A DNA stretch of 64,000 nucleotides from Phaeacidiphilus oryzae TH49 (GTDB lineage: Bacteria > Actinomycetota > Actinomycetes > Streptomycetales > Streptomycetaceae). The notes below the pieces were generated by a model. That model ran no database searches and had not been told where the DNA came from. It worked only from the letters and a program-made list of their open reading frames with translations. Where the stretch lies: positions 566,055 through 630,054 of the forward strand of contig NZ_JQMQ01000005.1 of the NCBI RefSeq assembly GCF_000744815.1, written 5' to 3'. This document shows, piece after piece, positions 1-64,000 of the stretch (position 1 is the stretch's first letter; every line of letters begins with the position of its first letter). A program made the position numbers and the translations under genes.

Positions 1-213
1 CCGATCGGCCTCCAGCATCGTCCGGCGGATGGCGGCGGCGTCGGTGAGCACCTCCTTCCACTCCAGCCGGACCGGCAGCCCGCCGTCGGCGGCGAGCCGC
101 TCGGCGATCTCCCGGGACTGGTCGGCGACCTGACGGAGCGTCTCCTCGCCGTACAGGTGCTGGCTCCCGGTGAGGAACCAGACCTGCCGCTGCTGCGCTG
201 CCGCGCTGCCCAT
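1..213 (-). CDS. araA: L-arabinose isomerase, N-terminal part (cut by window edge)
   Basis: Catalyses L-arabinose to L-ribulose, the first step of cytosolic arabinose breakdown. Only the first 71 codons lie in the window. They read [20 protein letters not shown] and continue with the [16 protein letters not shown] block typical of AraA N-termini. The ATG (213-211) overlaps the araD stop by one base (TGATG), so translation is probably coupled to araD and this is the third gene of an araB-araD-araA operon. The rest of the gene lies before position 1. The family identity is clear despite the truncation. Confidence 0.9.
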
Positions 214-1004
214 CACTTGGCTCCCTCGGAGTTCTCGTTCGCCTTGTCGTTCTGGCTCTGGCCGTAGACGTTCTGGTACCGGTCGTACAGCGCGTCGATG
301 TCGTCCTGGGGCAGCCGGACGACCGGGCCCAGCTGGCGGGCCAGGTGGACGGTCCGGGCCACGTCCTCGGTCATCACCGCCGCCTTGACTGCGGCCTTGG
401 CGTCCTTGCCGATGGTGAAGACGCCGTGCTGCCGCATCAGCACCGCCGGGGAGCGGCGGCCCTCCAGGGTGGCGACGATGCCGCGGCCGATCTCGTCGCC
501 GCCGATCCGGGCGAACGGGCCGACCGGTATGTCGTCGCCGAACTCGTCGCCCATCGCGGTGATCGCGCAGGGCACGTCCTCGCCGACGGCCGCCCAGGCG
601 GTGGCGTACGGCGAGTGGGTGTGGACCACCCCGCCGACGTCCGCGCGGTGGCGGTAGACGTAGGCGTGGGCGGCGGTGTCGCTGGACGGGGAGTAGGCGT
701 TGCCGAAGCCGTCCAGCGGGGTGCCGTGGAGGTCGGTGACGATCATCGACTCGGGGGTCAGGTCGTCGTAGGAGACCCCGCTGGGCTTGATCACCATGAG
801 GTCGGCGCCGGGCAGCCGGCCGCTGATGTTCCCGCTGGTCCAGGTGACCAGGCCCCAGCGGAGGAGTTCACTGTGCAGCGCGCAGACCCGCTCGCGCAGC
901 CCGGCCACCTCCTCCTGCTGTGCGGGGGTCAGCTGGTCGGCGTGGGTGATCCGGGCAGGCCCGGCAGCGCCGGACGCACTGGTCGCGCTGGTTGCGGCGG
1001 TCAC
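213..1004 (-). CDS. araD: L-ribulose-5-phosphate 4-epimerase
   Basis: Class II aldolase/epimerase fold, 263 residues, converting L-ribulose-5-phosphate to D-xylulose-5-phosphate for the pentose phosphate pathway. Visible family motifs are TSGNISGR (substrate loop), [10 protein letters not shown], the zinc-site [11 protein letters not shown] (two His) and a later MRQHGVF His. The GTG start (1004-1002) overlaps the araB stop as GTGA, giving an N-terminal extension of about 30 Ala/Ser/Thr-rich residues compared with the roughly 231-residue E. coli enzyme. I chose this start because of the coupling. It sits between araB and araA and is probably controlled from the operator at the araB start. Confidence 0.93.
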
Positions 1005-2782
1005 TTGGCGGCCTCCGTGGGAGTGGCGGTGCTGGTGATGGCGTTGGCGGTGGTGGCGTTGGCGGTGGCGTGGGTGGCGCCGGCCGCGCCGCGGGCCCGC
1101 GCCCGCAGGTCGCGCAGCCGGTGCATGGCGTCCGAGGCGCCGCGGCCGAAGTGGTCGTGGAGCTCCCGGTACTCCCGGTAGAGCGCGTCGTAGGCGTCCG
1201 CGCGCTCCGGGTCGGGGGTGTAGACGTCGCGCTGGACGGAGCCCATCGCGGCCGAGGCGGCGCGGATGTCCGGGTAGACGCCGGCGGCGACGGCGGCGTG
1301 GATCGCCGAGCCGAGCGCCGGGCCCTGCTCGGAGTCGGCGACGTCGATCGGCCGGCGCAGCACATCCGAGTAGACCTGCATCAGGAAACGGTTCTTGGGC
1401 AGCCCGCCGGACACCACGAAGCGGGTGACCGGGACCCCGGCGGCCTCGAAGGCCTCGATGATGGTGCGGGTGCCGAAGGCGGTGGACTCCAGCAGGGCGC
1501 GGTAGATCTCCTCCGGGCGGGTGTCCAGGGTGAGGCCGAGGATCAGCCCGGAGAGGTGGTGGTCGACCAGCACCGAGCGGTTGCCCGAGTGCCAGTCCAG
1601 GGCGACCAGCCCGTGGGCGCCGACCGGCTGCCCGGCGGCCTTCTCGGTGAGCAGCTCGTGCGGGGAGATCCCGCGTTCGCGCGCCTCGGCGGCGTACGAC
1701 TCGGGCAGGGCGGTGCGGACGGCCCAGGCGAAGATGTCGCCGACGCCGCTCTGGCCGGCCTCGTAACCGTAGAGGCCGGGCACCACACCGTCCTCGACCA
1801 CCCCGCACATCCCGGGGACCTCGGCGAGGACGTCGGAGTTCATGATGTGGCAGGTGCTGGTGCCCATGATGGCCAGCATCTGGCCGGGCTCGAGGGCCCG
1901 GGCGGCGGCGTTGGTGACATGGGCGTCCACGTTGCCGACCGAGACCGGGGTGCCCTCGGGGAGTCCGGTCAGCTCCGCGGCCCGGGCGGAGATCCCGCCG
2001 GCGCGGCCGCCCAGCGGGCTGAGCGGGAAGTCCAGCTTGGAGGTGAAGCCGGTGAACTCCGGGTTGAGCTTGCCCAGGTACTCCGGGCCCGGGCGGCGGC
2101 CGTCCTGGTGGATGCCCTTGTAGCCGGCGGTGCAGACGTTGCGGTTCTCGGCGCCGGTGAGCTCCCAGACGATCCAGTCGGCGGCCTCGATCCAGCGCTC
2201 GGTGGCCGCGTAGACCTCGGGGTCCTCCTCCAGCAGCTGGAGGCCCTTGGCGTACTCCCACTCGCTGGAGATCTTCCCGCCGTACCGGGCCAGCCAGCTC
2301 TCGCCGAGCTCCTCGGCCAAGGCGTTGATCCGGTCGGCCTGCGGCTGGGCGGAGTGGTGCTTCCACAGCTTGGGGTAGGCGTGCGGGCGGTCCGCGAAGC
2401 GGTCCAGCTCGCAGAGCGGGGTGCCGTCCGCCGTGGTGGGCAGGACGGTGCAGGCGGTGAAGTCGGTGCCGATCCCGGCCACCTGATCCGGCGCCACCCC
2501 GGCGGCGGCCAGCGCCTCCGGCACGGCGTGGGCCAGCACGTCCCGCCAGTCCTGGGGTATCTGCAGCGCCCAGTCCGGCGGCAGCTCGCGGCCGGCCCCG
2601 GGGCCGTCCGCACCCGGCCGGGCCCCGGTCGGCAGGCGGTGCTCGACCGCCCCATGCCGGTACTCGTGGACGGCGCTGCCCAGTTCCGCGCCGTCCGCGA
2701 CGGAGACCACGACCGCCCGGCCGGAGAGCGTCCCGAAGTCCACTCCCACCACGACCTGACGGTCAATCTTGTTAGCGCTCAC
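1001..2782 (-). CDS. araB: Ribulokinase
   Basis: FGGY-family carbohydrate kinase of 593 residues that phosphorylates L-ribulose with ATP. The N-terminal phosphate loop VVVGVDFGTLSGRAVVVSV is clear. DFTACTVLP, the NVDAHV/MGTSTCHI region and the C-terminal nucleotide-site FVVSGGLPKN follow in the usual FGGY order. The predicted GTG start lies inside a 14-bp LacI-type operator (2770-2783), so the repressor would cover the start codon, and the mRNA may be leaderless or have a very short leader. A purine-rich GGAGAG lies about 14 nt upstream, which is far for a ribosome site. First gene of the araB-araD-araA operon. Confidence 0.93.
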   Translation of the reverse strand: MSANKIDRQVVVGVDFGTLSGRAVVVSVADGAELGSAVHEYRHGAVEHRLPTGARPGADGPGAGRELPPDWALQIPQDWRDVLAHAVPEALAAAGVAPDQVAGIGTDFTACTVLPTTADGTPLCELDRFADRPHAYPKLWKHHSAQPQADRINALAEELGESWLARYGGKISSEWEYAKGLQLLEEDPEVYAATERWIEAADWIVWELTGAENRNVCTAGYKGIHQDGRRPGPEYLGKLNPEFTGFTSKLDFPLSPLGGRAGGISARAAELTGLPEGTPVSVGNVDAHVTNAAARALEPGQMLAIMGTSTCHIMNSDVLAEVPGMCGVVEDGVVPGLYGYEAGQSGVGDIFAWAVRTALPESYAAEARERGISPHELLTEKAAGQPVGAHGLVALDWHSGNRSVLVDHHLSGLILGLTLDTRPEEIYRALLESTAFGTRTIIEAFEAAGVPVTRFVVSGGLPKNRFLMQVYSDVLRRPIDVADSEQGPALGSAIHAAVAAGVYPDIRAASAAMGSVQRDVYTPDPERADAYDALYREYRELHDHFGRGASDAMHRLRDLRARARGAAGATHATANATTANAITSTATPTEAAK

Positions 2783-2783
2783 A
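2770..2783. promoter_or_regulatory. LacI-type operator on the araB start codon
   Basis: TGTTAGCGCTCACA (read as TGTGAGCGCTAACA on the araB strand) is an almost perfect 14-bp inverted repeat. It matches the two operators in the araR-symporter spacer (4366-4379, 4470-4483) at nearly every base and includes the araB GTG. Inference: binding site of the adjacent LacI-family regulator controlling araBDA. Confidence 0.75.
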
Positions 2784-2892
2784 ACCGGTCCACTCTCCGA
2801 CTCAGTCCCATGTCTTTCTCTGGCAACCCCCCGCCCACCCCTGCCGCCCCGCCGCCCCGCCGCCCGGCGGGCGTGGCGTGGCGTCGCGTGCG

Positions 2893-4140
2893 TCAGCCGC
2901 GACCGCGGCCGGTGCTGCTGGCCCGCACGATCAGCTGCGGTTCGATCACCACGTGCGGGCTGGCGCCCCGCGCGGCGGCCGGGCCGCCCGCACCGCGCGC
3001 CCCGTGTTCGTGGTCGTGCTCGATCTGCTCCAGCAGCAACTGGATCGAGCGCTTGCCCACCGCCCCGAAGTCCTGCCGGACGGTGGTCAGCGGCGGGGCG
3101 TAGAACTCGGCCTCCGGCACGTCGTCGAAGCCGACCAGCGCGACGTCCTCGGGGACCCGGACGCCCGCCTCCCGGAAGGCCCGCAGCACCCCCAGCGCCA
3201 TCTGGTCGTTGGCGACGAAGACGGCGGTGACCGCCCCCGAGCCGCCGGCGGAGCCGTTCCCCGCTCCCCCGGCGCCGTTCGCCGCTCCCCCGGCTCCGCC
3301 GCCCGCCCCGGCTCCGCCGCCCGGCGCCGAGCCTCCGCCCGGCGGCCGGCGGTTCCCGCCCGGGGCCGGGCTCCCGTTGGCCGAGGAGCGCCGGTGGGCG
3401 ACCCGTCCGGCCAGCTCCTGCCCGGCACGGTAGCCGGAGAGCGGGGACCAGTCGCCGGTCAGCGGCTCGAAGACCGGCGCGCCGGCCTCCTCTAGCACCG
3501 TGCGCCAGCCGGTCCGCCGGGCCTCGGCCTCCAGCCAGTCGAGTGGTCCCGACACATGCCAGACCGTCTCATGGCCGCCGGCCAGCAGGTGCTCGGTCGC
3601 GAGCCGGGCGCCCAGCGCCTGGTCCACGCTCACCCCGGGGATCTCCAGATCGTGGCCGCCCTCGACGGTCACCACCGGGAACTGGCGCGGGAGTTCGGCC
3701 ACCGCGGCGACCGCGGCCCGGTGCGGGGCGATCACCACGACACCCTCCACGCCGCCCTGGCTCAGATGTTCCAGGGCCTCGCGCAGGGTGTCCCGGCTGA
3801 CCCGGCGCAGGCCGACGGTCGAGACGAAGTAGCCCTCCGCGCGGGCCGCCTCCTCCAGCGAGAAGAGGGTGCTGGCGGGACCGTAGAGGGTGGTGTCGCA
3901 GGCGATCACGCCCAGCGTCCGGGTGCGCCGGGTGACCAGCGCGCGGGCCGAGGCGTTGCGGCGGTAGCCGAGCTCGGCCATCGCCTCCATCACCACGGCC
4001 CGGGTGCTCTCCCGGACGTGCGGGTGCTCGGAGAGCACCCGGGACACGGTCTGGTGGGACACCCCGGCGACCCTGGCCACGTCGGCCATGGTGGGAGGGC
4101 GCCGGTCGTGGTCCCGTCCGGCGGGATCCGCTCGCCGCAT
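2893..4140 (-). CDS. LacI-family repressor of the arabinose genes (AraR-like)
   Basis: DNA-binding transcription factor of 415 residues. The LacI helix-turn-helix TMADVARVAGVSHQTVSRVL begins near residue 17, followed by RNASARALVTRRTRTLGVIA and a periplasmic-binding-protein-like sensor domain ending in VALVGFDDVPEAEFYAPPLTTVRQ. The sensor is interrupted at about residues 251-301 by a Gly/Ala/Pro-rich insert (coded at about 3238-3388) absent from typical family members. I chose ATG 4140 because AAGGAAGGGAGGGG lies just upstream; ATG 4089 would remove only 17 residues. Placement between araB and the symporter, plus three shared operators, argues that it represses both in the absence of arabinose. 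The inducer is inferred. Confidence 0.85.
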   Translation of the reverse strand: MRRADPAGRDHDRRPPTMADVARVAGVSHQTVSRVLSEHPHVRESTRAVVMEAMAELGYRRNASARALVTRRTRTLGVIACDTTLYGPASTLFSLEEAARAEGYFVSTVGLRRVSRDTLREALEHLSQGGVEGVVVIAPHRAAVAAVAELPRQFPVVTVEGGHDLEIPGVSVDQALGARLATEHLLAGGHETVWHVSGPLDWLEAEARRTGWRTVLEEAGAPVFEPLTGDWSPLSGYRAGQELAGRVAHRRSSANGSPAPGGNRRPPGGGSAPGGGAGAGGGAGGAANGAGGAGNGSAGGSGAVTAVFVANDQMALGVLRAFREAGVRVPEDVALVGFDDVPEAEFYAPPLTTVRQDFGAVGKRSIQLLLEQIEHDHEHGARGAGGPAAARGASPHVVIEPQLIVRASSTGRGRG

Positions 4141-4365
4141 CACCCCTCCCTTCCTTACGGAGGCCCTTCGGCATCGTTGCCAGTCCGGATCACTCCGGTT
4201 TGTCGCATTTGTTGCATCTGTCGAACTCGGTCCGACATTGCCCCGATCCACCCGCACAGCAGGCCCGTTGGGCCCGCTCACGCCCTTGCGAACGTCGGCG
4301 ATCGTGGCGATCATCGTGGCACGTGGGACCGGCAAACCGGCGCCAGGGCGCGCCACCGGGTCAAT

Positions 4366-4379
4366 TGTTAGCGATAACA
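4366..4379. promoter_or_regulatory. LacI-type operator, araR side
   Basis: TGTTAGCGATAACA, with perfect TGTTA/TAACA arms around GCGA. It overlaps the spacer and -10 of the proposed araR promoter, so it would serve autoregulation. Confidence 0.7.
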
Positions 4380-4441
4380 TTGACATCCAGTCAAGCCCTG
4401 GGGCCCAGGTTTCCCCGACATGTGGGATACCCCTCGACCGG

Positions 4442-4483
4442 TTGACGCGGACACCGGAACGGGATCTATTGTGAGCGCTCACA
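4442..4483 (+). promoter_or_regulatory. Symporter promoter with overlapping LacI-type operator
   Basis: TTGACG (4442-4447), a 17-nt spacer and TCTATT (4465-4470) form a plausible housekeeping promoter. The perfect 14-bp palindrome TGTGAGCGCTCACA (4470-4483) starts at the last base of the -10, where a bound repressor would block initiation. It matches the araB and araR operators, placing the downstream symporter in the arabinose regulon. Confidence 0.7.
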
Positions 4484-4630
4484 TAAGCACTTCCGTACCA
4501 CGAGCAATCCCGTAGTCGGTCCCGCCCGCGCCAGGCCAAGCGGCCCGCGCCCGGCGACCGGCGGCAGCGCTCCCCCGGGGAGGCGGCCCGCCAGTCCGAC
4601 TGCGCGCCGTCGCAAGGAAACTGATCCCAT

Positions 4631-6340
4631 ATGCAAGGTTCACCGTCGCACCTCGCCCACGGCCTGACGCCACTGGCGTCCACCCTGCGCCTGGATGCAC
4701 GACCGGTCGACTACGCGCTGGTCGCCGTCTACTTCGTGCTCGTCCTGGGCATCGGCCTGCTGGCCCGGCGTCAGGTCTCGTCCAGTCTGGACTTCCTCCT
4801 CTCCGGAAGATCCCTGCCCGCCTGGATCACCGGGCTGGCGTTCATGTCCGCCAACCTCGGCGCCACCGAGCTGCTCGGCCAGAGCGCGAACGGCGCCCAG
4901 TACGGCACCCAGGCGTTCCACTACTACTGGATCGGCGCCATCCCCGCGATGGTCTTCCTGGGCCTGTTCATGATGCCGTTCTACTACGGCTCCAAGGTCC
5001 GCAGCGTCCCGGAGTTCCTCCGCCGCCGGTTCAACCCCACCACCCAGCGGATCCAGGCGATCCTCTTCTCGGTCGCCAACGTCCTGATCGCGGGCGTCAA
5101 CCTGTTCGCCATGGCGCTGGTGGTCAACACCCTGCTGGGCTGGCCGCTGTGGGCCGCCATCGTCGGCGCCGGCGTGGTCGTCCTCGCCTACACCCTCCTC
5201 GGCGGCCTCTCGGCAGCGATCTACAACGAGGTCCTGCAGTTCTTCGTGATCGTCGCCGCGATGGTGCCACTGACCATCGTCGGCCTCCACCGGGTGGGCG
5301 GCTGGCACGGCCTCACCACCAAGGTGGCGCAGCTGCCGCAGGGCCACTCCACGCTGCACCCGTTCCCCGGCTCGGAGCTGACCGGCATCACCAACTCCAG
5401 CGTCAGCCTGATCGGTGTCGTCCTCGGCCTGGGCTTCCTGACCTCCTTCGGCTACTGGACCACCAACTTCGCCGAGGTGCAGCGGGCCTTCTCGGCCTCC
5501 TCGCCCTCCGCGGCCGCGCGCACCCCGCTGATCGCCGCGATCCCCAAGGCGCTGATCGCGCTGGTCATCATCATCCCCGGCATGATCGCCACGGTGCTGG
5601 TGCCGGAGATCGCCAAGCTGCGCTCGGGGGCGAACGTCTCCGGCGTCTCGTACAACGACGTGGTCCCGCTGATGCTGCGCGACCTGCTGCCGAACGGCTT
5701 CCTCGGGGTCGCCCTGGCCGGTCTGCTGGCCTCCTTCATGGCGGGTGTGGCGGCCAACATCTCCTCCTTCAACACCGTGGTCTCCTACGACCTGATGGAG
5801 GGCTGGATCAAGCCGGGGAAGGACGACAAGTACTACCTCAGGGCCGGCCGCTGGGCGACCGTCATCGCCACCCTGATCGCCATCGGCTCCGCGTTCCTGG
5901 CCTCCGGGTTCAGCAACCTGATGGACTACATCCAGACCCTGTTCTCGTTCTTCAACGTGCCGCTCTTCGCCATCTTCATGATGGGCCTGCTGTGGAAGCG
6001 GATGACCGGGACGGCCGGCTGGGTCTCGCTGATCACCGGCACCGCCGGCGCGGTCGGGGTCTTCATCCTCAACCAGACCGGGGTCACCCACTTCTCCGGG
6101 CAGGGCTCCAGCTTCGTGGGCGGCGGCGTGGCCACCGTGCTGGCGCTGATCGTCGGCATCGCGGTCTCCTACGCCTCCAAGCCCAAGGAGGAGCGCGAAC
6201 TCGTCGGCCTGGTGCGGTCGCTGACGCCGAAGGCGCAGCGTGAGATCCCGCGCGAGCCGGGCTGGTACCGCTCGCCCGTGCTGCTCAGCGTCGTCGCCCT
6301 GGTCCTGTGCGTGGCCGGCTACGTCGTCTTCCAGGTCTGA
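4631..6340 (+). CDS. Sodium:solute symporter family transporter, probable arabinose uptake
   Basis: Integral membrane secondary transporter of 569 residues with about 14 hydrophobic segments. The SSS hallmarks are present: an early FLLSGRSLPAWITGLAFMSA stretch (unwound TM1 region), then LGGLSAAIYNEVLQFF and the SSFNTVVSYDL segment typical of SGLT-like sugar symporters. A Lys-rich loop (KPGKDDKYY) follows TM8. The ATG at 4631 follows AAGGAAA. The substrate is inferred from the regulon: its promoter carries the same operator as araB and it diverges from araR. Galactose or another pentose is possible. A small membrane protein follows 17 nt later and is probably cotranscribed. Confidence 0.85.
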   Translation: MQGSPSHLAHGLTPLASTLRLDARPVDYALVAVYFVLVLGIGLLARRQVSSSLDFLLSGRSLPAWITGLAFMSANLGATELLGQSANGAQYGTQAFHYYWIGAIPAMVFLGLFMMPFYYGSKVRSVPEFLRRRFNPTTQRIQAILFSVANVLIAGVNLFAMALVVNTLLGWPLWAAIVGAGVVVLAYTLLGGLSAAIYNEVLQFFVIVAAMVPLTIVGLHRVGGWHGLTTKVAQLPQGHSTLHPFPGSELTGITNSSVSLIGVVLGLGFLTSFGYWTTNFAEVQRAFSASSPSAAARTPLIAAIPKALIALVIIIPGMIATVLVPEIAKLRSGANVSGVSYNDVVPLMLRDLLPNGFLGVALAGLLASFMAGVAANISSFNTVVSYDLMEGWIKPGKDDKYYLRAGRWATVIATLIAIGSAFLASGFSNLMDYIQTLFSFFNVPLFAIFMMGLLWKRMTGTAGWVSLITGTAGAVGVFILNQTGVTHFSGQGSSFVGGGVATVLALIVGIAVSYASKPKEERELVGLVRSLTPKAQREIPREPGWYRSPVLLSVVALVLCVAGYVVFQV

Positions 6341-6357
6341 GAGGCAGGAGTTCACCG

Positions 6358-6660
6358 ATGGCTACCCAGTCGACACCGGGCAACGCGCCCCAGCCGCGGC
6401 AGCGCCGCGGCGCCCTGGAGATCCTCTTCGACCTCCGGGTCATCATCGCCATGCTGTTCGCCGTGTACGGCCTGGTCTGCCTGATCTGCGGACTGGTCGA
6501 CGACTCGGCGGCGGAGCTGCAGAAGACCGGCGGCATCCACCTCAACCTGTGGGCGGGGGTGGGGATGCTGATCGGAGCGGCGCTCTTCGCCCTCTGGTCC
6601 TTCGCCCGCCCGCTGACCCGTCCGGTACCGCAGCACGAGGACGCCGCCGCGGAGTCCTGA
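6358..6660 (+). CDS. Small two-helix membrane protein downstream of the symporter
   Basis: 100 residues. A hydrophilic N-terminus is followed by two hydrophobic segments, ILFDLRVIIAMLFAVYGLVC at about residues 24-47 and LWAGVGMLIGAALFALWSF at about 66-85, with an acidic tail. The ATG at 6358 has GAGGCAGGAG upstream. It begins 17 nt after the symporter stop. Similar small membrane proteins often follow SSS transporters in actinobacteria, which suggests an accessory subunit, but no function is established from the sequence. Confidence 0.75.
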   Translation: MATQSTPGNAPQPRQRRGALEILFDLRVIIAMLFAVYGLVCLICGLVDDSAAELQKTGGIHLNLWAGVGMLIGAALFALWSFARPLTRPVPQHEDAAAES

Positions 6661-6735
6661 CCCGCCGTCAGCCCGCGTGCGGCGCCGAGAGGGCGCACTC
6701 GCGCGGACGGACGGGCGCGCGGCCGACCGAAGACA

Positions 6736-6799
6736 CGGCGCCGCACTCGACGACGGCCACCGGGCCGCAACCCGGTCTCCGTCGGCGAGTGCGGCGCCG
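6736..6799. terminator. 64-nt near-perfect hairpin between convergent genes
   Basis: The arms CGGCGCCGCACTCG (6736-6749) and CGAGTGCGGCGCCG (6786-6799) are perfectly complementary over 14 bp. Inside them CGACGG/CCGTCG and ACCGGG/CCCGGT pair in turn, leaving a 6-nt loop CCGCAA. In total about 26 bp are broken by one single and one double mismatch. It lies between the convergent small membrane protein and acetate-type symporter genes. A two-way, factor-independent terminator of the T-less actinomycete type is likely. Confidence 0.7.
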
Positions 6800-6838
6800 T
6801 CGCGCTCGGCGCCGTCGCGCTCGGCACCGTCGCGCTCG
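6794..6838. repeat. Three tandem copies of a 15-bp repeat
   Basis: GCGCCGTCGCGCTCG occurs three times head to tail (one base differs in the third copy), immediately after the long hairpin and before the end of the convergent gene. No coding role is seen. Confidence 0.8.
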
Positions 6839-6851
6839 GTGCCGCGCCCGT

Positions 6852-8492
6852 TCAGGCCGAGCCCGCCCCCGTGAGGGCGCGGACCTCCACCTCCGCATGG
6901 CGGGCCCGGTCCGGCCGCTCGGGGTCGGTGACCGCGCCGTACCAGCCGGCCAGGAAGCCCATCGGGATGGAGACCACCCCCGGGTTCTCCAGCGGGAACC
7001 AGTGGAAGTCCATCCCCGGCACCAGTGACGTCGGCTCGCCGGAGACCACCGGAGAGAAGACCACCAGCACGAGCGCCGGCAGCAGCCCCCCGTAGATCGC
7101 CCAGACCGTCCCCCGCGCGGTGAACCTCGGCCAGAAGAGGTTGAAGAGCAGCGCGGGCAGATTGGACGAGGCCGCCAGCGCGAAGGCCAGACCCACCAGG
7201 AAGGCCACGTTGAGCTTGGACGCGGCCAGGCTGAGGAGGATCGCCAGCACTCCCACCCCGACCGCGGCGATCTTCGCCACCCGGACCTCCCGGGCCTCCC
7301 GCGCGGACCGCGGTTCGCGCTGCGCCGGCAGCCGTCCGGCCCGCAGCCGCCGGCGGCGGAGGGACAGCTCCACCGCCGGGTAGAGGTCGTGGGCCACCGC
7401 CGAGGCGGCGGCCAGCGTCAGCCCGGCGACCACGGCCAGGATGGTGGCGAAGGCGATCGCGCAGACCACGGCGAAGAGGAGGGTGCCGCCGAGGGTCCCC
7501 GCACCCCCGCCGAGTTCCCGGGCGAGGAGGGTGACGGCGGTGTTCCCGGCCTCGTTTGAGGCCTTGATCCGGTCGCCGCCGACGATGGCCGCGGCGCCGA
7601 ACCCGAGCACCACGGTGAGGAGGTAGAACACCCCGATGAAGCCGATCGCCCAGACCACCGAGCGCCGGGCCATCCGGGCGGTGGGCACGGTGTAGAAGTG
7701 CGAGACCACATGCGGCAGTCCGGCCGTGCCGAGCACCAGCGCCATGCCGAGGCTGACGAAGTCCAGCTTGGTGGCCCAGCTCTTGCCGTACTTCAGCCCG
7801 GGGCTGAGGAAGGCGTCGCCGTGCCCGCTGCGGGCGGCGGCGGAGCGCAGCAGCTCGCCGAAGTCTCCGCCGTAGCGGGCGAGGACGAGCCCGGCCAGGA
7901 CCAGGGTGCCGACGCTGAGCAGCACCGCCTTGACGATCTGGATCCACTGCGCGGCCCGCATCCCGCCGAAGGCGATGTACGCCGACATCAGCACCCCGAC
8001 GCCGACCACCGCCCAGGCCTTGACCGCCTCGCCGTCCCCGCCGAGCAGCAGGCTGAGCAGGCTGCCCGCGCCGACCATCTGCGCGACCAGGTACATCAGC
8101 TCGATGACCACCGAGGCGATGCCGGAGGCGCGGCGGACCGCGGGGTCCCGCATCCGGGTGCCGAGGACGTCGGCCAGGGTGTACCGCCCGGTGTTCCGGA
8201 CCAGTTCGGCGACCACCATCAGCACCAGCAGCCAGGCCACCAGGAAGCCCACCGAGTAGAGCAGCCCGTCGTAGCCGACCAGCGAGATCAGCCCGCAGAT
8301 GCCGAGGAAGGACGCGGCGGAGAGGTAACCGCCGGTCAGCGCCAGCCCGTTCTCCAGCGGGAAGAAGTTGCGGTCGGCGGAGTAGAAGTCGGCCGCCCGG
8401 CCGGTGGAGCGGCGGGAGGCCCACCAGGTGATGGCGAGGGTGGCCGCGGCGAAGACGCAGACCAGGACGAGGGCGGCGGCGGAGTCGGTCAT
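6852..8492 (-). CDS. Sodium:solute symporter, ActP-like (acetate/monocarboxylate type)
   Basis: 546-residue SSS-family membrane transporter with about 13 hydrophobic segments. RSTGRAADFYSADRNFFPLENGLALTGGYLSAASFLGICGLI is typical of the ActP/MctC branch (cation:monocarboxylate), as is GTAGLPHVVSHFYTVPTARMARRSVVWAIGF. A long basic cytoplasmic loop (RRRRLRAGRLPAQREPRSAREAREVR) sits in the C-terminal half. Its ATG overlaps the stop of the DUF485 gene (ATGA), the usual pairing for acetate symporters. Substrate is inferred from family: acetate, pyruvate or propionate. Confidence 0.87.
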   Translation of the reverse strand: MTDSAAALVLVCVFAAATLAITWWASRRSTGRAADFYSADRNFFPLENGLALTGGYLSAASFLGICGLISLVGYDGLLYSVGFLVAWLLVLMVVAELVRNTGRYTLADVLGTRMRDPAVRRASGIASVVIELMYLVAQMVGAGSLLSLLLGGDGEAVKAWAVVGVGVLMSAYIAFGGMRAAQWIQIVKAVLLSVGTLVLAGLVLARYGGDFGELLRSAAARSGHGDAFLSPGLKYGKSWATKLDFVSLGMALVLGTAGLPHVVSHFYTVPTARMARRSVVWAIGFIGVFYLLTVVLGFGAAAIVGGDRIKASNEAGNTAVTLLARELGGGAGTLGGTLLFAVVCAIAFATILAVVAGLTLAAASAVAHDLYPAVELSLRRRRLRAGRLPAQREPRSAREAREVRVAKIAAVGVGVLAILLSLAASKLNVAFLVGLAFALAASSNLPALLFNLFWPRFTARGTVWAIYGGLLPALVLVVFSPVVSGEPTSLVPGMDFHWFPLENPGVVSIPMGFLAGWYGAVTDPERPDRARHAEVEVRALTGAGSA

Positions 8493-8851
8493 CGGGTGCG
8501 CTCCTGGGTCTCCCAGCGGAGGTCGAGCGCGGCCCGGTCCCGGTTGCGGTGGGCGTCCCGCACATAGGCGGCGGTGATCAGCCCGGCCGCGGCGAACTGC
8601 CCGAAGAAGAGGGCCATCGCCAGGTTCACCGGGCCGAGCAGCCGGAGGCCCATCGGCCCGGGGGCGTACACGGCGAGCAGCAGATAGCCGAAGTACCAGG
8701 CGAGGAAGGCGGCGCAGGCCGGCACGACGAACCGGCGGTAGCGCTCGCGCACGACCCGGAAGGCGGCGCTGCGCTGCACCTCGAGGTAGACCTCGGCGGG
8801 GTCCGGCGCCTCGTCCGCGCTGCGGCGGGGCCGGGGGGCGGTCTGGGTCAT
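8489..8851 (-). CDS. DUF485 membrane protein (YjcH-like symporter partner)
   Basis: 120 residues with two transmembrane helices: VVPACAAFLAWYFGYLLLAVY at about 42-62 and NLAMALFFGQFAAAGLITAAYV at about 74-95. This is the DUF485 architecture found directly upstream of ActP-type symporters in many bacteria. I chose ATG 8851 because a strong AAGGAG lies 6 nt before it. The stop overlaps the symporter ATG, so the two are translationally coupled. A role as accessory subunit of the symporter is inferred. Confidence 0.85.
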   Translation of the reverse strand: MTQTAPRPRRSADEAPDPAEVYLEVQRSAAFRVVRERYRRFVVPACAAFLAWYFGYLLLAVYAPGPMGLRLLGPVNLAMALFFGQFAAAGLITAAYVRDAHRNRDRAALDLRWETQERTR

Positions 8852-9019
8852 CCACCGCTCCTTAACTCGCTTGTAGGAACAACCCGTTGCGAGCCAAACG
8901 AGGGCGGTGGCCACCGAGGATGCGCGTCCCCACGCGCGTTCACGCCAAAGAGCGACGCCTGCCGCACGCCTGCACGCCCCCCCCGGGCGCGGGGGGGCGG
9001 TCGCGATCCCGCCGGACCC

Positions 9020-10219
9020 CTACCGGGCCTCGACGCAGAGCCGTGGCGTCTCGCCCTCGGCGCCGACGGGCTTGGCCGTCCTGCGCAGCGTCAGCACGGC
9101 CACGTCGTCCCGCCGGACACCGCCGGTGAACCGGTCGATGTCGGTGCGGACGGCGGCCAGCAGATCCGCGGGCGGCAGCTCGTGCCAGCCGCGCAGCCGC
9201 TCGCCGAGCGGGTAGAACTCGCCGGACCGGTCCCGGGCCTCGACCACCCCGTCGGTACAGAGGAGCAGCGTCGCGTCGGCCGGGTGGTCGAACCACTGGA
9301 CGGTGCGCACCGAGTCGGTGAGCGCGGCCATCCCCAGCGGGACGGCGGTCTCGCCCAGCCGCACCGGCTCGGCGCCGCTCCCCGGCCGGATCAGGTACGG
9401 CGGCAGATGACCGCAGTTGATCGCCTGGGTCTGGCCGCCGTCCTGGCCGCCGGCCCGTCCGTCCCCGTCGATGGAGAGCACCAGCGCGGTGACGAAGCGC
9501 TCGGGCTGGCCGCTCTGCGCCGCCAGGGCGTTGTGCCGGACGACGGCCTCCTCCAGCGCCTGGACCACGTCGGTGAGCGCCGGTTCGCGGTACGCGGCCT
9601 CGCGGAAGGCGCCGAGGACGGCGAAGCCGGCTCCGATCGCCGGCAGCCCCTTCCCCTGCACGTCGCCGATGAGCACCCGGGTGCCGTACGGCGATTCGAC
9701 GGCCTCGTAGATGTCGCCGCCGACCAGCCGGTCCTCCTCTATCGGCAGGTACATCCCCTCGACCAGGACGTCGCCGGTGACCAGCGGCAGGGGCTGGAGG
9801 ATCTGCCGCTGCAGGGCAACCGCGGTGTTGCGCAGCCGGGCCAGCTCCCGGTCCCGGCGCTCCCGCCACACGCTCGCGGTCACCGCGCAGCCCTCGAAGA
9901 CCAGGGCGAGCAGCATCTCGTAGACGCCGTCGACGAGGTGCACCCCGGGCTGCGCGATCAGTGAGAGCAGCAGCGTGAAGAGCACCCACACCGAGGCGCC
10001 CACGGTCTGCCGGACCGTGCCCAGCCCGGCGAGCAGCGCCGGAATGAAGATCATCAGGGGCGAGAGCCGCAGCACGGTGCCGTCCATGGCGCCCGCCAGG
10101 CAGACCAGTCCGGTGATCACCACCAGCCAGACCAGGACGGTGGCGGTGCGGATCCGCAGCGGTCCCCGGGGCAGGGCGCTGTCGCCGGCCGGGTGAGGGG
10201 TCTCACTGGCTGGATTCAC
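9020..10219 (-). CDS. Membrane-anchored PP2C/SpoIIE-type serine phosphatase
   Basis: 399 residues. Several hydrophobic helices occupy roughly residues 24-115, followed by a short coiled linker (ERRDRELARLRNTAVALQRQ) and a PPM/SpoIIE phosphatase domain at about 150-385. Metal-binding motifs are visible: EEDRLVGGDIYEAV, IGDVQGKGLPA, LCTDGVVEAR and GVRRDDVAVL. It should dephosphorylate an anti-sigma antagonist (STAS protein) in a partner-switching cascade; a STAS gene lies about 2.3 kb away at 12560. The GTG start has GGAGGAGAG upstream. No PAS or GAF sensor is visible, so the membrane part may be the sensor. Confidence 0.85.
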   Translation of the reverse strand: MNPASETPHPAGDSALPRGPLRIRTATVLVWLVVITGLVCLAGAMDGTVLRLSPLMIFIPALLAGLGTVRQTVGASVWVLFTLLLSLIAQPGVHLVDGVYEMLLALVFEGCAVTASVWRERRDRELARLRNTAVALQRQILQPLPLVTGDVLVEGMYLPIEEDRLVGGDIYEAVESPYGTRVLIGDVQGKGLPAIGAGFAVLGAFREAAYREPALTDVVQALEEAVVRHNALAAQSGQPERFVTALVLSIDGDGRAGGQDGGQTQAINCGHLPPYLIRPGSGAEPVRLGETAVPLGMAALTDSVRTVQWFDHPADATLLLCTDGVVEARDRSGEFYPLGERLRGWHELPPADLLAAVRTDIDRFTGGVRRDDVAVLTLRRTAKPVGAEGETPRLCVEAR

Positions 10220-10333
10220 GCTGTGTTCTCTCCTCCGGTCGTACGGATTCTCGGCCGGTCCTCGCCGGTTACGACGAATCGGGCGTCCGGAATGTTTCCC
10301 GCGGAGGGCCGGAAACGGGTTTTGCGACGATCG

Positions 10334-10918
10334 TCACCCGTCCGAGGTGACCCGGGTCACCGGCCGGCGGATCCGGCCGAGCGGTTTCAGATAGGAGAGG
10401 AAGACGGTCGCGGTCAGTACCGCGCAGGCGCTCGCCGAGGCCCGCACCACCCCGCCCGGGTCGGCCACCGCCTGCCCCGCGGCCGCCGCGTGGGCGGCCC
10501 CGCGCAGCCCCGGCAGCAGGGCGAACCAGGCGAGGAGGGTGCCGCCGGTGTTCACCACCAGGCTGATCGCCACCCACCAGTACCGGAACAGCCCCCACTG
10601 GGTGCCGAGTCCGAGGAGCACCCCGGTGGCCAGCGAGAGGAGCGCGAGCGGCAGCAGCAGCCAGTCCCCCAGCAGCAGCGCCGCCGGGTAGACCGCGGCG
10701 GCGGTCGCCGCCCGCCGCCAGCCGGCCACCACCAGCGCCAGCACCCCGGCGTCCGAGCCGAGGAGGCCGACGGCGAAGACCACATGGAGGGCGACCAGCG
10801 CCCGCCGGGCGCGGGGCCGGAACCTGGGGGTCCGGGAGACCTTTGAGGCCCGGGAGGCCCGGGCGGGCCCAGAGGCCCGGGCGGTGGAGGCGGTCGAAGG
10901 AGACGGAGTGCCGCTCAT
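10334..10918 (-). CDS. Four-helix integral membrane protein (DUF2269-like)
   Basis: 194 residues. A basic, Ser/Ala/Arg-rich N-terminus of about 40 residues precedes four to five hydrophobic segments (ALVALHVVFAVGLLGSDAGV, LLLGDWLLLPLALLSLATGV, YWWVAISLVVNTGGTLLAW, ACAVLTATVFLSYLKPLGRI). The LHVVFAVGLLGS opening and G-T-QWGLFRYWWV segment recall DUF2269-type predicted membrane proteins, but I hold that family name loosely. No neighbour suggests a function. The start at 10918 is the first in frame; Met or Val codons nearer the first helix are possible. Confidence 0.65.
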   Translation of the reverse strand: MSGTPSPSTASTARASGPARASRASKVSRTPRFRPRARRALVALHVVFAVGLLGSDAGVLALVVAGWRRAATAAAVYPAALLLGDWLLLPLALLSLATGVLLGLGTQWGLFRYWWVAISLVVNTGGTLLAWFALLPGLRGAAHAAAAGQAVADPGGVVRASASACAVLTATVFLSYLKPLGRIRRPVTRVTSDG

Positions 10919-11117
10919 GCCGCCAGCCTGCCGGGCGGACCGGCCGCCGCGCGTCCCCTGCCGGGAGACGCCGCGGGTACCCCGGAGGGAGTACGGCGCA
11001 GGTCCGGGCGCCGGCCGGAGGGCAACCGGTGCCGAACCGTGATCACCGATCAGGTACAGGTGTGCGAGTGGGAGTTGGCCTTTCCGCTAGGGTGCGGTTC
11101 TCGCCGAGGAGACACAC

Positions 11118-12381
11118 ATGACCGACACAACTCCGGGCCAGGTGCCCCGCCGGTGCCGGAGAGGCCGGACCAGCCCGCATCCCCGCCGCCGTACCCGTCC
11201 CCGTCCCCGTACCCGTCGTCCCCTGGGCCCTACGCCCAGCCCGGCCCGTATCCCCAGCCGGCGCCCTACCCCCAGCCGGGCCCCTACCCCCAGCCGGGCC
11301 CCTACCCCCAGGCCCCCGGCCAGCCCCCGCGGGCGCCGCGTGGCCCGGATACGGCGGCTACCCGCCGCAGGCGCAGATACCGGTCCCGGAGCGGAGGTTC
11401 AACGGGCAGGCCATCGCGGCCTTCGTCCTCGGCCTCTTCGCGATCTGGCCGGGCGCGGTGGCCTGCGGCGTGATCGCCCTGGTGCGGATACGCCGGTACG
11501 GGCAGCGCGGCAAGGGGCTGGCGGTGGCCGGCCTGGTGCTGGCCGCGCTCTGGGTGCTGGGCGGGGTGACGACGCTCACCCTCGGCGGTGCCTACCTGGC
11601 CGACCATCCGCAGGCGACCGGACTGCCCGGCGCCGACTACCACTCGGTCACCACCCTCTCCCCCGGTACCTGCTACGACCCGGGCCCGTCCAGCTCGCCG
11701 GGCGCGGTGAAGGTGCTCGACTGCGCCAAGGCGCACCATCGCGAACTGCTGGCCACGCCCGCGCTGGCCGGCAGCGGGCCCTATCCCGGCCAGGCCGCAG
11801 CCAAGCAGCTCGCCGAACTCGCCTGCGTGCAGCAGGAGTTCAAGCTTCTGGTGGACCCGGAGGCGCTGCGCGCCAAGGCGCAGCTGCGCTACTTCTACCC
11901 CAGCCCGCTCAGCTGGCAGGCCGGCCGGCCGCGGGCCTTCTGCGATCTGGCGCGGCGGGACGGCTCGGCGAGCACCGGCAGCCTCCTCCAGCGGCCCGGC
12001 GACTTCACCGCCGAGCAGCTCCGCTTCCTCCGGGCCACCAACCGCACCGCGCTGCTGCGGCACGAGATCGAGGCCGACATCAGCACCGCGCTGTGGAAGC
12101 CCGGCCCTGCGGTGGCCGGGCAGTTGGCGCAGGCGGACCGCACCGAGGCCGAGGCGCTCACCGGCTCCGCCGCGCCCGCCGACTCCTCGGCCCGGCGGTT
12201 CGCCGCCGGCCTGGCCAGCGCGGACCGCTCCGAGGCGGCGCTGGCCGAGGAACTGTCCCGGGTCGGCGACCAGTCCGGGTGGAAGACCGTCCTGGCCCGG
12301 TTCCGTACCGGCGCCGAACGGACCGCGGTGCGCTACTGGGAGGTCCGGGATGCGCTCGGCCTCCAGCTCAGGACCGGCTGA
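11118..12381 (+). CDS. DUF4190-type membrane protein with proline-rich N-terminus (frame broken twice)
   Basis: The ATG at 11118 follows GAGGAG and gives MTDTTPGQV. The frame then moves by -1 near 11140 to a proline/tyrosine-rich stretch of repeated PGPYPQP units. It moves by -1 again near 11338 to WPGYGGYPPQAQIPVPERRF and onward. Adding one base in the C-run at about 11143 and one before 11341 restores a 421-residue protein. Two hydrophobic segments (AIAAFVLGLFAIWPGAVACG and LAVAGLVLAALWVLGG) are followed by an extracellular region of about 250 residues with paired Cys. The continuous frame alone begins at GTG 11458. The architecture matches DUF4190 proteins of actinobacteria, of unknown function. 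Sequencing error is more likely than decay because everything downstream is intact. Confidence 0.7.
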
Positions 12382-12559
12382 CCCAGCGAAATATGACAAG
12401 TCGGCAACTACACACGGTCATTCGTTTGTTGTCCACCGACCTCTGGGCACCCTGATAGAACAGGCATATTGTGTTTTCAGCGCCCATTGCGGCCTCTCCT
12501 CTGCATGACGCAGAGTGAGACCCTGGCGGGGCGCCCTCCGGTCCGGGAGGGGGCTCGGG

Positions 12560-13108
12560 ATGACGGGAGAGCAGAACGGCCGGCCGTTCGCCGCCGTACG
12601 GTTCGGGGTGGAGATCCGCCAGATCGGCGGTGAGTCGCTGATCGCCTTTCGCGGCGAGCTGGATGTGCTCGCCTGGCTCCGGCTCTCCCCCGTGGTGGCG
12701 GAGGCGCTGCGGGGGCGCTCCCGCTTCGTGGTGGACCTGCGGCGGGTGGAGTTCATGGACGCCTGCGGGCTGCGGCTGCTGGTGCCGATCCACCGGCAGG
12801 CGGCGGTGCACGGCCGACTGCCGCGGCTGGTGCCCGGACCCGCGCGGGTGATGCGGGTGCTCCGGCTGGTCGGCGTCGACCGCCTCTTCGCGGGGGCCGA
12901 CGGCGCGGGGCGCGAACCTCCGGCCCGCGCCGGGCCGGAGGCCCCGGGGCGCAGGGGGCCGCGTTCCTGCGACCCGGTGGCCGCACGGCTGCGGCGGCGC
13001 GCAGGGAGGCGGACGGCGACGGAGAGGAAAGGCCGGCGGCCCGCCGCCGATCCCCCTGGTGGGGGTCGGTGGCGGGCCGTGTGCCGGGTATGGCTGGCTG
13101 GGGTTTAG
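12560..13108 (+). CDS. STAS-domain protein (anti-anti-sigma factor type)
   Basis: 182 residues from ATG 12560, preceded by GGAGGGGG. Residues about 12-120 form a STAS domain: EIRQIGGESLIAFRGELDVL, VVDLRRVEFMDACGLRLLV and VMRVLRLVGVDRLF. The position normally carrying the phosphorylated Ser/Thr is in the FMDACGLR loop, where Ala-Cys replaces the usual Ser-Ser/Thr. Classical phosphorylation may therefore be absent. After residue 120 the sequence turns into Arg/Gly/Pro-rich low complexity and runs through the terminator hairpin of the convergent gene, so the natural C-terminus may be earlier. A regulatory role in sigma-factor partner switching is inferred from the fold. Confidence 0.72.
   Translation: MTGEQNGRPFAAVRFGVEIRQIGGESLIAFRGELDVLAWLRLSPVVAEALRGRSRFVVDLRRVEFMDACGLRLLVPIHRQAAVHGRLPRLVPGPARVMRVLRLVGVDRLFAGADGAGREPPARAGPEAPGRRGPRSCDPVAARLRRRAGRRTATERKGRRPAADPPGGGRWRAVCRVWLAGV
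13038..13078 (-). terminator. Strong hairpin downstream of the secreted transglycosylase gene
   Basis: A stem of about 18 bp (arms 13038-13056 and 13061-13078, loop TGGT) with one bulge and a G:T pair. It lies 27-67 nt past the stop of the minus-strand gene. It also falls within the last codons of the convergent STAS frame. Confidence 0.7.
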
Positions 13109-13779
13109 TACCAGCCGTTGGCCTGCCAGGAGGCCCAGGCGGCGTTGGGGGAGCCGTAGCGGTCGTTCATGTAGGACAGGGCCCACTTGATCTGGGTGGC
13201 GGCGCTGTTCTGCCAGTCGGCGCCGGCGGAGGCCATCTTGGAGCCGGGCAGGGCCTGGCCCAGGCCGTAGGCGCCGGAGGAGGCGTTGGTGGCGTGGACG
13301 TTCCAGCCGCTCTCGTGGGAGATGATCTGCTCGAAGGAGGCCAGCTGGTCGGCCGGCACCAACTGCGCGGCGATCTGCTGCGGGGAGCCGGAGGGGGCCG
13401 AGGTGGTGGCGCTCACGGCCCGGGTGCTCACACCGGTGGACGCGGTCGCGGCCGGCGCGGCGGCGGCAGCCGCGTGGCTGCTGTGGGCGAGGTGGGCCAG
13501 GTGGTCCTGGTGGGCCGAGACGGCCGCGGCGTGGTTCAGGTGGCCCTGGTGGGTCAGGTGCCGCTGGTGCGCGGAGACGGTCGCGGCGTGGTTCAGGTGG
13601 TTCAGGTGGGCCTGGTGCGCGACGTGCTGCTGGTGCGCGGACACCTGCGCACTCGCCTGCCCCGGGGTCGCGGCGCTGGCGACCGAGGTCAGCCCGCCGA
13701 GGGCGGTGAGGCCGGCGGCGCCGGCGACGATCGCGGCGGGGAGACGGAGACGGGCGGTGGTGCGGGTGGAACGAGACAT
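13105..13779 (-). CDS. Secreted lytic-transglycosylase-like protein with (Hxx)n histidine domain
   Basis: 224 residues: signal peptide about 1-36 (Arg-rich, hydrophobic core, cleavage at ASA-ATP), a histidine-rich region at about 48-102, an Ala/Thr/Ser linker, and a C-terminal catalytic domain at about 135-224. The catalytic domain shows FEQIISHESGWNVHATNASS GAYGLGQALPGSKMAS (Glu in HESGWN as probable catalytic acid) and ends in WASWQANGWY. This is the compact transglycosylase-like fold found in many secreted Streptomyces proteins. In the middle region His recurs every third residue in three blocks of five or six. The likely role is peptidoglycan cleavage outside the cell. The ATG at 13779 has only a weak GAGG upstream. 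Confidence 0.85.
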   Translation of the reverse strand: MSRSTRTTARLRLPAAIVAGAAGLTALGGLTSVASAATPGQASAQVSAHQQHVAHQAHLNHLNHAATVSAHQRHLTHQGHLNHAAAVSAHQDHLAHLAHSSHAAAAAAPAATASTGVSTRAVSATTSAPSGSPQQIAAQLVPADQLASFEQIISHESGWNVHATNASSGAYGLGQALPGSKMASAGADWQNSAATQIKWALSYMNDRYGSPNAAWASWQANGWY

Positions 13780-14348
13780 ACGGGCGAAACCTCAATCGGT
13801 AGTCGGGGCGCCGGAAGGGGATTCCGGTCGGCCGCTTCGTCGGCGGCCATCGGATTTCCGGGCGCCGGGGCACACCGTGGGATCGGTGCCCTGCGGAACA
13901 GGACCGCGGTTCGTTTCCACCGCGGCGATTGCGATGAGTCATTGATAGCCAGAAAGCCCGGCATGTCCCAAATGCCCCACCTACGGAGATCCCCGTAGAC
14001 CGACCCGATAACCTTCGTTCTCCAGGCTCAGTGGGGCCCCAACCTTCGACTATCCGGGTTCGTGTTCCCCAGGGCCCTGTGGGCGGCCTCACCTCCAAGG
14101 CCCCGGAAATGGCTCCGAAAAGTGACCTGGCGCACTTCACGGCCCCGCCCCGGCTACCGCAATCCGGCAGAAGAGGCAAAAACAATAGGGGCGATCCAGC
14201 TCACAAAGCCGGCCCTGCCGAACCCGCCCGCGGAATGGCGGCGCGCGGGCCGCAGGCTTGCGGGCACCGGTGCGCCACCGCACGCTGAGGAACGCGCGCC
14301 CACGCGCGCGGGCCCGCGAGGGTCGGTCGCGGTCGAGGAGGACTTGCT
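13780..14348. other. 569-bp divergent spacer between transglycosylase and alcohol dehydrogenase genes
   Basis: No supported gene. It contains the inverted repeat CTACGG/CCGTAG (13981-13998, 6-nt loop AGATCC), about 200 bp before the transglycosylase start, and a relatively A/T-rich stretch around 13925-13975. The leader of the transglycosylase transcript could be long. I looked for the c-di-AMP (ydaO) riboswitch often found before such genes in streptomycetes and could not recognise it. Confidence 0.4.
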
Positions 14349-15467
14349 GTGGTGAAGGGCGCGGACGGTTCAGGCGGCGCGGGCGGCTCCGACGACCCGG
14401 GCGGCGCGGGCGCCCCGGGCGGCGGGCGCGCGCCCGGCGGGATCCCGGCCACCATGCGGGCCTGGGAGGTGGCCGAGCCGGGGCCGATCGAGAAGGGGCC
14501 TCTCCGGCTGGTCGAGCGGCCGGTCCCCGCACCCGGCCCGGACGAGCTGCTGGTCCGGGTGCTGGCCTGCGGGGTCTGCCGGACCGATCTGCACGTCAGC
14601 GAGGGCGACCTGCCGGTCCACCGGCCCCACGTGGTGCCGGGGCACGAGGTGGTCGGGACGGTCGCGGCGGCCGGTTCCCTGGTGCGCGGCTTCCCGCCCG
14701 GCACCCCCGTCGGCGTCGCCTGGCTGCGCCGTACCGACGGCGACTGCGTCCACTGCCGGCGCGGGGCGGAGAACCTCTGCCCGCGCTCCGAGTACACCGG
14801 CTGGGACGCGGACGGCGGCTACGCCGAGTTCACCACCGTCCCGGCCGACTTCGCCTACCGCCTGCCGATCGATCCCGCCTCCGGGGCCGACCCGGCCGAC
14901 TTCGCCCCGCTGCTCTGCGCCGGGATCATCGGCTATCGCGCGCTGCGCCGGGCGAGCCTGCCGCCCGGCGGCCGGCTGGGCCTCTACGGGTTCGGCGGCA
15001 GCGCCCACCTGTGCGCCCAGCTCGCCCTGGCCGAGGGCGCGGAGGTGCACGTCCTCACCCGCGGCGAGGCCGCCCGGCGGCTGGCGCTGGAGCTCGGCGC
15101 CGCCTCCGCCCGCGGCGCCTACGACCGGCCGCCGGTGCCGCTGGACGCGGCGGTGCTCTTCGCGCCGGTCGGCGAGCTGGTACCGGTGGCGCTGCAGGCC
15201 CTGGACCGGGGCGGAGTGCTGTGCGTCGCCGGGATCCACCTCTCCGACCTCCCGCCGCTGGTCTACCAGCGGGACCTGTTCTACGAGCGCGAACTGCGCA
15301 GCGTGACCTCCAACACCCGGGCGGACGGCCGCGCCTTCCTGGAGCTCGCGGCCCGCTACGGGGTGCGGGCGACGGTGCACCGCTATCCGCTGGCCGAGGC
15401 CCAGCAGGCGCTGCGCGACCTCAAGGCCGGCCGCTTCGACGGGGCGGCGGTGCTGGACTGCGCCTGA
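14349..15467 (+). CDS. Zinc-dependent alcohol dehydrogenase (AdhA-like)
   Basis: 372-residue medium-chain dehydrogenase/reductase that oxidises alcohols or reduces aldehydes with NAD(P). Catalytic-zinc ligands are visible in [10 protein letters not shown] and VVPGHEVVG. Structural-zinc cysteines lie in [14 protein letters not shown]. The Rossmann stretch is [17 protein letters not shown], where the second glycine region is GFGGSA as in the AdhA/YogA branch. The start is GTG 14349 (GAGGAGG upstream), which adds a Gly-rich tail of about 35 residues; ATG 14454 is the alternative and matches the usual family length. It stands alone, convergent with the next gene. Confidence 0.87.
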
Positions 15468-15505
15468 CCGCGCGCCCGCCGCGCCGCCGGGTCGGGACCG
15501 AGCGG

Positions 15506-16384
15506 CTAGCGCTTGCCGATCAGGTCCCCCGGGAACACCCCGCCCGCGGCGAGCCGCTCGACCAGCGCGCCGGTCAGCTCGGTCAGCCGGGCCACCCCTT
15601 CGGCCCCCAGATGCTCGTACGGGGCGCGGTCCAGGCGGTCCGTCTCCTCCTCCAGGCGGGTCCGCAGCGCGGCGCCCTCCTCGGTCAGCTCGCCGTCCGC
15701 GTCCAGCAGTCCGCGCGAGCGGAGCCGCTCGGTGGCGGCCGCCCAGTCCTCGTCGTTCCAGCCACGGGTCAGCGCGACCCACTTGCGGGACATCCCGCGT
15801 CCGCTCGCGGTGTGCGAGACCTGCGCGTCCAGCCCGGTCAGCTCGGCGTCCTGAAGCACCGCGATGTGGCCGTCGCCGCGGTACTCGCGCAGCAGGGTGG
15901 CCGCGTGCCAGAGCGCCAGGTGCGGGGATTCGTCCAGCAGCGGCACCGGCAGGTCCGCGTGCGCGGCGTACAGCGGGCGCCCGTACGGCGCGCAGGCCTC
16001 CACCGCGCGCAGGGCCAGGCCGGCCGCCTCGGCGGTCTCCGCCGAGAGCGCCCGCTCCTCCCCCAGCACCCGCCGCAGCAGCCGGTCCACCGCGCGGTAG
16101 CGGGCGTCGACCGCCTCGTCGGGGGCGACCGTGCGCCACACCTCGGGGACGTACTCCTCGATGAACTCCGGCTTGTACGAGTTGAAGACGGCGGCGACGG
16201 TGCTCGGGCCGACCGGTCCCAGGGCGCCCGCGCGGTGGGCGAAGTTGACCGCGGGCCGCTCGGTCACGCCGAGCTTCGCGAACTCCTCGGCGCACTCGGA
16301 GGAGAAGTACACGGAGGCGTGCAGCGTGTTCAGCAGGCTCTGGCAGCGGCGGCCGGCGCGGGGCGGCAGCGGGGTGGTCGTCAT
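15506..16384 (-). CDS. SCO6745-like conserved protein
   Basis: 292 residues, cytosolic and mostly helical. It starts RRCQSLLNTLHASVYFSSECAEEFAKLGV and ends with a winged-helix-like stretch (WNDEDWAAATERLRSRGLLDADGELTEEGAALRTRLEEETDRL) resembling MarR-type wings. The sequence looks like the actinobacterial SCO6745 family, whose function I do not know. No metal or cofactor motif stands out. It is monocistronic and convergent with the dehydrogenase gene. The ATG at 16384 is the natural start. Confidence 0.7.
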   Translation of the reverse strand: MTTTPLPPRAGRRCQSLLNTLHASVYFSSECAEEFAKLGVTERPAVNFAHRAGALGPVGPSTVAAVFNSYKPEFIEEYVPEVWRTVAPDEAVDARYRAVDRLLRRVLGEERALSAETAEAAGLALRAVEACAPYGRPLYAAHADLPVPLLDESPHLALWHAATLLREYRGDGHIAVLQDAELTGLDAQVSHTASGRGMSRKWVALTRGWNDEDWAAATERLRSRGLLDADGELTEEGAALRTRLEEETDRLDRAPYEHLGAEGVARLTELTGALVERLAAGGVFPGDLIGKR

Positions 16385-16493
16385 GGCGGCAGCGTAGGGG
16401 AGCGGACGGGCGAGCGGTAGCCGCGGTCCGGGGGCTCCGGTAAGCAGTCACAAGGGATTTGGACGCTGTCGGAGCGGCTGGAAGACTGGCGCG

Positions 16494-17582
16494 GTGACCG
16501 ACCCCGACAGCCCCGCCCTGGTGCCGCCCGCTCCCGCCGTCCGGCCCGCCCCGGCCGGCGACTCCCCCGCCCGCGGCGGGATGACGGAGCGGTCCCGCGC
16601 CGGGCGATCGGGCCCGCCAGCGGCCGGCGGGCCGCGGGGCCTGGCCGGTTTGGCCGGCCTGGCCGGCCTGGTCGGCCGGGTGCCCACCCCCTGCTACGCG
16701 CTGGCCTCGATGGTGCTGCTCCAGCTCGGCATCGCGGCCTCCCAGCCGCTCTTCGGGCCGCTCGGCGCGACCGGCACCACCAGTCTGCGGATGATCGTCG
16801 CGGCGGGCGTGCTGATCGCCGCCACCCGGCCCCGGCTGCGCGGCAGGACGCCCCGCCAGCTGGCCGCCGCGGTCCTGCTGGGCGTGGTCTCCGGGTTCAT
16901 GACGCTCACCTTCGCGGCCTCGGTGGCCCGGATCCCGATGGGGGTCACCTCCACCATCGAGTACCTCGGCCCGCTGGTGGTCGCGCTGGCCGGCAGCCGC
17001 CGGGCGCCGGACGCGGCCTGGGCGCTCCTCGCGGCCGGCGGCGTCGCGCTGATCACCCTCACCGAGGGCGGCGGACCGGGTACCGGAGGCCGCGGGCTGG
17101 ATCCCCTCGGCCTCCTCTTCGCGGCGGCCGCGGCGGTCTGCTGGGGGCTGTATCTGGTGCTCACCAAGCGGGTGGGCAACAGCTTCCAGGGCTTCCAGGG
17201 GCTGGCGGTGTCGATCTCGGTGGGGGCCCTGACGGTGGCCCCGATCGGTCTCGGCCGCGGCCTCCACGGCCTCCTCACCGCCGGCGGCGCGGGCGGGACG
17301 GCCGGCGGCGGCCCCGGGGCCGGCTGGAGCTGGTGGCTGCTGCTGCTCGCGGTGGCCGGCGCCGCGCTGCTCTTCCCGGTGCTGCCCTACGCGCTGGAGA
17401 TGGCGGCGCTCCGCCGGATCCAGCCCCGGCTGCTGGGGATCCTGTTCAGCCTGGAGCCGGCGGTGGCCGCGCTGATCGGGCTGCTGGTGCTCGGCCAGGC
17501 GCTGAGCTGGGGCCAGGTGGGCGGGATGGCCTGCGTGGTCGGCGCCAGCCTGGCCGCCACCCTCAGCGCTCGGAACGGCTGA
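16494..17582 (+). CDS. EamA-family transporter (RhtA-like exporter)
   Basis: 362 residues with ten predicted transmembrane helices in two EamA repeats. The first is about residues 65-180 (LQLGIAASQPLFGPLGATGTTSLRMIVAAG, MTLTFAASVARIPMGVTSTIEYLGPLVVAL) and the second about 195-358. The motifs resemble RhtA, the threonine/homoserine exporter, with conserved LEPAVAALIGLLVLGQ near the end. The GTG start follows weak signals, and the first 60 residues are disordered Pro/Gly/Ala-rich; internal starts are possible. The last 20 bp overlap the convergent bxlR frame. Confidence 0.83.
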   Translation: MTDPDSPALVPPAPAVRPAPAGDSPARGGMTERSRAGRSGPPAAGGPRGLAGLAGLAGLVGRVPTPCYALASMVLLQLGIAASQPLFGPLGATGTTSLRMIVAAGVLIAATRPRLRGRTPRQLAAAVLLGVVSGFMTLTFAASVARIPMGVTSTIEYLGPLVVALAGSRRAPDAAWALLAAGGVALITLTEGGGPGTGGRGLDPLGLLFAAAAAVCWGLYLVLTKRVGNSFQGFQGLAVSISVGALTVAPIGLGRGLHGLLTAGGAGGTAGGGPGAGWSWWLLLLAVAGAALLFPVLPYALEMAALRRIQPRLLGILFSLEPAVAALIGLLVLGQALSWGQVGGMACVVGASLAATLSARNG

Positions 17583-18798
17583 GCGGCGAGGACTGGGCGG
17601 GCAGCCCGGCTTCCGCGGTGCCGGCGGCGCCGGCGGGGTCGGCGGTGTCGTCGGCCGCCGAGGACCGGCCCGCCCCCGCGGACTGGCCGGACTGGGCGGA
17701 TTGGCCAGGCTGGGCGCCCCGGGCGGTCGCGGAGGTCCGGCCGGCCGACGCCGGCGGCGCGGAACTGCCGCGCTCCACAAGACTGGTGGCCAGGTCGATC
17801 CGCGGGCTGGCCACCGGCCGCCCGTTGGCCAGGTCGAGGACCAGCCGGGCGGCGGTCTCGGCCATCTCGATCAGCGGCTGCCGCACGGTGGTCAGCGGCG
17901 GCCCGACCCAACGGGCCAGCGGCAGGTCGTCGAAGCCGACCACGCTCAGCTCGTCCGGGATCCGCAGGCCGAGCTCCCGGGCCGCCTCGTAGAGGCCGAG
18001 GGCCTGGAGGTCGTTGCCGGTGAAGACGGCGGTCGGCCGCTCCGGCAGCCGCAGCAGCTGCAGCCCGGCCCGGTAGCCGGCCTCGTGGTGGAAGTCCCCG
18101 GCCCGCACCAGGCCCGGCTCGAAGGCCACCCCGGCGGTCTCCAGCGCGGCCCGGTAGCCGTCCACCCGGGCCCGGCTGCACATCATCCCCTCCGGCCCGC
18201 TGATCACCCCGATCCTGCGGTGGCCGAGCTCCAGCAGGTGGCGGGTGGCCGCCAGGCCGCCCTGCCAGTTGGTGGCGCCGATGGCCGGGACCGCCTCGCC
18301 CGGGTCGCCGGCCGGGTCCATCACCACGAACGGGATGTCCCGGCGGGCGAGTTGCTCGCGCTGGCCGGGTTCGAGCCCGGAGAGCACCAGGATCGCCCCC
18401 ACCGGCCGCCGGGCCAGCACCCCGTCCACCCAGGACTGGCCGACGCTCAGCCGCCCGGCCGCGTCCGAGAGGACGAGGCTGAGGCCCTCCGCCCGGGCCA
18501 CGTTCTCCGCGCCCCGGATCACCTCGAGCGCCCAGGCGCTCTCCAGCTCGTTGAAGACCACCTCGAGCAGCGGGGCCGGCTGCTGGGCACCGGTGCGGCG
18601 GCGCCGGTAGCCGCGGCGGCGGAGCAGCTGCTCGACCCGCTCCCGGGTCTCGGGGGCGACGTCGGTGCGCCCGTTGAGCACCTTGGACACGGTCGGCGTG
18701 GACACACCCGCCTCGCGGGCGATCTCGGTGAGCGTCACCGGAGCCGCCTGGGGCGCCGAGGGCGCGGGGAACGCGGAGTCGTCGTGGGTCGGCTTCAC
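17563..18798 (-). CDS. bxlR: LacI-family repressor of the xylobiose operon
   Basis: 411 residues. The helix-turn-helix VTLTEIAREAGVSTPTVSKVLNGR is at about 21-44, then a sugar-sensing domain to about residue 345 (GVISGPEGMMCSRARVDGY, FTGNDLQALGLYEAARELG, LSVVGFDDLPLARWVGPPLTTVRQP). A disordered Ala/Gly/Ser/Gln tail of about 60 residues completes it. It diverges from a binding protein-permease-permease-GH3 operon, exactly the order of Streptomyces thermoviolaceus bxlR/bxlEFGA, so control by xylobiose is the best reading. GTG 18798 puts the HTH near the N-terminus; GTG 18828 is an alternative. Neither has a good ribosome site, which would fit a leaderless mRNA. Confidence 0.85.
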   Translation of the reverse strand: MKPTHDDSAFPAPSAPQAAPVTLTEIAREAGVSTPTVSKVLNGRTDVAPETRERVEQLLRRRGYRRRRTGAQQPAPLLEVVFNELESAWALEVIRGAENVARAEGLSLVLSDAAGRLSVGQSWVDGVLARRPVGAILVLSGLEPGQREQLARRDIPFVVMDPAGDPGEAVPAIGATNWQGGLAATRHLLELGHRRIGVISGPEGMMCSRARVDGYRAALETAGVAFEPGLVRAGDFHHEAGYRAGLQLLRLPERPTAVFTGNDLQALGLYEAARELGLRIPDELSVVGFDDLPLARWVGPPLTTVRQPLIEMAETAARLVLDLANGRPVASPRIDLATSLVERGSSAPPASAGRTSATARGAQPGQSAQSGQSAGAGRSSAADDTADPAGAAGTAEAGLPAQSSPLSRSER

Positions 18799-18845
18799 GG
18801 GGGGATCGTAGCGCCTGGGGCCGATCACGCCTACTGTCGCGCAGC

Positions 18846-18856
18846 CGAAACTTTCG
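18846..18856. promoter_or_regulatory. CGAAA-C-TTTCG operator near bxlR start
   Basis: CGAAACTTTCG is a perfect 11-bp inverted repeat, 48 bp before the bxlR GTG at 18798 and about 35 bp before the -35 of bxlE. It contains the CGAA/TTCG half-sites I associate with BxlR-type regulators. An autoregulatory role is inferred. Confidence 0.55.
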
Positions 18857-18891
18857 CCCCGTCAATCTGCAAGAAAATCCACGCAGATGGC

Positions 18892-18959
18892 TTGACTGGG
18901 CCCAAGTCCCCACCTACGTTTCCCGACAGATTTTCGAGACTTCGACTGAAACAGTCGAA
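18892..18959 (+). promoter_or_regulatory. bxlE promoter and downstream palindromic operator
   Basis: TTGACT (18892-18897), exactly 17 nt, then TACGTT (18915-18920) predicts transcription from about 18927. The perfect 19-bp inverted repeat TTCGACTGAAACAGTCGAA (18941-18959; 8-bp arms, 3-nt centre) sits just past the start point. There a bound repressor would block early elongation. Most likely the main bxlR operator. Confidence 0.7.
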
Positions 18960-18995
18960 CCCCCACCCGATACCCGACTGCCCCGAGGAGGGCAC

Positions 18996-20309
18996 GTGCC
19001 CAGACGGACCCGGGTCATCACCGGTGCCATGGCCGCGAGTTGCGCCGTCGCACTGAGTCTGTCTCTGACGGCCTGCGGCGGCAGCAGCCCGTCCGCAGGC
19101 TCCGGCGGCAACAGCTTCACCGTGCTGGTGTACGGAGACGCCGGCAACAAGGTGGAGCGCCAGATCGTCGACGAGTTCAACAAGACCTCGTCGGTGAAGG
19201 CCAAGCTCTCCACCATCCCCGGCGCGGACTACCAGCAGAAGCTGCAGACGATCATCGGCACCAGCCAGGCGCCGGACGTCTTCTTCAACTGGGGCGGCGG
19301 CAGTATCCAGCCGTTCGTCAAGGCGGGTCTGCTGATGCCGCTGGACGACATGATCCAGAAGAACCCGAAGCTGAAGTCCTCCTTCCTCCCCTCGGTCTTC
19401 AACACGGCGGAGATCGGCGGCAAGGCGTACGGCATCCCGATGCGCGGCACCCAGCCGGTGCTGCTCTTCAACAACAAGAGCGTGCTGAAGCAGGCGGGGA
19501 TCACCTCCTCCCCGGCCACCTGGAACGACCTGCTGACCGACGTCGGCAAGCTGAAGGCGAAGGGCGTCACGCCGATCGCCCTCGGCGGCGGCGACCAGTG
19601 GCCCACCCTGATGTGGTTCGAGTACCTCTACGACCGGATCGCCGGCCCCGGCCTCTTCCAGAAGGCGCTGGCCGGCGACAAGAGCCAGTGGTCGAGCCCG
19701 GACAGCCGCAAGGCGCTGTCGATGCTCCAGCAGCTCAAGGCGGCGGGGGCGTTCGGCTCCAACTTCGACTCGGTGAAGTTCACCGACAACGGCTCCACCA
19801 AGCTGCTGGCCACCGGCAAGGCCGGGTTCGAGCTGATGGGCTCCTGGGAGTACTCCACGGCGCAGAGCATCGACCCCACCTTCGCCAAGAGCGGCCTCGG
19901 CTACGCGGCCTTCCCGACCGTGCCCGGGGGCAAGGGCGACACCGCGAACCTGGTCGGCAACACCAACAACTTCTACTCGGTGCTGAAGTCCACCAAGCAC
20001 GCGGATGCCATCGCCAAGTTCCTGACCCTGATGTACTCGGACGAGTTCGTGAAGGCGCAGCTGTCCATCGGCAACCTGCCGACCACGACCAACACGCCGC
20101 AGTTCCTCAGCCAGGCGGACGACCCGGCGTACGACCAGTACCAGTACGGCCTGGTGAAGCAGGCGCCGGCGTTCCAGCTCTCCTGGGACCAGGCCTATCC
20201 GCCGAACGACATCACGCCGATCCACACCGCGGTCGGCCAGTTCCTGGACGGGCAGATCGACGCGAACGGCTTCATCAGCGCGATGCAGAACCTCTCGACG
20301 GCGGGGTGA
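18996..20309 (+). CDS. bxlE: Xylobiose-type ABC importer, lipoprotein sugar-binding subunit
   Basis: 437-residue extracellular solute-binding protein (family 1). The lipoprotein signal MPRRTRVITG... LSLTACGG has a lipobox (LTAC) with lipidated Cys at about residue 27. The mature part begins with a Ser/Gly linker, then SFTVLVYGDAGNKVERQIVDEFN. GAGGAGGG stands 3 nt before the GTG. It should capture xylobiose or related beta-1,4 xylo-oligosaccharides at the outer face of the membrane and hand them to the two permeases encoded next. Substrate is inferred from operon order and the GH3 enzyme at its end. Confidence 0.87.
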   Translation: MPRRTRVITGAMAASCAVALSLSLTACGGSSPSAGSGGNSFTVLVYGDAGNKVERQIVDEFNKTSSVKAKLSTIPGADYQQKLQTIIGTSQAPDVFFNWGGGSIQPFVKAGLLMPLDDMIQKNPKLKSSFLPSVFNTAEIGGKAYGIPMRGTQPVLLFNNKSVLKQAGITSSPATWNDLLTDVGKLKAKGVTPIALGGGDQWPTLMWFEYLYDRIAGPGLFQKALAGDKSQWSSPDSRKALSMLQQLKAAGAFGSNFDSVKFTDNGSTKLLATGKAGFELMGSWEYSTAQSIDPTFAKSGLGYAAFPTVPGGKGDTANLVGNTNNFYSVLKSTKHADAIAKFLTLMYSDEFVKAQLSIGNLPTTTNTPQFLSQADDPAYDQYQYGLVKQAPAFQLSWDQAYPPNDITPIHTAVGQFLDGQIDANGFISAMQNLSTAG

Positions 20310-20316
20310 TCGAACC

Positions 20317-21318
20317 ATGGCAGCGACGCTGACCGGCGAGCCGGGTCGGGGGGGAGCCGTCGCCCCGGGCGACGGCAGCCACGGCAAGGGCGGCAAGCGC
20401 AGCGCCCGGCAGCGCCGGTTCGGCCCGTCGCGGCGGGACGTCGGGGACCGGGCCAGTCGGCCCGGCTTCCTCTGGGCAGTACCCGGAGCACTGTTCTTCA
20501 CGGTGTTCGCGGTGGTGCCGCTCGGCCTGGTGGCCGTGCTCTCCTTCTACAGCTGGGGCGGGCTCGGCTCGCCGCAGTGGGCGGGCACGGCCAACTGGAC
20601 CAAGCTGCTCCACGACCCGGTGATGCTCCGGTCGCTGTGGCTGAGCGTGCTGCTGACCCTCCTCGGGGTGGTGGTGCAGACTCCGCTCAGCCTCCTCCTC
20701 GGGGTGTGGGCGGCCGGACCGCAGCGCAACCGGGCGGTGCTCTCGGCGATCTACTTCGTGCCGCTGCTCCTCTCGGCCACCGCGATCTCGGTGCTCTGGC
20801 GGGCCCTCCTCGACCCCAACTTCGGGATCCCGTCCCAGCTCACCTGGCTCTTCGGGAACGGCAACCTGTTCGGGCACCAGAACACCGCGATCGGGGTGCT
20901 GGTCTGGGTCGCGGCCTGGCAGTACACCCCGTTCCACACCCTGATCTACCAGGGCGCGGCCCGGGCGGTGCCCGAGGTGCTGTACCAGGCGGCCGAGATC
21001 GACGGGGCCGGGCGGGTCCGCAAGTTCTTCCACATCACCATCCCGCAGCTGCGGAACGCGATGGTCACCTCGGTGATCCTGATGGTGGTCGGCGGCCTCA
21101 CCACCTTCGACACGGTGCTGATCCTCACCCAGGGCGGGCCCGGCACGGACACCACCATCACCGCGTACTACATGTACCAGCAGGCGTTCAAGAGCTTCGA
21201 CTTCGGCACCGGGGCGGCGATCGCGCTGCTGCTGGTGGTGGTCTCCACGATCATCTCGCTGATCGTCGTCCGCGCCTCCGGTTACGACAAGATGCGCAGC
21301 GTCAACGAGGGGCTCTGA
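20317..21318 (+). CDS. bxlF: Xylobiose-type ABC importer, permease 1
   Basis: 333-residue inner-membrane subunit of the MalF/UgpA type with a Gly/Arg-rich cytoplasmic N-terminus of about 45 residues and six predicted helices. The EAA loop that docks the ATPase reads YQAAEIDGAGRVRKFFHITIPQL at about 227-249. It starts 7 nt after bxlE. No ATPase gene is present in the operon, so a shared MsiK-type ATPase is expected, as is usual for streptomycete CUT1 importers. Confidence 0.88.
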   Translation: MAATLTGEPGRGGAVAPGDGSHGKGGKRSARQRRFGPSRRDVGDRASRPGFLWAVPGALFFTVFAVVPLGLVAVLSFYSWGGLGSPQWAGTANWTKLLHDPVMLRSLWLSVLLTLLGVVVQTPLSLLLGVWAAGPQRNRAVLSAIYFVPLLLSATAISVLWRALLDPNFGIPSQLTWLFGNGNLFGHQNTAIGVLVWVAAWQYTPFHTLIYQGAARAVPEVLYQAAEIDGAGRVRKFFHITIPQLRNAMVTSVILMVVGGLTTFDTVLILTQGGPGTDTTITAYYMYQQAFKSFDFGTGAAIALLLVVVSTIISLIVVRASGYDKMRSVNEGL

Positions 21319-21326
21319 TCAGCGAG

Positions 21327-22169
21327 ATGCGCTATCCGACGACTGTCCGGGCGCTCCGGAGGGCCAACTGGGGAGCCGGATTCGGCTCGCTGGTCTGGCT
21401 GTTCCTGGTCGGGCTGCCGGTCTACGTGGTGGTCGCGGCCTCGCTGCAGACCACCTCGGACTTCACCCGCGGCGGCCCGCTCTCCTGGCCCCGGCATCTC
21501 ACCTTCGCCAACTTCAGCGCGGACTTCAGCACCGGCTTCGGACGGTACTTCCTCAACACGGTGCTGCTGACCGCGGCCGTGGTGGCGATCGTGCTGCTGC
21601 TGGTGCCGCCGCTGGCGTACGCCATCGTGCGGGCCCGCGGGCGGGTGGCCGGGACGGTGTTCCGGATGCTGCTGGTGGGCCTGGCCATCCCGGCCCAGGC
21701 GGTGATCGTGCCGGTCTTCTACCTGATCAGCAAGGCCGGCCTGTACGACAACCTGATCGGGGTGATCCTGCCGACCGCGGCCTTCGCGCTGCCGGTGTGC
21801 ACCCTGGTGCTCTCCGGGGTGATGCGGGACATCACCCCGGACCTCTACGAGGCGATGACGCTGGACGGGGCCGGGTCTTTCCGGACCTTCTTCACCCTGG
21901 TGGTGCCGCTGTCCAGGACCGGGCTCTCCACGATCGTGGTGTTCTCCGCCCTCCAGGCCTGGAACGGCTTCCTCTTCCCGCTGGTGCTCACCCAGTCCGA
22001 CTCCAGCAAGGTGATCACCCTCGGCCTGTACGACTTCCAGACCGCCTACGGGGTCAACGTCCCCGGACTGCTGGCGGCGGTGCTGATGTCGATGATCCCT
22101 GTTCTGCTCGTCTACCTGTTCGCCCGGAAGGCCCTGGTCCAGGGCCTGATGGGAGTAGGAGGGAAATGA
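21327..22169 (+). CDS. bxlG: Xylobiose-type ABC importer, permease 2
   Basis: 280-residue MalG-type permease with six helices. Its EAA loop reads LYEAMTLDGAGSFRTFFTLVVPLS. I chose ATG 21327 (GAGGGG about 15 nt upstream) because the long open frame before it merely runs antisense-like through bxlF. Its TGA overlaps the bxlA ATG (ATGA). It forms the membrane pore with the preceding permease. Confidence 0.88.
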   Translation: MRYPTTVRALRRANWGAGFGSLVWLFLVGLPVYVVVAASLQTTSDFTRGGPLSWPRHLTFANFSADFSTGFGRYFLNTVLLTAAVVAIVLLLVPPLAYAIVRARGRVAGTVFRMLLVGLAIPAQAVIVPVFYLISKAGLYDNLIGVILPTAAFALPVCTLVLSGVMRDITPDLYEAMTLDGAGSFRTFFTLVVPLSRTGLSTIVVFSALQAWNGFLFPLVLTQSDSSKVITLGLYDFQTAYGVNVPGLLAAVLMSMIPVLLVYLFARKALVQGLMGVGGK

Positions 22170-24622
22170 CCGACGCGACCGACTCCGCGCTCCCGCAGGA
22201 TCCGCCCGGGCAGGATCCGCCCGGGCAGGACGCGCCCCGGCAGGACGCCCCCTGGCGGGACCCGGCGCTGACCGCGGACGCCCGGGCCGACGCCCTGCTC
22301 GCCGAGATGACGCTGCGGGAGAAGGCGGCCCAGCTGCAATCGCTGTGGGTCGGCGCCTCCGACGGAGACGACGGCGACGCGGACGTGGCCCCCCACCAGC
22401 ACGAGAACCTCGACGGCACACCACCCCTGGAGGCCCTTCTCCCCTACGGGCTCGGCCAGTTGACCCGCCCGTTCGGCACCGCCCCGGTCGACCCGGCGGT
22501 GGGCGCCGGGTCGCTGGCCCGCGCCCAGCGCCGGATCATGGCCGGCAACCGCTTCGGCATCCCGGCGATCGCCCACGAGGAGTGCCTGGCCGGCTTCACC
22601 GCCTGGGGCGCCACCATCTATCCGGTGCCGCTCTCCTGGGGCGCCACCTTCGACCCGGCACTGGTGGCCGAGATGGCCGCGGCGATCGGCCGCGACCTCC
22701 GCCGGGTGGGCGTCCACCAGGGCCTGGCCCCGGTCCTCGACGTGGTGCGGGACGTGCGCTGGGGGCGGGTCGAGGAGACCATCGGCGAGGACCCCTACCT
22801 GGTCGGCAGTGTGGGCACGGCGTACGTCCGCGGCCTCCGGTCGGCCGGGGTGGTGGCCACCCTCAAGCACTTCGCCGGGTACTCGGCCTCCCGGGCCGGG
22901 CGCAACCTGGCGCCGGTGTCCATGGGCCTGCGGGAGCGCGCCGACGTGATCCTCCCGCCGTTCGAGATGGCGATCCGGGAGGGCGAGCCCGGTTCGGTGA
23001 TGCAGGCCTACACCGACACCGACGGCGTCCCCTCCGCCGCCGACCGCCGGCTGCTCACCGAACTCCTGCGGGAGGTCTGGGGCTTCGACGGGACGGTGGT
23101 CTCGGACTACTTCGGCGTCGCCTTCCTCCACAGCCAGCACGGCATCGCCGCGGACCTGGCGGGGGCGGCCGCGGCCGCGCTGTCGGCCGGCGTCGACGTC
23201 GAACTGCCCAGCCTCCAGGCGTACGCAGAACCGCTGCTGACGGCGGTTCAGGACGGTCGGCTGTCCGAGGAGACGGTGGACATCGCGGTCCGCCGGGTGC
23301 TCCGGCAGAAGATCGAGCTGGGCCTCCTCGACCCCGACTACGCCCCGGAACCCCCGGGGATCTCGCCGCGGGTGCCGGCCCAGCGCCACGCGATCGACCT
23401 CGACCCGCCGGAGAACCGCGCGCTGGCCCGCCGGATCGCCGAGGAGGCGGTGGTGCTGCTCGCCAACGACGGGACGCTGCCGCTGACCGGCCCCGGGCGG
23501 ACGGCGCCCGGCCGGGTGGCGCTGGTCGGCCCCACCGCGGACGAGCCGAGCGCCCTGCTGGGCTGCTACTCCTTCCCGATGCACGTCGGCCCGCAGCACC
23601 CGGGCACTCCCCCGGGGGTCGAGCTGCCCACCTTGCGCTCGGCACTCACCGCCGAACTGCCGGACAGCGCTGTGGCGTTCGCGCCCGGTCTGCCCGCCGC
23701 GGACGCCACCGCCGTCGACGGGTTCGCCGCCGCGGTGGACGCGGTGCGCGGGGCCGAGGTCGCGGTGCTGGCGCTGGGCGACCGCGCCGGGCTCTTCGGA
23801 CGCGGCACCAGCGGCGAGGGCTGCGACGCGGAGGACCTGGAACTGCCGGGCGCCCAGCGGCAGTTGCTGGAGGCGGTGCTGGACGCGGCCGCCGAGGCCG
23901 GCACCCGGGTGGTGGTGGTCGTCCTCTCCGGGCGGCCGTACGCGCTGGGCCGAGCGGTGGGCGAGGCCGCGGCGATCGTGCAGGCCTTCTTCCCCGGCGA
24001 GGAGGGCGCGAACGCGGTGGCCGGTGTGCTCGGCGGGCGGGTCGCGCCGTCCGGACGGCTTCCGGTGGGCGTGCCCGGGCGGCCCGGCGGCCAGCCCGGC
24101 GGATACCTCAGCAGCCGGCTGGCGCTGGCCGGCGACTCCTCCAACCAGGATCCCACCCCGGCCTTCCCGTTCGGCCACGGGCTGACCTACACCCGGTTCG
24201 GCTGGGAGGAGCTGTCCGCGGAGACGCCCTCCGCGCCCACCGACGGGGAGCTGCGGTTCTCCTTCACCCTCCGCAACACCGGGGAGCGGGCCGGCACCGA
24301 GGTGGTGCAGGTCTACCTCCACGACCCGGTGGCCTCGGTGGTCCGGCCGGTGCAGCGGCTGGTCGGGTACCGCAGGGTGGCGCTTGAGCCGCGCGAGTCG
24401 TGCCGGATCGAGGTCGCGGTACCGGCCGATCTGGCCGCCTTCACCGGGCTCGACGGGCGGCGGATCGTCGAGCCGGGCGAGCTGGAGCTGCGCTTCGGCG
24501 ACTCCAGCGCCGGCGCCCGGCTGGTCGGCAAGGCCGAACTCACCGGGCCGGTGCGGACGGTGGACCACACCCGGCGGCTGCACGCGGAGTTCCGGGAGTT
24601 CCGGGAGGGCCGATCGGGCTGA
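22166..24622 (+). CDS. bxlA: Glycoside hydrolase family 3 beta-xylosidase/beta-glucosidase
   Basis: 818-residue intracellular enzyme (no signal peptide) that should cut imported xylobiose to xylose. The GH3 N-terminal barrel spans about residues 40-370 with the nucleophile Asp at about 314 in TVVSDYFGV; KHFAGYSASRAGRN precedes it. The C-terminal sandwich (about 425-650, VALVGPTADEPSALLGCYSF) and a fibronectin-III-like end domain (LRFSFTLRNTGERAGTEVVQVYLHD) follow. The N-terminus holds a short repeat (DPPGQDPPGQDAPRQDAP) coded by near-identical 15-bp units. GGAGGG precedes the ATG. Co-translation with bxlG supports a role on the imported sugar. Confidence 0.9.
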   Translation: MTDATDSALPQDPPGQDPPGQDAPRQDAPWRDPALTADARADALLAEMTLREKAAQLQSLWVGASDGDDGDADVAPHQHENLDGTPPLEALLPYGLGQLTRPFGTAPVDPAVGAGSLARAQRRIMAGNRFGIPAIAHEECLAGFTAWGATIYPVPLSWGATFDPALVAEMAAAIGRDLRRVGVHQGLAPVLDVVRDVRWGRVEETIGEDPYLVGSVGTAYVRGLRSAGVVATLKHFAGYSASRAGRNLAPVSMGLRERADVILPPFEMAIREGEPGSVMQAYTDTDGVPSAADRRLLTELLREVWGFDGTVVSDYFGVAFLHSQHGIAADLAGAAAAALSAGVDVELPSLQAYAEPLLTAVQDGRLSEETVDIAVRRVLRQKIELGLLDPDYAPEPPGISPRVPAQRHAIDLDPPENRALARRIAEEAVVLLANDGTLPLTGPGRTAPGRVALVGPTADEPSALLGCYSFPMHVGPQHPGTPPGVELPTLRSALTAELPDSAVAFAPGLPAADATAVDGFAAAVDAVRGAEVAVLALGDRAGLFGRGTSGEGCDAEDLELPGAQRQLLEAVLDAAAEAGTRVVVVVLSGRPYALGRAVGEAAAIVQAFFPGEEGANAVAGVLGGRVAPSGRLPVGVPGRPGGQPGGYLSSRLALAGDSSNQDPTPAFPFGHGLTYTRFGWEELSAETPSAPTDGELRFSFTLRNTGERAGTEVVQVYLHDPVASVVRPVQRLVGYRRVALEPRESCRIEVAVPADLAAFTGLDGRRIVEPGELELRFGDSSAGARLVGKAELTGPVRTVDHTRRLHAEFREFREGRSG

Positions 24623-24648
24623 CAGCTGGCGGGAGCTGGCGGGGGCCC

Positions 24649-24730
24649 GGGAACGGGCGGGGCCGGGAACGGGCGGGCCCGGGAACGGGCGGGGCCGGGA
24701 ACGGGCGGGGCCCGGGAACGGGCCCGGGAC
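24649..24730. repeat. G-rich 16-bp tandem repeat
   Basis: About five head-to-tail copies of GGGAACGGGCGGGGCC with small variations, in the 274-bp spacer between the bxl operon and the thioesterase gene. A run of ACCGGC repeats follows at about 24755-24785. The G-runs could form quadruplexes on the plus strand. No gene is seen in the spacer. Confidence 0.8.
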
Positions 24731-24896
24731 GGGAGCGAGCCGCGAGCCCGGCACCGGCACCGGCACCGGCACCGATGCCGGTGCCCAGGCCGGGGCCGGT
24801 GCCGGGGCGGTCCACGCGCGCGGCACGGCCGGCGGGCCCGGGCCCGTGATCGGGACCGCCTTCCGGGGCCTCCGCCGGCCTCCGTAACCTGCGGGT

Positions 24897-25823
24897 ATGA
24901 CGATCCAGCCGCCGCAGCCGACCCGGCCGCCGACCGAGACCGGTTCCGAGACGTCCAGCCCTCCGCCGTCCCTCGCCGATCTGCTCACCCTGGAGCGGAT
25001 CGGCGAGGGCGCCTTCCGCAGCGGCCGCCATCCCGGCCGGGGACCGCGGATGTTCGGCGGGGAGCTCGCCGGCCAGGCGCTGGTGGCGGCCGGACGGACG
25101 GCCCCGGCGGACCGGCCGGTGCATTCGGCGCACGCGTACTTCCTGCGCGCAGGCGACCCCGACACGCCGGTGGAGTTCGAGGTGCGGCCGGTGCGGGACG
25201 GCGGCTCGTTCTCGCTGCGCCAGGTGACGGCCCGTCAGCACGGCCGTGCGGTCTTCGAGTTGGTCGCCTCGTTCCACCGCCTGGAGAGCGGCCCGGCGCA
25301 CCAGGTGCCGAAGCTGCGGGCGCCCGATCCGGAGTCGCTGCCGAGCGCCCCCGCCAACCTGGAGGGCGCCACCCCCGCCGAGAGGGCCTGGCTGAACCGG
25401 ATCCGGGTGGAGCGAAACATGGACTTCCGGTTCCCGGAGTCGCTGCCGCCGTTCTCGCTGCCGGAGCGCGGCGAGAGCACCCGGCAGCGCACCTGGATGC
25501 GGACGGTCTCGGCGCTGCCGCCACTGGCCGAGGACCCGGTGCTGCATGCCGGCGCCGTGATGTACGTGTCCGACCTGCTGCTGCTCCCGACCGCGCTGGG
25601 CCCGCACGGCTCGGCGTTCGCCCACACCGACACCATGCTGGCCAGCCTCGACCACGCGGTGTGGTTCCACGCCGGGTACCCCATGGACGGCTGGGTGCTC
25701 TACGAGCAGGAGTCCGCCTGGGCGGACGCCGGGCGGGCGCTCTGCACCGGCCGGATGCTGGGGCAGGACGGGCGGCTGGTGGCGTCGGTCGCCCAGGAGG
25801 GACTGGTCCGGCTGCGCTCCTGA
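24897..25823 (+). CDS. Acyl-CoA thioesterase II (TesB family)
   Basis: 308-residue double-hotdog enzyme that hydrolyses acyl-CoA to free acid and CoA in the cytosol. The N-terminal hotdog shows MFGGELAGQALVAAGRT and HAYFLRAGDPDTPVEFEVRPVRDGGSFSLRQVTA. The C-terminal one carries SLDHAVWFH (Asp) and LYEQESAWADAGRALCTGRML... VASVAQEGLVR (Thr, Gln), corresponding to the Asp-Thr-Gln catalytic set of E. coli TesB. The N-terminal 25 residues are Pro/Thr-rich. Ends 26 bp from the convergent methyltransferase gene. Confidence 0.88.
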   Translation: MTIQPPQPTRPPTETGSETSSPPPSLADLLTLERIGEGAFRSGRHPGRGPRMFGGELAGQALVAAGRTAPADRPVHSAHAYFLRAGDPDTPVEFEVRPVRDGGSFSLRQVTARQHGRAVFELVASFHRLESGPAHQVPKLRAPDPESLPSAPANLEGATPAERAWLNRIRVERNMDFRFPESLPPFSLPERGESTRQRTWMRTVSALPPLAEDPVLHAGAVMYVSDLLLLPTALGPHGSAFAHTDTMLASLDHAVWFHAGYPMDGWVLYEQESAWADAGRALCTGRMLGQDGRLVASVAQEGLVRLRS

Positions 25824-25848
25824 ACGCCGGCCTCCCGTCGGGCCGCCC

Positions 25849-26565
25849 TCAGTCCACGGGGAGACGGCGGAGCTTCACGGTGGAGTCGATCCGGGTGGTG
25901 GGGTTGCCGTCCGGGTCGTTCTGCAGCCGCTCGTGCTCCTCGGCGCGGAGGACCTCCCAGTCGCCCTCCGGCAGTTGGAGGTCGCGGATCACCTCGTCGG
26001 GGGTGGGGAAGTACATGTCCGCGTGGGAGTGGGCGTGCGGCCAGAACTTGGCGTTCGGGTCGGCGGCCTCGGACCCGCCGTCGGTCTCGGCCCCGGCCTC
26101 GGCCTCGGTCTCCCAGGCCGGGAGGCTCGCGTGGCCCTCGATCAGCAGCACCCCGCCGGGGGCGACCGCGGCGGCGGCCCGGCGCAGCACCTCCTCCCGC
26201 GGCAGCTCCCCCCGGGAGTGCAGGAACTGGGCGCTCACCAGGTCGTACTCCCCCGCCGGGAACTCGGTGGCGAGGTCCACCCGCCGGAACTCCACCCGGT
26301 CCGCGACCCCGCGCTCCACCGCGTGGGCGGCGGCCCGCTCCAGGGCGACCCGGCTGAGGTCGACGGCGGTCACCCGCCAGCCGCGCCCGGCCAGCCAGAT
26401 CGCGTCCGCGCCCTCTCCGCAGCCCAGGTCGAGGGCGCGGCCCGGCGGCAGCTCGTCGACCTCCCGGACCAGGGCGACATTGGGGTTGCCGCTCCAGATC
26501 CGCTCCTTCTCCGCGTACTTGGCGTCCCAGGCGGCGGCCTCGGCCGCGCGCTCCTCGGTGGTCAT
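25849..26565 (-). CDS. Class I SAM-dependent methyltransferase
   Basis: 238 residues. A Methyltransf_25-type domain has motif I RALDLGCGEGADAIWLAGRGW at about 44-64, the acidic VTAVDLS motif II and YDLVSAQFLHSRGE. The N-terminal WDAKYAEKERIWSGNPN is typical of small TehB-like methyltransferases. ATG 26565 has GGGAG 7 nt upstream. It diverges from an XRE-cupin regulator across a 124-bp spacer that carries a palindrome, so the two are probably co-regulated. The substrate is not evident. Confidence 0.83.
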   Translation of the reverse strand: MTTEERAAEAAAWDAKYAEKERIWSGNPNVALVREVDELPPGRALDLGCGEGADAIWLAGRGWRVTAVDLSRVALERAAAHAVERGVADRVEFRRVDLATEFPAGEYDLVSAQFLHSRGELPREEVLRRAAAAVAPGGVLLIEGHASLPAWETEAEAGAETDGGSEAADPNAKFWPHAHSHADMYFPTPDEVIRDLQLPEGDWEVLRAEEHERLQNDPDGNPTTRIDSTVKLRRLPVD

Positions 26566-26664
26566 CTCGGTACTCCCGTCTCCGCTGCCCGACGGCGGGG
26601 ATATCCATGCCGGCCGGCTCTGGGCACGAGGCTGCGGCACGGCGCGTACCGAGCGCAAACACCG

Positions 26665-26679
26665 TTGCCGATCCGGCAA
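26665..26679. promoter_or_regulatory. Inverted repeat before the XRE-cupin regulator
   Basis: TTGCCGATCCGGCAA: perfect 6-bp arms around ATC, ending 10 bp before the regulator's GTG, in the divergent spacer with the methyltransferase gene. A likely self-operator. The proximity implies a leaderless or very short leader. Confidence 0.5.
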
Positions 26680-26689
26680 GATGTGCCCT

Positions 26690-27304
26690 GTGAGCAGTGC
26701 GGACGAGAACCCTGACGAGGAGCTGCTGGCGGGCGTCGGCCCGCGGCTGCGGTCCCTGCGCAAGGAGCGGAGGACCACCCTGGCCGCCCTCTCCGAGCGC
26801 ACCGGCATCTCCCAGAGCACCCTCTCCCGGCTGGAGTCCGGGCAGCGCAGGCCGACCCTGGAACTGCTGCTGCCGCTGGCCCGGGCGTACGGGGTGGGCC
26901 TGGACGAGCTGGTCGGCCTGCCCGCCCCGAAGGACCCCCGGGTGGAGCCGGAGCCGTTCACCCACCACGGCCGGACCTGGGTGCCGCTCACCCGGTATCT
27001 CGGCGGGCTGCACGCCTTCAAGCAGATCATCCCGCCGGACGCGCCCGGGGCGGACGACTGCGGCAAGCCCCTCGACCCGCGCACCCACGAGGGCTACGAG
27101 TGGCTGTACGTGCTGAGCGGGCGCCTGCGGCTGCTCCTCGGCGACCGGCGGCTGGAGCTGAAGGCCGGCGAGGCCGCGGAGTTCGACACCCGCACCCCGC
27201 ACGCCTTCGGCAACGCCGGCACCCGGCCGGTGGAGTTCCTCGCCATCTTCGGCCCGCAGGGCGAGCGGATCCATGTCCGGGCCAGGCCAAGGAAGTTGGA
27301 CTGA
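26690..27304 (+). CDS. XRE-family regulator with C-terminal cupin domain
   Basis: 204 residues. The helix-turn-helix at about 14-70 (RLRSLRKERRTTLAALSERTGISQSTLSRLESGQRRPTLELLLPLA) is fused to a small beta-barrel cupin at about 100-200 (THEGYEWLYVLSGRLRLLLGDRRLELKAGEAAEFDTRTPHAFGN). This is the usual layout of ligand-sensing regulators such as PuuR-type proteins. The metal-binding His/Glu set looks partly kept (E, H in TPHAF). GTG 26690 or ATG 26681 could be the start. Its ligand is unknown. The divergent methyltransferase is the best candidate target. Confidence 0.85.
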   Translation: MSSADENPDEELLAGVGPRLRSLRKERRTTLAALSERTGISQSTLSRLESGQRRPTLELLLPLARAYGVGLDELVGLPAPKDPRVEPEPFTHHGRTWVPLTRYLGGLHAFKQIIPPDAPGADDCGKPLDPRTHEGYEWLYVLSGRLRLLLGDRRLELKAGEAAEFDTRTPHAFGNAGTRPVEFLAIFGPQGERIHVRARPRKLD

Positions 27305-27381
27305 GGGGACGCGGGGCGGCACGGTTCCGCCGGAGGGCCGCCGGAAGTCCGCCGGGGCCCCGCCGGTGGTCTGTCGGGGTC

Positions 27382-27410
27382 TTGACACGGAACTGGTCTA
27401 GTCCAACTAT
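27382..27410 (+). promoter_or_regulatory. Chitinase promoter with embedded DasR-type (dre) site
   Basis: TTGACA (27382-27387), 17 nt, then AACTAT (27405-27410). The spacer holds ACTGGTCTAGTCCAAC (27392-27407), a close match to the dre consensus ACTGGTCTAGACCAGT bound by DasR, the N-acetylglucosamine-responsive GntR regulator of streptomycete chitinase genes. Repression in the absence of aminosugar is inferred. Confidence 0.78.
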
Positions 27411-27508
27411 GGGCGGTGCTCAACCCTCGGCTCAACCGTGTTCTCGTACCACTGCGCGCCCCGTCGCGCGCAGCCCCCACTCGCTGACTTCCCCCACCGG
27501 GAGCACCC

Positions 27509-29311
27509 ATGAGACGCAAGGGACGGCTCCGGCGCGGACTCGCCGCGCTGGCCTCCTTCACCGCCGCCACCGGGCTCGCCCTGGCCGGCGCGGCCACCGC
27601 CCAGGCGCACACCCCCGGGACGGCGAACGCCCACCGGCACGGATCGGCGTCCCCCGCGGCGAGTTCGCTGCCCTCCCAGCTCTTCGCCCCGTACTTCGAG
27701 GCCTGGACCGGCGGCGACCCGTCCGCGCTGGCGACCCAGTCCGGCAACAAGTACCTGACCATGGCCTTCCTGCAGACCGCGAGCTCCGGCTCGTGCACCG
27801 CGCTGTGGAACGGCGACACCTCGATGCCGATCGCCTCCTCCACCTTCGGCAGTGCCATCTCCGCGATCCAGGCCGCGGGCGGGGACGTCATCCCCTCCTT
27901 CGGCGGCTACACCGCGGACACCACCAACACCGACATAGCGGACAGCTGCACCGATGTGTCCTCCATCGCGGCGGCCTACGAGTCCCTGGTCACCACCTAC
28001 CACATCCACCGGATCGACCTGGACGTGGAGGCCAACGCCGAGACCGACACGGCCGGGCTCACCCGCCGCTCGCAGGCGATCAAGCAGGTGGAGGACTGGG
28101 CCGCGGCGAACGGCCAGAGCGTGCAGTTCTCGCTGACCCTGCCGACCACCACCTCCGGCCTGGACTCCACCGGCAAGGCGGTGGTCCAGAACGCGATCGC
28201 CAACGGCGCGCGGATCGACGTGGTCAACCTGATGACCTTCGACTACTACGACGGCGCCACGCACGAGATGGCCACCGACGCCGAGAACGCGGCACAGGCG
28301 CTCTACAGCCAACTGGCCGCGCTGTACCCGTCCAGGAGCTCCGCCCAGCTGTGGAACATGGTCGGCATCACCCTGATGCCGGGCATCGACGACTACGGCG
28401 CCGCCGAGACCACCACCGTCGCGGACGCGGCGAACGTGGAGAGCTGGGCGGCCGGCAAGGGCGTCAACACCCTCTCGATGTGGGCACTGCAGCGCGACAA
28501 CGGCGGCTGCCCCGGCACCGGCGGGTCCGACAGCTGCTCCGGCATCAGCCAGAACACCTGGGACTTCAGCCACGCCCTGGAGAAGATCAACGGCGGCGGC
28601 TCCACCGGCAGCAGCGACTTCTCGCTCTCGGTCAGCCCGGCCTCGGCCACCGTGGCGGCGGGCGGCTCCACCACGGCGACCGTCTCGACGGCGGTCTCGT
28701 CCGGCTCCGCCGAATCGGTCGCCCTCTCCGCGAGCGGGGCGCCGAGCGGGGTGACGGTCTCGTTCAGCCCGGCCTCGGTCACCTCCGGCGGCTCCTCGAC
28801 GATGACCGTCTCCGCCTCCTCCTCGGCGGCGGCGGGCAGCTATCCGATCACCGTGCGGGGAACCGCCTCCTCGGGGAGCCACAGCTCCACCTACACCCTG
28901 ACCGTCGGCGGCGGCGGGAGCGGCGGGGGCGGCAGCCTGGCCAACGCCGGCTTCGAGTCCGGCTCGCTCTCCCCGTGGACCTGCCAGTCCGGCTCCACGG
29001 TCGTCAACTCGCCCGTGCACAGCGGGAGTCACGCCCTCCAGGTGACGACGAGCGGTTCGCAGACCGGCGAGTGCGACCAGAGCGTCACCCTCAAGCCGAA
29101 CACCTCCTACACGCTGACCGGCTGGGTGGAGGGCTCCTACGCCTTCATCGGCGTCAGCGGTGGCGCGACCGCCTCGACCTGGGCCAGCTCCAGCGGCTGG
29201 ACCCAGCTCAAGGTGCCCTTCACCACCGGCTCCTCGGGCACCGTCACCGTCTACGCCCACGGCTGGTACGGCCAGGGCAACGTCTACGCCGACGACTTCG
29301 CCCTGAACTGA
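27509..29311 (+). CDS. Secreted GH18 chitinase with Ser/Thr-rich domain and C-terminal CBM-like domain
   Basis: 600 residues: Sec signal peptide 1-33 (TAQA cleavage), a GH18 barrel at about 50-360, an immunoglobulin-like repeat domain rich in Ser/Ala/Val at about 370-470, a Gly-Ser linker, and a C-terminal jelly-roll carbohydrate-binding-like module at about 480-600 (LANAGFESGSLSPWTCQSGS). The catalytic strand reads HRIDLDVEAN: D170, D172 and the acid E174 are kept, but the first Asp of the classical DxxDxDxE is replaced by His, as I would expect for the PF-ChiA-like branch. It degrades chitin or chito-oligosaccharides outside the cell. The dre operator upstream supports the role. Confidence 0.87.
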   Translation: MRRKGRLRRGLAALASFTAATGLALAGAATAQAHTPGTANAHRHGSASPAASSLPSQLFAPYFEAWTGGDPSALATQSGNKYLTMAFLQTASSGSCTALWNGDTSMPIASSTFGSAISAIQAAGGDVIPSFGGYTADTTNTDIADSCTDVSSIAAAYESLVTTYHIHRIDLDVEANAETDTAGLTRRSQAIKQVEDWAAANGQSVQFSLTLPTTTSGLDSTGKAVVQNAIANGARIDVVNLMTFDYYDGATHEMATDAENAAQALYSQLAALYPSRSSAQLWNMVGITLMPGIDDYGAAETTTVADAANVESWAAGKGVNTLSMWALQRDNGGCPGTGGSDSCSGISQNTWDFSHALEKINGGGSTGSSDFSLSVSPASATVAAGGSTTATVSTAVSSGSAESVALSASGAPSGVTVSFSPASVTSGGSSTMTVSASSSAAAGSYPITVRGTASSGSHSSTYTLTVGGGGSGGGGSLANAGFESGSLSPWTCQSGSTVVNSPVHSGSHALQVTTSGSQTGECDQSVTLKPNTSYTLTGWVEGSYAFIGVSGGATASTWASSSGWTQLKVPFTTGSSGTVTVYAHGWYGQGNVYADDFALN

Positions 29312-29330
29312 TCCGCACCACCGCCCTCCG

Positions 29331-29349
29331 GCCGCGCCTCCTGCGCGGC
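29331..29349 (+). terminator. Hairpin after the chitinase gene
   Basis: GCCGCGC (29331-29337), loop CTCCT, GCGCGGC (29343-29349), 20 nt after the stop. G+C-rich with no T-run, as is common for actinomycete terminators. Confidence 0.5.
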
Positions 29350-29437
29350 GGCCTTCGGCCTCCCGGGCCGATCCGCCGGACCACCGTCGCCGATCGTGAT
29401 CTTTTGCGGTCGGCGATGGTCTGTTTGACTGCGGGTT

Positions 29438-29455
29438 CGGTGCACGGTTGCACCG
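29438..29455. promoter_or_regulatory. Inverted repeat before the Gfo/Idh gene
   Basis: CGGTGCACGGTTGCACCG has perfect 7-bp arms around CGGT, ending 24 bp before the GTG. TTGACT lies just upstream at 29425-29430, so a promoter with an operator downstream of the -35 is plausible. The regulator is unknown. Confidence 0.45.
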
Positions 29456-29478
29456 TTGCCGAGATGGGAGGCCGTCGG

Positions 29479-30645
29479 GTGGAGGATCTGCGGATCGGGG
29501 TGCTGGGGCTGGGGATCCGGGCCTCGCTGGGGCGGCACGCCCATCGGCCGGGCCAGGGCTCCCGGGTGGTGGCGGTGTGCGACACCGACCGGCGGGCCCT
29601 GGAGCGGGGAGCGGAGAAGCTCGGGTTCGAGGAGGGATGGCAGGCGGAGGGGGTGCTCGCCACCACCGAGCGGCGCGACCTCCTGGCCGCCGGGCTGGAC
29701 GCGGTGCTGGTGCTCACCCCCGATCACACCCACGCCGAGCTGGCGGTGGAGCTGCTGGAGGCGGGGACACCGGTCTATCTGGAGAAGCCGCTGGCGATCA
29801 GCGTCGAGGACTGCGACCGGATCCTCCTCGCCGCCCGGCGCACCGGCACCCGGCTCTACGTCGGCCACAACATGCGGCACATGCCGGTGGTGCTGCTGCT
29901 GCGCGAGCTGATCGACCGCGGCGAGATCGGCCGGGTGGAGGCCGTGTGGTGCCGGCACTTCGTCGGCCACGGCGGGGACTTCTACTTCAAGGACTGGCAC
30001 GCCGACCGCCGGCTCAGCGGCGGGCTGCTGCTGCAGAAGGGCGCCCACGACCTGGACGTGATCCACTGGCTGACCGGCGGCTACACCCGCCGGGTCAGCG
30101 CGATGGGCGGACTCAAGGTCTACGGCTCGATCACCGACCGCCGGGACAACCGGGACCGGCAGATGTGGGACTGGTTCTCCGAGGACAACTGGCCGCCGAC
30201 GGCCCAGCGGGAGCTCAACCCGGTGGTCGACGTCGAGGACCTGTCGATGATGCTGATGGAGCTGGACAACGGCGTCCACGCCAGCTACCAGCAGTGCCAT
30301 TTCACCCCCGACTACTGGCGGAACTACACGGTGATCGGCACCGAGGGGCGGCTGGAGAACTTCGGCGACGGGCCGGGAGGGGTCGTCCGGCTGTGGAACC
30401 GCCGGACCGGTTACCGGCCGGACGGGGACGCCTCCTTCGCCATCCCCGAGGGCGAGGGCGGCCACGCCGGCGCGGACACCGCGATCATGGCCGAGTTCCT
30501 CCGGTACGTGCGGGACGGCGGGGAGACCCTGACCTCGCCGGTGGCCGCCCGGCAGGCGGTCGCGGCAGGCGTCACGGCGACCAGGTCGCTCCGCGAGGGC
30601 GGCACGCCGCTGGAGGTCCCGCCGCTGCCGGACGGGCTGACCTGA
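29479..30645 (+). CDS. Gfo/Idh/MocA-family oxidoreductase
   Basis: 388 residues. The N-terminal Rossmann domain (LRIGVLGLGIRASLGRHAH, VVAVCD) binds NAD(P). The family signature VYLEKPLAISVEDCDRI supplies the conserved Lys of the EKP motif, and the C-terminal alpha/beta domain includes GGLLLQKGAHDLDVIHWLTG with the catalytic His region. It acts on a sugar, inositol or aminosugar derivative, but the substrate cannot be told from sequence. GTG 29479 is chosen because GGGAGG lies 9 nt before it; ATG 29464 is an alternative. No transporter or kinase adjoins; the chitinase upstream is the only carbohydrate neighbour. Confidence 0.85.
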   Translation: MEDLRIGVLGLGIRASLGRHAHRPGQGSRVVAVCDTDRRALERGAEKLGFEEGWQAEGVLATTERRDLLAAGLDAVLVLTPDHTHAELAVELLEAGTPVYLEKPLAISVEDCDRILLAARRTGTRLYVGHNMRHMPVVLLLRELIDRGEIGRVEAVWCRHFVGHGGDFYFKDWHADRRLSGGLLLQKGAHDLDVIHWLTGGYTRRVSAMGGLKVYGSITDRRDNRDRQMWDWFSEDNWPPTAQRELNPVVDVEDLSMMLMELDNGVHASYQQCHFTPDYWRNYTVIGTEGRLENFGDGPGGVVRLWNRRTGYRPDGDASFAIPEGEGGHAGADTAIMAEFLRYVRDGGETLTSPVAARQAVAAGVTATRSLREGGTPLEVPPLPDGLT

Positions 30646-30655
30646 CCGCGGCAGC

Positions 30656-30679
30656 ACGCCGGCACGCCGGCACGCCGGG
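30656..30679. repeat. Short CACGCCGG tandem repeat
   Basis: Three head-to-tail copies of an 8-bp unit just after the oxidoreductase stop, followed by G+C-rich inverted segments (CCGGCCG). Possibly part of a termination region. Confidence 0.5.
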
Positions 30680-30728
30680 GCCGGCCGCCGCCCGGCCGGA
30701 GGGACCGGCCCGTCCCCGGGCGGCGTGG

Positions 30729-30755
30729 TGTCACAACCCCGGCGGCCGATCCGTC
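30729..30755 (+). promoter_or_regulatory. ECF41-type promoter upstream of its own sigma gene
   Basis: TGTCACA (30729-30735), exactly 16 nt, then CGTC (30752-30755). This matches the published ECF41 promoter signature TGTCACA-N16-CGTC at every fixed base and lies 50 bp before the sigma gene. It strongly suggests autoregulation. Confidence 0.8.
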
Positions 30756-30804
30756 AGCCTGATGACCGGGTAATCCACTGTGATCGGACGGGGACGGGAC
30801 GAGG

Positions 30805-31869
30805 ATGACGAGGGACGACGACCAGCGGCTGCTCGCCGAGGGCTTCCAGCGGCACCGGGCGCACCTCCGCGCTGTCGCGTACCGCATGCTGGGCTCGCTG
30901 GCCGAGGCCGAGGACGCCGTGCAGGAGTCGTGGCTGCGGCTGAGCCGCACCGACAGCGACGCCATCGAGAACCTCGGCGGCTGGCTGACCACCGTCGTCG
31001 GACGGGTCTGCCTGGACATGCTGCGCAGCCGGGCCGCCCGCCGGGAGGAGCCGCTGGAGGCGGCGATGGGACCGCGGCTGCCCGACCCGGTGGTGCTCCC
31101 CGACCCCGGCGCGAGCGGCATCGGCGGCCCGGGCGCCTCCGGCTCCGGTTCCGGCGGCCGGGGCGGGGTGGCCGGGGTCCTCCACGGCGGCGACGAGGCG
31201 GCCGGCGATCCCGAGCGGCAGGCGCTGCTCGCCGACTCGGTCGGGCTGGCCATGCTGGTGGTACTGGACGCCCTCTCCCCCGCCGAGCGCCTGGCCTTCG
31301 TCCTCCGCGACATGTTCGCGGTGCCGTTCGAGGAGATCGCCAGGATGCTGGACAAGTCCCCGGCCGCCACCCGCCAGCTGGCCAGCCGGGCCCGCCGCCG
31401 GGTCCAGGGCCTGGCGCCGGACCCGGAGGCGCTGGAGACCGACCCGCAGGACCTGCCGCGCCGCAGGGCCGTCGTGGACGCCTTCGAACGGGCCGCCCGC
31501 AAGGGCGACTTCGAGGCGCTGGTGGCCGTCCTCGATCCGGCCGTGGTGCTCCACGCCGCCCTCCCGCAGGGCACCGCCGTGGTCCGGGGCGCGGCCGCGG
31601 TGGCCGGCCGGGCCAGGCTGTTCTCTCGGACCGGGACAGCCGTCTCCACCCAGCGGGTGCTGGTCAACGGCGCGCCGGGGATCCTGGCCACGCAGGAGGG
31701 GCGCCCGTACTCGCTGCTGGCCTTCACCGTCGACCCCGAGCGCGGGCTGATCGTCGAGCTGGACATCATCACCGACCCGGAGCGGCTGGCCGGGCTCGAC
31801 CTCTCCGGGCTCGCCGGGCCCGACGCCGGGCCGGCGGCTCACCTGCGTTCGAGGATCCCCCGGACGTAG
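30805..31869 (+). CDS. ECF41-family RNA polymerase sigma factor with SnoaL-like C-terminal domain
   Basis: 354 residues. Sigma region 2 is at about 10-80 (VAYRMLGSLAEAEDAVQESWLRL). A linker has GPRLPDPVV, a variant of the ECF41 YxGPWLPEP motif, then a Gly/Ser-rich insert (GASGIGGPGASGSGSGGRGG) not usual for the family. Region 4 is at about 145-205 (LSPAERLAFVLRDMFAVPFEEIARMLDKSPAATRQLASRARRRV) and a SnoaL/NTF2-like domain follows to the end. ECF41 factors lack an anti-sigma gene; the fused domain regulates activity. The promoter match supports the class. The usual neighbour, a carboxymuconolactone decarboxylase/oxidoreductase/epimerase gene, is absent. Its 3' end overlaps the convergent DinB-like gene by 31 bp. 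Confidence 0.87.
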   Translation: MTRDDDQRLLAEGFQRHRAHLRAVAYRMLGSLAEAEDAVQESWLRLSRTDSDAIENLGGWLTTVVGRVCLDMLRSRAARREEPLEAAMGPRLPDPVVLPDPGASGIGGPGASGSGSGGRGGVAGVLHGGDEAAGDPERQALLADSVGLAMLVVLDALSPAERLAFVLRDMFAVPFEEIARMLDKSPAATRQLASRARRRVQGLAPDPEALETDPQDLPRRRAVVDAFERAARKGDFEALVAVLDPAVVLHAALPQGTAVVRGAAAVAGRARLFSRTGTAVSTQRVLVNGAPGILATQEGRPYSLLAFTVDPERGLIVELDIITDPERLAGLDLSGLAGPDAGPAAHLRSRIPRT

Positions 31870-32354
31870 GCGGCCTGGCCGACATGCTGGTGGTCCTCGG
31901 CGAGCACGCTGACCAGGCGGACGGCGAGGGTCACCGGCGGGTCCCAGGAGTCGTCGACGATCCGCTGGTAGTCGGCGTCGGAGAGGGTGCGGAGGTACTC
32001 GACCGTCCGGGCGTGGACCGCGTCGTGGTAGTCGGCCAGCTGTTTGGCCGTCACCCCGCCGAAGGATCCCACCTGGGCGGTGGAGTGCCCGTAGCCGTGG
32101 TCGGCGGTGTGGTACGGCAGCCCGAAGTCCTGGTGGTACCCCGCCTCCGTCCAGGCCTGCTCGCGGCCGGCGACCTCGGCGATGTGGTCGTCCTGGACCC
32201 GCGTCAGATGCCAGACCAGCCAGCCGATCGGGTTGGCGTCCTGGTCCAGCCGGGCCGTCAGCTGCTCCTCGCCGAGGCCCTCCAGCACGTCGTGGACGCT
32301 CTCCTGCACCCGGTTGAACCCGTCGACCAGCAGCTCGACACTCGCCGTCGCCAT
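31839..32354 (-). CDS. DinB/DUF664-like putative mycothiol-dependent transferase
   Basis: 171 residues forming the four-helix DinB fold. The metal-binding histidines are visible in IGWLVWHLTRVQDDHIAEVAG and in VLAEDHQHVGQAAYVRG, the pattern of mycothiol-dependent enzymes (detoxification, maleylpyruvate isomerase-like) in actinobacteria. ATG 32354 follows AGGAGGAG at 6 nt. The substrate is unknown. Its upstream region holds TGTCAGT-N16-CGAA, too far from the ECF41 consensus to claim control by the neighbouring sigma factor. Confidence 0.8.
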   Translation of the reverse strand: MATASVELLVDGFNRVQESVHDVLEGLGEEQLTARLDQDANPIGWLVWHLTRVQDDHIAEVAGREQAWTEAGYHQDFGLPYHTADHGYGHSTAQVGSFGGVTAKQLADYHDAVHARTVEYLRTLSDADYQRIVDDSWDPPVTLAVRLVSVLAEDHQHVGQAAYVRGILERR

Positions 32355-32565
32355 ACCGCACTCCTCCTGTCGCCCTTCGGGACCTCTCCTGCCCATCCTT
32401 CGCAGGGTACGTCCGGGGACTGACACTCGCTCAGCCACCGATGTAAATCGTCTTCACGAGTACGCCGGAAGATATTGCTTTTCTTCACCGGCATTCGCCA
32501 GCATGCTCATGTTCACCTGAGTGACCGTCAACCCGCGTACCGGCAGGGCCCATCGGGAGGCGTTC

Positions 32566-35500
32566 GTGGCACGACCCAGATCAGCAGGAAGATCGTGGCG
32601 CGGCGGAACCGCGGCGGGGAGGCGCGCGCCGCTGGCGGCGCTCGCCGCGGCCGCCACCGCCGTGGGCATCGCGATGGCGGGGGCGCCACCGGCCTCCGCC
32701 GCGGCACCGCCCGGCCCCGGGCCGGCACCCACCCAGCAGCGGGACCAGGCGCAGGCCCAGACGGAGGCGCGGGACCAGACGGAGGCGCGGGCCCAGGCGC
32801 AGGCGTTCGCGGACAGCGCCGGCCTTCCGGCCGACGCGGTCGGCGCCGCCAGGCCCGGCCTCCCGGCCGAGGCCACCGACCCCGCGACCGGTCGGGACTG
32901 GGCGATCACCTCGTTCACGCCGGCCGCGGCGGCCGCGCCGGCCCCGGCCCGGAGCAGCACCGGCTTCCAGGACGGCGCCGCCACCGCCGTCCTCACCCGG
33001 ACCCCCGGCGGGGCCTGGCGGGTCGTCCATCGTGGCGGTCCGCTGGACTGCGGGTACGGGGTGCCCGCGGACATCCGGACGGCCCTCGGCCTGCCGGCGT
33101 CCGCGCCGGCCGCCTGCTCCGCCCACACCGCCGCCCAGCGCCGCGCCGCGCACACCGCGGCGGCCGCCCCGCCGCCCCCGCCGACAGCGCCGCCGGCGCC
33201 GGCACCGATCGCGGCGCGGACATCGCCCGGATCGCCCTCGGGCAGGTCGGCACGGCCACCACCCCCTCCGAGACCAGCTTCGCGGGCGTCGACTGCGACC
33301 CCTACACCACGCTGGTCGGCGCGTTCTCCCCGAACTCCAACGGCTGCGGAGGCGACGCCGGCTTCGGGGTCCGCGACGAGAACGAGGCCTGGTGCTCGGA
33401 CTTCGCCAAATGGGTCTGGGAGCAGGCCGGGGTGACCGCGGACGTGGACACCGTCAACGCCGGGGCGACCTCCTTCTACGCCTGGGCGCAGGAGCAGGGC
33501 CAGACCCCCGTGGTGGACTCGGGCACCCCCGAGCCCGGCGACGCGGTGGTCTTCTACCCGCCCGGCGCGGTCGACGCGAACCGCTACGCCGACCACGTCG
33601 GCATCGTCACCGCGGTCCATCCCGACGGCACGGTGGACCTGGTCAACGGGGACTTCCTGGGCGCGGACGGGATCACCGTCGAGTACGACCCCGGCGTCTC
33701 GCTGACCCCCTGGGCGGCCGGGGTGTGGGGGGCCGGCGAGCAGTGGGTGCTGGTCGCGCCCCCGGCGGGCGCCCAGCCGGCGGCCCCGCGGACCGCCGTC
33801 TCCGGCCCGCACAGCGCCGCGGCCGGCACGGCGGTGCGGCTGACCGCGGCCGCGCCCAGCGCGCCGGGGGCTCCCGCCCCCCGGTACGCCTGGACCTTCG
33901 GCGACGGCCGGGACACCGACGCCGCCACCGCCGCCGTGGACCACGTCTTCCCCGGTCCCGGCCGCTACAGCGTCACGCTGACCGCCACCGCCGCCACCGG
34001 CGCTGCCGCGACCGGCACCTTCGAGGTGGACGTGGCGGCCTCCTCCGGGGCCGCGGTGTCGGTTCCTGACACCTCGGTCTGGTACTCGGCCCGGCCGATC
34101 GACCAGTACCTCTTCCAGCCGGCCGCCGACGGGGGGCTCGCCGCGGAGGTCTCGGACGGGGTCGACTGGCTGCGCCGGGAGCCACCGGGCCGGCCCGCGC
34201 CCGGCACCGCCGTCACCGCGCTCGCCTATCCCGACCCGCGGGCCGCCGACGCCACCGTCCCGCACGCCTACTACCGCTCCGCCGACGGAACCCTGGCGGA
34301 GACCGCCCGGGACGGGGCCGGGGCCACCTGGTCGACGCGCGACCTGGCCGGCTCGCCGGCTCCGGGCAGCGCCCTCACCGCGGTCGCCACCGCGGCCGGC
34401 CCCGAGGTCTTCTTCTTCGACGGGTCCGGACGGCTCACCGAGTCCGCCGAGCGGGGCGGGACCTGGTCCGCCTCGGAGGTGGGCGGACCGCCCGTGCCGG
34501 CCGCCGACCGGGGAGCGCTCGCGGCCGTGCCGATCGGCGCCGGCGGCGACCCCGACGCCGTCGCGCTCTTCCAGCGCGACCGGGCAGGTGGCCTGACGGT
34601 ACGTCAACTCATCGGGGGCCACTGGCTTTCCGGGCACGTGCCGGGTGCGCTCGGCGCCCCGTCGAGCGGGCCGGCCGCGCTGGCCACCCCCGGCGGCGGT
34701 GCCGCGGTGTTCTCCACCGACGCCCACGGCAGGCTGTACGAGGCGGTGGCCGGGCGCACGGCCGCGGGCCTGAGCGGCTGGCGGGTGCACCTCCTCCCCG
34801 GCTCGCCGGCCGCCGGCGGACCGCTGGCGGCAACCACGTTCCTGCCGGGCACGGGCGCTGGCGGCTCCGGCGGCTCCGGCGGCTCGGGCGACACCGCCCC
34901 GCCGCTCGGCCAGGAGGTCTTCTACCTCGGCGGCGACGGCGTTCCCGCGGTCACCGCGGACGACGGCTCCGGCTGGCGGACCGGCACGCTGCCCGGCTCG
35001 GGCGGCACCGTCCTGGCCGCCGACGCCTACCCGCGCGCCGGCCTGCCGCAGCAGCTGTTCCTCTCCGGCCCCGACGGCCCCGGCAGCCTGACCCTGGACA
35101 GCACGGACGCCGCCGGAACCACCTGGTCGGCCACCCCCCTGCCGACCCGGACGACCGCCTACCCGGACACCGTCCTCCTCTACGCCGCGACGCCGGCCGA
35201 CGAGGAGAGCGCGCTGGCCGCCGCCCGGTCCGCGGGGCTGCCGGACGGCCAGGTCACCACCTCCTTCGCGCGGGCCTGGGCGGCCGCCCTCACCGGGGAC
35301 TACCTGGTGGTCGCGGTGGGCCGGCCGGCCCTCGACGCCCTCTACTACAACCCCTGCGGCTGGGCGAACCCCTCCGTCGAGGACGGCGGCTCGACGCCGT
35401 TCTTCCTCGCCCGCGGCCCGCTGAACGCCCCACCCGCGGCCGACGGCTTCGAGAACTCCGCCGCCGCCGACGACGCCCAGACCCCGGCCCTGGCCGCCGG

Positions 35501-35597
35501 CCTCGCCTTCTACGCGGTCCACGGCACCCTGCCGCCGGGAGCGACCCTGCCTCCCGCGGCCGCCCCGGCCCGCGTCTGCGCGGGCGCCGCCGGCTGA
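32566..35597 (+). CDS. Large secreted CHAP-PKD protein with propeller-like repeats (one frame break)
   Basis: From GTG 32566 (GGGAGG 5 nt upstream) the frame encodes a signal peptide (cleavage near ASA-AAPPG at about 48), a Gln/Ala/Arg-rich stretch and an unknown domain. At about 33175-33190, in a C-run, the frame moves by -1. One added base gives 1,010 residues. After the break come a CHAP-type amidase/peptidase (AWCSDFAKWVWEQAGV Cys, ADHVGIVTAV His, VNGDF Asn), a PKD domain (YAWTFGDGRDTD... FPGPGRYSVTLTATA) and several roughly 50-residue beta repeats resembling a lectin-type propeller. An unrecognised C-terminal domain of about 150 residues with paired Cys ends it. Probably a secreted wall-active or surface-binding enzyme. 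The divergently placed neighbours give no more information. Confidence 0.72.
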
Positions 35598-35640
35598 CCC
35601 CGTCCGGCCACGCGACCGAGCGCGCGGCCCCGGAGCCCCT

Positions 35641-35656
35641 GCGGCCCCGGGGCCGC
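35641..35656. terminator. Palindromic hairpin between convergent genes
   Basis: GCGGCCCCGGGGCCGC, a perfect 16-bp palindrome in the 106-bp spacer between the CHAP gene and murQ, flanked by other G+C-rich inverted segments. Probably a two-way terminator. Confidence 0.5.
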
Positions 35657-35703
35657 CGCGCCTCCCCGGGCGGCGCCCGGCCGGCGATCGCGCGGGGCCG
35701 GCC

Positions 35704-36720
35704 TCAGCCGCGCCCCTCCGCGGCGGCGGCCAGGGCCCGGCGGAGGTGGCCGTCGTGCTCGGCCAGGGCGGTGTGCGCCCGCGCTGCGGGGGCGCCGGTG
35801 AGGAGGGCGTAGACGGCCTCCTTCACCGAGCCGCCGGACGCCCGGAGGGCGGCCGAAGCGGTCGCCGCGTCCACCGCGGTGACCCGCATGACGGTGCGTT
35901 CGGCCCGGGCCATCAGCTTGTCGTTGGTGGCCTGGAGGTCGACCATGACGTTCCCGTAGGTCTTGCCGAGCCGCACCATGGTCAGCGTGGAGAGCATATT
36001 GAGCACCAGCTTCTGCGCGGTGCCGGCCTTCAGCCGGGTCGAGCCCGCGATCAGCTCAGGACCGGTGTCCGCCTCGATGGCGATCTCCGCCGCCGCGCCG
36101 ATCCGGGAGCCGGTGTTGCAGGCCACCGCGACGGTCAGCGCGCCGGCCGCGGCGGCCGTCCGCAGCGCCCCCAGCACATAGGGGGTGCGGCCGGAGGCGG
36201 AGAGGCCGACCAGGCTGTCGGAGGCGCCCAGGCCCAGCGCGGCGACATCGGCGGCGCCCGCGTCCTGGTCGTCCTCCGCGCCCTCCACGGCGGTGCGGAT
36301 CGCGGTGTCCCCGCCGGCGATCAGCCCGACGACCAGGTCCGGAGAGACGCCGAAGGTCGGCGGGCACTCGCTGGCGTCCAGCACGCCCATCCGGCCGGAG
36401 GTGCCGGCCCCGGCGTACACCAGGCGGCCGCCGCGGCGCATCCGCTCGGCGATCGCGTCCACCGCCTGGACGATCCTGGGGGCCGCCGCGCCGACCGCGG
36501 CCACCGCCGCCCGGTCGCAGGCGTGCATGGCGGCCACCAGGCCGCCGGTGTCCAGGAGGTCGAGCTGTTCGTGGTCGGCCTCGACGGCCTCGGTGGCGAG
36601 CCCGGCGAGCTCGGCGCGGAGCGCCGCGTGCGGATCGGCGGCGGGCCCGGCAGCGGGCCCCTCGGCGGCCTCGGCGGCGGGCTCGGCGGCCTGCGGGTCA
36701 GTGGCGGGGTGGTCGGACAC
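35704..36720 (-). CDS. murQ: N-acetylmuramic acid 6-phosphate etherase
   Basis: 338-residue SIS-fold enzyme that removes the lactyl ether from MurNAc-6-phosphate, giving GlcNAc-6-phosphate and D-lactate. Family blocks are strongly kept: GRLVYAGAGTSGRMGVLDASECPPTFG (with the Glu of ECPPTF), LVVGLIAGGDTAIRTAVEGAEDD, DSLVGLSASGRTPYVLGAL and TAQKLVLNMLSTLTMVRLGKTYGNVMVDLQ. The first 30 residues are an Ala/Glu/Pro extension. The GTG start overlaps the 3' end of the upstream kinase gene by 23 bp. It lies in the MurNAc-catabolism locus with kinase, RpiR regulator and NamZ. Confidence 0.95.
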   Translation of the reverse strand: MSDHPATDPQAAEPAAEAAEGPAAGPAADPHAALRAELAGLATEAVEADHEQLDLLDTGGLVAAMHACDRAAVAAVGAAAPRIVQAVDAIAERMRRGGRLVYAGAGTSGRMGVLDASECPPTFGVSPDLVVGLIAGGDTAIRTAVEGAEDDQDAGAADVAALGLGASDSLVGLSASGRTPYVLGALRTAAAAGALTVAVACNTGSRIGAAAEIAIEADTGPELIAGSTRLKAGTAQKLVLNMLSTLTMVRLGKTYGNVMVDLQATNDKLMARAERTVMRVTAVDAATASAALRASGGSVKEAVYALLTGAPAARAHTALAEHDGHLRRALAAAAEGRG

Positions 36721-37674
36721 GGAACACCTGCTTCTCGTGCGGGAGATCGGCTCGGGCGGTGAGGAGGGCGGCGCCGTCCAGGGCGTCGCCGAGCGGGGCG
36801 GCCGGACGCAGTCCGGCGGTGCTGAGGGCCTCGTGGAGGGCCTTGGCGAAGGCGGCGTCGCCGGTGAGCCCGCCGACCACGGCGACCGGAGCTCCCCCCG
36901 TCGCCACCGCGCACGCGGTCTCGACCAGCCGGTCCAGCGCCTCGGCCGCGATCCGCCGGGCGACCGCGTCGCCGTCCCGCGCGGCGGCGAGGACCGCGGG
37001 GGCGAAGGAGGCCAGCCGCCGTTCGGGGGCCGGGTCGCCGCCGACCACCGCCGGCAGGCGGGTGAGGGGGTCGGCGAGGGCGCGCGCGGCGTCCAGCAGT
37101 GCGGTGGCCGGTCCGCGCCCGTCCCAAGCGCGCAGCGCGGCGGTGAGTCCGCGCTGTCCGATCCATCGCCCGCTGCCGTCGTCGCCGAGCCAGATGCCCC
37201 AGCCGTCGGCGCGACGCAGCTCGCCGCCCTCGTCGAGGCCGGCGGCGACCGCGCCGGTGCCCGCGATCAGCACCACTCCCGGGCCGCCGGCCAGCGCGCC
37301 GGCGTGCGCGGTGACCAGGTCGCTGGTGACGAGCGCCGGACAGTGGTGGCGTTCGGCCAGCAGCGCGGCCAACCGTTCTGCCCCTTCCGGAGCCGCGCCG
37401 GCGCCGGCCGCGCCGACGGCCAGCGCGCCGATCGAGAGCCCGCCGACCACCGGCGGATCGAGGCGGGCCAGCACCGCGCCGACGGCCTCGGCCGCCCGCT
37501 GCACGCCGATCCGCTCGGCCAGCCCGGAAGCGCCGGGCCCTCCGCCCCGCCGGCCCGCCCGTCCGGCTCCGGCGTACCGAGACGGTTCGGCCGGGTGGTC
37601 CAACTACGGGCCCGGCAACGGGTCTTGCCCAGGTCGACGGCGACCAGGCCGACCCTCGCGGCGCCTGCCGGCAT
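36698..37674 (-). CDS. BadF/BadG-family aminosugar kinase, MurK/NagK-like (one frame break)
   Basis: ATG 37674 follows GGAGG and reads MPAGAARVGLVAVDLGKTRC, the ATPase phosphate-1 loop of the family. Near 37605 the frame moves by -1 and continues as DHPAEPSRYAG... VVLIAGTGAVAAGLDEGG ... GWGIWLGDDGSGRWIGQRGL ... VAVVGGLTGDAAFAKAL (phosphate-2 and adenosine motifs), ending in murQ. One added base gives about 325 residues. It should phosphorylate imported MurNAc and/or GlcNAc with ATP at C6, feeding MurQ. Clostridium MurK belongs to this family and has that activity. The break is in a G/C tract and is probably a sequence error. Confidence 0.8.
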
Positions 37675-37707
37675 CGCCCACCTCCGCAGTGTCACTTCTC
37701 AGCGGTC

Positions 37708-37772
37708 GGTAAATTACCTGTATCGGCGCGGGAATGAAAAGCATTGACGCATTCGGGGGGTCTGGCTAGGCT
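37708..37772 (+). promoter_or_regulatory. RpiR-gene promoter and GGTAAATTACC operator
   Basis: The perfect inverted repeat GGTAAATTACC (37708-37718) lies between the divergent kinase and regulator genes. TTGACG (37744-37749), 17 nt, and TAGGCT (37767-37772) form a good promoter that would start transcription within a few bases of the regulator's GTG (37781), so the mRNA is probably leaderless. A similar site precedes the transporter genes at 41132. Confidence 0.65.
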
Positions 37773-37780
37773 CACCGGCC

Positions 37781-38644
37781 GTGAGCATCAGGACGAGTAT
37801 CCAGTCCCAGGTGAACGACTATCCACCGTCCCTGCGCCGGGTCGCGGACGCGGTGCTGACGCGGCCTCAGATCGTTCTCGACCAGACGATCACCGAGCTC
37901 GCCCGCACCTGCGAGACCTCGGAGACCAGCGTGGTGCGGTTCTGCCGCACCCTCGGCTTCAAGGGCTACGCCCCGCTCCGCCTCCGGATGGCGACCGAAC
38001 TGGCCAGCGAGACCGCCAAGTTCGGCATGGAGGCGGGCTACGGCTCGGACATCACCCCGACCGACACCCTCGCCGACGCGGTCGCCAAGATCAGCACCGC
38101 CGAGATCGTGGGCATCCAGGAGACCGCCGCCAGCATCGACATCGCGGTCCTCGGGGAGATCGTCGACCGGGTGACGGCCGCCCGCCGGGTGCTCACCTTC
38201 GGCGTCGCGGCCAGCAACGTCGGGGCCCGCGACCTGGCCCAGAAGCTGCTGCGGATCGACATGGACGCCCTCTCCTTCACCGACGCCCACGAGGCGCTGG
38301 TGCCGGCCTCGCTGCTCGGCCCGCAGGGGGTGGCGATCGGCTTCTCCCACGGCGGACGCACCCGGGAGACCGTGGAGTTCCTGCGCGAGGCCCGGAAGAG
38401 CGGCGCGTACACGGTGGCGGTGACCAACGCCCAGTCCACTCCGCTGGAGGCGGAGGCGGACGCGACCCTCCGCACCGCGGTCCGGGAGATCCGCTTCCGG
38501 TCCGGGGCGATGGCCAGCCGGATCGCCCAACTGACCGTCGTGGACTACCTGTTCGTCGGGATCGCCCGTTCCGACTACGACCGCAGCGTCTCCGCGCTGG
38601 AGCGTACCTACGCCGCAACCCGCGCGCTGCGCGACGATCGCTGA
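37781..38644 (+). CDS. RpiR/MurR-family transcriptional regulator
   Basis: 287 residues: an N-terminal HTH_6 DNA-binding domain at about 1-77 (LRRVADAVLTRPQIVLDQTITELARTCETSETSVVRFCRTLGFKGYAPLRLRM) and a SIS phosphosugar-binding domain at about 110-260 (VLTFGVAASNVGARDLAQKLLRID, AIGFSHGGRTRETVEFLREAR). By location the ligand should be MurNAc-6-phosphate or GlcNAc-6-phosphate, and the targets both divergent units and the transporter genes. GTG start; the promoter geometry predicts a leaderless mRNA. Confidence 0.88.
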   Translation: MSIRTSIQSQVNDYPPSLRRVADAVLTRPQIVLDQTITELARTCETSETSVVRFCRTLGFKGYAPLRLRMATELASETAKFGMEAGYGSDITPTDTLADAVAKISTAEIVGIQETAASIDIAVLGEIVDRVTAARRVLTFGVAASNVGARDLAQKLLRIDMDALSFTDAHEALVPASLLGPQGVAIGFSHGGRTRETVEFLREARKSGAYTVAVTNAQSTPLEAEADATLRTAVREIRFRSGAMASRIAQLTVVDYLFVGIARSDYDRSVSALERTYAATRALRDDR

Positions 38645-38665
38645 CCGGCCCCAGAGGAGGCCCGC

Positions 38666-39940
38666 GTGCAGAACGCGCCCCACACGCCACATCCGCAGCA
38701 ACCGCAGCAACCGCAGCAACCGCAGCAACCGCAACAGCCCCCCACCGCCGTCGCCGGACTGGACCGGCTGCTCGCCGATCCGGGCCTGCTGCCCGCCCGC
38801 CGGATAGCCCTGGCCACCAACGCCACCGGGCTCACCGCCGACCTCCGCCGCGGCGTGGACGCGCTGGGCGAGGCGGGCTTCACCGTCTCCGTGCTGCTCA
38901 CCCCGGAGCACGGCCTCCACGGCACGGCCCAGGCCGGCGAGTCCGAGGGCCCCGGCAGCGACCCGGCCACCGGCATCCCGGTCGTGGACACCTACGAACT
39001 CCCGGCCGCCGAGCTGGACGCCGCGATCCGGGCGGCCGATCCGGAGGCCGTCGTCTTCGACATGCAGGACGTCGGCACCCGCTACTGGACCTACACCTCG
39101 ACCATGCTGGACTGCATGGCCGCGGCGGCCCGCACCGACGTCCCGTTCGCCGTGCTGGACCGCCCCGACCCGATCGGCGGCACCGCGGTCGAGGGCCCCG
39201 GACTCGATCCGGAGTACGCGAGCTTCGTCGGGCGGATCGACATCCCCCTGCGGCACGGCCTCACCGCCGGCGAGATCGCCCGGCTGGCCGCGCTCCGCTC
39301 CCGGACCGGCGGGTTCGGCGGATCGCCGCTGCCCGAGCCGACGGTGGTCGCCGTCGAGGGCTGGTCGGACCGGGCCCCCGGCGCCTGCGGCCCCTTCGTG
39401 CCGCCCTCCCCCAACCTCCCCACCCTGCCCTCGGCACTGGCCTTCCCCGCCACCGGGCTGGTCGAGGGCCTCAACGTCAGTGAGGGGCGCGGCACCACCA
39501 GGCCCTTCGAGACCATCGGCGCGCCCTTCGTCGACGCCCGGCTGCTGCCACTGCTCCGCGCCCAGGAACTGCCCGGGGTGCTGTGGCGGGAGACCTGGTT
39601 CCGCCCGGTGTTCCACAAGTACGCCGGAACCGTGCTGCGCGGGGTGGCGCTGCACATCACCGACGCCGAGGCCTTCGTACCGGTCCGCACCGGGCTGACG
39701 CTGCTGTGGGCGCTGGCCGAGCTCTACCCGGACGACCTCCGGGTGCTGCCGCGCTCGCCGGACACCCCCGCCGGGGAGCCGGGCTGCGCGCTGGACCGGC
39801 TGTGGGGCTCGGACGCCCTGCGCCGCCGGCTGGAGGCGGGCGCGGATCCGCGGGACCTGGTCGGGCCGCCGTCCACCGTCCGGGAGACCTATCCGGCGGC
39901 CCTCTTCGGGCCGGCGCGCCGTACCGCGGTGGCCCGGTGA
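38666..39940 (+). CDS. namZ: NamZ-type exo-beta-N-acetylmuramidase (DUF1343)
   Basis: 424 residues. After a Gln-Pro tract (9-bp unit repeated four times) comes the DUF1343/GH171 fold: LATNATGLTADLRRGVDALGEAG, LLTPEHGLHGTAQAGE, VVFDMQDVGTRYWTYTSTMLDCM, FAVLDRPDPIGGTAVEGP, PLRHGLTAGEIA and LNVSEGRGTTRPFETIGAPF. Bacillus NamZ removes terminal MurNAc from the non-reducing end of peptidoglycan fragments. I see no signal peptide, so it would act on imported fragments or leave by another route. GTG start with GAGGAGG upstream. Its TGA overlaps the next GTG. Confidence 0.88.
   Translation: MQNAPHTPHPQQPQQPQQPQQPQQPPTAVAGLDRLLADPGLLPARRIALATNATGLTADLRRGVDALGEAGFTVSVLLTPEHGLHGTAQAGESEGPGSDPATGIPVVDTYELPAAELDAAIRAADPEAVVFDMQDVGTRYWTYTSTMLDCMAAAARTDVPFAVLDRPDPIGGTAVEGPGLDPEYASFVGRIDIPLRHGLTAGEIARLAALRSRTGGFGGSPLPEPTVVAVEGWSDRAPGACGPFVPPSPNLPTLPSALAFPATGLVEGLNVSEGRGTTRPFETIGAPFVDARLLPLLRAQELPGVLWRETWFRPVFHKYAGTVLRGVALHITDAEAFVPVRTGLTLLWALAELYPDDLRVLPRSPDTPAGEPGCALDRLWGSDALRRRLEAGADPRDLVGPPSTVRETYPAALFGPARRTAVAR
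38696..38731. repeat. CAGCAACCG x4 tandem repeat inside namZ
   Basis: Four perfect 9-bp copies coding Gln-Gln-Pro repeats in the NamZ N-terminus; repeat slippage could vary the tract length. Confidence 0.85.
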
Positions 39941-41064
39941 GCGCGGCACTGCGGCGCATCGCCGCCCTGGTGGACCAGGCCGTGGCGGACGGGGTCTGCT
40001 CCGCCGCGGCGGTGGCGGTGGACGTCGACGGCGCGCCGGCACTGCGGCACTGGGCGGGGGTGCTGCAGCGGATCGGCGACGACGGCGCGGAGCTGCCGGC
40101 CGCCGAGCGGCCGCCGGTTCGCCCGGACACCTGCTTCGACCTGGCCTCGGTGACCAAGGTCTACTCCGCCCACACCCTCCTCGGCCTGGTCGCCGAGGGC
40201 GTCCTCGCGCTGGACGCGCCGGTGGCGCGATGGCTGCCGGAGTACCGGGAGGGCGCCCGCTCCGAGGTCACCCTCCGCCACCTCCTCACCCACACCTCGG
40301 GGCTGCCCGCCGTCTGGGACGGCTGGCGGGAGGCCGTAAGGCGGCGAGCTCCGGACGGCGCGCCGCCATCCGCGCCGGACCGCCGCGCGCTCACCGCCGA
40401 TCTGGCCGCCGTGCCGCTGGCGGCGCCGCCCGGCACCCGCTGGGTGTACGCCTGCACCGGGTACCTCACCGCGATGCTGCTGGCCGAGCGGGCCACCGGG
40501 CGGCCCTGGGCGGAGCTGGTCCGCCGGCACACCCTGGACCCCCTCGGGCTGGCCGCGACCACCTTCCGCCCCGACCGGGAGCGCACCGCGGCCACCGAGT
40601 ACCAGCCCGAGTTCGGCCGGGGCACCGTCCGCGGGGTGGTCCACGACGAGGCGGCCTGGTCGCTGGGCGGGACGGCGGCCAACGCCGGGCTGTTCGCGCC
40701 GCTGGAGGACGTGCTGCGGTTCGCCGAGGCGATCCGCCGCGGCGAGGAGGAGCGGACGGCGGTGTGGATGTGGGACGACCAGTTGCCCTCGGTGCTGCGC
40801 CCGGAGGCCCAGCGGCCCCCGCACGGCGTCTCGTTGGGGCTGCGCATCGGCGAGACGGCCTGGATGGGCCCGGAGGGCTCGGCCTGCCGCGGCCACACCG
40901 GTTTCACCGGCACCTCGCTGCAGATCGACCGGGCGCGCGGGGTCAGCGTCGTGCTCCTCACCAACCGGGTGCACCCCACCCGGGAGGGCCGTCCCGTGCA
41001 TCCGCTGCGCGCCGCCACGGCTACCGCCGCCCTTGCCGACTTCCCTGCTCAGCAGCATTTCTGA
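39937..41064 (+). CDS. Beta-lactamase-fold serine hydrolase, possible MurNAc-L-Ala amidase (AmiE/YbbE-like)
   Basis: 375 residues, class C beta-lactamase/penicillin-binding fold. Catalytic S71-x-x-K74 lies in DLASVTKVY, the Tyr in WVYACTGY (Y171, with A-C instead of the usual S-N), and the third motif is H320-T-G in RGHTGFTG. LRHLLTHTSGLP is the usual family block. No signal peptide is seen. In Bacillus subtilis a relative, AmiE/YbbE, removes stem peptides from MurNAc and is encoded beside namZ, nagZ, murQ and murR. The same neighbourhood here supports that role, though esterase or D-amino peptidase activity cannot be excluded. GTGA overlap with namZ. Confidence 0.82.
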   Translation: MSAALRRIAALVDQAVADGVCSAAAVAVDVDGAPALRHWAGVLQRIGDDGAELPAAERPPVRPDTCFDLASVTKVYSAHTLLGLVAEGVLALDAPVARWLPEYREGARSEVTLRHLLTHTSGLPAVWDGWREAVRRRAPDGAPPSAPDRRALTADLAAVPLAAPPGTRWVYACTGYLTAMLLAERATGRPWAELVRRHTLDPLGLAATTFRPDRERTAATEYQPEFGRGTVRGVVHDEAAWSLGGTAANAGLFAPLEDVLRFAEAIRRGEEERTAVWMWDDQLPSVLRPEAQRPPHGVSLGLRIGETAWMGPEGSACRGHTGFTGTSLQIDRARGVSVVLLTNRVHPTREGRPVHPLRAATATAALADFPAQQHF

Positions 41065-41127
41065 TGAATCATCAGGAAACCCCGGAGGCGGCCGGGTCGC
41101 GATTGGACATCGGCTCGCCGTAAACCA

Positions 41128-41157
41128 TTGACGTAAATTTCCTTGCATCGGTAACCT
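41128..41157 (+). promoter_or_regulatory. Importer promoter with second RpiR-type site
   Basis: TTGACG (41128-41133), 18 nt, TAACCT (41152-41157). The spacer begins with cGTAAATTTCC (41132-41142), matching 9 of 11 bases of the GGTAAATTACC site at 37708, so the importer genes probably share the RpiR regulator. Confidence 0.55.
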
Positions 41158-41209
41158 TCCGACGACCTTCGGACGCCGGGGCGAACCCACAAAGGGAAGG
41201 ACCCGCCAC

Positions 41210-42091
41210 GTGACCGCCATCGACCAGCCCGCCGGAGCGCCGCGGCGCGGCGCCGGGCGCCGGAGAGGACGGGCCGGCGCCGCACCCGTCGTCGGCCACA
41301 CCGTGCTCGCCATCGCCTCCGCCGTGGTGCTGGTGCCGCTGCTCTTCGTGGTCTACCTGTCGCTGAAGGACGTCGCCGGGATCCTCGGCACCCCGCTCTC
41401 CCCGCCGCATCCGGTGCACTGGGGCAACTACGGGCAGTCCTGGTCGGAGGGCGACCTCGGCCGCTTCCTGCTGAACACCCTGGTGGTGGCGGTGGTGACG
41501 GTGGCGGTGATCCTGCTGGTGTCCTCGCTGGCGGCGTTCGTCATCGCGCGCTACCGCTTCCGCGGCAACCAGCTGCTCTACCTGTTCTTCGTCTCCGGCC
41601 TGGCACTGCCGATCCAGATCATCGCGCTGCCGGTGTTCATCCTGATCGAGAACCTCGGCCTGCTGAACACACTGCCCGCGCTGATCCTGGTCTTCGCCTC
41701 CGGCGGCATCTCCTACAGCGTCTTCATCCTGGTCAACTACATGCGCTCGATCCCGTTCGAGCTCCAGGAGGCCGCGGTGATGGACGGCGCGGGCCCGCTG
41801 CGGATCTACTGGCACGTGGTGCTGCCGCTGGTCCGCCCGGCGCTCGGCATTGTGGCCGTCTTCCAGTTCCTGACCGCCTGGAAGGAGTTCTTCCTTCCGC
41901 TGCTGCTCATCCAGGACCCGCAGAACATGACGGTGGCGGTCGGCATCCTCTCCTTCGTCGGCGAGCACACCACGCAGTGGCAGCTGCTGCTGGCCGGCCT
42001 GGTGATGGTGTCACTGCCCACGATCATCGGATTCCTGCTGGTGGCACGGCAGTTCCGGCGCAACCTGATCAGCGGCGGCATCAAGATGTGA
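41210..42091 (+). CDS. Sugar ABC importer permease (MalG type), MurNAc locus
   Basis: 293 residues with six helices. The EAA loop reads FELQEAAVMDGAGPLRIYWHVVLPLV. A CUT1 carbohydrate permease with a basic Arg/Gly-rich N-terminus. GTG start with GGGAAGGA upstream. The gene order permease-binding protein-permease is unusual; most CUT1 operons start with the binding protein. No ATPase gene is present, pointing to the shared MsiK-type subunit. The substrate is inferred from the locus: MurNAc, MurNAc-containing disaccharide or muropeptide sugar. Confidence 0.85.
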   Translation: MTAIDQPAGAPRRGAGRRRGRAGAAPVVGHTVLAIASAVVLVPLLFVVYLSLKDVAGILGTPLSPPHPVHWGNYGQSWSEGDLGRFLLNTLVVAVVTVAVILLVSSLAAFVIARYRFRGNQLLYLFFVSGLALPIQIIALPVFILIENLGLLNTLPALILVFASGGISYSVFILVNYMRSIPFELQEAAVMDGAGPLRIYWHVVLPLVRPALGIVAVFQFLTAWKEFFLPLLLIQDPQNMTVAVGILSFVGEHTTQWQLLLAGLVMVSLPTIIGFLLVARQFRRNLISGGIKM

Positions 42092-42144
42092 GCCGCCGCG
42101 CTCCGCCCCCGGCATCGCCCTGTTCCCGCGAAAGGACGCCTCCC

Positions 42145-43488
42145 ATGGCCCCGACTCCCGGCTTCCGGCGCCGTCAGCGCCGTACCGGCACCGCCCTGCT
42201 CGCCTGCGCGGTGAGCGCTGCCGCCCTCGGCCTCACCGGCTGCGGGACCTCCGCGGGCTCGTCCGCGGAGCCGACCGTCACCGTGTGGTCCTGGCGCGCC
42301 CAGGACGCGCCGGTCTGGAAGACCGTCCAGGACGACCTGGCGAAGCAGGGCACCAACGTCCGGATCCAGTTCCGCGCCATCAACGCGACCTCGTACGACT
42401 CGGTGCTGCAGACCGCGATGAACGGCGGCTCCGGGCCGGACATCTACTACGACCGGGCCGGCGAGGGGACCGAGAAGTACGCCGCCGCCGGGATGGCCGC
42501 CCCGCTCGACGGCTCGGTGGACACCTCGGCCATCGGCAAGGACGCGCTCGCCGCCGCGCAGTACCGGGGGAAGACCTACGGCGTGCCGTTCGCCGTGCAG
42601 TCGATGGAGCTCTTCTACAACAAGAAGCTGCTCGCCGACAACGGCGTGCAGGTGCCGCAGACCTGGACGCAGCTGATCTCGGCGATGAAGACGCTGAAGT
42701 CCAAGGGCGTGACGCCGATGTACGTGATGGGCGTGCAGCAGTGGCTGCTGGCCCTGCAGATCGACGCGATCGGCGCCTCCACACTGGACGACTCCACCGC
42801 CCAGGCCATCACCGACAAGAAGGCCACCTACTCCGATCCGCAGTTCGTCCGGACGCTGGCCGCCTTCCAGCAGCTCTCCCCCTACCTGGAGAAGAACTGG
42901 CAGGCCACCGGCTCGGCCGGGAACGAGCAGGAGACCCAGTTCGCGCTCGGCAAGACCGCCTTCATCATCGACGGCATCTTCGACACCGCGACCATCGACC
43001 AGGTCAACCCCTCCCTGCAGTACGGGCAGATCCTGGTCCCCTCGCCGGACGGCAAGCAGCCCCGGCTGGACTGGTACATAGACGGCGACTTCTCGCTCAA
43101 CTCCCACATCAGGTCGAGCGCCGAGTCGACGGCCGCCGAGAAGGTGCTCGGCTTCACCGCCACCAAGACCTTCGGCGACGCCTTCTCCCAGGTGGCCGGC
43201 GAGATCTCGCCGATCCAGGGGGTCCAGGTGCCGGCCAAGTACCCGCTGAGCGTGGAGGCCGCCCACTGGTACCAGACCCAGGCCGTCAAGCCGGTCTTCG
43301 GCATCCGCTCGCCGATGGACAACCCGCCGGTGAGCCCCTCGGACATCAAGAAGAAGTCCGCGGCGACCACGCCGGGCATCTTCACCGCCGAGCAGAACAT
43401 CGCGACCCCGCTGCTGAACGGGAAGCTGACGCCGCAGCAGGCCGCCGCGAAGATCGACTCGCAGCTCTCCTGGTACTTCGGCAAGTAG
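42145..43488 (+). CDS. Lipoprotein sugar-binding subunit of the MurNAc-locus importer
   Basis: 447-residue family 1 solute-binding protein. The lipoprotein signal ends LGLTGCGTS (lipobox LTGC, Cys at about 33). Mature motifs are VTVWSWRAQDAPVWKTVQDDL, GPDIYYDRAGEGTEKYAAAGM and QYRGKTYGVPFAVQSMELFYNKK. AAAGGACG precedes the ATG. It captures the substrate outside the membrane. The family spans many oligosaccharides, so the MurNAc assignment rests on its position between namZ/amiE-like genes and the permeases. Confidence 0.85.
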   Translation: MAPTPGFRRRQRRTGTALLACAVSAAALGLTGCGTSAGSSAEPTVTVWSWRAQDAPVWKTVQDDLAKQGTNVRIQFRAINATSYDSVLQTAMNGGSGPDIYYDRAGEGTEKYAAAGMAAPLDGSVDTSAIGKDALAAAQYRGKTYGVPFAVQSMELFYNKKLLADNGVQVPQTWTQLISAMKTLKSKGVTPMYVMGVQQWLLALQIDAIGASTLDDSTAQAITDKKATYSDPQFVRTLAAFQQLSPYLEKNWQATGSAGNEQETQFALGKTAFIIDGIFDTATIDQVNPSLQYGQILVPSPDGKQPRLDWYIDGDFSLNSHIRSSAESTAAEKVLGFTATKTFGDAFSQVAGEISPIQGVQVPAKYPLSVEAAHWYQTQAVKPVFGIRSPMDNPPVSPSDIKKKSAATTPGIFTAEQNIATPLLNGKLTPQQAAAKIDSQLSWYFGK

Positions 43489-43495
43489 CGGCGCC

Positions 43496-44556
43496 ATGGA
43501 ACTCCCCACCTCCGCCTCCGCCCGCAGGGGCACGGGCACCGGCACGGACACGAGCCCCGGCGCGGACACCGGCAGCGGGACGGCCGCCGCGGCCGAGCCG
43601 GGGCCCGCCCCGGACCGGCCGCGCCCCGGCGCCGCGCCGGCCGCCGGGTCCCGCGCCGCCAGGGCCTGGTCCTCGGCGGCCTGGTGCTGCCCTGCCTGCT
43701 GCTCTTCGCCGTCTTCGTGGTCTATCCGCTGGTCTCCGGCGTCCGGTACAGCTTCTACAACTGGAACGGCACAGGCCCGCTGATCGACTTCGTCGGGCTG
43801 CGCAACTACACCTACACCCTCTTCGACTCGCAGTTCGCGCCGCAGTTCTGGCACGCCGTCGAGCACAACCTGTACTTCTTCGCGATCTCGATGGTGCTCA
43901 CCCTGGTGATCGGCATCGGCCTCGCCTACCTGCTGCTCCTCCAGAACGAGCGGGCGTCCCGCCGGTACTCGGTGATCCTGATGCTGCCGTTCACCCTGCC
44001 GCCGGTGGCGATCGCCTATGTGTGGACGGTCTATCTGGAGCCCAACACGGGGGTGCTCTACTCCGCCCTCAACACCCTCCACCTGGACGCGCTGGCGGCG
44101 CCCTTCCTGGGCTCCACCACCCTGGCCCTGCCCACCATCGCGGTGATCACCGCCTGGGCCGGGATGGGCTTCCCGGTGCTCCTCTTCCTCGCCTCGCTGA
44201 CCGACATCCCGCAGGACATGCTGGACGCGGCGGCCCTGGACGGGGCCGGACGGCTGCGCACCCTGTGGTCGGTGCTCATCCCGGCGATCAGGCCGACCAT
44301 CCTGATGGTCACCACGATGAACTTCATCGGGGCCTTCGGCACCTTCGACCTGATCTACATCCTGGAGGGCACCCAGGCGGGCCCCGACTACTCCACCGAC
44401 GTCCTGGGCACCCTCTTCTACCGCACCGGTTTCGGCGGGTTCGGCAGCACCGCGCAGTCGATGGGCCTGGCCACCGCGCTGGCCCTGCTCGGCTTCGTGA
44501 TCGTGGTCGCCGTCTCGGCGGTGCTGCTGCGGCTGCAGAAGCGGTTCGCGGACTGA
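43496..44556 (+). CDS. Sugar ABC importer permease (MalF type), MurNAc locus (one frame break)
   Basis: ATG 43496, 7 nt after the binding-protein stop, opens a Thr/Gly/Ala-rich N-terminus. Near 43664, at an AGGGCC, the frame moves by -1 into GLVLGGLVLPCLLLFAVFVV (first helix) and runs to 44556. One added G gives about 353 residues. Six helices follow the MalF pattern, and the EAA loop is MLDAAALDGAGRLRTLWSVLIPAI. Reading only the continuous frame would start at GTG 43684, inside the first helix, and lose the N-terminus. Probably a sequence error. It pairs with the permease at 41210. Confidence 0.78.
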
Positions 44557-44587
44557 CGGCGCCGGGACGAGGCGCCAGGCGTCCGGG

Positions 44588-44632
44588 GAGCGCCGGGGCC
44601 GGGAGCGCCGCGGCCGGGAGCGCCGACGTCGG
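44588..44632. repeat. Three tandem copies of a 15-bp repeat
   Basis: Three head-to-tail copies (GAGCGCCGGGGCCGG and two variants) fill the short spacer between the convergent permease and dehydrogenase genes. Confidence 0.75.
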
Positions 44633-44638
44633 CTGCGG

Positions 44639-45655
44639 CTAGCCGTTCGGGGCGATGGTGATGTGCACCTTGGGCGCGCCGCCGGCCTGGGTGCGGGCGA
44701 GTTCCAGGGCCTTGGGCACCTGCTCCAGCTCGCAGCGGGCGCGCAGGCAGTGGTCGACGGCTATCGCCCCGGTGCGGATCAGGGTCAGCGCCTCCCGGAA
44801 GGAGGCGAGTCCCGGTTCGAACTGGGCGCCGCTGCACCACTCCACGGCCACCGTGTCGCGGAACGCCCGGTCCACCGGGAACGGCGAGAGACCGGGGAGC
44901 TCCGGGTAGCCGAAGCAGCCGACCGTCCCGCGCTTGCGGACCGCCGCGACCGCCTGCGCCCGGGTGGCGTCGAACCCGGCCGCCTCGATCACCAGGTCGG
45001 CCCCGCGTCCGCCGGTCGCCTCCAGCACCGCCTCGGTGAAGTCCTCGCCGGGCGCCCGCACGGTGCGGGCCGCGCCCAGCCGGGCGGCCTCGGCCAGCCG
45101 GCCCTCGTCCAGATCGGAGACGGCGACCACGTCGTAGCCGCGGCGGAGCAGCAGTTGGAGGAGAAAGAGCCCGGCGGAGCCCGCCCCGATGACGGCGGCG
45201 GTGCCGCCCTCCCCGTCCCTCGCGCCCGGGGCGGAGCGGAGGAAGCGCTTCAGCGCGAAGACCGTGGTGCCCAACTGCTGGGCCAGCAGCAGCCGTTCGA
45301 TGCCCGTCTCGGCGACGGCCGCGGCCGGCAGCGGGATCAGCCAGCGCCGCTCGACGGCCTGGTACTCGGCGAAGCAGCAGCCGAGCCGCCCGGAGGGCAC
45401 GGTCAGCACCGGGGTGCCGGGCGGAAGGCCGGCGTCCCCGCTGCTCTCGTCGATCACCCCGACGCCCTCGTGCCCGGGGTACCCCGGCACGCCGAGGAAC
45501 TCCTCGTCGTGGAAGCCGTGGTGGACGACGTGGATGTCGGACCCGCAGACGGAGGCGTGCCGCATCCGCACCAGCAACTGGTCCGGACGCGGCCTGGGAA
45601 CGGGGAAGTCGGCCACCTCGACGCGGCCGGGCTCGGGCACGAAGGCTGCGCGCAT
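44639..45655 (-). CDS. Zinc-binding alcohol/polyol dehydrogenase-like protein
   Basis: 338-residue medium-chain dehydrogenase. Catalytic-zinc ligands are C and H/E in VCGSDIHVVHHG and YPGHEGVGV. The Rossmann motif is AAVIGAGSAGLFLLQLLLRRGYDVVAVSDLD. The four-Cys structural-zinc loop is missing, replaced by PSGRLGCCFAEYQAV, as in sugar-dehydrogenase-like branches. ATG 45655 with GGAGG upstream. Divergent from a ribose-type ABC importer over a 267-bp spacer, so it probably oxidises the imported sugar or polyol, whose identity is not evident. Confidence 0.83.
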   Translation of the reverse strand: MRAAFVPEPGRVEVADFPVPRPRPDQLLVRMRHASVCGSDIHVVHHGFHDEEFLGVPGYPGHEGVGVIDESSGDAGLPPGTPVLTVPSGRLGCCFAEYQAVERRWLIPLPAAAVAETGIERLLLAQQLGTTVFALKRFLRSAPGARDGEGGTAAVIGAGSAGLFLLQLLLRRGYDVVAVSDLDEGRLAEAARLGAARTVRAPGEDFTEAVLEATGGRGADLVIEAAGFDATRAQAVAAVRKRGTVGCFGYPELPGLSPFPVDRAFRDTVAVEWCSGAQFEPGLASFREALTLIRTGAIAVDHCLRARCELEQVPKALELARTQAGGAPKVHITIAPNG

Positions 45656-45714
45656 ACGGGTCCCTCCGAGGGGCTGCCTGGCACGGAACGCTCCTGCCCG
45701 ACCAGCTTGCCGCA

Positions 45715-45724
45715 TTGCATACAA
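45715..45724. promoter_or_regulatory. Possible GntR-like site between dehydrogenase and importer
   Basis: TTGCATACAA is a near-palindrome in an A/T-rich patch 60 bp before the dehydrogenase start, resembling FadR-type GntR half-sites. Weak evidence; no regulator gene is adjacent. Confidence 0.25.
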
Positions 45725-45922
45725 ATGATCGAGAGTGCGCCCACCGGGACGGAAGGTGCCGTGTGCGGGGTATTGCCCCTCCTGTCACGCGGACTTAACC
45801 TGGCGAAATTCGGCGGCGCCCGGTTCTCCACCCGAATCCGCCGTACCCACCGGCACATCGTGATCGCCCGCTTCCCCCCGTACGTTCCACGGCTTACGGC
45901 GCAGGAGAGGTGACGGTTCATC

Positions 45923-46960
45923 ATGCTCAGTCGGCACGGATTCCGGATCGGCGCGCTGACGGTCGCGCTGGTCGCAGCGGCGGCCGGCTGCGGCCGCGGC
46001 GGCACCGCCCACAGCTCCTCGTCCGGCGGCGCCGGCGGGGGCCTGAAGGTCGCCATCGTCACCCGCGACTTCAGCAACCCGTACTGGGCGGCCCTACGGG
46101 ACGGCGCCCTGGCGCAGGGGAGGAAGCTGGGCGTGCGGGTCAACGTCCAGGCCGGCGCCGACGAGACCGATTCGGACGGCGAGAACGCCAAGATCTCCAC
46201 CCTGGCGGGCCAGGGGTACAACTGCTTCGGCGTGGTCCCGGTGAACGCCACCAACGTGATCACCCCGCTAGTGCCGGTGGCGCAGAAGAAGATCCCGATC
46301 CTCGACCTGGACACCCAGATCAGCCCGTCCGCCGCCTCCGCCGCCGGGGTCTCCTTCGCCACCTTCATCGGCTCGGACAACTCCGACGCGGGCCGGATCG
46401 CCGGCCAGAGGATGCTCCAGGTCCTGGGCGGCACGGGCAAGGTGGCCGTGCTCCAGGGCATCGCGGGCGAGCAGAACGGCATCAACCGGGTGAACGCCTT
46501 CTCCCAAACCGTGGCCGGCAAGCTGACCATCGTGCAGAAGGCGCCCGCCGACTACGAGCAGGACAAGGCGCTCACCGTCACCGAGGCCGTCCTCCGCGCC
46601 CACCCGGACATCACCGGGATCTTCGCCGCCAACGACACCATGGGCCTGGGGGCCGCCCAGGCGATCACCAACGCCGGCAGGTCCGGCCGGATCAAGGTCA
46701 TCTCGGTGGACGGCATCCAGGACGCCCTGCAGTCCGTGCAGTCCGGCACCCTCTCCGGCACCGTCACCCAGTACCCGTACGCCGAGGGCCAGTTGGCGGT
46801 CTCCGCCTGTCTGGCGCTGGCCGAGCACAAGACCGTCCCGGCCCGGGTGGTCTCCCCGATCAAGCTGATCACCTCGCAGAACGTGCAGCAGGCCCGATCG
46901 GCCTTCCCCAAGCCGTACTTCGCCTACTCCGACCCGATCACCCCGCTGGTGGCGAAGTGA
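45923..46960 (+). CDS. Ribose-type ABC importer, lipoprotein binding subunit
   Basis: 345-residue periplasmic-binding-protein type 4 (RbsB-like). The lipoprotein signal ends AAAAGCGRG (Cys at about 23). Mature sequence: LKVAIVTRDFSNPYWAALRDGALAQGRKLGVRVNVQ, then GYNCFGVVPVNATNVITPLV, IPILDLDTQI, GIFAANDTMGLGAAQAITNAG and ISVDGIQDAL. These are the conserved ligand-pocket positions of the family (N, P, W; D, N, D). AGGAGAGG lies about 15 nt before the ATG. First of three genes encoding a complete importer. Confidence 0.88.
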   Translation: MLSRHGFRIGALTVALVAAAAGCGRGGTAHSSSSGGAGGGLKVAIVTRDFSNPYWAALRDGALAQGRKLGVRVNVQAGADETDSDGENAKISTLAGQGYNCFGVVPVNATNVITPLVPVAQKKIPILDLDTQISPSAASAAGVSFATFIGSDNSDAGRIAGQRMLQVLGGTGKVAVLQGIAGEQNGINRVNAFSQTVAGKLTIVQKAPADYEQDKALTVTEAVLRAHPDITGIFAANDTMGLGAAQAITNAGRSGRIKVISVDGIQDALQSVQSGTLSGTVTQYPYAEGQLAVSACLALAEHKTVPARVVSPIKLITSQNVQQARSAFPKPYFAYSDPITPLVAK

Positions 46961-46973
46961 GCGCGGTGGCCGG

Positions 46974-47969
46974 ATGAGCGTCACCACCGGGACCGGCGAG
47001 CGCGGGGACCACGTGAGCGCGGAACCCTTCGAACCGAGCCGCTGGCGGCGCTGGTCGCCGGCGCTGGCCCGGCATGCCGCGGCGATCGGGCTGCTCGGGG
47101 TGTTCGTGGTGTTCTTCATCGCCACCCCGGACTTCCTGACCGTCGGCAACATCACCGACCTGCTGGTCTCGGCGGCGATCCTGGTCGTGCTGGCCCTGGG
47201 CCAGCAGGTGGTGATCGTCGCCGCCGGGATCGACCTGTCGGTCGGCGCCAACCTGCCCTGGGCCGCGGTGCTCTTCGGCGAGGGGATGTCGCACGGCTGG
47301 GGGGTGACCGCCTCGACGCTGCTCTCGATCGCCGGGGCGGGCGCGGTCGGCCTGGTCAACGGGCTGGTCACGGCGGTGGCCGGGGTCACCGACTTCATCG
47401 CCACCCTGGGTTCGCTGAGCGTGGTCAGCGGCATCTCGCTGCTGCTGACCGCGGGCAACACCACCCCGGTCTCCTCCCCCTTCCTCCGCCGTCTCGCGCT
47501 GGACGGGATCGGCCCGGTGCGGTGGTTCTGGCTGGTGGCGGCGGTGGTCGCGGCCGCCGTCTGGCTCGGCATCGCGCGCACCAGGACCGGCACCCACCTG
47601 CTGGCCACCGGCGGAAACCTGGAGGCGGCACGGGAGGCCGGCATCCCGGTGGCCCGGATGCGGGTGCTGGCCTACACGGCGTCCGGGCTCCTCTGCGGAC
47701 TGGCCGGGGTGCTGTACGTGGCGCGCACCGGCGGGGCGGACCCGACGCTGCAGACCGACTTCCTCCTCAGCTCGATCGCCGCCGTGGTGCTCGGCGGGTC
47801 GAGCCTCTTCGGCGGGCAGAGCGCGGTGCTGGGCACGGTGGCCGGCGCGGTGCTGCTGACCGCACTGGTCAACGGGTTCACCATCCTCGGTATCTCGCAG
47901 TACTACCAGCCGATCGCGGTGGGCGGGGTGGTGGTCGCGGCCGCCGTCCTGTCCCGCTTCAAGCGGTAG
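46974..47969 (+). CDS. Ribose-type ABC importer, permease
   Basis: 331-residue RbsC-like membrane protein (BPD_transp_2) with about ten helices. Family blocks: LTVGNITDLLVSAAILVVLALGQQVVIVAAGIDLSVGANL, GLVNGLVTAVAGVTDFIATLGSLSVVSGI and AAVVLGGSSLFGGQSAVLGTVAGAVLLTALVNGFTILGIS. Begins 13 nt after the binding-protein gene. A GTG at about 47013 (GGGGA upstream) is an alternative start. Confidence 0.87.
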   Translation: MSVTTGTGERGDHVSAEPFEPSRWRRWSPALARHAAAIGLLGVFVVFFIATPDFLTVGNITDLLVSAAILVVLALGQQVVIVAAGIDLSVGANLPWAAVLFGEGMSHGWGVTASTLLSIAGAGAVGLVNGLVTAVAGVTDFIATLGSLSVVSGISLLLTAGNTTPVSSPFLRRLALDGIGPVRWFWLVAAVVAAAVWLGIARTRTGTHLLATGGNLEAAREAGIPVARMRVLAYTASGLLCGLAGVLYVARTGGADPTLQTDFLLSSIAAVVLGGSSLFGGQSAVLGTVAGAVLLTALVNGFTILGISQYYQPIAVGGVVVAAAVLSRFKR

Positions 47970-47988
47970 GAGCAGAAGGGGGATTGAC

Positions 47989-48810
47989 ATGGCGTCGGTG
48001 TCCGAGCGGGCGGGCGCGCCCGGCGGCGGCCCGGCCGTCCCGGCCGACTCGCTGGTCGAGGCGCGCGGCCTGGTGAAGACCTTCGACGCGGTACGCGCCC
48101 TCCAGGGCCTGACCGTCACCGTCCCGCGCGGCGAGATCACCGCGCTGGTCGGCGACAACGGCGCCGGGAAGTCCACGCTGATCCGCTGCCTGACGGGGGT
48201 GGACGCGCCGGACGCGGGCGAGATCGTCTTCGACGGCTCGCCGATCCATCTGGACTCCCCCGCCCGTGCCCGCCGGCGCGGCATCGAGACCGTCTACCAG
48301 GACCTGGCCCTGGTGGAGGACCTGCGGGTGTGGCAGAACCTCTTCCTCAACCGGGAGTTGAGGTACGGACCGCTCCGGCTCGGCCTCCTCGACCGGCGGC
48401 GGATGATCGAGGAGAGCCGGCAGATCCTGGCCCGGCTGGAGGTGGACGTCCCCTCGGTGCGGGCCACCGTCCGCCGGATGTCCGGCGGCCAGCGCCAGTG
48501 CGTGGCCATCGCCCGCGCGGTGACCTGGGGCCGCTCGCTGGTCATCATGGACGAGCCGACGGCCGCGCTGGGCGTCCGGGAGACCCACGCGGTGGAGAGG
48601 CTGGTGCTGCGGCTGAAGGAGCGCGGGGTCACCGTGCTGATCATCAGCCACGACCTGGACCAGGTGCTGCGGATCGCGGACGGGGTGTGGGTGCTCCGGC
48701 GCGGGCGCGCGGTCGGCTACCGCCGGATCGCGGCCACCGGCGGAGACGAGCTCGTCGGCCTGATCACCGGCGCGATCGCCGGCGACGGCGGCGCGACCGC
48801 ACCGGCCTGA
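47989..48810 (+). CDS. Ribose-type ABC importer, single-domain ATPase
   Basis: 273 residues with one nucleotide-binding domain: Walker A GDNGAGKST, Q-loop VYQDLALVEDL, signature RMSGGQRQ, Walker B LVIMDEPTAALG, and H-loop ISHDL. RbsA-type ATPases usually have two fused domains of about 500 residues; this single-domain form must work as a homodimer, as in the FrcA-type branch. AGGAG lies upstream, 20 nt after the permease. Completes the import system. Confidence 0.88.
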   Translation: MASVSERAGAPGGGPAVPADSLVEARGLVKTFDAVRALQGLTVTVPRGEITALVGDNGAGKSTLIRCLTGVDAPDAGEIVFDGSPIHLDSPARARRRGIETVYQDLALVEDLRVWQNLFLNRELRYGPLRLGLLDRRRMIEESRQILARLEVDVPSVRATVRRMSGGQRQCVAIARAVTWGRSLVIMDEPTAALGVRETHAVERLVLRLKERGVTVLIISHDLDQVLRIADGVWVLRRGRAVGYRRIAATGGDELVGLITGAIAGDGGATAPA

Positions 48811-48898
48811 GAGCGCGGCCCACGACTCAGCAGGAGCCGACCCGCGGCCCGCGGCCCAGCGGCAGCGGCCTGCGGCTCAGCGAGACCAGGCCCGCGGC

Positions 48899-49204
48899 TC
48901 AGCGGCAGCGGACCGCCCCGGCCGCGCGGCGGGCGAGCGCGCCCACCCGGGCCAGGTTGACGCCGTATCCGATGCCGAAGGAGTGCGGAGTGAAGAGGGC
49001 CGGGTTCTCCGGATCCCAGTACTCCCGGCGGACCTTGCCGACCGTGGGGCGCCGCAGGTCGTACGGCACGCCGACGACCCGCCCCGTCCAGGTGCGCTCG
49101 GCGGCGGGCTGCCGCAGCTCCTTGACCACCGCCGCACCCAGGAGCCCCAGCACGGCCAGTCCGATCAGCCGGTTCCGGCCGCCCTTCCCGCCGTTCCCAC
49201 CCAT
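48899..49204 (-). CDS. Small membrane-anchored DUF5808-type protein
   Basis: 101 residues: a Gly/Lys/Arg-rich start, one hydrophobic helix (RLIGLAVLGLLGAAVVKEL) and a DUF5808-like soluble part (VPYDLRRPTVGKVRREYWDPENPALFTPHSFGIGYGVNLARVGA). The W-D-P-E-N-P and F-G-x-G-x-x-x-N-x-x-R blocks are typical. Function unknown. Confidence 0.75.
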   Translation of the reverse strand: MGGNGGKGGRNRLIGLAVLGLLGAAVVKELRQPAAERTWTGRVVGVPYDLRRPTVGKVRREYWDPENPALFTPHSFGIGYGVNLARVGALARRAAGAVRCR

Positions 49205-49296
49205 GCCGCCCCCCTCCCGGCCTCCGCGCGCATTGGTTCCGCTCCGCTGTCAGCGCGGCGGAGGCCTCCGCCGAATCGCCCTCCCCAGCTTAGACA

Positions 49297-49342
49297 CCAC
49301 CGCCGAACCGCCGAACCGCCGAACCACCCAACCGCCGAACCG
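49297..49342. repeat. CCGAACCG-type 9-bp tandem repeat
   Basis: About five imperfect copies of CCGCCGAAC in the 217-bp spacer between the DUF5808 gene and the enoyl-CoA hydratase gene. Nothing else is seen in that spacer. Confidence 0.7.
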
Positions 49343-49421
49343 CAGGCCCGGCAGGCACCCACCCCGCGCGGCGCCGCAGCCGCAAGCGGGGGCGAGCGCG
49401 CTCGCGCGGGCCCGCCCCGCC

Positions 49422-50327
49422 TCAGTACTCGTCAGGACGGGCCGGCCACGCCGGGACGCCCTCGGGGTAGTCCTTGGTGACCGTCCCCGGATAGCGCGGC
49501 GGGCGCTTCTCCAGGAAGGCCGTGATCCCCTCGGCCGCGTCGGGGCCCCGACCGAGCTCGAACATCGCGCGCGAGTCGTAGCGATGCGCGGCCCACGGCG
49601 TGGGCTCGCTCAGCATCCCCCACATCATCTGCCGGGCCACCGCCACCGACACCGCCGAGGTGTTCTCGGCGATCTCGCGGGCGATCCCGCGGGCCGCGCC
49701 CATCAGCTCGCCGGCCGGCACCACCCGGGAGACCAGCCGCCCGGCCCGCGCCTCCTCCGCGTCGAAGACCCGGCCGGTGGCCACCCACTCCATCGCCTGG
49801 GAGATCCCGACCACCCGCGGCAGGAACCAGCTGGACGCCGCCTCCGGCACGATCCCGCGCCGGGCGAAGACGAAGCCGAAGCGCGCGGTGTCGGCCGCGA
49901 TCCGGATGTCCATCGGCAGCGTCATGGTGACCCCGACGCCGACCGCCGGCCCGTTGAAGGCCGCGATCACCGGCTTGCGGCAGGCGGCGATCCGCAGCGC
50001 GACCGTGCCGCCGCCGTCCCTCGGCACCCCGTCGATCTCTCCGTGCGCCGCCCGCCGGGCGTCCCCGGTCGCGGTCCCGTCGAAGGTGGCGGCGCCGCCG
50101 CCGAGGTCGGCGCCGGCGCAGAAGGCGCGGCCCGCGCCGGTGACGATCACCGCGCGCACCCCGTCGTCCGCGTCCACCCGGTCGAAGGCGGCGATCAGCT
50201 CGCGGGCCATGGTGAGGGTGAAGGCGTTCAGCCGGTCCGGCCGGTGGAGCGTGATGGTCGCGATCCGGTCCTCGACGGTGTACCGGATCTCCTCGAAGTC
50301 TGCGGACTCCCGCTCGGCGGCACTCAC
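49422..50327 (-). CDS. Enoyl-CoA hydratase/isomerase family protein 1
   Basis: 301-residue crotonase-fold enzyme: ATITLHRPDRLNAFTLTMARELIAAF, the oxyanion-hole GAGRAFCAGADLGGG and PVIAAFNGPAVGVGVTMTLPMDIRIAADTARFGFVFARRGIVPEAASSWFLPR. The Glu of IVPE fits the second catalytic Glu, while the first is replaced, as in many family members. The stretch GTATGDARRAAHGEIDGVPRDGGG is an insert near the oxyanion loop. GTG 50327 overlaps the stop of the next gene as GTGA, which decides the start. Hydrates or isomerises unsaturated acyl-CoA in the adjacent degradation cluster. Confidence 0.87.
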   Translation of the reverse strand: MSAAERESADFEEIRYTVEDRIATITLHRPDRLNAFTLTMARELIAAFDRVDADDGVRAVIVTGAGRAFCAGADLGGGAATFDGTATGDARRAAHGEIDGVPRDGGGTVALRIAACRKPVIAAFNGPAVGVGVTMTLPMDIRIAADTARFGFVFARRGIVPEAASSWFLPRVVGISQAMEWVATGRVFDAEEARAGRLVSRVVPAGELMGAARGIAREIAENTSAVSVAVARQMMWGMLSEPTPWAAHRYDSRAMFELGRGPDAAEGITAFLEKRPPRYPGTVTKDYPEGVPAWPARPDEY

Positions 50328-51118
50328 CGTCGCACCGCCCACCGGCCGGTGAAGACCGGCGTCGTCTTGGCCAGGAAGGCCTCCTTCGCCGCCTGGGCGT
50401 CCTCGGTGGCGAAGTTGACGACCTGCGCCCGGGCCTCGTTCTCCAGCGCCTCCCGCAGCGAGGCTTGGACGCCCTCGTGGAGCAGCGCCTTGGACTGGGC
50501 GATGGCCACCGGCGGCTGCGCGGCCAGCCGGGCGGCCTGCTCGGCGACGAATCCGTCCAGCTCCGGGTCCTCCCTGACCCAGGTGACCAGGCCCAGCGAG
50601 CGGGCCTCCGGCGCGTCGACGAAGTCGCCGAACAGCGCCAGCCGCTTGGCCTGCTGCATCCCGACCAGCCGGGGCAGCAGCCAGGAGCCGCCGCAGTCCA
50701 GGGAGAGTCCGCGCCTGGCGAATATCTGGCTGAACCGCGCGTCCGGCGCGGCCGCCACCAGATCGCAGGCCAGGGCCAGGCTCCAGCCCGCGCCGACCGC
50801 CACCCCGCGGACCTTGGCGATGGTCGGCTTGGGCAGCTCGTGGAGGGCCAGGGCCACCTCGTTCACCCGGCGCATGGCCTCCAGCGGATGGCCGGGCCGC
50901 TCGCCGGACAGGTCGGCCCCGGCACAGAAGTCGCCCTCCGCGCCGGTGAGGACGACCGCCCGGACCTCCGGGTCGCGGCCGGCGTCCACCAGGGCCGCGT
51001 GCAGCAGCCGCCAGGTGGGGTGGTCCAGGGCGTTCTTGCGGCGCGGGCGGTTGATGGTGATCGTGGCCACCGCTCCCTCCCGGCCGACCAGGAGGGACTG
51101 CTGCTCGACGGTAGTCAT
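50324..51118 (-). CDS. Enoyl-CoA hydratase/isomerase family protein 2
   Basis: 264-residue crotonase-fold enzyme: ATITINRPRRKNALDHPTWRLLHAALVDA, TGAEGDFCAGADLSGE, PTIAKVRGVAVGAGWSLALACDLVAAAPDARFSQIFARRGLSLDCGGSWLLPRLVG. Here the usual catalytic Glu of GxxPE is replaced by Asp-Cys (LSLDCGGS), so it may be an isomerase or another crotonase-type enzyme. ATG 51118 follows AAAGGAACGC. Forms a unit with the preceding hydratase and the two dehydrogenases. Confidence 0.85.
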   Translation of the reverse strand: MTTVEQQSLLVGREGAVATITINRPRRKNALDHPTWRLLHAALVDAGRDPEVRAVVLTGAEGDFCAGADLSGERPGHPLEAMRRVNEVALALHELPKPTIAKVRGVAVGAGWSLALACDLVAAAPDARFSQIFARRGLSLDCGGSWLLPRLVGMQQAKRLALFGDFVDAPEARSLGLVTWVREDPELDGFVAEQAARLAAQPPVAIAQSKALLHEGVQASLREALENEARAQVVNFATEDAQAAKEAFLAKTTPVFTGRWAVRR

Positions 51119-51191
51119 GCGTTCCTTTCCGGACACTGCGTCCTGCGGGGTCGTACCGGCCGGGGGCCGGCGCGCGGCCGGCGCGGCCGGC

Positions 51192-52334
51192 TCAGGCCGG
51201 GCGCCGGTCCAGGAGGTCGGCGAGCCGGTCGAGTCGGGCCGGCCCCTCGCCGAGGAGCAGCTCATCAGACTTCGCGCGCTTGTAGTAGAGGTGGGCGTCG
51301 TGCTCCCAGGTGTAGCCGATGCCGCCGTGCAGCTGGACGCCCTTGGCGGCGGCCTCGAAGGCGGCCGGCGCGGCCAGCACGATCGCCGTGGCGGCGGCGA
51401 CCGGGAAGCGCTCCGGCGACTCGTCGCCGGCCCAGGCCGCGTAGCGGACGGCGGAGAGCGCCTGCTCGCGGGCCGAGTAGAGGTCCGCGAGGGGGTGCTT
51501 GACGCCCTGGTAGGAGCCGATCGCCCGGCCGAACTGCATCCGCACCTTGGCGTACTCGGCGGTGGTCTCCAGCACCTTGCCCATCACGCCCACCTGCCCT
51601 GCGGCGAGGGCGAGTTCGGCCCGCGAGCGGAGCTCCTCCAGCGCGGCGGCCGGTTCGGCGCCGCCCTCCGCGCGGCGGGCCGGGGTGCGGTCGAGGCCGA
51701 GCCGGGAGAAGCGGCGGGTGGGGTCCGTCCCGGCGAGGTCCCGCGCGGTGAGGCCCCGGGCGCCGGCTCCGCCCGCGTCCACCGCGAACCAGGCCGGCCC
51801 TTCCGGCGTCCCCGCCCACACCAGCAGGGTGTCGGCGACCGCGCCGGAGAGCACATGGCTCGCCGTGCCGGTCAACTCCCAGGAGCCGTCGCCGTCCTGA
51901 GCCCGCGTCGCCCGGACGGTACCGGCCGAGGAGCCCCAGGAGCCGTCCGGTCCCGAGACCGCGAGCGCCCCGGTCCGCTCCCCGGACGCGAGCCCCGGCA
52001 GCAGGTCGGCCTGGAGCGCCGGATCCCCGGCGGCCAGCAGCGCGTCCACCGCGAGCACGGCCGAGGCGAGGTAGGGCACGGGCGCCAGCGAGCGCCCCAA
52101 CTCCTCCAGTACCACCGCCCGTTCGACCTGTCCGGCGCCCGCCCCGCCGTGCTCCTCGGGGACGGTGAGACCGGCCAGGCCCAGCTCGGCCGCGATCCGC
52201 CGCCACAGGGCGGGATCATGGCCGCTCTCGCTCTCCATCGCCGCCCGCACCCGCTCGGAGGAGGCCTGCTCGTCGAGGAGTTTGCGCAGCCCGGTCCGCA
52301 GTTGCTCCTGTTCGCTGTCGAGGATCAGACGCAC
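51192..52334 (-). CDS. Acyl-CoA dehydrogenase family protein, shorter subunit
   Basis: 380 residues, FAD-binding acyl-CoA dehydrogenase fold: N-terminal helices (SEQEQLRTGLRKLLDEQ), GLAGLTVPEEHGGAGAG, MQFGRAIGSYQGVKHPLADLY and the end block VQLHGGIGYTWEHDAHLYYKRAKS. The C-terminal end is short, and the usual Glu-Gly-Thr segment is missing. Starts at GTG 52334, 3 nt after the stop of the longer dehydrogenase gene, so the two are tightly coupled. Adjacent unequal pairs of this kind form heteromeric enzymes in mycobacterial steroid breakdown; that arrangement is inferred here. Confidence 0.86.
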   Translation of the reverse strand: MRLILDSEQEQLRTGLRKLLDEQASSERVRAAMESESGHDPALWRRIAAELGLAGLTVPEEHGGAGAGQVERAVVLEELGRSLAPVPYLASAVLAVDALLAAGDPALQADLLPGLASGERTGALAVSGPDGSWGSSAGTVRATRAQDGDGSWELTGTASHVLSGAVADTLLVWAGTPEGPAWFAVDAGGAGARGLTARDLAGTDPTRRFSRLGLDRTPARRAEGGAEPAAALEELRSRAELALAAGQVGVMGKVLETTAEYAKVRMQFGRAIGSYQGVKHPLADLYSAREQALSAVRYAAWAGDESPERFPVAAATAIVLAAPAAFEAAAKGVQLHGGIGYTWEHDAHLYYKRAKSDELLLGEGPARLDRLADLLDRRPA

Positions 52335-52337
52335 GGC

Positions 52338-53630
52338 TCAGCCCTCCCGCTTCCCGATGTCCTGCTTCCCGTTGTCCTGCTTCCGCGTGTCCTGCTGCTG
52401 GTCGTCCTGCCGCTGGGTGCCGACCCGGAGCCGGCGGAACGGCACGTCCCGGTCCGCCGCCGGGTCCTTCGGCAGGCCGAGGATCCGCTCACCGATGATG
52501 TTGCGCTGGATCTGGTTGGTGCCGCCGGCGATGCTGGACGCGGGCACCGAGTTGATCGAGGTGACGAGCTCGGCCATGGCCTCCGCCCCCGGCTCCTCCG
52601 GGTCCCACGCGGTGAGCCGCGGACCGGCGATCACGCTCGCGGCCTCCACGGCCTGCCACAGGAGTTCCGCCCCGGCCAGCTTGCCGACCGAGCCCCGGGC
52701 ACCGGGCGCCTCCCCGGCGTCGGCCTCCTGGCGCAGCCGGGCGGTGAAGAGGGAGAGCCCGCGCCCGCCGGCGTAGAGCGCGGCGAGCCGGCGGCGGACC
52801 TCCGGGTCGCGGTGCCGGCCGAGCTCCTGGGCCAGCGCGGCCAGCCGGCCGCGGCCGAGGGGCTCGTCCCGGGAGCGGGCGGCGGAGCCGATGGAGACCC
52901 GCTCGTGGCCGAGCATCAGCACGGCCGCGGGCCAGCCGCGGCCGATCTGCTCGTCGCCGCCGAGCACCGCGTCCGCCGGGAGCCGCACCCCGTCCAGGTA
53001 GACCTCGTTGAACGGGGCCCGGCCGGACATGTCGCGCAGCGGGCGGACGGTCACCCCGGGGGCGTGGAGGTCCACGATGAACATGGTCAGGCCCTGGTGC
53101 TTGGGCACGTCCGGGTCGGTGCGGGCGACCAGGCAGCCGAAGTCGGAGTGCTGGGCGCCGGAGGTCCACACCTTCTGCCCGTCGACGATCCACTCGCCGC
53201 TGCCGTCCTCCGCGCGCACGGCCCTGGTCTGCAGTCCGGCCACGTCGGAGCCGGCGCCGGGCTCGGAGAACAGCTGGCACCAGACCTCCTCACCGCGCAG
53301 CAGCCTGGGGAGGTACCGGCGCTTCTGCTCCTCGGTGCCGAGGTCGACGATGGTCGGCCCGCACATCCCCATGCTGATCATGAAGAGGCCGATGGGCAGC
53401 TCGTAGCGGGCCGCCTCCTCCTGGAAGACCTGCTGCTCGGCTCCGGTGAGGCCCTGGCCGCCGTACGCCCTGGGCCACGTCAGGCCCGCCAGGCCGGCGT
53501 CGAAGAGGGCGGCCTGGAAGCTCTTGGCGGTGGCGACCAGGGTCCGCGCGTCCGCGCCCGGCGCCGGTGGCGGCGGCACGTTGTCGGCCAGCCAGCGGCG
53601 CACCACGGCGCGGAAGTCAGCGGTGTCCAT
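52338..53630 (-). CDS. Acyl-CoA dehydrogenase family protein, longer subunit
   Basis: 430 residues: GLTWPRAYGGQGLTGAEQQVFQEEAARYELP, CQLFSEPGAGSDVAGLQTRAV (FAD/substrate), WIVDGQKVWTSGAQHSDFGCLVARTD and the C-terminal ASSIAGGTNQIQRNIIGERILG. Where medium-chain enzymes have the catalytic Glu (YEGT), this protein has AGGT, so catalysis may need a Glu elsewhere or the partner subunit. The tail is a Gln/Asp/Lys repeat (QDDQQQDTRKQDNGKQDIGK). ATG with GGGAGGAG upstream. First gene of the four-gene operon; an AACGTTCGTT palindrome lies in its promoter. Confidence 0.87.
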   Translation of the reverse strand: MDTADFRAVVRRWLADNVPPPPAPGADARTLVATAKSFQAALFDAGLAGLTWPRAYGGQGLTGAEQQVFQEEAARYELPIGLFMISMGMCGPTIVDLGTEEQKRRYLPRLLRGEEVWCQLFSEPGAGSDVAGLQTRAVRAEDGSGEWIVDGQKVWTSGAQHSDFGCLVARTDPDVPKHQGLTMFIVDLHAPGVTVRPLRDMSGRAPFNEVYLDGVRLPADAVLGGDEQIGRGWPAAVLMLGHERVSIGSAARSRDEPLGRGRLAALAQELGRHRDPEVRRRLAALYAGGRGLSLFTARLRQEADAGEAPGARGSVGKLAGAELLWQAVEAASVIAGPRLTAWDPEEPGAEAMAELVTSINSVPASSIAGGTNQIQRNIIGERILGLPKDPAADRDVPFRRLRVGTQRQDDQQQDTRKQDNGKQDIGKREG

Positions 53631-53652
53631 GCGCGCTCCTCCCGAATTCTGA

Positions 53653-53667
53653 TTGAACGTTCGTTAA
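53653..53667. promoter_or_regulatory. TetR-type operator between acyl-CoA dehydrogenase and ligase genes
   Basis: TTGAACGTTCGTTAA contains the inverted repeat AACG-TT-CGTT in an A/T-rich patch 25 bp from the dehydrogenase start. It resembles sites of TetR-family fatty-acid regulators. The regulator is not in the neighbourhood. Confidence 0.5.
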
Positions 53668-53791
53668 ATCTAGCCTTCCGGGGCCCACTGCGGTACCCGT
53701 TGACGGAGACCGTCCGGCGGGTCAGCATGGCGCCACCCGCACCTGCTCGTTCCCGGCCGAGACCCCACCCCCGACGGCACAGAGGTGACGC

Positions 53792-55447
53792 ATGCCCTCT
53801 TCCGGGTATCCCCGGCTGATCGGACGCGGAATGACGCTGTCCGACCAACTCGCCCGCCACGCAAGGACGGCGGGCGACCGTCCGGCCTTCACCCTGGACG
53901 ACACCACCCGCGACTACCGCACCATGGAGGAACGGGTGTCGCGCCTGGCCAACGCCCTGCGCGAGCGCGGTGTCGGCACCGGCGACCGGGTGCTGGTGCT
54001 GTCCCACAACCGGCTGGAGGTCTTCGAGGCCTTCATCGCCACGACCCGCCTCGGAGCGATCGGAGTGCCGGTCAACTTCCGCCTGGTGGCCGACGAGATC
54101 GCCTACCTCCTCGGCGACTGCACCCCGCGCGCGGCGGTCGTCCAGGCCGAGTTGGCGCCCCGGCTGGCCGAGGCCGCCGCCCGAACGTCCGCTCAGGCGG
54201 CGGCCGGGTCGCCGGTGCTGACCGCCCGCCTGGTCTTCGGCGGGGAGGCCTCCGCGGCCTGGCCGGGCGCCGAGGCGTACGAGGAGGCGCTGTCCGCCGC
54301 CTCCCCGGAATGGGACGAGGCCGCCGAGGAGGTGGACGAGAACCTCGAGAACACGGCCGCCTTCATCATGTACACCTCGGGCACCACCGGGCGGCCCAAG
54401 GGCGCCGTACTGACCCACCGCAACCTGCTGATGCACACCTTCAGCGGGATCGCCCACAACAGCACCGCCCCGGGCGAGCGGGTGATGCTGGTGGTGGCCC
54501 CGCTCTTCCACATCGCCGGCCTCTCCGGCTTCCTGCCGGTGGTGCTCCTCGGCGGCCACGTCGTCCTGCTGCCCTCCGGCGGCTTCGACCCGGAGGGGAC
54601 GGTACGGCTGCTCGCCCGGCACGGCGTCACCACCTGCTTCATGGTGCCCGCCCAGTGGCAGGCGATCTGCGACCTGCCGGACATCAGGGAGCGCTCGCGG
54701 CGCGAACTCTCCGCGCTGACCCGGATCTCCTGGGGCGCCGCGCCGGCCTCCACCACCCTGCTGCGCAGGCTGATCGACACCTTTCCGCAGGCGGAGGTCT
54801 CCACCGCGTTCGGCCAGACCGAGTGCTCCCCGGTCACCACCACGCTGCGCGGAGAGGACGCGATCCGCAAGATCGGCTCGGTCGGCACCCCCGTCCTCAA
54901 CGTCGAATGCCGGGTGGTGGACGAGGACATGAACGACGTCGAGCCCGGCCAGGTCGGCGAGATCGTCTACCGCGGCCCGATGGTGATGAAGGAGTACTGG
55001 AACAAGCCGGAGGCCACCGCCGAGGCCTTCCGCGGCGGCTGGTTCCACTCCGGCGACCTGGTCCGTGAGGACGAGGACGGCTACTACTACGTGGTGGACC
55101 GCAAGAAGGACATGATCATCTCGGGCGGGGAGAACATCTACTGCGCCGAGGTGGAGAACGTGCTGGCGGCCCACCCGGCGGTGGCCGAGGTCGCGGTGAT
55201 CGGCATGCCGGACGAGAAGTGGGGCGAGACACCGCTGGCCGTGGTCGTCCCCCGGGACCCCGGGCGCCCGCCGACCGCGGCCGAGCTCTCCGCCTGGTGC
55301 GCGGAGCGGATGGCCGGCTACAAGCGGCCCCGCAACCTGACCCTGCTGGACGCGCTGCCGCGGAATCCGAGCGGCAAGGTGCTGAAGACCGAACTGCGCA
55401 CCGAGCAGGCCGCCGGCCGGCTGGAGGTCCAGCGGGCGGACGGCTGA
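53792..55447 (+). CDS. Acyl-CoA synthetase (AMP-forming, long-chain type)
   Basis: 551-residue ANL-superfamily ligase that activates a carboxylic acid with ATP and CoA. Motif A3 FIMYTSGTTGRPKGAVLTH at about 190-208, A5 STAFGQTECSP, A7 GWFHSGDLVREDEDGYYYVVDRKKDMIISGGENIYCAEVE and A10 NPSGKVLKTELR with the C-terminal Lys. ATG 53792 has AGAGGTG upstream. Diverges from the acyl-CoA dehydrogenase/hydratase operon, so it probably loads the pathway. The acid itself is not predictable from sequence. Confidence 0.9.
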   Translation: MPSSGYPRLIGRGMTLSDQLARHARTAGDRPAFTLDDTTRDYRTMEERVSRLANALRERGVGTGDRVLVLSHNRLEVFEAFIATTRLGAIGVPVNFRLVADEIAYLLGDCTPRAAVVQAELAPRLAEAAARTSAQAAAGSPVLTARLVFGGEASAAWPGAEAYEEALSAASPEWDEAAEEVDENLENTAAFIMYTSGTTGRPKGAVLTHRNLLMHTFSGIAHNSTAPGERVMLVVAPLFHIAGLSGFLPVVLLGGHVVLLPSGGFDPEGTVRLLARHGVTTCFMVPAQWQAICDLPDIRERSRRELSALTRISWGAAPASTTLLRRLIDTFPQAEVSTAFGQTECSPVTTTLRGEDAIRKIGSVGTPVLNVECRVVDEDMNDVEPGQVGEIVYRGPMVMKEYWNKPEATAEAFRGGWFHSGDLVREDEDGYYYVVDRKKDMIISGGENIYCAEVENVLAAHPAVAEVAVIGMPDEKWGETPLAVVVPRDPGRPPTAAELSAWCAERMAGYKRPRNLTLLDALPRNPSGKVLKTELRTEQAAGRLEVQRADG

Positions 55448-55471
55448 CCCGCCGGACCGAAGGCGGCCCGA

Positions 55472-55504
55472 CGGCGGCCCGACGGCTGACCCGTCGGGCC
55501 GCCG
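55472..55504 (+). terminator. Perfect 14-bp stem-loop after the acyl-CoA synthetase gene
   Basis: CGGCGGCCCGACGG (55472-55485), loop CTGAC, CCGTCGGGCCGCCG (55491-55504), 25 nt after the stop. No T-tract follows; typical of high-G+C terminators. Confidence 0.75.
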
Positions 55505-55607
55505 CCTCGCAGGCCGCGAAAGACAGCCTGTGAACGCCATCTGACCTTCTGTCACTCCTGCGTGCTAATGTCTGCGCCCTGATGGACTCCTGAGGACGGG
55601 GACGAGC

Positions 55608-56387
55608 ATGGCGATCCTTCGCGCCACCCAGAAAGCACAGGTCATAGCCAAGTTGGCGGAGGTCGCCCCGCCCGGGGAGACGGTGGAGGCGGTGATCCAC
55701 ACCGAGACCGGCCCCAGCCCCTGGCTGAACGCCGTCTTCGACCGGATCCCGTTCGTCGGCCTGGTGGTCGCGTTCAGCCGGAAGTTCTACTTCATCACGC
55801 TGACCAACACCTCGGTCGTGGTCAACACCGCCAGCCGGTGGTCCAACCGGCCCGGCGAGGTGGTGGGCGCCTATCCGCGGGAGAACCTGCCGGTCTCGGA
55901 CGTCAAGCGGGGCACCGTCTGGTCCAAGATGCGTCTCGTCCTCCCGGGCCACCAGGCGCCGACCCGGCTGAACATCCACCGCTACTGGCGGAACGAGCTC
56001 GACCAGCTGCTGGCGGTCGTCCCGGGCGCGGGCGCGGGCGCGCCGGCGGGGGCACCGCAGCCGGCGATGGCGGCCGCCCCCGGGCAGCAGTTCCCGCCGC
56101 AGCAGTTCCCGCCGCAGCAGGCCGCCCCGCAGCTGCCGCCGCAGCAGGTCGCGCCCCAGCAGGTCCCGCAGCAGGCCCAGTTCGGCGCCCCGCAGGGCCA
56201 GTTCGGCGGGCCCCAGGGCCAGTTCGGCCAGCCGCAGCAGGCTCCGATGCCCCCGCAGCAGGGCTTCGGCGCCCCGCAGCAGGCCCCGCAACCACAGCCG
56301 GGCTTCGGCCCGCCGCAGGGCGGCGGCTTCGGCGCCCCGCAGCAGACCCCGCCGCAGCAGCCGGGCTTCGGTCCTCCGCAGGCCTGA
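55608..56387 (+). CDS. PH-like-domain protein with Gln/Pro-rich tail
   Basis: 259 residues. The first 135 form a compact beta-rich domain (VEAVIHTETGPSPWLNAVFDRIPFVGLVVAFSRKFYFITLTNTSVVVNTASRW... RLNIHRYWRNELDQLLAVV), with one hydrophobic stretch, that resembles bacterial PH-like domains. The rest is repeated Gln-Pro-Phe-Gly units such as PPQQ and GAPQGQFGG, probably disordered. GACGGGGACGAGC precedes the ATG. Function unknown; a scaffold or condensate role is only speculation. Confidence 0.7.
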   Translation: MAILRATQKAQVIAKLAEVAPPGETVEAVIHTETGPSPWLNAVFDRIPFVGLVVAFSRKFYFITLTNTSVVVNTASRWSNRPGEVVGAYPRENLPVSDVKRGTVWSKMRLVLPGHQAPTRLNIHRYWRNELDQLLAVVPGAGAGAPAGAPQPAMAAAPGQQFPPQQFPPQQAAPQLPPQQVAPQQVPQQAQFGAPQGQFGGPQGQFGQPQQAPMPPQQGFGAPQQAPQPQPGFGPPQGGGFGAPQQTPPQQPGFGPPQA

Positions 56388-56475
56388 CGGGTTCGCCCGC
56401 CGCCCAGCGGCGCACGCCACACCGCACAGCAGCCGCCGAGCACGCCCCCGAGGAGCCCCGAGGAGCCGGCCGCCC

Positions 56476-57084
56476 ATGACGGACCCGCGCGTACTGACCT
56501 GGCAGGTGAGCGAGACCCGGGGCATCGAGACCGCCTGGGTGGAACACGCCGGCGAGGGCGCCCTGCGGGCCCGCGGCCGGGCGGTCGGCACCGTCCCCGA
56601 GCCGTACTGGCTGGAGTACCGGCTGGACGCCGGCCCGGACGCCGGGTCCGGCTACGTCACCCGCAGCCTCCGGGTGCTCCTGGAAACCGCCGACCAGCGG
56701 CGGGAGTTGGACCTCCGCCGCGCCGACGGCGGCGAGTGGACCGCCAACGGCGCGGCGCTGCCCGCGCTCGCCGGCGCACTGGACTGCGATCTGGGGCTGT
56801 GCCCGCTGACCAACACCATGCCGGTGCTGCGGCACGGACTCCACCGGCACCGCTCCCCCGCGCCCGGCGCCGAGCTGCGGTTCCGCATGGCCTTCATCCA
56901 GGTACCCGAGCTCACGGTGCGGCCGGCCGAGCAGTCCTACACCCCTTTCACCCGCACCGCGGAGGGCGGCGCCCGGATCCGCTACGCCTCCGGAACCTTC
57001 AACCGCTATGTGGAGTTCGACGCGGACGGTTTCGTGGTGAACTACCCCGGCATGGCCCATCGGCTGCGCCCGAACTCGCGATAG
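56476..57084 (+). CDS. Putative glycolipid-binding protein (DUF1089 type)
   Basis: 202 residues matching the fold of the putative glycolipid-binding family: LTWQVSETRGIETAWVEHAGEGALRARGRAVG, PYWLEYRLDAG, LTNTMPVLRHGLHRH and FIQVPELTVRPAEQSYTPFTR... IRYASGTFNRYVEFDADGFVVNYPGMAHRL. All are conserved blocks. Cytosolic; the ligand is not shown by the sequence. ATG with GAGGAGCC upstream. Confidence 0.78.
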   Translation: MTDPRVLTWQVSETRGIETAWVEHAGEGALRARGRAVGTVPEPYWLEYRLDAGPDAGSGYVTRSLRVLLETADQRRELDLRRADGGEWTANGAALPALAGALDCDLGLCPLTNTMPVLRHGLHRHRSPAPGAELRFRMAFIQVPELTVRPAEQSYTPFTRTAEGGARIRYASGTFNRYVEFDADGFVVNYPGMAHRLRPNSR

Positions 57085-57178
57085 CCCCGAGCGGATCGGA
57101 GTAGCCCGCCGCGCGCGCCGGGCGGGCGGGGGCTTGACTCGGGACGAGACCCGCAGTCCAGCGAGGAGCAGTGCCGCC

Positions 57179-57493
57179 ATGTCCACACCGACCGACTCGA
57201 CCGTCCGCAAGCTCGTCCGCGCCGTCAACTCCGGCGACCGGGAGGGCTTCCTCGCCCTGCTGGCCCCGGACGCCACGATGTCCGACGACGGCAGCGAACG
57301 CGATCTCCAGGAGTGGATCGACAAGGAGATCTTCACCGTCCACGGCCGGATGGACGTGCTGAACGAGGCCGACGGCGGCCGCCGGCTGGTGGCCAGGTTC
57401 AGCAACGACACCTGGGGCGAGATGCGCACCAAGTGGGCCTTCGAGATCGACGGCGCCGGCCGGATCACCCACTTCGAGACCGGTCAGGCCTGA
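57179..57493 (+). CDS. NTF2/SnoaL-like small protein
   Basis: 104 residues with the cone-shaped NTF2-like fold pattern (VRKLVRAVNSGDREGFLALLAPDATMSDDG... FEIDGAGRITHFETGQA). Not assignable to a reaction. GAGGAG 11 nt before ATG 57179. Confidence 0.75.
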   Translation: MSTPTDSTVRKLVRAVNSGDREGFLALLAPDATMSDDGSERDLQEWIDKEIFTVHGRMDVLNEADGGRRLVARFSNDTWGEMRTKWAFEIDGAGRITHFETGQA

Positions 57494-57547
57494 GCCGCGG
57501 GAAATCCGCTTGGCCGGGCTCCCGCGTCCCGGTTACCGTCGCTGACC

Positions 57548-58057
57548 ATGCACCCACCATCCGAGCGGGACATCCGCGACAGCTTCGTCAACTGCTCGCA
57601 GGGAGAGGCCAAGCGGCTCTCGCTCCCCCGGGACCTCGGCGAACGCCCCTGGGATGACCTGGACTTCCTCGGCTGGCAGGACATCTCCGCCCCCGACCGC
57701 TGCTACCTGGTCGCCGAGCGCGAGGACGGCGGCCTGACCGGCGTCGCCCTGCGGCTGCCCGCCAAGCGCCGCCGGAGCTTCCTCCACCGCAACCTCTGCT
57801 CGCTCTGCCTGACCACCCACCCGGGCAGCGGCGTGGCGCTGATGACCGCCCGCCGGGCCGGGGCCGCAGGACGCAAGGGCGACTCGGTCGGCGACTACAT
57901 CTGCACCGACCTGGACTGCTCCCTCTACACCCGCGGCCGCAAGGCGCCGGCCCCTGGTGGCCGGATCGAGGAGTCGCTCAGCGTCGAGGAGCAGATCGCC
58001 CGCACCCGCGCCAACCTCTTCGCCTTCCTGGACAAGGTCCTGGCGACCGCCGGCTGA
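57548..58057 (+). CDS. FBP-domain zinc-finger protein (FusB/FusC-like)
   Basis: 169 residues. A treble-clef zinc finger is suggested by the four cysteines in HRNLCSLCLTTHP and YICTDLDCSLY (CxxC...CxxxxC). The rest fits the FBP family, including staphylococcal FusB/FusC, which bind elongation factor G and rescue ribosomes from fusidic acid. Nearly all actinomycetes carry such a protein, and resistance is not implied. The C-terminus is helical (EEQIARTRANLFAFLDKV). Confidence 0.8.
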   Translation: MHPPSERDIRDSFVNCSQGEAKRLSLPRDLGERPWDDLDFLGWQDISAPDRCYLVAEREDGGLTGVALRLPAKRRRSFLHRNLCSLCLTTHPGSGVALMTARRAGAAGRKGDSVGDYICTDLDCSLYTRGRKAPAPGGRIEESLSVEEQIARTRANLFAFLDKVLATAG

Positions 58058-58138
58058 CCCCCGGCGCGGCGTACCGCCGGACGGCCCCCGGCGGCCTAGG
58101 CTCGGAACGTCGCAGGCCTTTCGTATGCGGAGGTTCCC

Positions 58139-58561
58139 TTGCCGCTCAAGCCGGAGGAGCGCGCCCGGCTCCTCGACGAACCGCTGATCGCCGTCCTCTC
58201 GGTGGCGTCCGGCGAGCCCGGTCGCGGGCCGATCGGCGTCCCCGTCTGGTACCTGGCGGAGGAGTCCGGCGACCTGGTGCTGGTCACCGGCCGTTCCTCG
58301 CGGAAGGCCCGGCTGCTGGAGGCCGCCGGCCGGGCCACCCTGACGGTGCAGCGCGAGGAGCCGACCTACCGCTGGGCCTCGGCCGAGGGCCCGGTGGAGT
58401 TCGTGCCGGCCGACGCCGCTCTGGTGGCCCGGATCGCCGCCCGCTACCTTCCGCCCGGCGCCGCCGAGTCGTACGCCGCCGGCACCGACCCGGCCGCCAC
58501 CGTCGGCATCCGCCTGCGTCCTGAGCGCTGGGCCGGGGCCGACCTCGGCAGCGTCTCCTGA
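58139..58561 (+). CDS. Pyridoxamine-phosphate-oxidase-like flavin/F420 split-barrel protein
   Basis: 140 residues, split-barrel fold: LLDEPLIAVLSVASGEPGRGPIGVPVWYLAEESGDLVLVTGRSSRKARLLEAAGRATLTVQREEPTYRWASAEGPVEF. This is the pattern of FMN- or F420-binding PNPOx-like enzymes. A TTG start is chosen because GGAGG lies 5 nt before it. The cofactor and substrate are unknown. Confidence 0.8.
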   Translation: MPLKPEERARLLDEPLIAVLSVASGEPGRGPIGVPVWYLAEESGDLVLVTGRSSRKARLLEAAGRATLTVQREEPTYRWASAEGPVEFVPADAALVARIAARYLPPGAAESYAAGTDPAATVGIRLRPERWAGADLGSVS

Positions 58562-58607
58562 GCCGGGGCCGCGCTCGGCCGCGGCGCCAGGGGGTGGAGG
58601 CGGCCCT

Positions 58608-59300
58608 CTAGGCCTCCGCGTCCTCGCGGCCCATCGCGATCAGGTCCAGCTCCCGGTCCGGCTCCAGGACGTAGCCCTGCGCGCGCAGGGCGCCGTCCAG
58701 CATGTTCCAGATGGCGCGGGCCAGGAGCTCCGACAGCTGCTCGGGCGGCAGCCCGCCGGGCTGGTCCAGCCAGTGGAGGGTGGCCGCGTCGACGAGGCCG
58801 ACGATGCCGTAGCCGAGCGGATCGGCCGGGCCCGGCTCGCCGCCGACCGCGGTGAGGTAGCCGGCGAACAGGTCGCCGAGGTGGCCGCCGATGGCGCTCT
58901 TGATGTCGGCGACCGCCTCCTGCCCGCGCATGTTGCGGCTGAGGTAGCGGTACAGGTCGGCGTTGCGCCGCAGCCAGCCGAAGTACGCGCCGACGCCGTT
59001 CCTGATCATCTCCATCGGGGTGCCGTGCGGCTGCCAGACCGGCTCCAGGGCCGCCGCGACCGAGGCCGCCGCCCGCCCGGCGACCGCCCGCTGCAGATCG
59101 GCCGCGTCCGCGAAGTGCTTGTAGAGCCTGGTCCTGGCGACGCCGGCGGCGTCCGCGATCTGGGCCGTGGAGACCTCTGGCCCGTGCTCGGCGATCGCGT
59201 CGAGGGCGGCGTCCACGAACTGCTCGCGCCGGCGTTCGTGCTGGCCGGCCCAGCGCGCACGCCGTCCGTCGACTTTCTCCGCTCTCTCCCCGGCCGGCAT
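58608..59300 (-). CDS. TetR-family regulator of the diiron oxygenase genes
   Basis: 230 residues. The HTH (FVDAALDAIAEHGPEVSTAQIADAAGVARTRLYKHFADAADLQRAV) is at about 27-72 and a TetR_C-type ligand domain follows (GVGAYFGWLRRNADLYRYLSRNMRGQEAVADIKSAIGGHLGDLFAGYLTAVGG). Divergent from the oxygenase gene; a perfect 19-bp operator lies in the spacer. ATG 59300 is chosen; an upstream in-frame start at 59411 would extend it by 37 residues and run into the operator. Confidence 0.83.
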   Translation of the reverse strand: MPAGERAEKVDGRRARWAGQHERRREQFVDAALDAIAEHGPEVSTAQIADAAGVARTRLYKHFADAADLQRAVAGRAAASVAAALEPVWQPHGTPMEMIRNGVGAYFGWLRRNADLYRYLSRNMRGQEAVADIKSAIGGHLGDLFAGYLTAVGGEPGPADPLGYGIVGLVDAATLHWLDQPGGLPPEQLSELLARAIWNMLDGALRAQGYVLEPDRELDLIAMGREDAEA

Positions 59301-59402
59301 GGCCCCGAGTCTATCCACCGGCCCGGGCGCGGAATCCCCTCGGATTTCCCCCTGCCCCACCCCTGTCGCACCGTCGCGTTCTGACGTAGCCTCAGCGGCT
59401 GT

Positions 59403-59421
59403 CGGGTACACGATGTACCCG
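59403..59421. promoter_or_regulatory. Perfect 19-bp TetR operator before the diiron oxygenase gene
   Basis: CGGGTACACGATGTACCCG: 8-bp perfect arms around CGA, 37 bp before the oxygenase ATG, in the spacer shared with the TetR gene. Strong candidate for the regulator's site, controlling both directions. Confidence 0.75.
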
Positions 59422-59458
59422 TAAAAATCCCCGAAGCCAAGCGCTAGGGAGGCACCGC

Positions 59459-60346
59459 ATGAGCACCACCGCAGGCACCGAGGAGATCTCCCGCGGACTG
59501 CTCGGCTCCTCGGCCGCGCTCTCCTACGATCCGGAGACCGAGGTCGACTGGTCCGCCCCGCTCCCCGCGGACAAGCACGGGCTCAACCCCGAGTGGAGCG
59601 TCCTCTACGGCACCCCGCTGTGGCGGGAGATGACGGAGGAGCAGCGGGTCACCCTGACCCGGCACGAGGTCTGCTCGATCATGAGCACCGGGATCTGGTT
59701 CGAGATGATCCTCCAGCAGCTGATCCTCCGCGACCAGTACGTCAAGGACCACGCCTCGGCCGAGTTCCGCTTCGCCCTCACCGAGATCGCGGACGAGTGC
59801 CGGCACTCCCTCATGTTCGCCCGCGCCTGCGAGGCGATGGGGGTGCCCGCGTACTTCCCCCGGCGGCCGGTGGTCGAGGCGGCCCGGCTCTTCAAGGCCG
59901 TCGGCACCGCCGAGGCCGCGTACGGCGGGATCCTCGTGGCCGAGGAGGTGCTGGACGTGATGCAGCGGGACGCCATGCGCGACGAGCGGGTGCTCGACCT
60001 GGTCCGCACCACCAGCCGGATCCATGTGGTGGAGGAGTCCCGGCACATGCGGTTCGCCCGCGCGGAGATCCGCGACCGGGTGGCCGGCACCGGCCGGCTG
60101 CGCCGCCAGGCCGCCGCGATGTCCATCGCCGTGGTCGCCTACGTCATCGTCACCAGCCTGGTCAACGACGGGGTCTTCGCCGCGGCGGGACTCGACCCGG
60201 CCCGCGCCCGGGAGGAGGCCCGGCGCAACCCCCACCACCACGCCATGATGCGCAGCAGCGGCGCCCCGCTGATGCGCTTCCTCGGCGGCGCCGGACTGCT
60301 GACCCGCCCGGCCTCCGCCCTCTACCAGCGCGTCCACCTGCTCTGA
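59459..60346 (+). CDS. AurF-like diiron oxygenase
   Basis: 295 residues, helical, resembling the AurF/p-aminobenzoate N-oxygenase family, whose members hydroxylate amines or other substrates at a two-iron centre. Carboxylate/His ligands are visible in RHEVCSIMSTGIWFEMILQQ, ALTEIADECRHSLMFARACEAMG (ExxxH), LVAEEVLDVMQRD and HVVEESRHMRFARAEI (ExxxH). ATG follows GGGAGG at 6 nt. The following ferredoxin-FNR fusion probably supplies electrons. The substrate is unknown; no biosynthetic cluster surrounds it. Confidence 0.83.
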   Translation: MSTTAGTEEISRGLLGSSAALSYDPETEVDWSAPLPADKHGLNPEWSVLYGTPLWREMTEEQRVTLTRHEVCSIMSTGIWFEMILQQLILRDQYVKDHASAEFRFALTEIADECRHSLMFARACEAMGVPAYFPRRPVVEAARLFKAVGTAEAAYGGILVAEEVLDVMQRDAMRDERVLDLVRTTSRIHVVEESRHMRFARAEIRDRVAGTGRLRRQAAAMSIAVVAYVIVTSLVNDGVFAAAGLDPARAREEARRNPHHHAMMRSSGAPLMRFLGGAGLLTRPASALYQRVHLL

Positions 60347-60409
60347 CCGATCCGGCGGCGGGGCGTCGGCACGGCCCCGCGCCCACCAGTTGAGGAAGCC
60401 ACCCCGCCC

Positions 60410-61816
60410 ATGGCCTACGCGATCACCCAGCCCTGCTGCGCCGACGCCTCGTGCGTCGCGGTCTGCCCGGTCAACTGCATCCACCCCGCCCCCGGGGAGC
60501 CGGACTTCGGGTCCACCGACCTCCTCTACATCGACCCGCGCACCTGCATCGACTGCGGCGCCTGCACCGACGCCTGCCCGGTGGAGGCGATCGTCCCGGT
60601 GGAGCGGCTGACCGGCGCGGACACCGAGTACGCCGAGCAGAGCGCCGCGTACTACCGCGGGCGGACCGCCGAGCCCGCCTGGCCGCAGCCGGAGATCCCG
60701 TCCTCGCTCCCATGGGCCGGAAAGCGCGGCGGAGCGCGCGCCCCCCGGGTGGCGATCGTCGGCACCGGCCCCGCCGCCTGCTACACCGCAGAGGCGCTGC
60801 TGCACTCCACGGGCGCCAGGATCACCCTCTACGAGCGGTTGCCGGTCCCCGGTGGGCTGCTCCGCTTCGGGGTCGCCCCGGACCACCCGGCCACCCGGCG
60901 GATGCTGGACTCCTTCGCCCCGCTGCTCCGCCACCCGCGGATCGAACTGCGGCTCGACACCGAGGTCGGACGGGACGTCAGCCACCGGGAACTGACCGAC
61001 CGGTACGACGCCGTCGTCTACGCGGTGGGCGCGGCCTCCTCGCGCGCGCTGGCGGTGCCCGGGGCCGGCCGGCTGCCCGGCAGCCTGACCGCGGGCCGCC
61101 TGGTGGCCTGGTACAACGGCCATCCGGACGTCCCCGGCAATGCCGTCGACCTCCGCGAGGTGCGCCGCGCGGTGGTGGTCGGCACCGGCAATGTCGCCCT
61201 GGACGCGGCCCGGATGCTGGCCACCGCCCCGGAGCGGCTGGCGGACACCGAGATCGCCGCCCACGCCCTGGCCGCACTCCGCTCCTCGGCCCTGCGCGAG
61301 GTGGTCGTCCTCGGCCGGCGCGGCCCCGAGCACGCCGCCTGGACCTGGCCCGAGCTGCACGCCATCCGCCACCACCCGGACTTCGACCTGCTGCTGGACG
61401 AGGAGGGCCGAGTCGACCTGACCGCCCCGCCGGCCGACTCGGGCCGGCGCCGGGTCGTGGTCCGCTTCTCCACCGCCATCGAGGCCGCCGAGCCCCGCCC
61501 GGAGGGCCGGGACCGCCTCGGCGCGGTGCGCGCCACCGGCGCCGGCACCATCCCGGCCGAACTGCTGGTCGCCGCGATCGGCCAGCGCGGGGCCCCCGTC
61601 CCCGGCCTGCCGTTCGATCCGGCGGCGGCCGTGGTGCCGAACCAGCGCGGCCGGGTGGACGGGCTCCCCCGCACCTATGTGGCGGGCTGGATCAAGCGCG
61701 GCCCGAACGGCGGGATCGGCGCCAACCGGGGCTGCGCCCAGGAGACCGTGGACGCCCTGATCGAGGATCTCGCCGCGGCCGCCGCGGCCGCCGCCCCGGT
61801 ACCGGCCCTCGGCTGA
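60410..61816 (+). CDS. Ferredoxin-ferredoxin:NADP+ reductase fusion (FprB-like)
   Basis: 468 residues. The N-terminal bacterial-type ferredoxin at about 1-70 has cysteines in QPCCADASCVAVCPVNCI and TCIDCGACTDACPVEA, suited to a 7Fe (3Fe-4S plus 4Fe-4S) or 8Fe cluster set. It is fused to an adrenodoxin-reductase-like flavoprotein with FAD motif RVAIVGTGPAACYTAEAL, NADP motif AVVVGTGNVALDAARML and a C-terminal TYVAGWIKRGPNGGIGANRGCAQETV. Mycobacterial FprB has the same architecture. 63 nt after the diiron oxygenase gene; most likely its NADPH-fed electron donor. Confidence 0.9.
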   Translation: MAYAITQPCCADASCVAVCPVNCIHPAPGEPDFGSTDLLYIDPRTCIDCGACTDACPVEAIVPVERLTGADTEYAEQSAAYYRGRTAEPAWPQPEIPSSLPWAGKRGGARAPRVAIVGTGPAACYTAEALLHSTGARITLYERLPVPGGLLRFGVAPDHPATRRMLDSFAPLLRHPRIELRLDTEVGRDVSHRELTDRYDAVVYAVGAASSRALAVPGAGRLPGSLTAGRLVAWYNGHPDVPGNAVDLREVRRAVVVGTGNVALDAARMLATAPERLADTEIAAHALAALRSSALREVVVLGRRGPEHAAWTWPELHAIRHHPDFDLLLDEEGRVDLTAPPADSGRRRVVVRFSTAIEAAEPRPEGRDRLGAVRATGAGTIPAELLVAAIGQRGAPVPGLPFDPAAAVVPNQRGRVDGLPRTYVAGWIKRGPNGGIGANRGCAQETVDALIEDLAAAAAAAAPVPALG

Positions 61817-61854
61817 GGCTCGATCGAGCCGCCCTAGGCCGGCCCTCGCGGGCC
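61817..61854. terminator. Double hairpin between convergent genes
   Basis: GGCTCGATCGAGCC (61817-61830) is a perfect palindrome directly after the reductase stop, and GGCCCTCGCGGGCC (61841-61854) forms a second small hairpin before the end of the convergent gene. Probably a two-way terminator. Confidence 0.5.
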
Positions 61855-61859
61855 CTCCT

Positions 61860-62285
61860 TCAGCCCCCGGGCCGCCAGCGGACTCCGACGAGCGCGTCGG
61901 CGACCAGCTGGACGGCCCGGGCGAGCTCCTTGCTGCGCTCGCCCTCGGCGGTGTAGACGGCGAGGAGCTCGGCGAGGGTGGGCGGCTCGGCGGCGCCGCG
62001 GAGGTCGACCCGCGCGGTGCGGTAGCCCCGGCGCAGCTCCTCCAGCCGCGCCTGGAGGGTGTGCCGGACCAGCCGCGCGAGCAGCGCGGGGTGGGCCCGG
62101 AAGAAGTCCTCGTGGCTCCGCCACCCCGGGGCGGCCTGCTCCAGCAGCCAGGCCACGGCCTCCTCGGACCACCCCTCCCGTCCCGGCGCCGGCAGTCCCG
62201 CCGGCCAGCCCGGCGGCGTGGCGATCCGCCGCCCCGACCGGAGCGGCGGGACCTCCGTCGCGCGCACCTCTCCCGTTTCGCTCAT
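61860..62285 (-). CDS. Conserved hypothetical protein
   Basis: 141 residues, soluble, helical (WSEEAVAWLLEQAAPGWRSHEDFFRAHPALLARLVRHTLQARLEELRRGYRTARVDL, LAELLAVYTAEGERSKELARAVQLVADAL). No motif tells the role. The N-terminal 35 residues are Pro/Gly/Arg-rich. The start is at ATG 62285. Divergence of its context (between two oxidoreductase genes) gives no function. Confidence 0.6.
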   Translation of the reverse strand: MSETGEVRATEVPPLRSGRRIATPPGWPAGLPAPGREGWSEEAVAWLLEQAAPGWRSHEDFFRAHPALLARLVRHTLQARLEELRRGYRTARVDLRGAAEPPTLAELLAVYTAEGERSKELARAVQLVADALVGVRWRPGG

Positions 62286-62320
62286 GCGTTCGATTCTAGG
62301 GCCTCATGGCCCCGCCGTCC

Positions 62321-63214
62321 TCAGACCACCAGCACGCGTCGCCCGCGGGTGTGCCCCGCCTTGCTGTCGGCGTGCGCCGCCGCGGCCTCGGCCAGCGGGT
62401 AGGACTTCTCGACCGGGATGCGGAGCCGGCCCCGCGCGATGAGATCGACGGCCACCGCCAGCGCCTCCGGCACGCTCCCGGCCGTCCCGGAGAACCGGAC
62501 GCCGTGCCGCGGCGCGTCCAGATCGGCGATCGAGACCACCCGCCGCGGATCCCCGGTCAGCTCGACGAGCTCGCGGACCACCCCCGAGCCGGCCAGATCG
62601 AGGGCGGCGTCGACCCGGCCGATCCGCCGCACCCGTTCGACCCAGCCCTCGCCGTAGGTGGTGGCGAGGGCGCCCAGGCTGCGCAGATAGTCCTGGTTGG
62701 CGGCTCCGGCGGTGCCGATCACCGCGATCCCGCGGTCCCGGGCGATCTGCAGCACCGCCGAGCCCACTCCCCCGGACGCACCGCTGACCAGCAGCGTCTG
62801 GCCGGGTTTCACAGCGGCCTCGCGGATGATCCGCACCGCGGTCTCCACCACCGACGGGTAGCCGGCCGCCTCCTCGAAGGTCAGCCCCTCGGGCATCAGG
62901 GCCCAGGCGGACAGCACGGCGTACTCGGCGTAGGTGCTGGAGCCCTCGCCGAACACCCGGTCGCCGACCCGGACCCCCTCGACGCCCTCGCCCACCTCGT
63001 CCACCACCCCGGCGGCGTCCAGGCCGACCCCGGCGGGCAGCTCGATCGGATGCGCCTGGAGCACCTGCCCCTCCCGGATCCTCCAGTCGACGGGGTTCAC
63101 CCCGGCCGCCCCCACGGCCACGCGTATCCGGCCGGGGCCCGCGTGGGGCTCCTCGGCGTCCACCAGCCGCAGCACTTCCGGACCACCGAACTCGGCGAAG
63201 CTCACTTTTCTCAT
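62321..63214 (-). CDS. NADP-dependent quinone-oxidoreductase-like protein
   Basis: 297-residue zinc-free medium-chain reductase: FAEFGGPEVLRLVDAEEPHAGPGRIRVAVGAAGVNPVDWRIREG and the NADP-binding LLVSGASGGVGSAVLQIARDRG (GASGGVG). It should reduce quinones, enones or aldehydes with NADPH. ATG 63214 is chosen; ATG 63226 would add four residues. The spacer to the divergent TetR gene carries a 19-bp palindrome directly before the start, giving a compact stress- or electrophile-response pair. Confidence 0.86.
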   Translation of the reverse strand: MRKVSFAEFGGPEVLRLVDAEEPHAGPGRIRVAVGAAGVNPVDWRIREGQVLQAHPIELPAGVGLDAAGVVDEVGEGVEGVRVGDRVFGEGSSTYAEYAVLSAWALMPEGLTFEEAAGYPSVVETAVRIIREAAVKPGQTLLVSGASGGVGSAVLQIARDRGIAVIGTAGAANQDYLRSLGALATTYGEGWVERVRRIGRVDAALDLAGSGVVRELVELTGDPRRVVSIADLDAPRHGVRFSGTAGSVPEALAVAVDLIARGRLRIPVEKSYPLAEAAAAHADSKAGHTRGRRVLVV

Positions 63215-63226
63215 GCCCCGGAACAT

Positions 63227-63245
63227 AACACTAACGGTTAGCGTT
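63227..63245. promoter_or_regulatory. CTAAC-G-GTTAG operator between reductase and TetR genes
   Basis: AACACTAACGGTTAGCGTT: perfect 5-bp arms CTAAC/GTTAG plus outer AAC/GTT arms with one mismatch, in an A/T-richer patch immediately before the reductase start. Likely site of the adjacent TetR regulator. Confidence 0.7.
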
Positions 63246-63284
63246 TTGAACCAGCGAGGTTTTTGCACCTGATAGCCTCAGGTC

Positions 63285-63854
63285 ATGACCTCGCCGCCCG
63301 GGCGCCGTGAGCGCAAGAAGGCCGCCACCCGCCAGAAGATCGCCGACACCGCCCTGCGGCTCTTCCTGGAGCGCGGATACGACCCGGTGGGCATCCGCGA
63401 GGTGGCCGCCGAGGCCGACGTGGCCGTCACCACGCTGTTCTCCCACTTCGCCTCGAAAGAGGCCCTGGTCTTCGAGCGGGACGACGACTTCGAGCGGCGC
63501 CTCCGCAGCGCCGTCACCGACCTGGCGCCGGACTCGCCGCTGATCCCCGCGCTGCGCCGCGAGGTCGAGGCCCTGGTGCGGCACTGCACCTCGGAGGACG
63601 CCGCACCGGTCTGGCGGCTGATCGCCGCGACCCCCGCCCTGCGGGAGTACGAGGAGTCGATGCGGCTGCGGCACGCCGAGTCGCTGGCGGTCGCCATCGC
63701 CGCCGGCCCCGGCCGGACGCGGACCGCGACGGCCTGCCGGACGATCGCGAGGTTCGTGATCGACGGCTACTCGCTGGCCCGGGAGGCCGCCGATCCGCAG
63801 GCCGCGCTGGACGAGATCTTCCGGATGGTCGAGGCCGCCTGGGAGACCGCCTGA
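63285..63854 (+). CDS. TetR-family regulator
   Basis: 189 residues. The HTH (TRQKIADTALRLFLERGYDPVGIREVAAEADVAVTTLFSHFASKEALVF) is at about 15-63, then a short ligand domain (ALRREVEALVRHCTSEDAAPVWRLIAATPALREYEESMRLRHAESLAVAIA). ATG 63285 with TCAGG upstream. Divergent from the quinone-oxidoreductase-like gene with the CTAAC/GTTAG site between them; it likely represses both. Confidence 0.86.
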   Translation: MTSPPGRRERKKAATRQKIADTALRLFLERGYDPVGIREVAAEADVAVTTLFSHFASKEALVFERDDDFERRLRSAVTDLAPDSPLIPALRREVEALVRHCTSEDAAPVWRLIAATPALREYEESMRLRHAESLAVAIAAGPGRTRTATACRTIARFVIDGYSLAREAADPQAALDEIFRMVEAAWETA

Positions 63855-63872
63855 CCCCCGCTCAGCCCCGGC

Positions 63873-64000
63873 TCAGCTTCGGCCGGCCCGAGCCGGCCGG
63901 CGGGCCTCGAACAGGGTGCGGGAGGAGTACGCGGTGAAGCGGCCGTCGCGGCGGAGCACCGCGTCCAGGGCGCGCAGCCGCTCCTCGTACCGCTCCACGG
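63873..64000 (-). CDS. C-terminal end of a probable SAM-dependent methyltransferase (cut by window edge)
   Basis: The last 42 codons read VERYEERLRALDAVLRRDGR followed by FTAYSSRTLFEARRP and a stop at 63873. Methyltransferases of the class I type often end with ERYxERLxxLDxxLxxxGxF and a beta strand FxA. The rest of the gene lies beyond position 64000. Convergent with the TetR gene, 18 bp apart. Confidence 0.6.
   Translation of the reverse strand, partial: VERYEERLRALDAVLRRDGRFTAYSSRTLFEARRPARAGRS

Follow-up and report, generated by a model that had tools for sequence, protein, structure and literature searches.

Eight neighboring genes of Phaeacidiphilus oryzae TH49 probably encode an ABC transporter-based route for the salvage of muramic acid-containing peptidoglycan fragments, in which the substrate would be imported first, cut inside the cell, phosphorylated, and then passed to the etherase MurQ. 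The genes lie in a window of 64,000 nucleotides (the whole stretch of DNA that was analyzed; contig NZ_JQMQ01000005.1, positions 566,055 to 630,054). In the proposed pathway, an unphosphorylated MurNAc fragment would enter through a binding lipoprotein and two permeases that draw their energy from a shared MsiK-like ATPase; MurNAc-GlcNAc or a MurNAc-peptide is the most likely cargo. In the cytosol, an AmiE-like hydrolase would strip the peptide, if any, and NamZ would free MurNAc at the non-reducing end. A BadF-type kinase would convert MurNAc to MurNAc-6P, from which MurQ would produce GlcNAc-6P and D-lactate, and an RpiR regulator is predicted to control the pathway.

MurNAc salvage, NamZ, AmiE-like amidases and MurK-like kinases are already known, as is PTS-independent uptake combined with a kinase in Tannerella (PMC5790795). 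The locus most likely represents a variant of this recycling pathway in which import is driven by ATP and one enzyme has been shifted from the outside to the inside of the cell.

Organization of the locus

The original prediction is borne out for all eight genes, for the strands on which they lie and for the span 35704–44556 (window coordinates), as well as for the order of the importer genes, with the binding protein between MalG and MalF. The features are as follows:

35704–36720, minus strand: MurQ, N-acetylmuramic acid 6-phosphate etherase (TIGR00274), its start overlapped by the kinase stop
36698–37674, minus strand: BadF-type sugar kinase, MurK/NagK-like (PF01869), with an apparent frameshift at about 37531–37605
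37708–37718, no strand assigned: GGTAAATTACC, a possible site for a regulator within the divergent promoter region
37781–38644, plus strand: RpiR/MurR-type regulator (HTH_6, PF01418, and SIS, PF01380)
38666–39940, plus strand: homologue of the exo-N-acetylmuramidase NamZ (GH171-type), lacking a signal peptide (PF07075 and PF20732)
39937–41064, plus strand: AmiE/PBP4B-like serine hydrolase without signal peptide (PF00144), its start overlapping the namZ stop
41128–41160, plus strand: promoter-like stretch CATTGAC...GGTAACC 5' of malG, conserved in the nearest relative
41210–42091, plus strand: CUT1 importer permease, MalG-like (PF00528)
42145–43488, plus strand: CUT1 sugar-binding lipoprotein (PF01547) with lipobox LTGC
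43496–44556, plus strand: CUT1 importer permease, MalF-like (PF00528), with an apparent frameshift at about 43597–43640

No PTS gene, including a MurP EIIBC permease of the Bacillus subtilis type, is present among the genes of the locus. The next gene encodes a zinc alcohol dehydrogenase (44639–45724, minus strand), beyond which lies an RbsB/RbsC/RbsA-like ABC importer operon (45923–48810); nothing was found that ties the dehydrogenase or the RbsB-like importer to the MurNAc pathway. Elsewhere in the window, a GH3 family domain is located inside a large gene (about 22310–23305), and the genome contains 12 GH3 domains.

In G077, the nearest relative, GTAAATTACC also precedes the RpiR gene and is followed by a TTGAC box. 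This site and the promoter-like boxes are common to the window and G077 only, and GTAAATTACC was rejected as a general MurR site because it was not found in the wider relatives.

All eight genes are in place, as expected for the complete locus that had been proposed, but the kinase and MalF are each split between two reading frames. Compared with the intact kinases of L119 and L123, the kinase switches frame at about 37531–37605: ATG 37674 opens the frame that holds its N-terminal motif MPAGAARVGLVAVDLGKTRCRA, whereas the remainder lies in another, where the uninterrupted part covers 36698–37603 with a stop directly upstream of TTG 37603. MalF, which is 89–93% identical to the intact MalF of L102, starts at ATG 43496 in one frame and continues as an uninterrupted open reading frame (43684–44556) in another, the switch lying at about 43597–43640. 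The gene of a CHAP-like secreted protein (32632–35597), outside the pathway, is likewise in two frames relative to its L102 homologue, with the switch near 33150. The G+C content of this DNA is 71–78%. Since there are three splits within 11 kb, one of them outside the pathway, assembly indels in G+C-rich DNA are the simpler reading and a likely, albeit unproven, cause of the kinase and MalF splits. Programmed frameshifting in either gene finds no support, because the homologues run through without a break and the split also affects a third gene that is unrelated. The two split genes relative to intact homologues (2/8) might instead mark a decaying locus, with a truly frameshifted kinase and MalF and a pathway dead or rerouted in this strain. 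This appears quite unlikely: the split of the unrelated neighbor (32.6–35.6 kb) is of the same kind and points to assembly indels, the six other genes are unbroken and retain conserved motifs, and RpiR, NamZ, the amidase, MalG and the binding protein are still 77–86% identical to their G077 counterparts. The kinase and MalF are presumed to be functional in the organism.

MurQ and the sugar kinase

MurQ scores 330 bits against the equivalog model TIGR00274, for which the curated cut-off is 302. It aligns end-to-end with the solved MurQ structures 4s12 and 4lzj (E-value 3e-79; residues 37–330 on 4s12) and contains the segments DASECPPTFG and VEGAEDD. It is the only MurQ found in the genome.

The kinase belongs to the BadF/NagK fold family (PF01869, 76 bits), and the N-terminal phosphate-binding motif VDLGKTRCRA is present in the frame other than that of the remainder. 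Its best solved match is 8zo3, and its closest solved relatives, a MurNAc/GlcNAc kinase and a hexokinase, have similar scores; the two are almost equally close, which counts against the MurNAc reading, and the sequence of the kinase does not decide its specificity. In work of 2011 attributed to Reith, MurK of Clostridium acetobutylicum (Bacillota) is said to be an ATP-dependent kinase with dual activity on MurNAc and GlcNAc. The window kinase, also proposed to be ATP-dependent, would likewise act on MurNAc.

NamZ and the AmiE-like hydrolase

The NamZ homologue contains both the NamZ_N and NamZ_C domains (PF07075, 192 bits, and PF20732, 134 bits) with their conserved motifs, placing it in the GH171 family. 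Export is usual in the Bacillus relatives of NamZ, but it is not needed for membership of the family and is not predicted for the window protein. No signal peptide was found at any upstream start, the N-terminus has no hydrophobic stretch, and only 21 bases separate namZ from the RpiR gene. The lack of a signal peptide noted in the original prediction therefore holds. Shared with the AmiE-like hydrolase, it is what most sets this locus apart, and for NamZ it proved to be a property of a well-supported non-exported clade.

In a tree of 118 NamZ sequences, the window protein falls inside an actinobacterial clade of 22 members (SH-aLRT 99), in none of which a signal peptide is recognizable by a rule-of-thumb script with manual overrides, used in place of SignalP. 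This clade is sister to 58 exported actinobacterial NamZ proteins carrying mostly Tat-type signals, a dozen of which were assigned by adding Tat-like starts by eye. The N-termini of L081 and L098, whose signal peptides the script missed, were also read by eye, and script flags at internal starts (L069, L077, L078, L102 amidase) were overridden by hand. Seven genomes (G127, G284, G295, G351, G368, G384 and G486) encode both exported and signal-less NamZ. NamZ homologues without a recognizable signal peptide were also seen in Myxococcota, Candidatus Binatota and Chlorobiaceae (L192, L193, L199, L188, L190, L201, L208). Both Kribbella rubisoli (L129) and the Streptomyces-like L067 have a signal-less NamZ next to other CUT1 permeases, and in the Streptosporangiaceae relatives namZ is divergent from murQ and the amidase gene.

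The AmiE-like hydrolase (PF00144, 203 bits) also has neither a signal peptide nor a hydrophobic N-terminus. Across the relatives, the signal peptide of the amidase tracks its neighbor, being absent beside signal-less NamZ and present beside exported NamZ. The best NCBIfam model for the window protein is PBP4B, with a score under the cut-off of that model. It contains the SxxK motif of serine hydrolases as SVTK, whereas the second motif is YAC in the window and L102 compared with YSD in the 14 other aligned homologues. We therefore call this protein AmiE-like rather than AmiE, and its substrate may differ. In the proposed route, the hydrolase would act on MurNAc-peptides and NamZ would release MurNAc from MurNAc-GlcNAc.

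Tentatively, the cytosolic NamZ clade of Actinomycetota, the cytosolic AmiE-like amidases and the CUT1 importers may together form a muropeptide route in which import comes first, cutting takes place inside and phosphorylation comes last. Such a route could be the ABC counterpart of Staphylococcus aureus MurP/MupG, with the importers as a candidate ABC family for MurNAc compounds. Alternatively, the importer might take up free MurNAc only, released outside by exported hydrolases made elsewhere, leaving only a secondary role for the cytosolic NamZ and AmiE-like protein, such as acting on fragments that another importer brings in. L080–L082 and L137 do pair the same importer type with extracellular NamZ and amidase, and MurNAc or a trimmed sugar is therefore the likely cargo there. 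For the window this arrangement is unlikely: the only NamZ found in the genome is the non-exported one, and the genes for NamZ, the amidase and the importer form a single operon-like series that includes overlaps.

The importer and its ATPase

The binding protein (PF01547, 96 bits) carries the lipobox LTGC, and both permeases belong to PF00528. No ATPase gene is present in the locus, as the original prediction stated; this is not the unusual trait it was taken for, because one strong MalK/MsiK-type ATPase of 369 amino acids is encoded elsewhere in the genome (C5:3229257). Streptomyces CUT1 importers share MsiK. Two PF00528 permeases, a PF01547 lipoprotein and a MalK-type ATPase encoded elsewhere correspond to a CUT1 importer with an MsiK-type ATPase, and the protein encoded at C5:3229257 is probably the shared ATPase of this system. 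The permease–binding protein–permease order had likewise been regarded as unusual. Among the relatives it recurs in the nearest one alone; we dropped it as an indicator of function, and it carries no mechanistic weight.

An AlphaFold2 model of the binding protein is of moderate confidence (pLDDT 69) and was set aside, since similar folds would not reveal the ligand. The closest solved relatives of the binding protein bind varied oligosaccharides, a point against the MurNAc reading. Its profile neighbors include binding proteins for chitin oligosaccharides, raffinose-type sugars and xylooligosaccharides, which would fit an importer of a different sugar, be it GlcNAc, a chitin oligosaccharide or one from plants, with a GlcNAc kinase beside it and a loose link to murQ. 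The weak NagK match of the kinase and the several relatives of the binding protein with the kinase or RpiR alone nearby point the same way. This possibility is nevertheless quite unlikely, as the linkage of this binding-protein family to murQ and namZ recurs in different families and extends to Bacillota.

Conservation of the gene set

A profile of the binding protein (A2) run on 395 Actinomycetes genomes picked 27 candidates, 21 of them above 420 bits, and with the next best at 291 bits the family was assigned to these 21 genomes. MurQ is encoded within about 9 kb of the binding protein in 9 of the 21 loci, where a chance of about 0.3% would be expected for one murQ per 7 Mb genome; the linkage is therefore beyond chance. 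The fraction rises to 16/21 when murQ, namZ, the kinase or the amidase is accepted as neighbor and to 20/21 when RpiR is added (window included in all three counts). NamZ occurs in 18 of the 21 genomes with the binding protein compared with 75/395 overall (Fisher p ~1e-11, shared ancestry uncorrected). Conversely, the binding protein is present in half (9/18) of the genomes with signal-less NamZ (p ~2e-8, again uncorrected for shared ancestry).

The whole operon (NamZ–amidase–RpiR–MurQ–binding protein–MalF–MalG–kinase) is found in L080–L082 and in Terrabacter sp. Root85 (L137). Outside the phylum, Neobacillus thermocopriae (L178, Bacillaceae) has the order RpiR–binding protein–MalF–MalG–MurQ–amidase–NamZ, and Alkalicoccus and Virgibacillus have kinase–MurQ–importer sets with more distant binding proteins. 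This conserved co-occurrence in Actinomycetota and some Bacillaceae strongly supports the core of the original prediction, namely an ABC importer in place of the PTS and an ATP-dependent kinase in place of PTS phosphorylation, followed by MurQ.

In G077, the order RpiR–NamZ–amidase–MalG–binding protein–MalF is kept with 77–93% identity (85% for RpiR, 86% for MalG), and murQ, the kinase gene and a second RpiR gene lie about 17 kb away, MurQ being only 54% identical. In some relatives the importer lies apart from murQ and namZ. The original prediction had named such separation as evidence against it, and these cases do count against MurNAc import. The co-occurrence across Streptomycetaceae that it proposed as a check did not materialize: the binding protein is present in just 2 of 200 sampled genomes of the family (the window genome and G077), and conservation of the locus throughout the family was rejected.

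Comparison with known systems

The B. subtilis cluster murQ-murR-murP-amiE-nagZ-namZ, in which NamZ corresponds to ybbC, processes muropeptides extracellularly (PMC5061867). Like the window locus, it encodes MurQ, an RpiR-type regulator, an AmiE-like hydrolase and NamZ together. It differs in having nagZ, which the window cluster lacks, and the PTS permease MurP, in place of which the window has a CUT1 ABC importer and a BadF-type kinase. Processing occurs outside the cell in B. subtilis, whereas the window NamZ and AmiE-like protein have no signal peptide.

Import of the whole fragment followed by cutting inside is the best reading by analogy with S. aureus, where MurP imports intact MurNAc-GlcNAc and MupG cuts it inside (PMC6262408). 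Both the S. aureus system and the proposed route would thus cleave an intact imported disaccharide in the cytosol before MurQ acts. In S. aureus, however, PTS phosphorylation comes first and MupG cuts the phosphorylated disaccharide, whereas the window NamZ would cut the unphosphorylated one before the kinase acts. No MupG was found in the P. oryzae genome.

The murTKQ operon of Tannerella forsythia combines PTS-independent uptake, an ATP-dependent kinase and MurQ (PMC5790795, PMC10465942), the same sequence of functions as proposed here. Its transporter belongs to the sodium symporter superfamily rather than to the CUT1 importers, and the operon has no NamZ or amidase. Streptomyces coelicolor has MurQ and makes MurNAc-6P without MurP (PMC5061867). 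Its SCO4305–SCO4308 genes resemble the window locus in combining murQ with an RpiR-type regulator, but an importer, NamZ and an amidase, all present in the window, are unreported there (PMC5061867). No description of an ABC importer for MurNAc or of a cytosolic NamZ was found in the literature searched, the original NamZ and Clostridium MurK papers lying outside it.

The mycobacterial MurNAc transporter was called unknown in a 2026 preprint (PMC13041923). For MurNAc uptake in actinobacteria without MurP, the binding-protein family linked to murQ and namZ offers a testable candidate in part of the phylum. If the proposed route is true, the cytosolic clade of exo-muramidases would broaden the supposed roles of NamZ enzymes.
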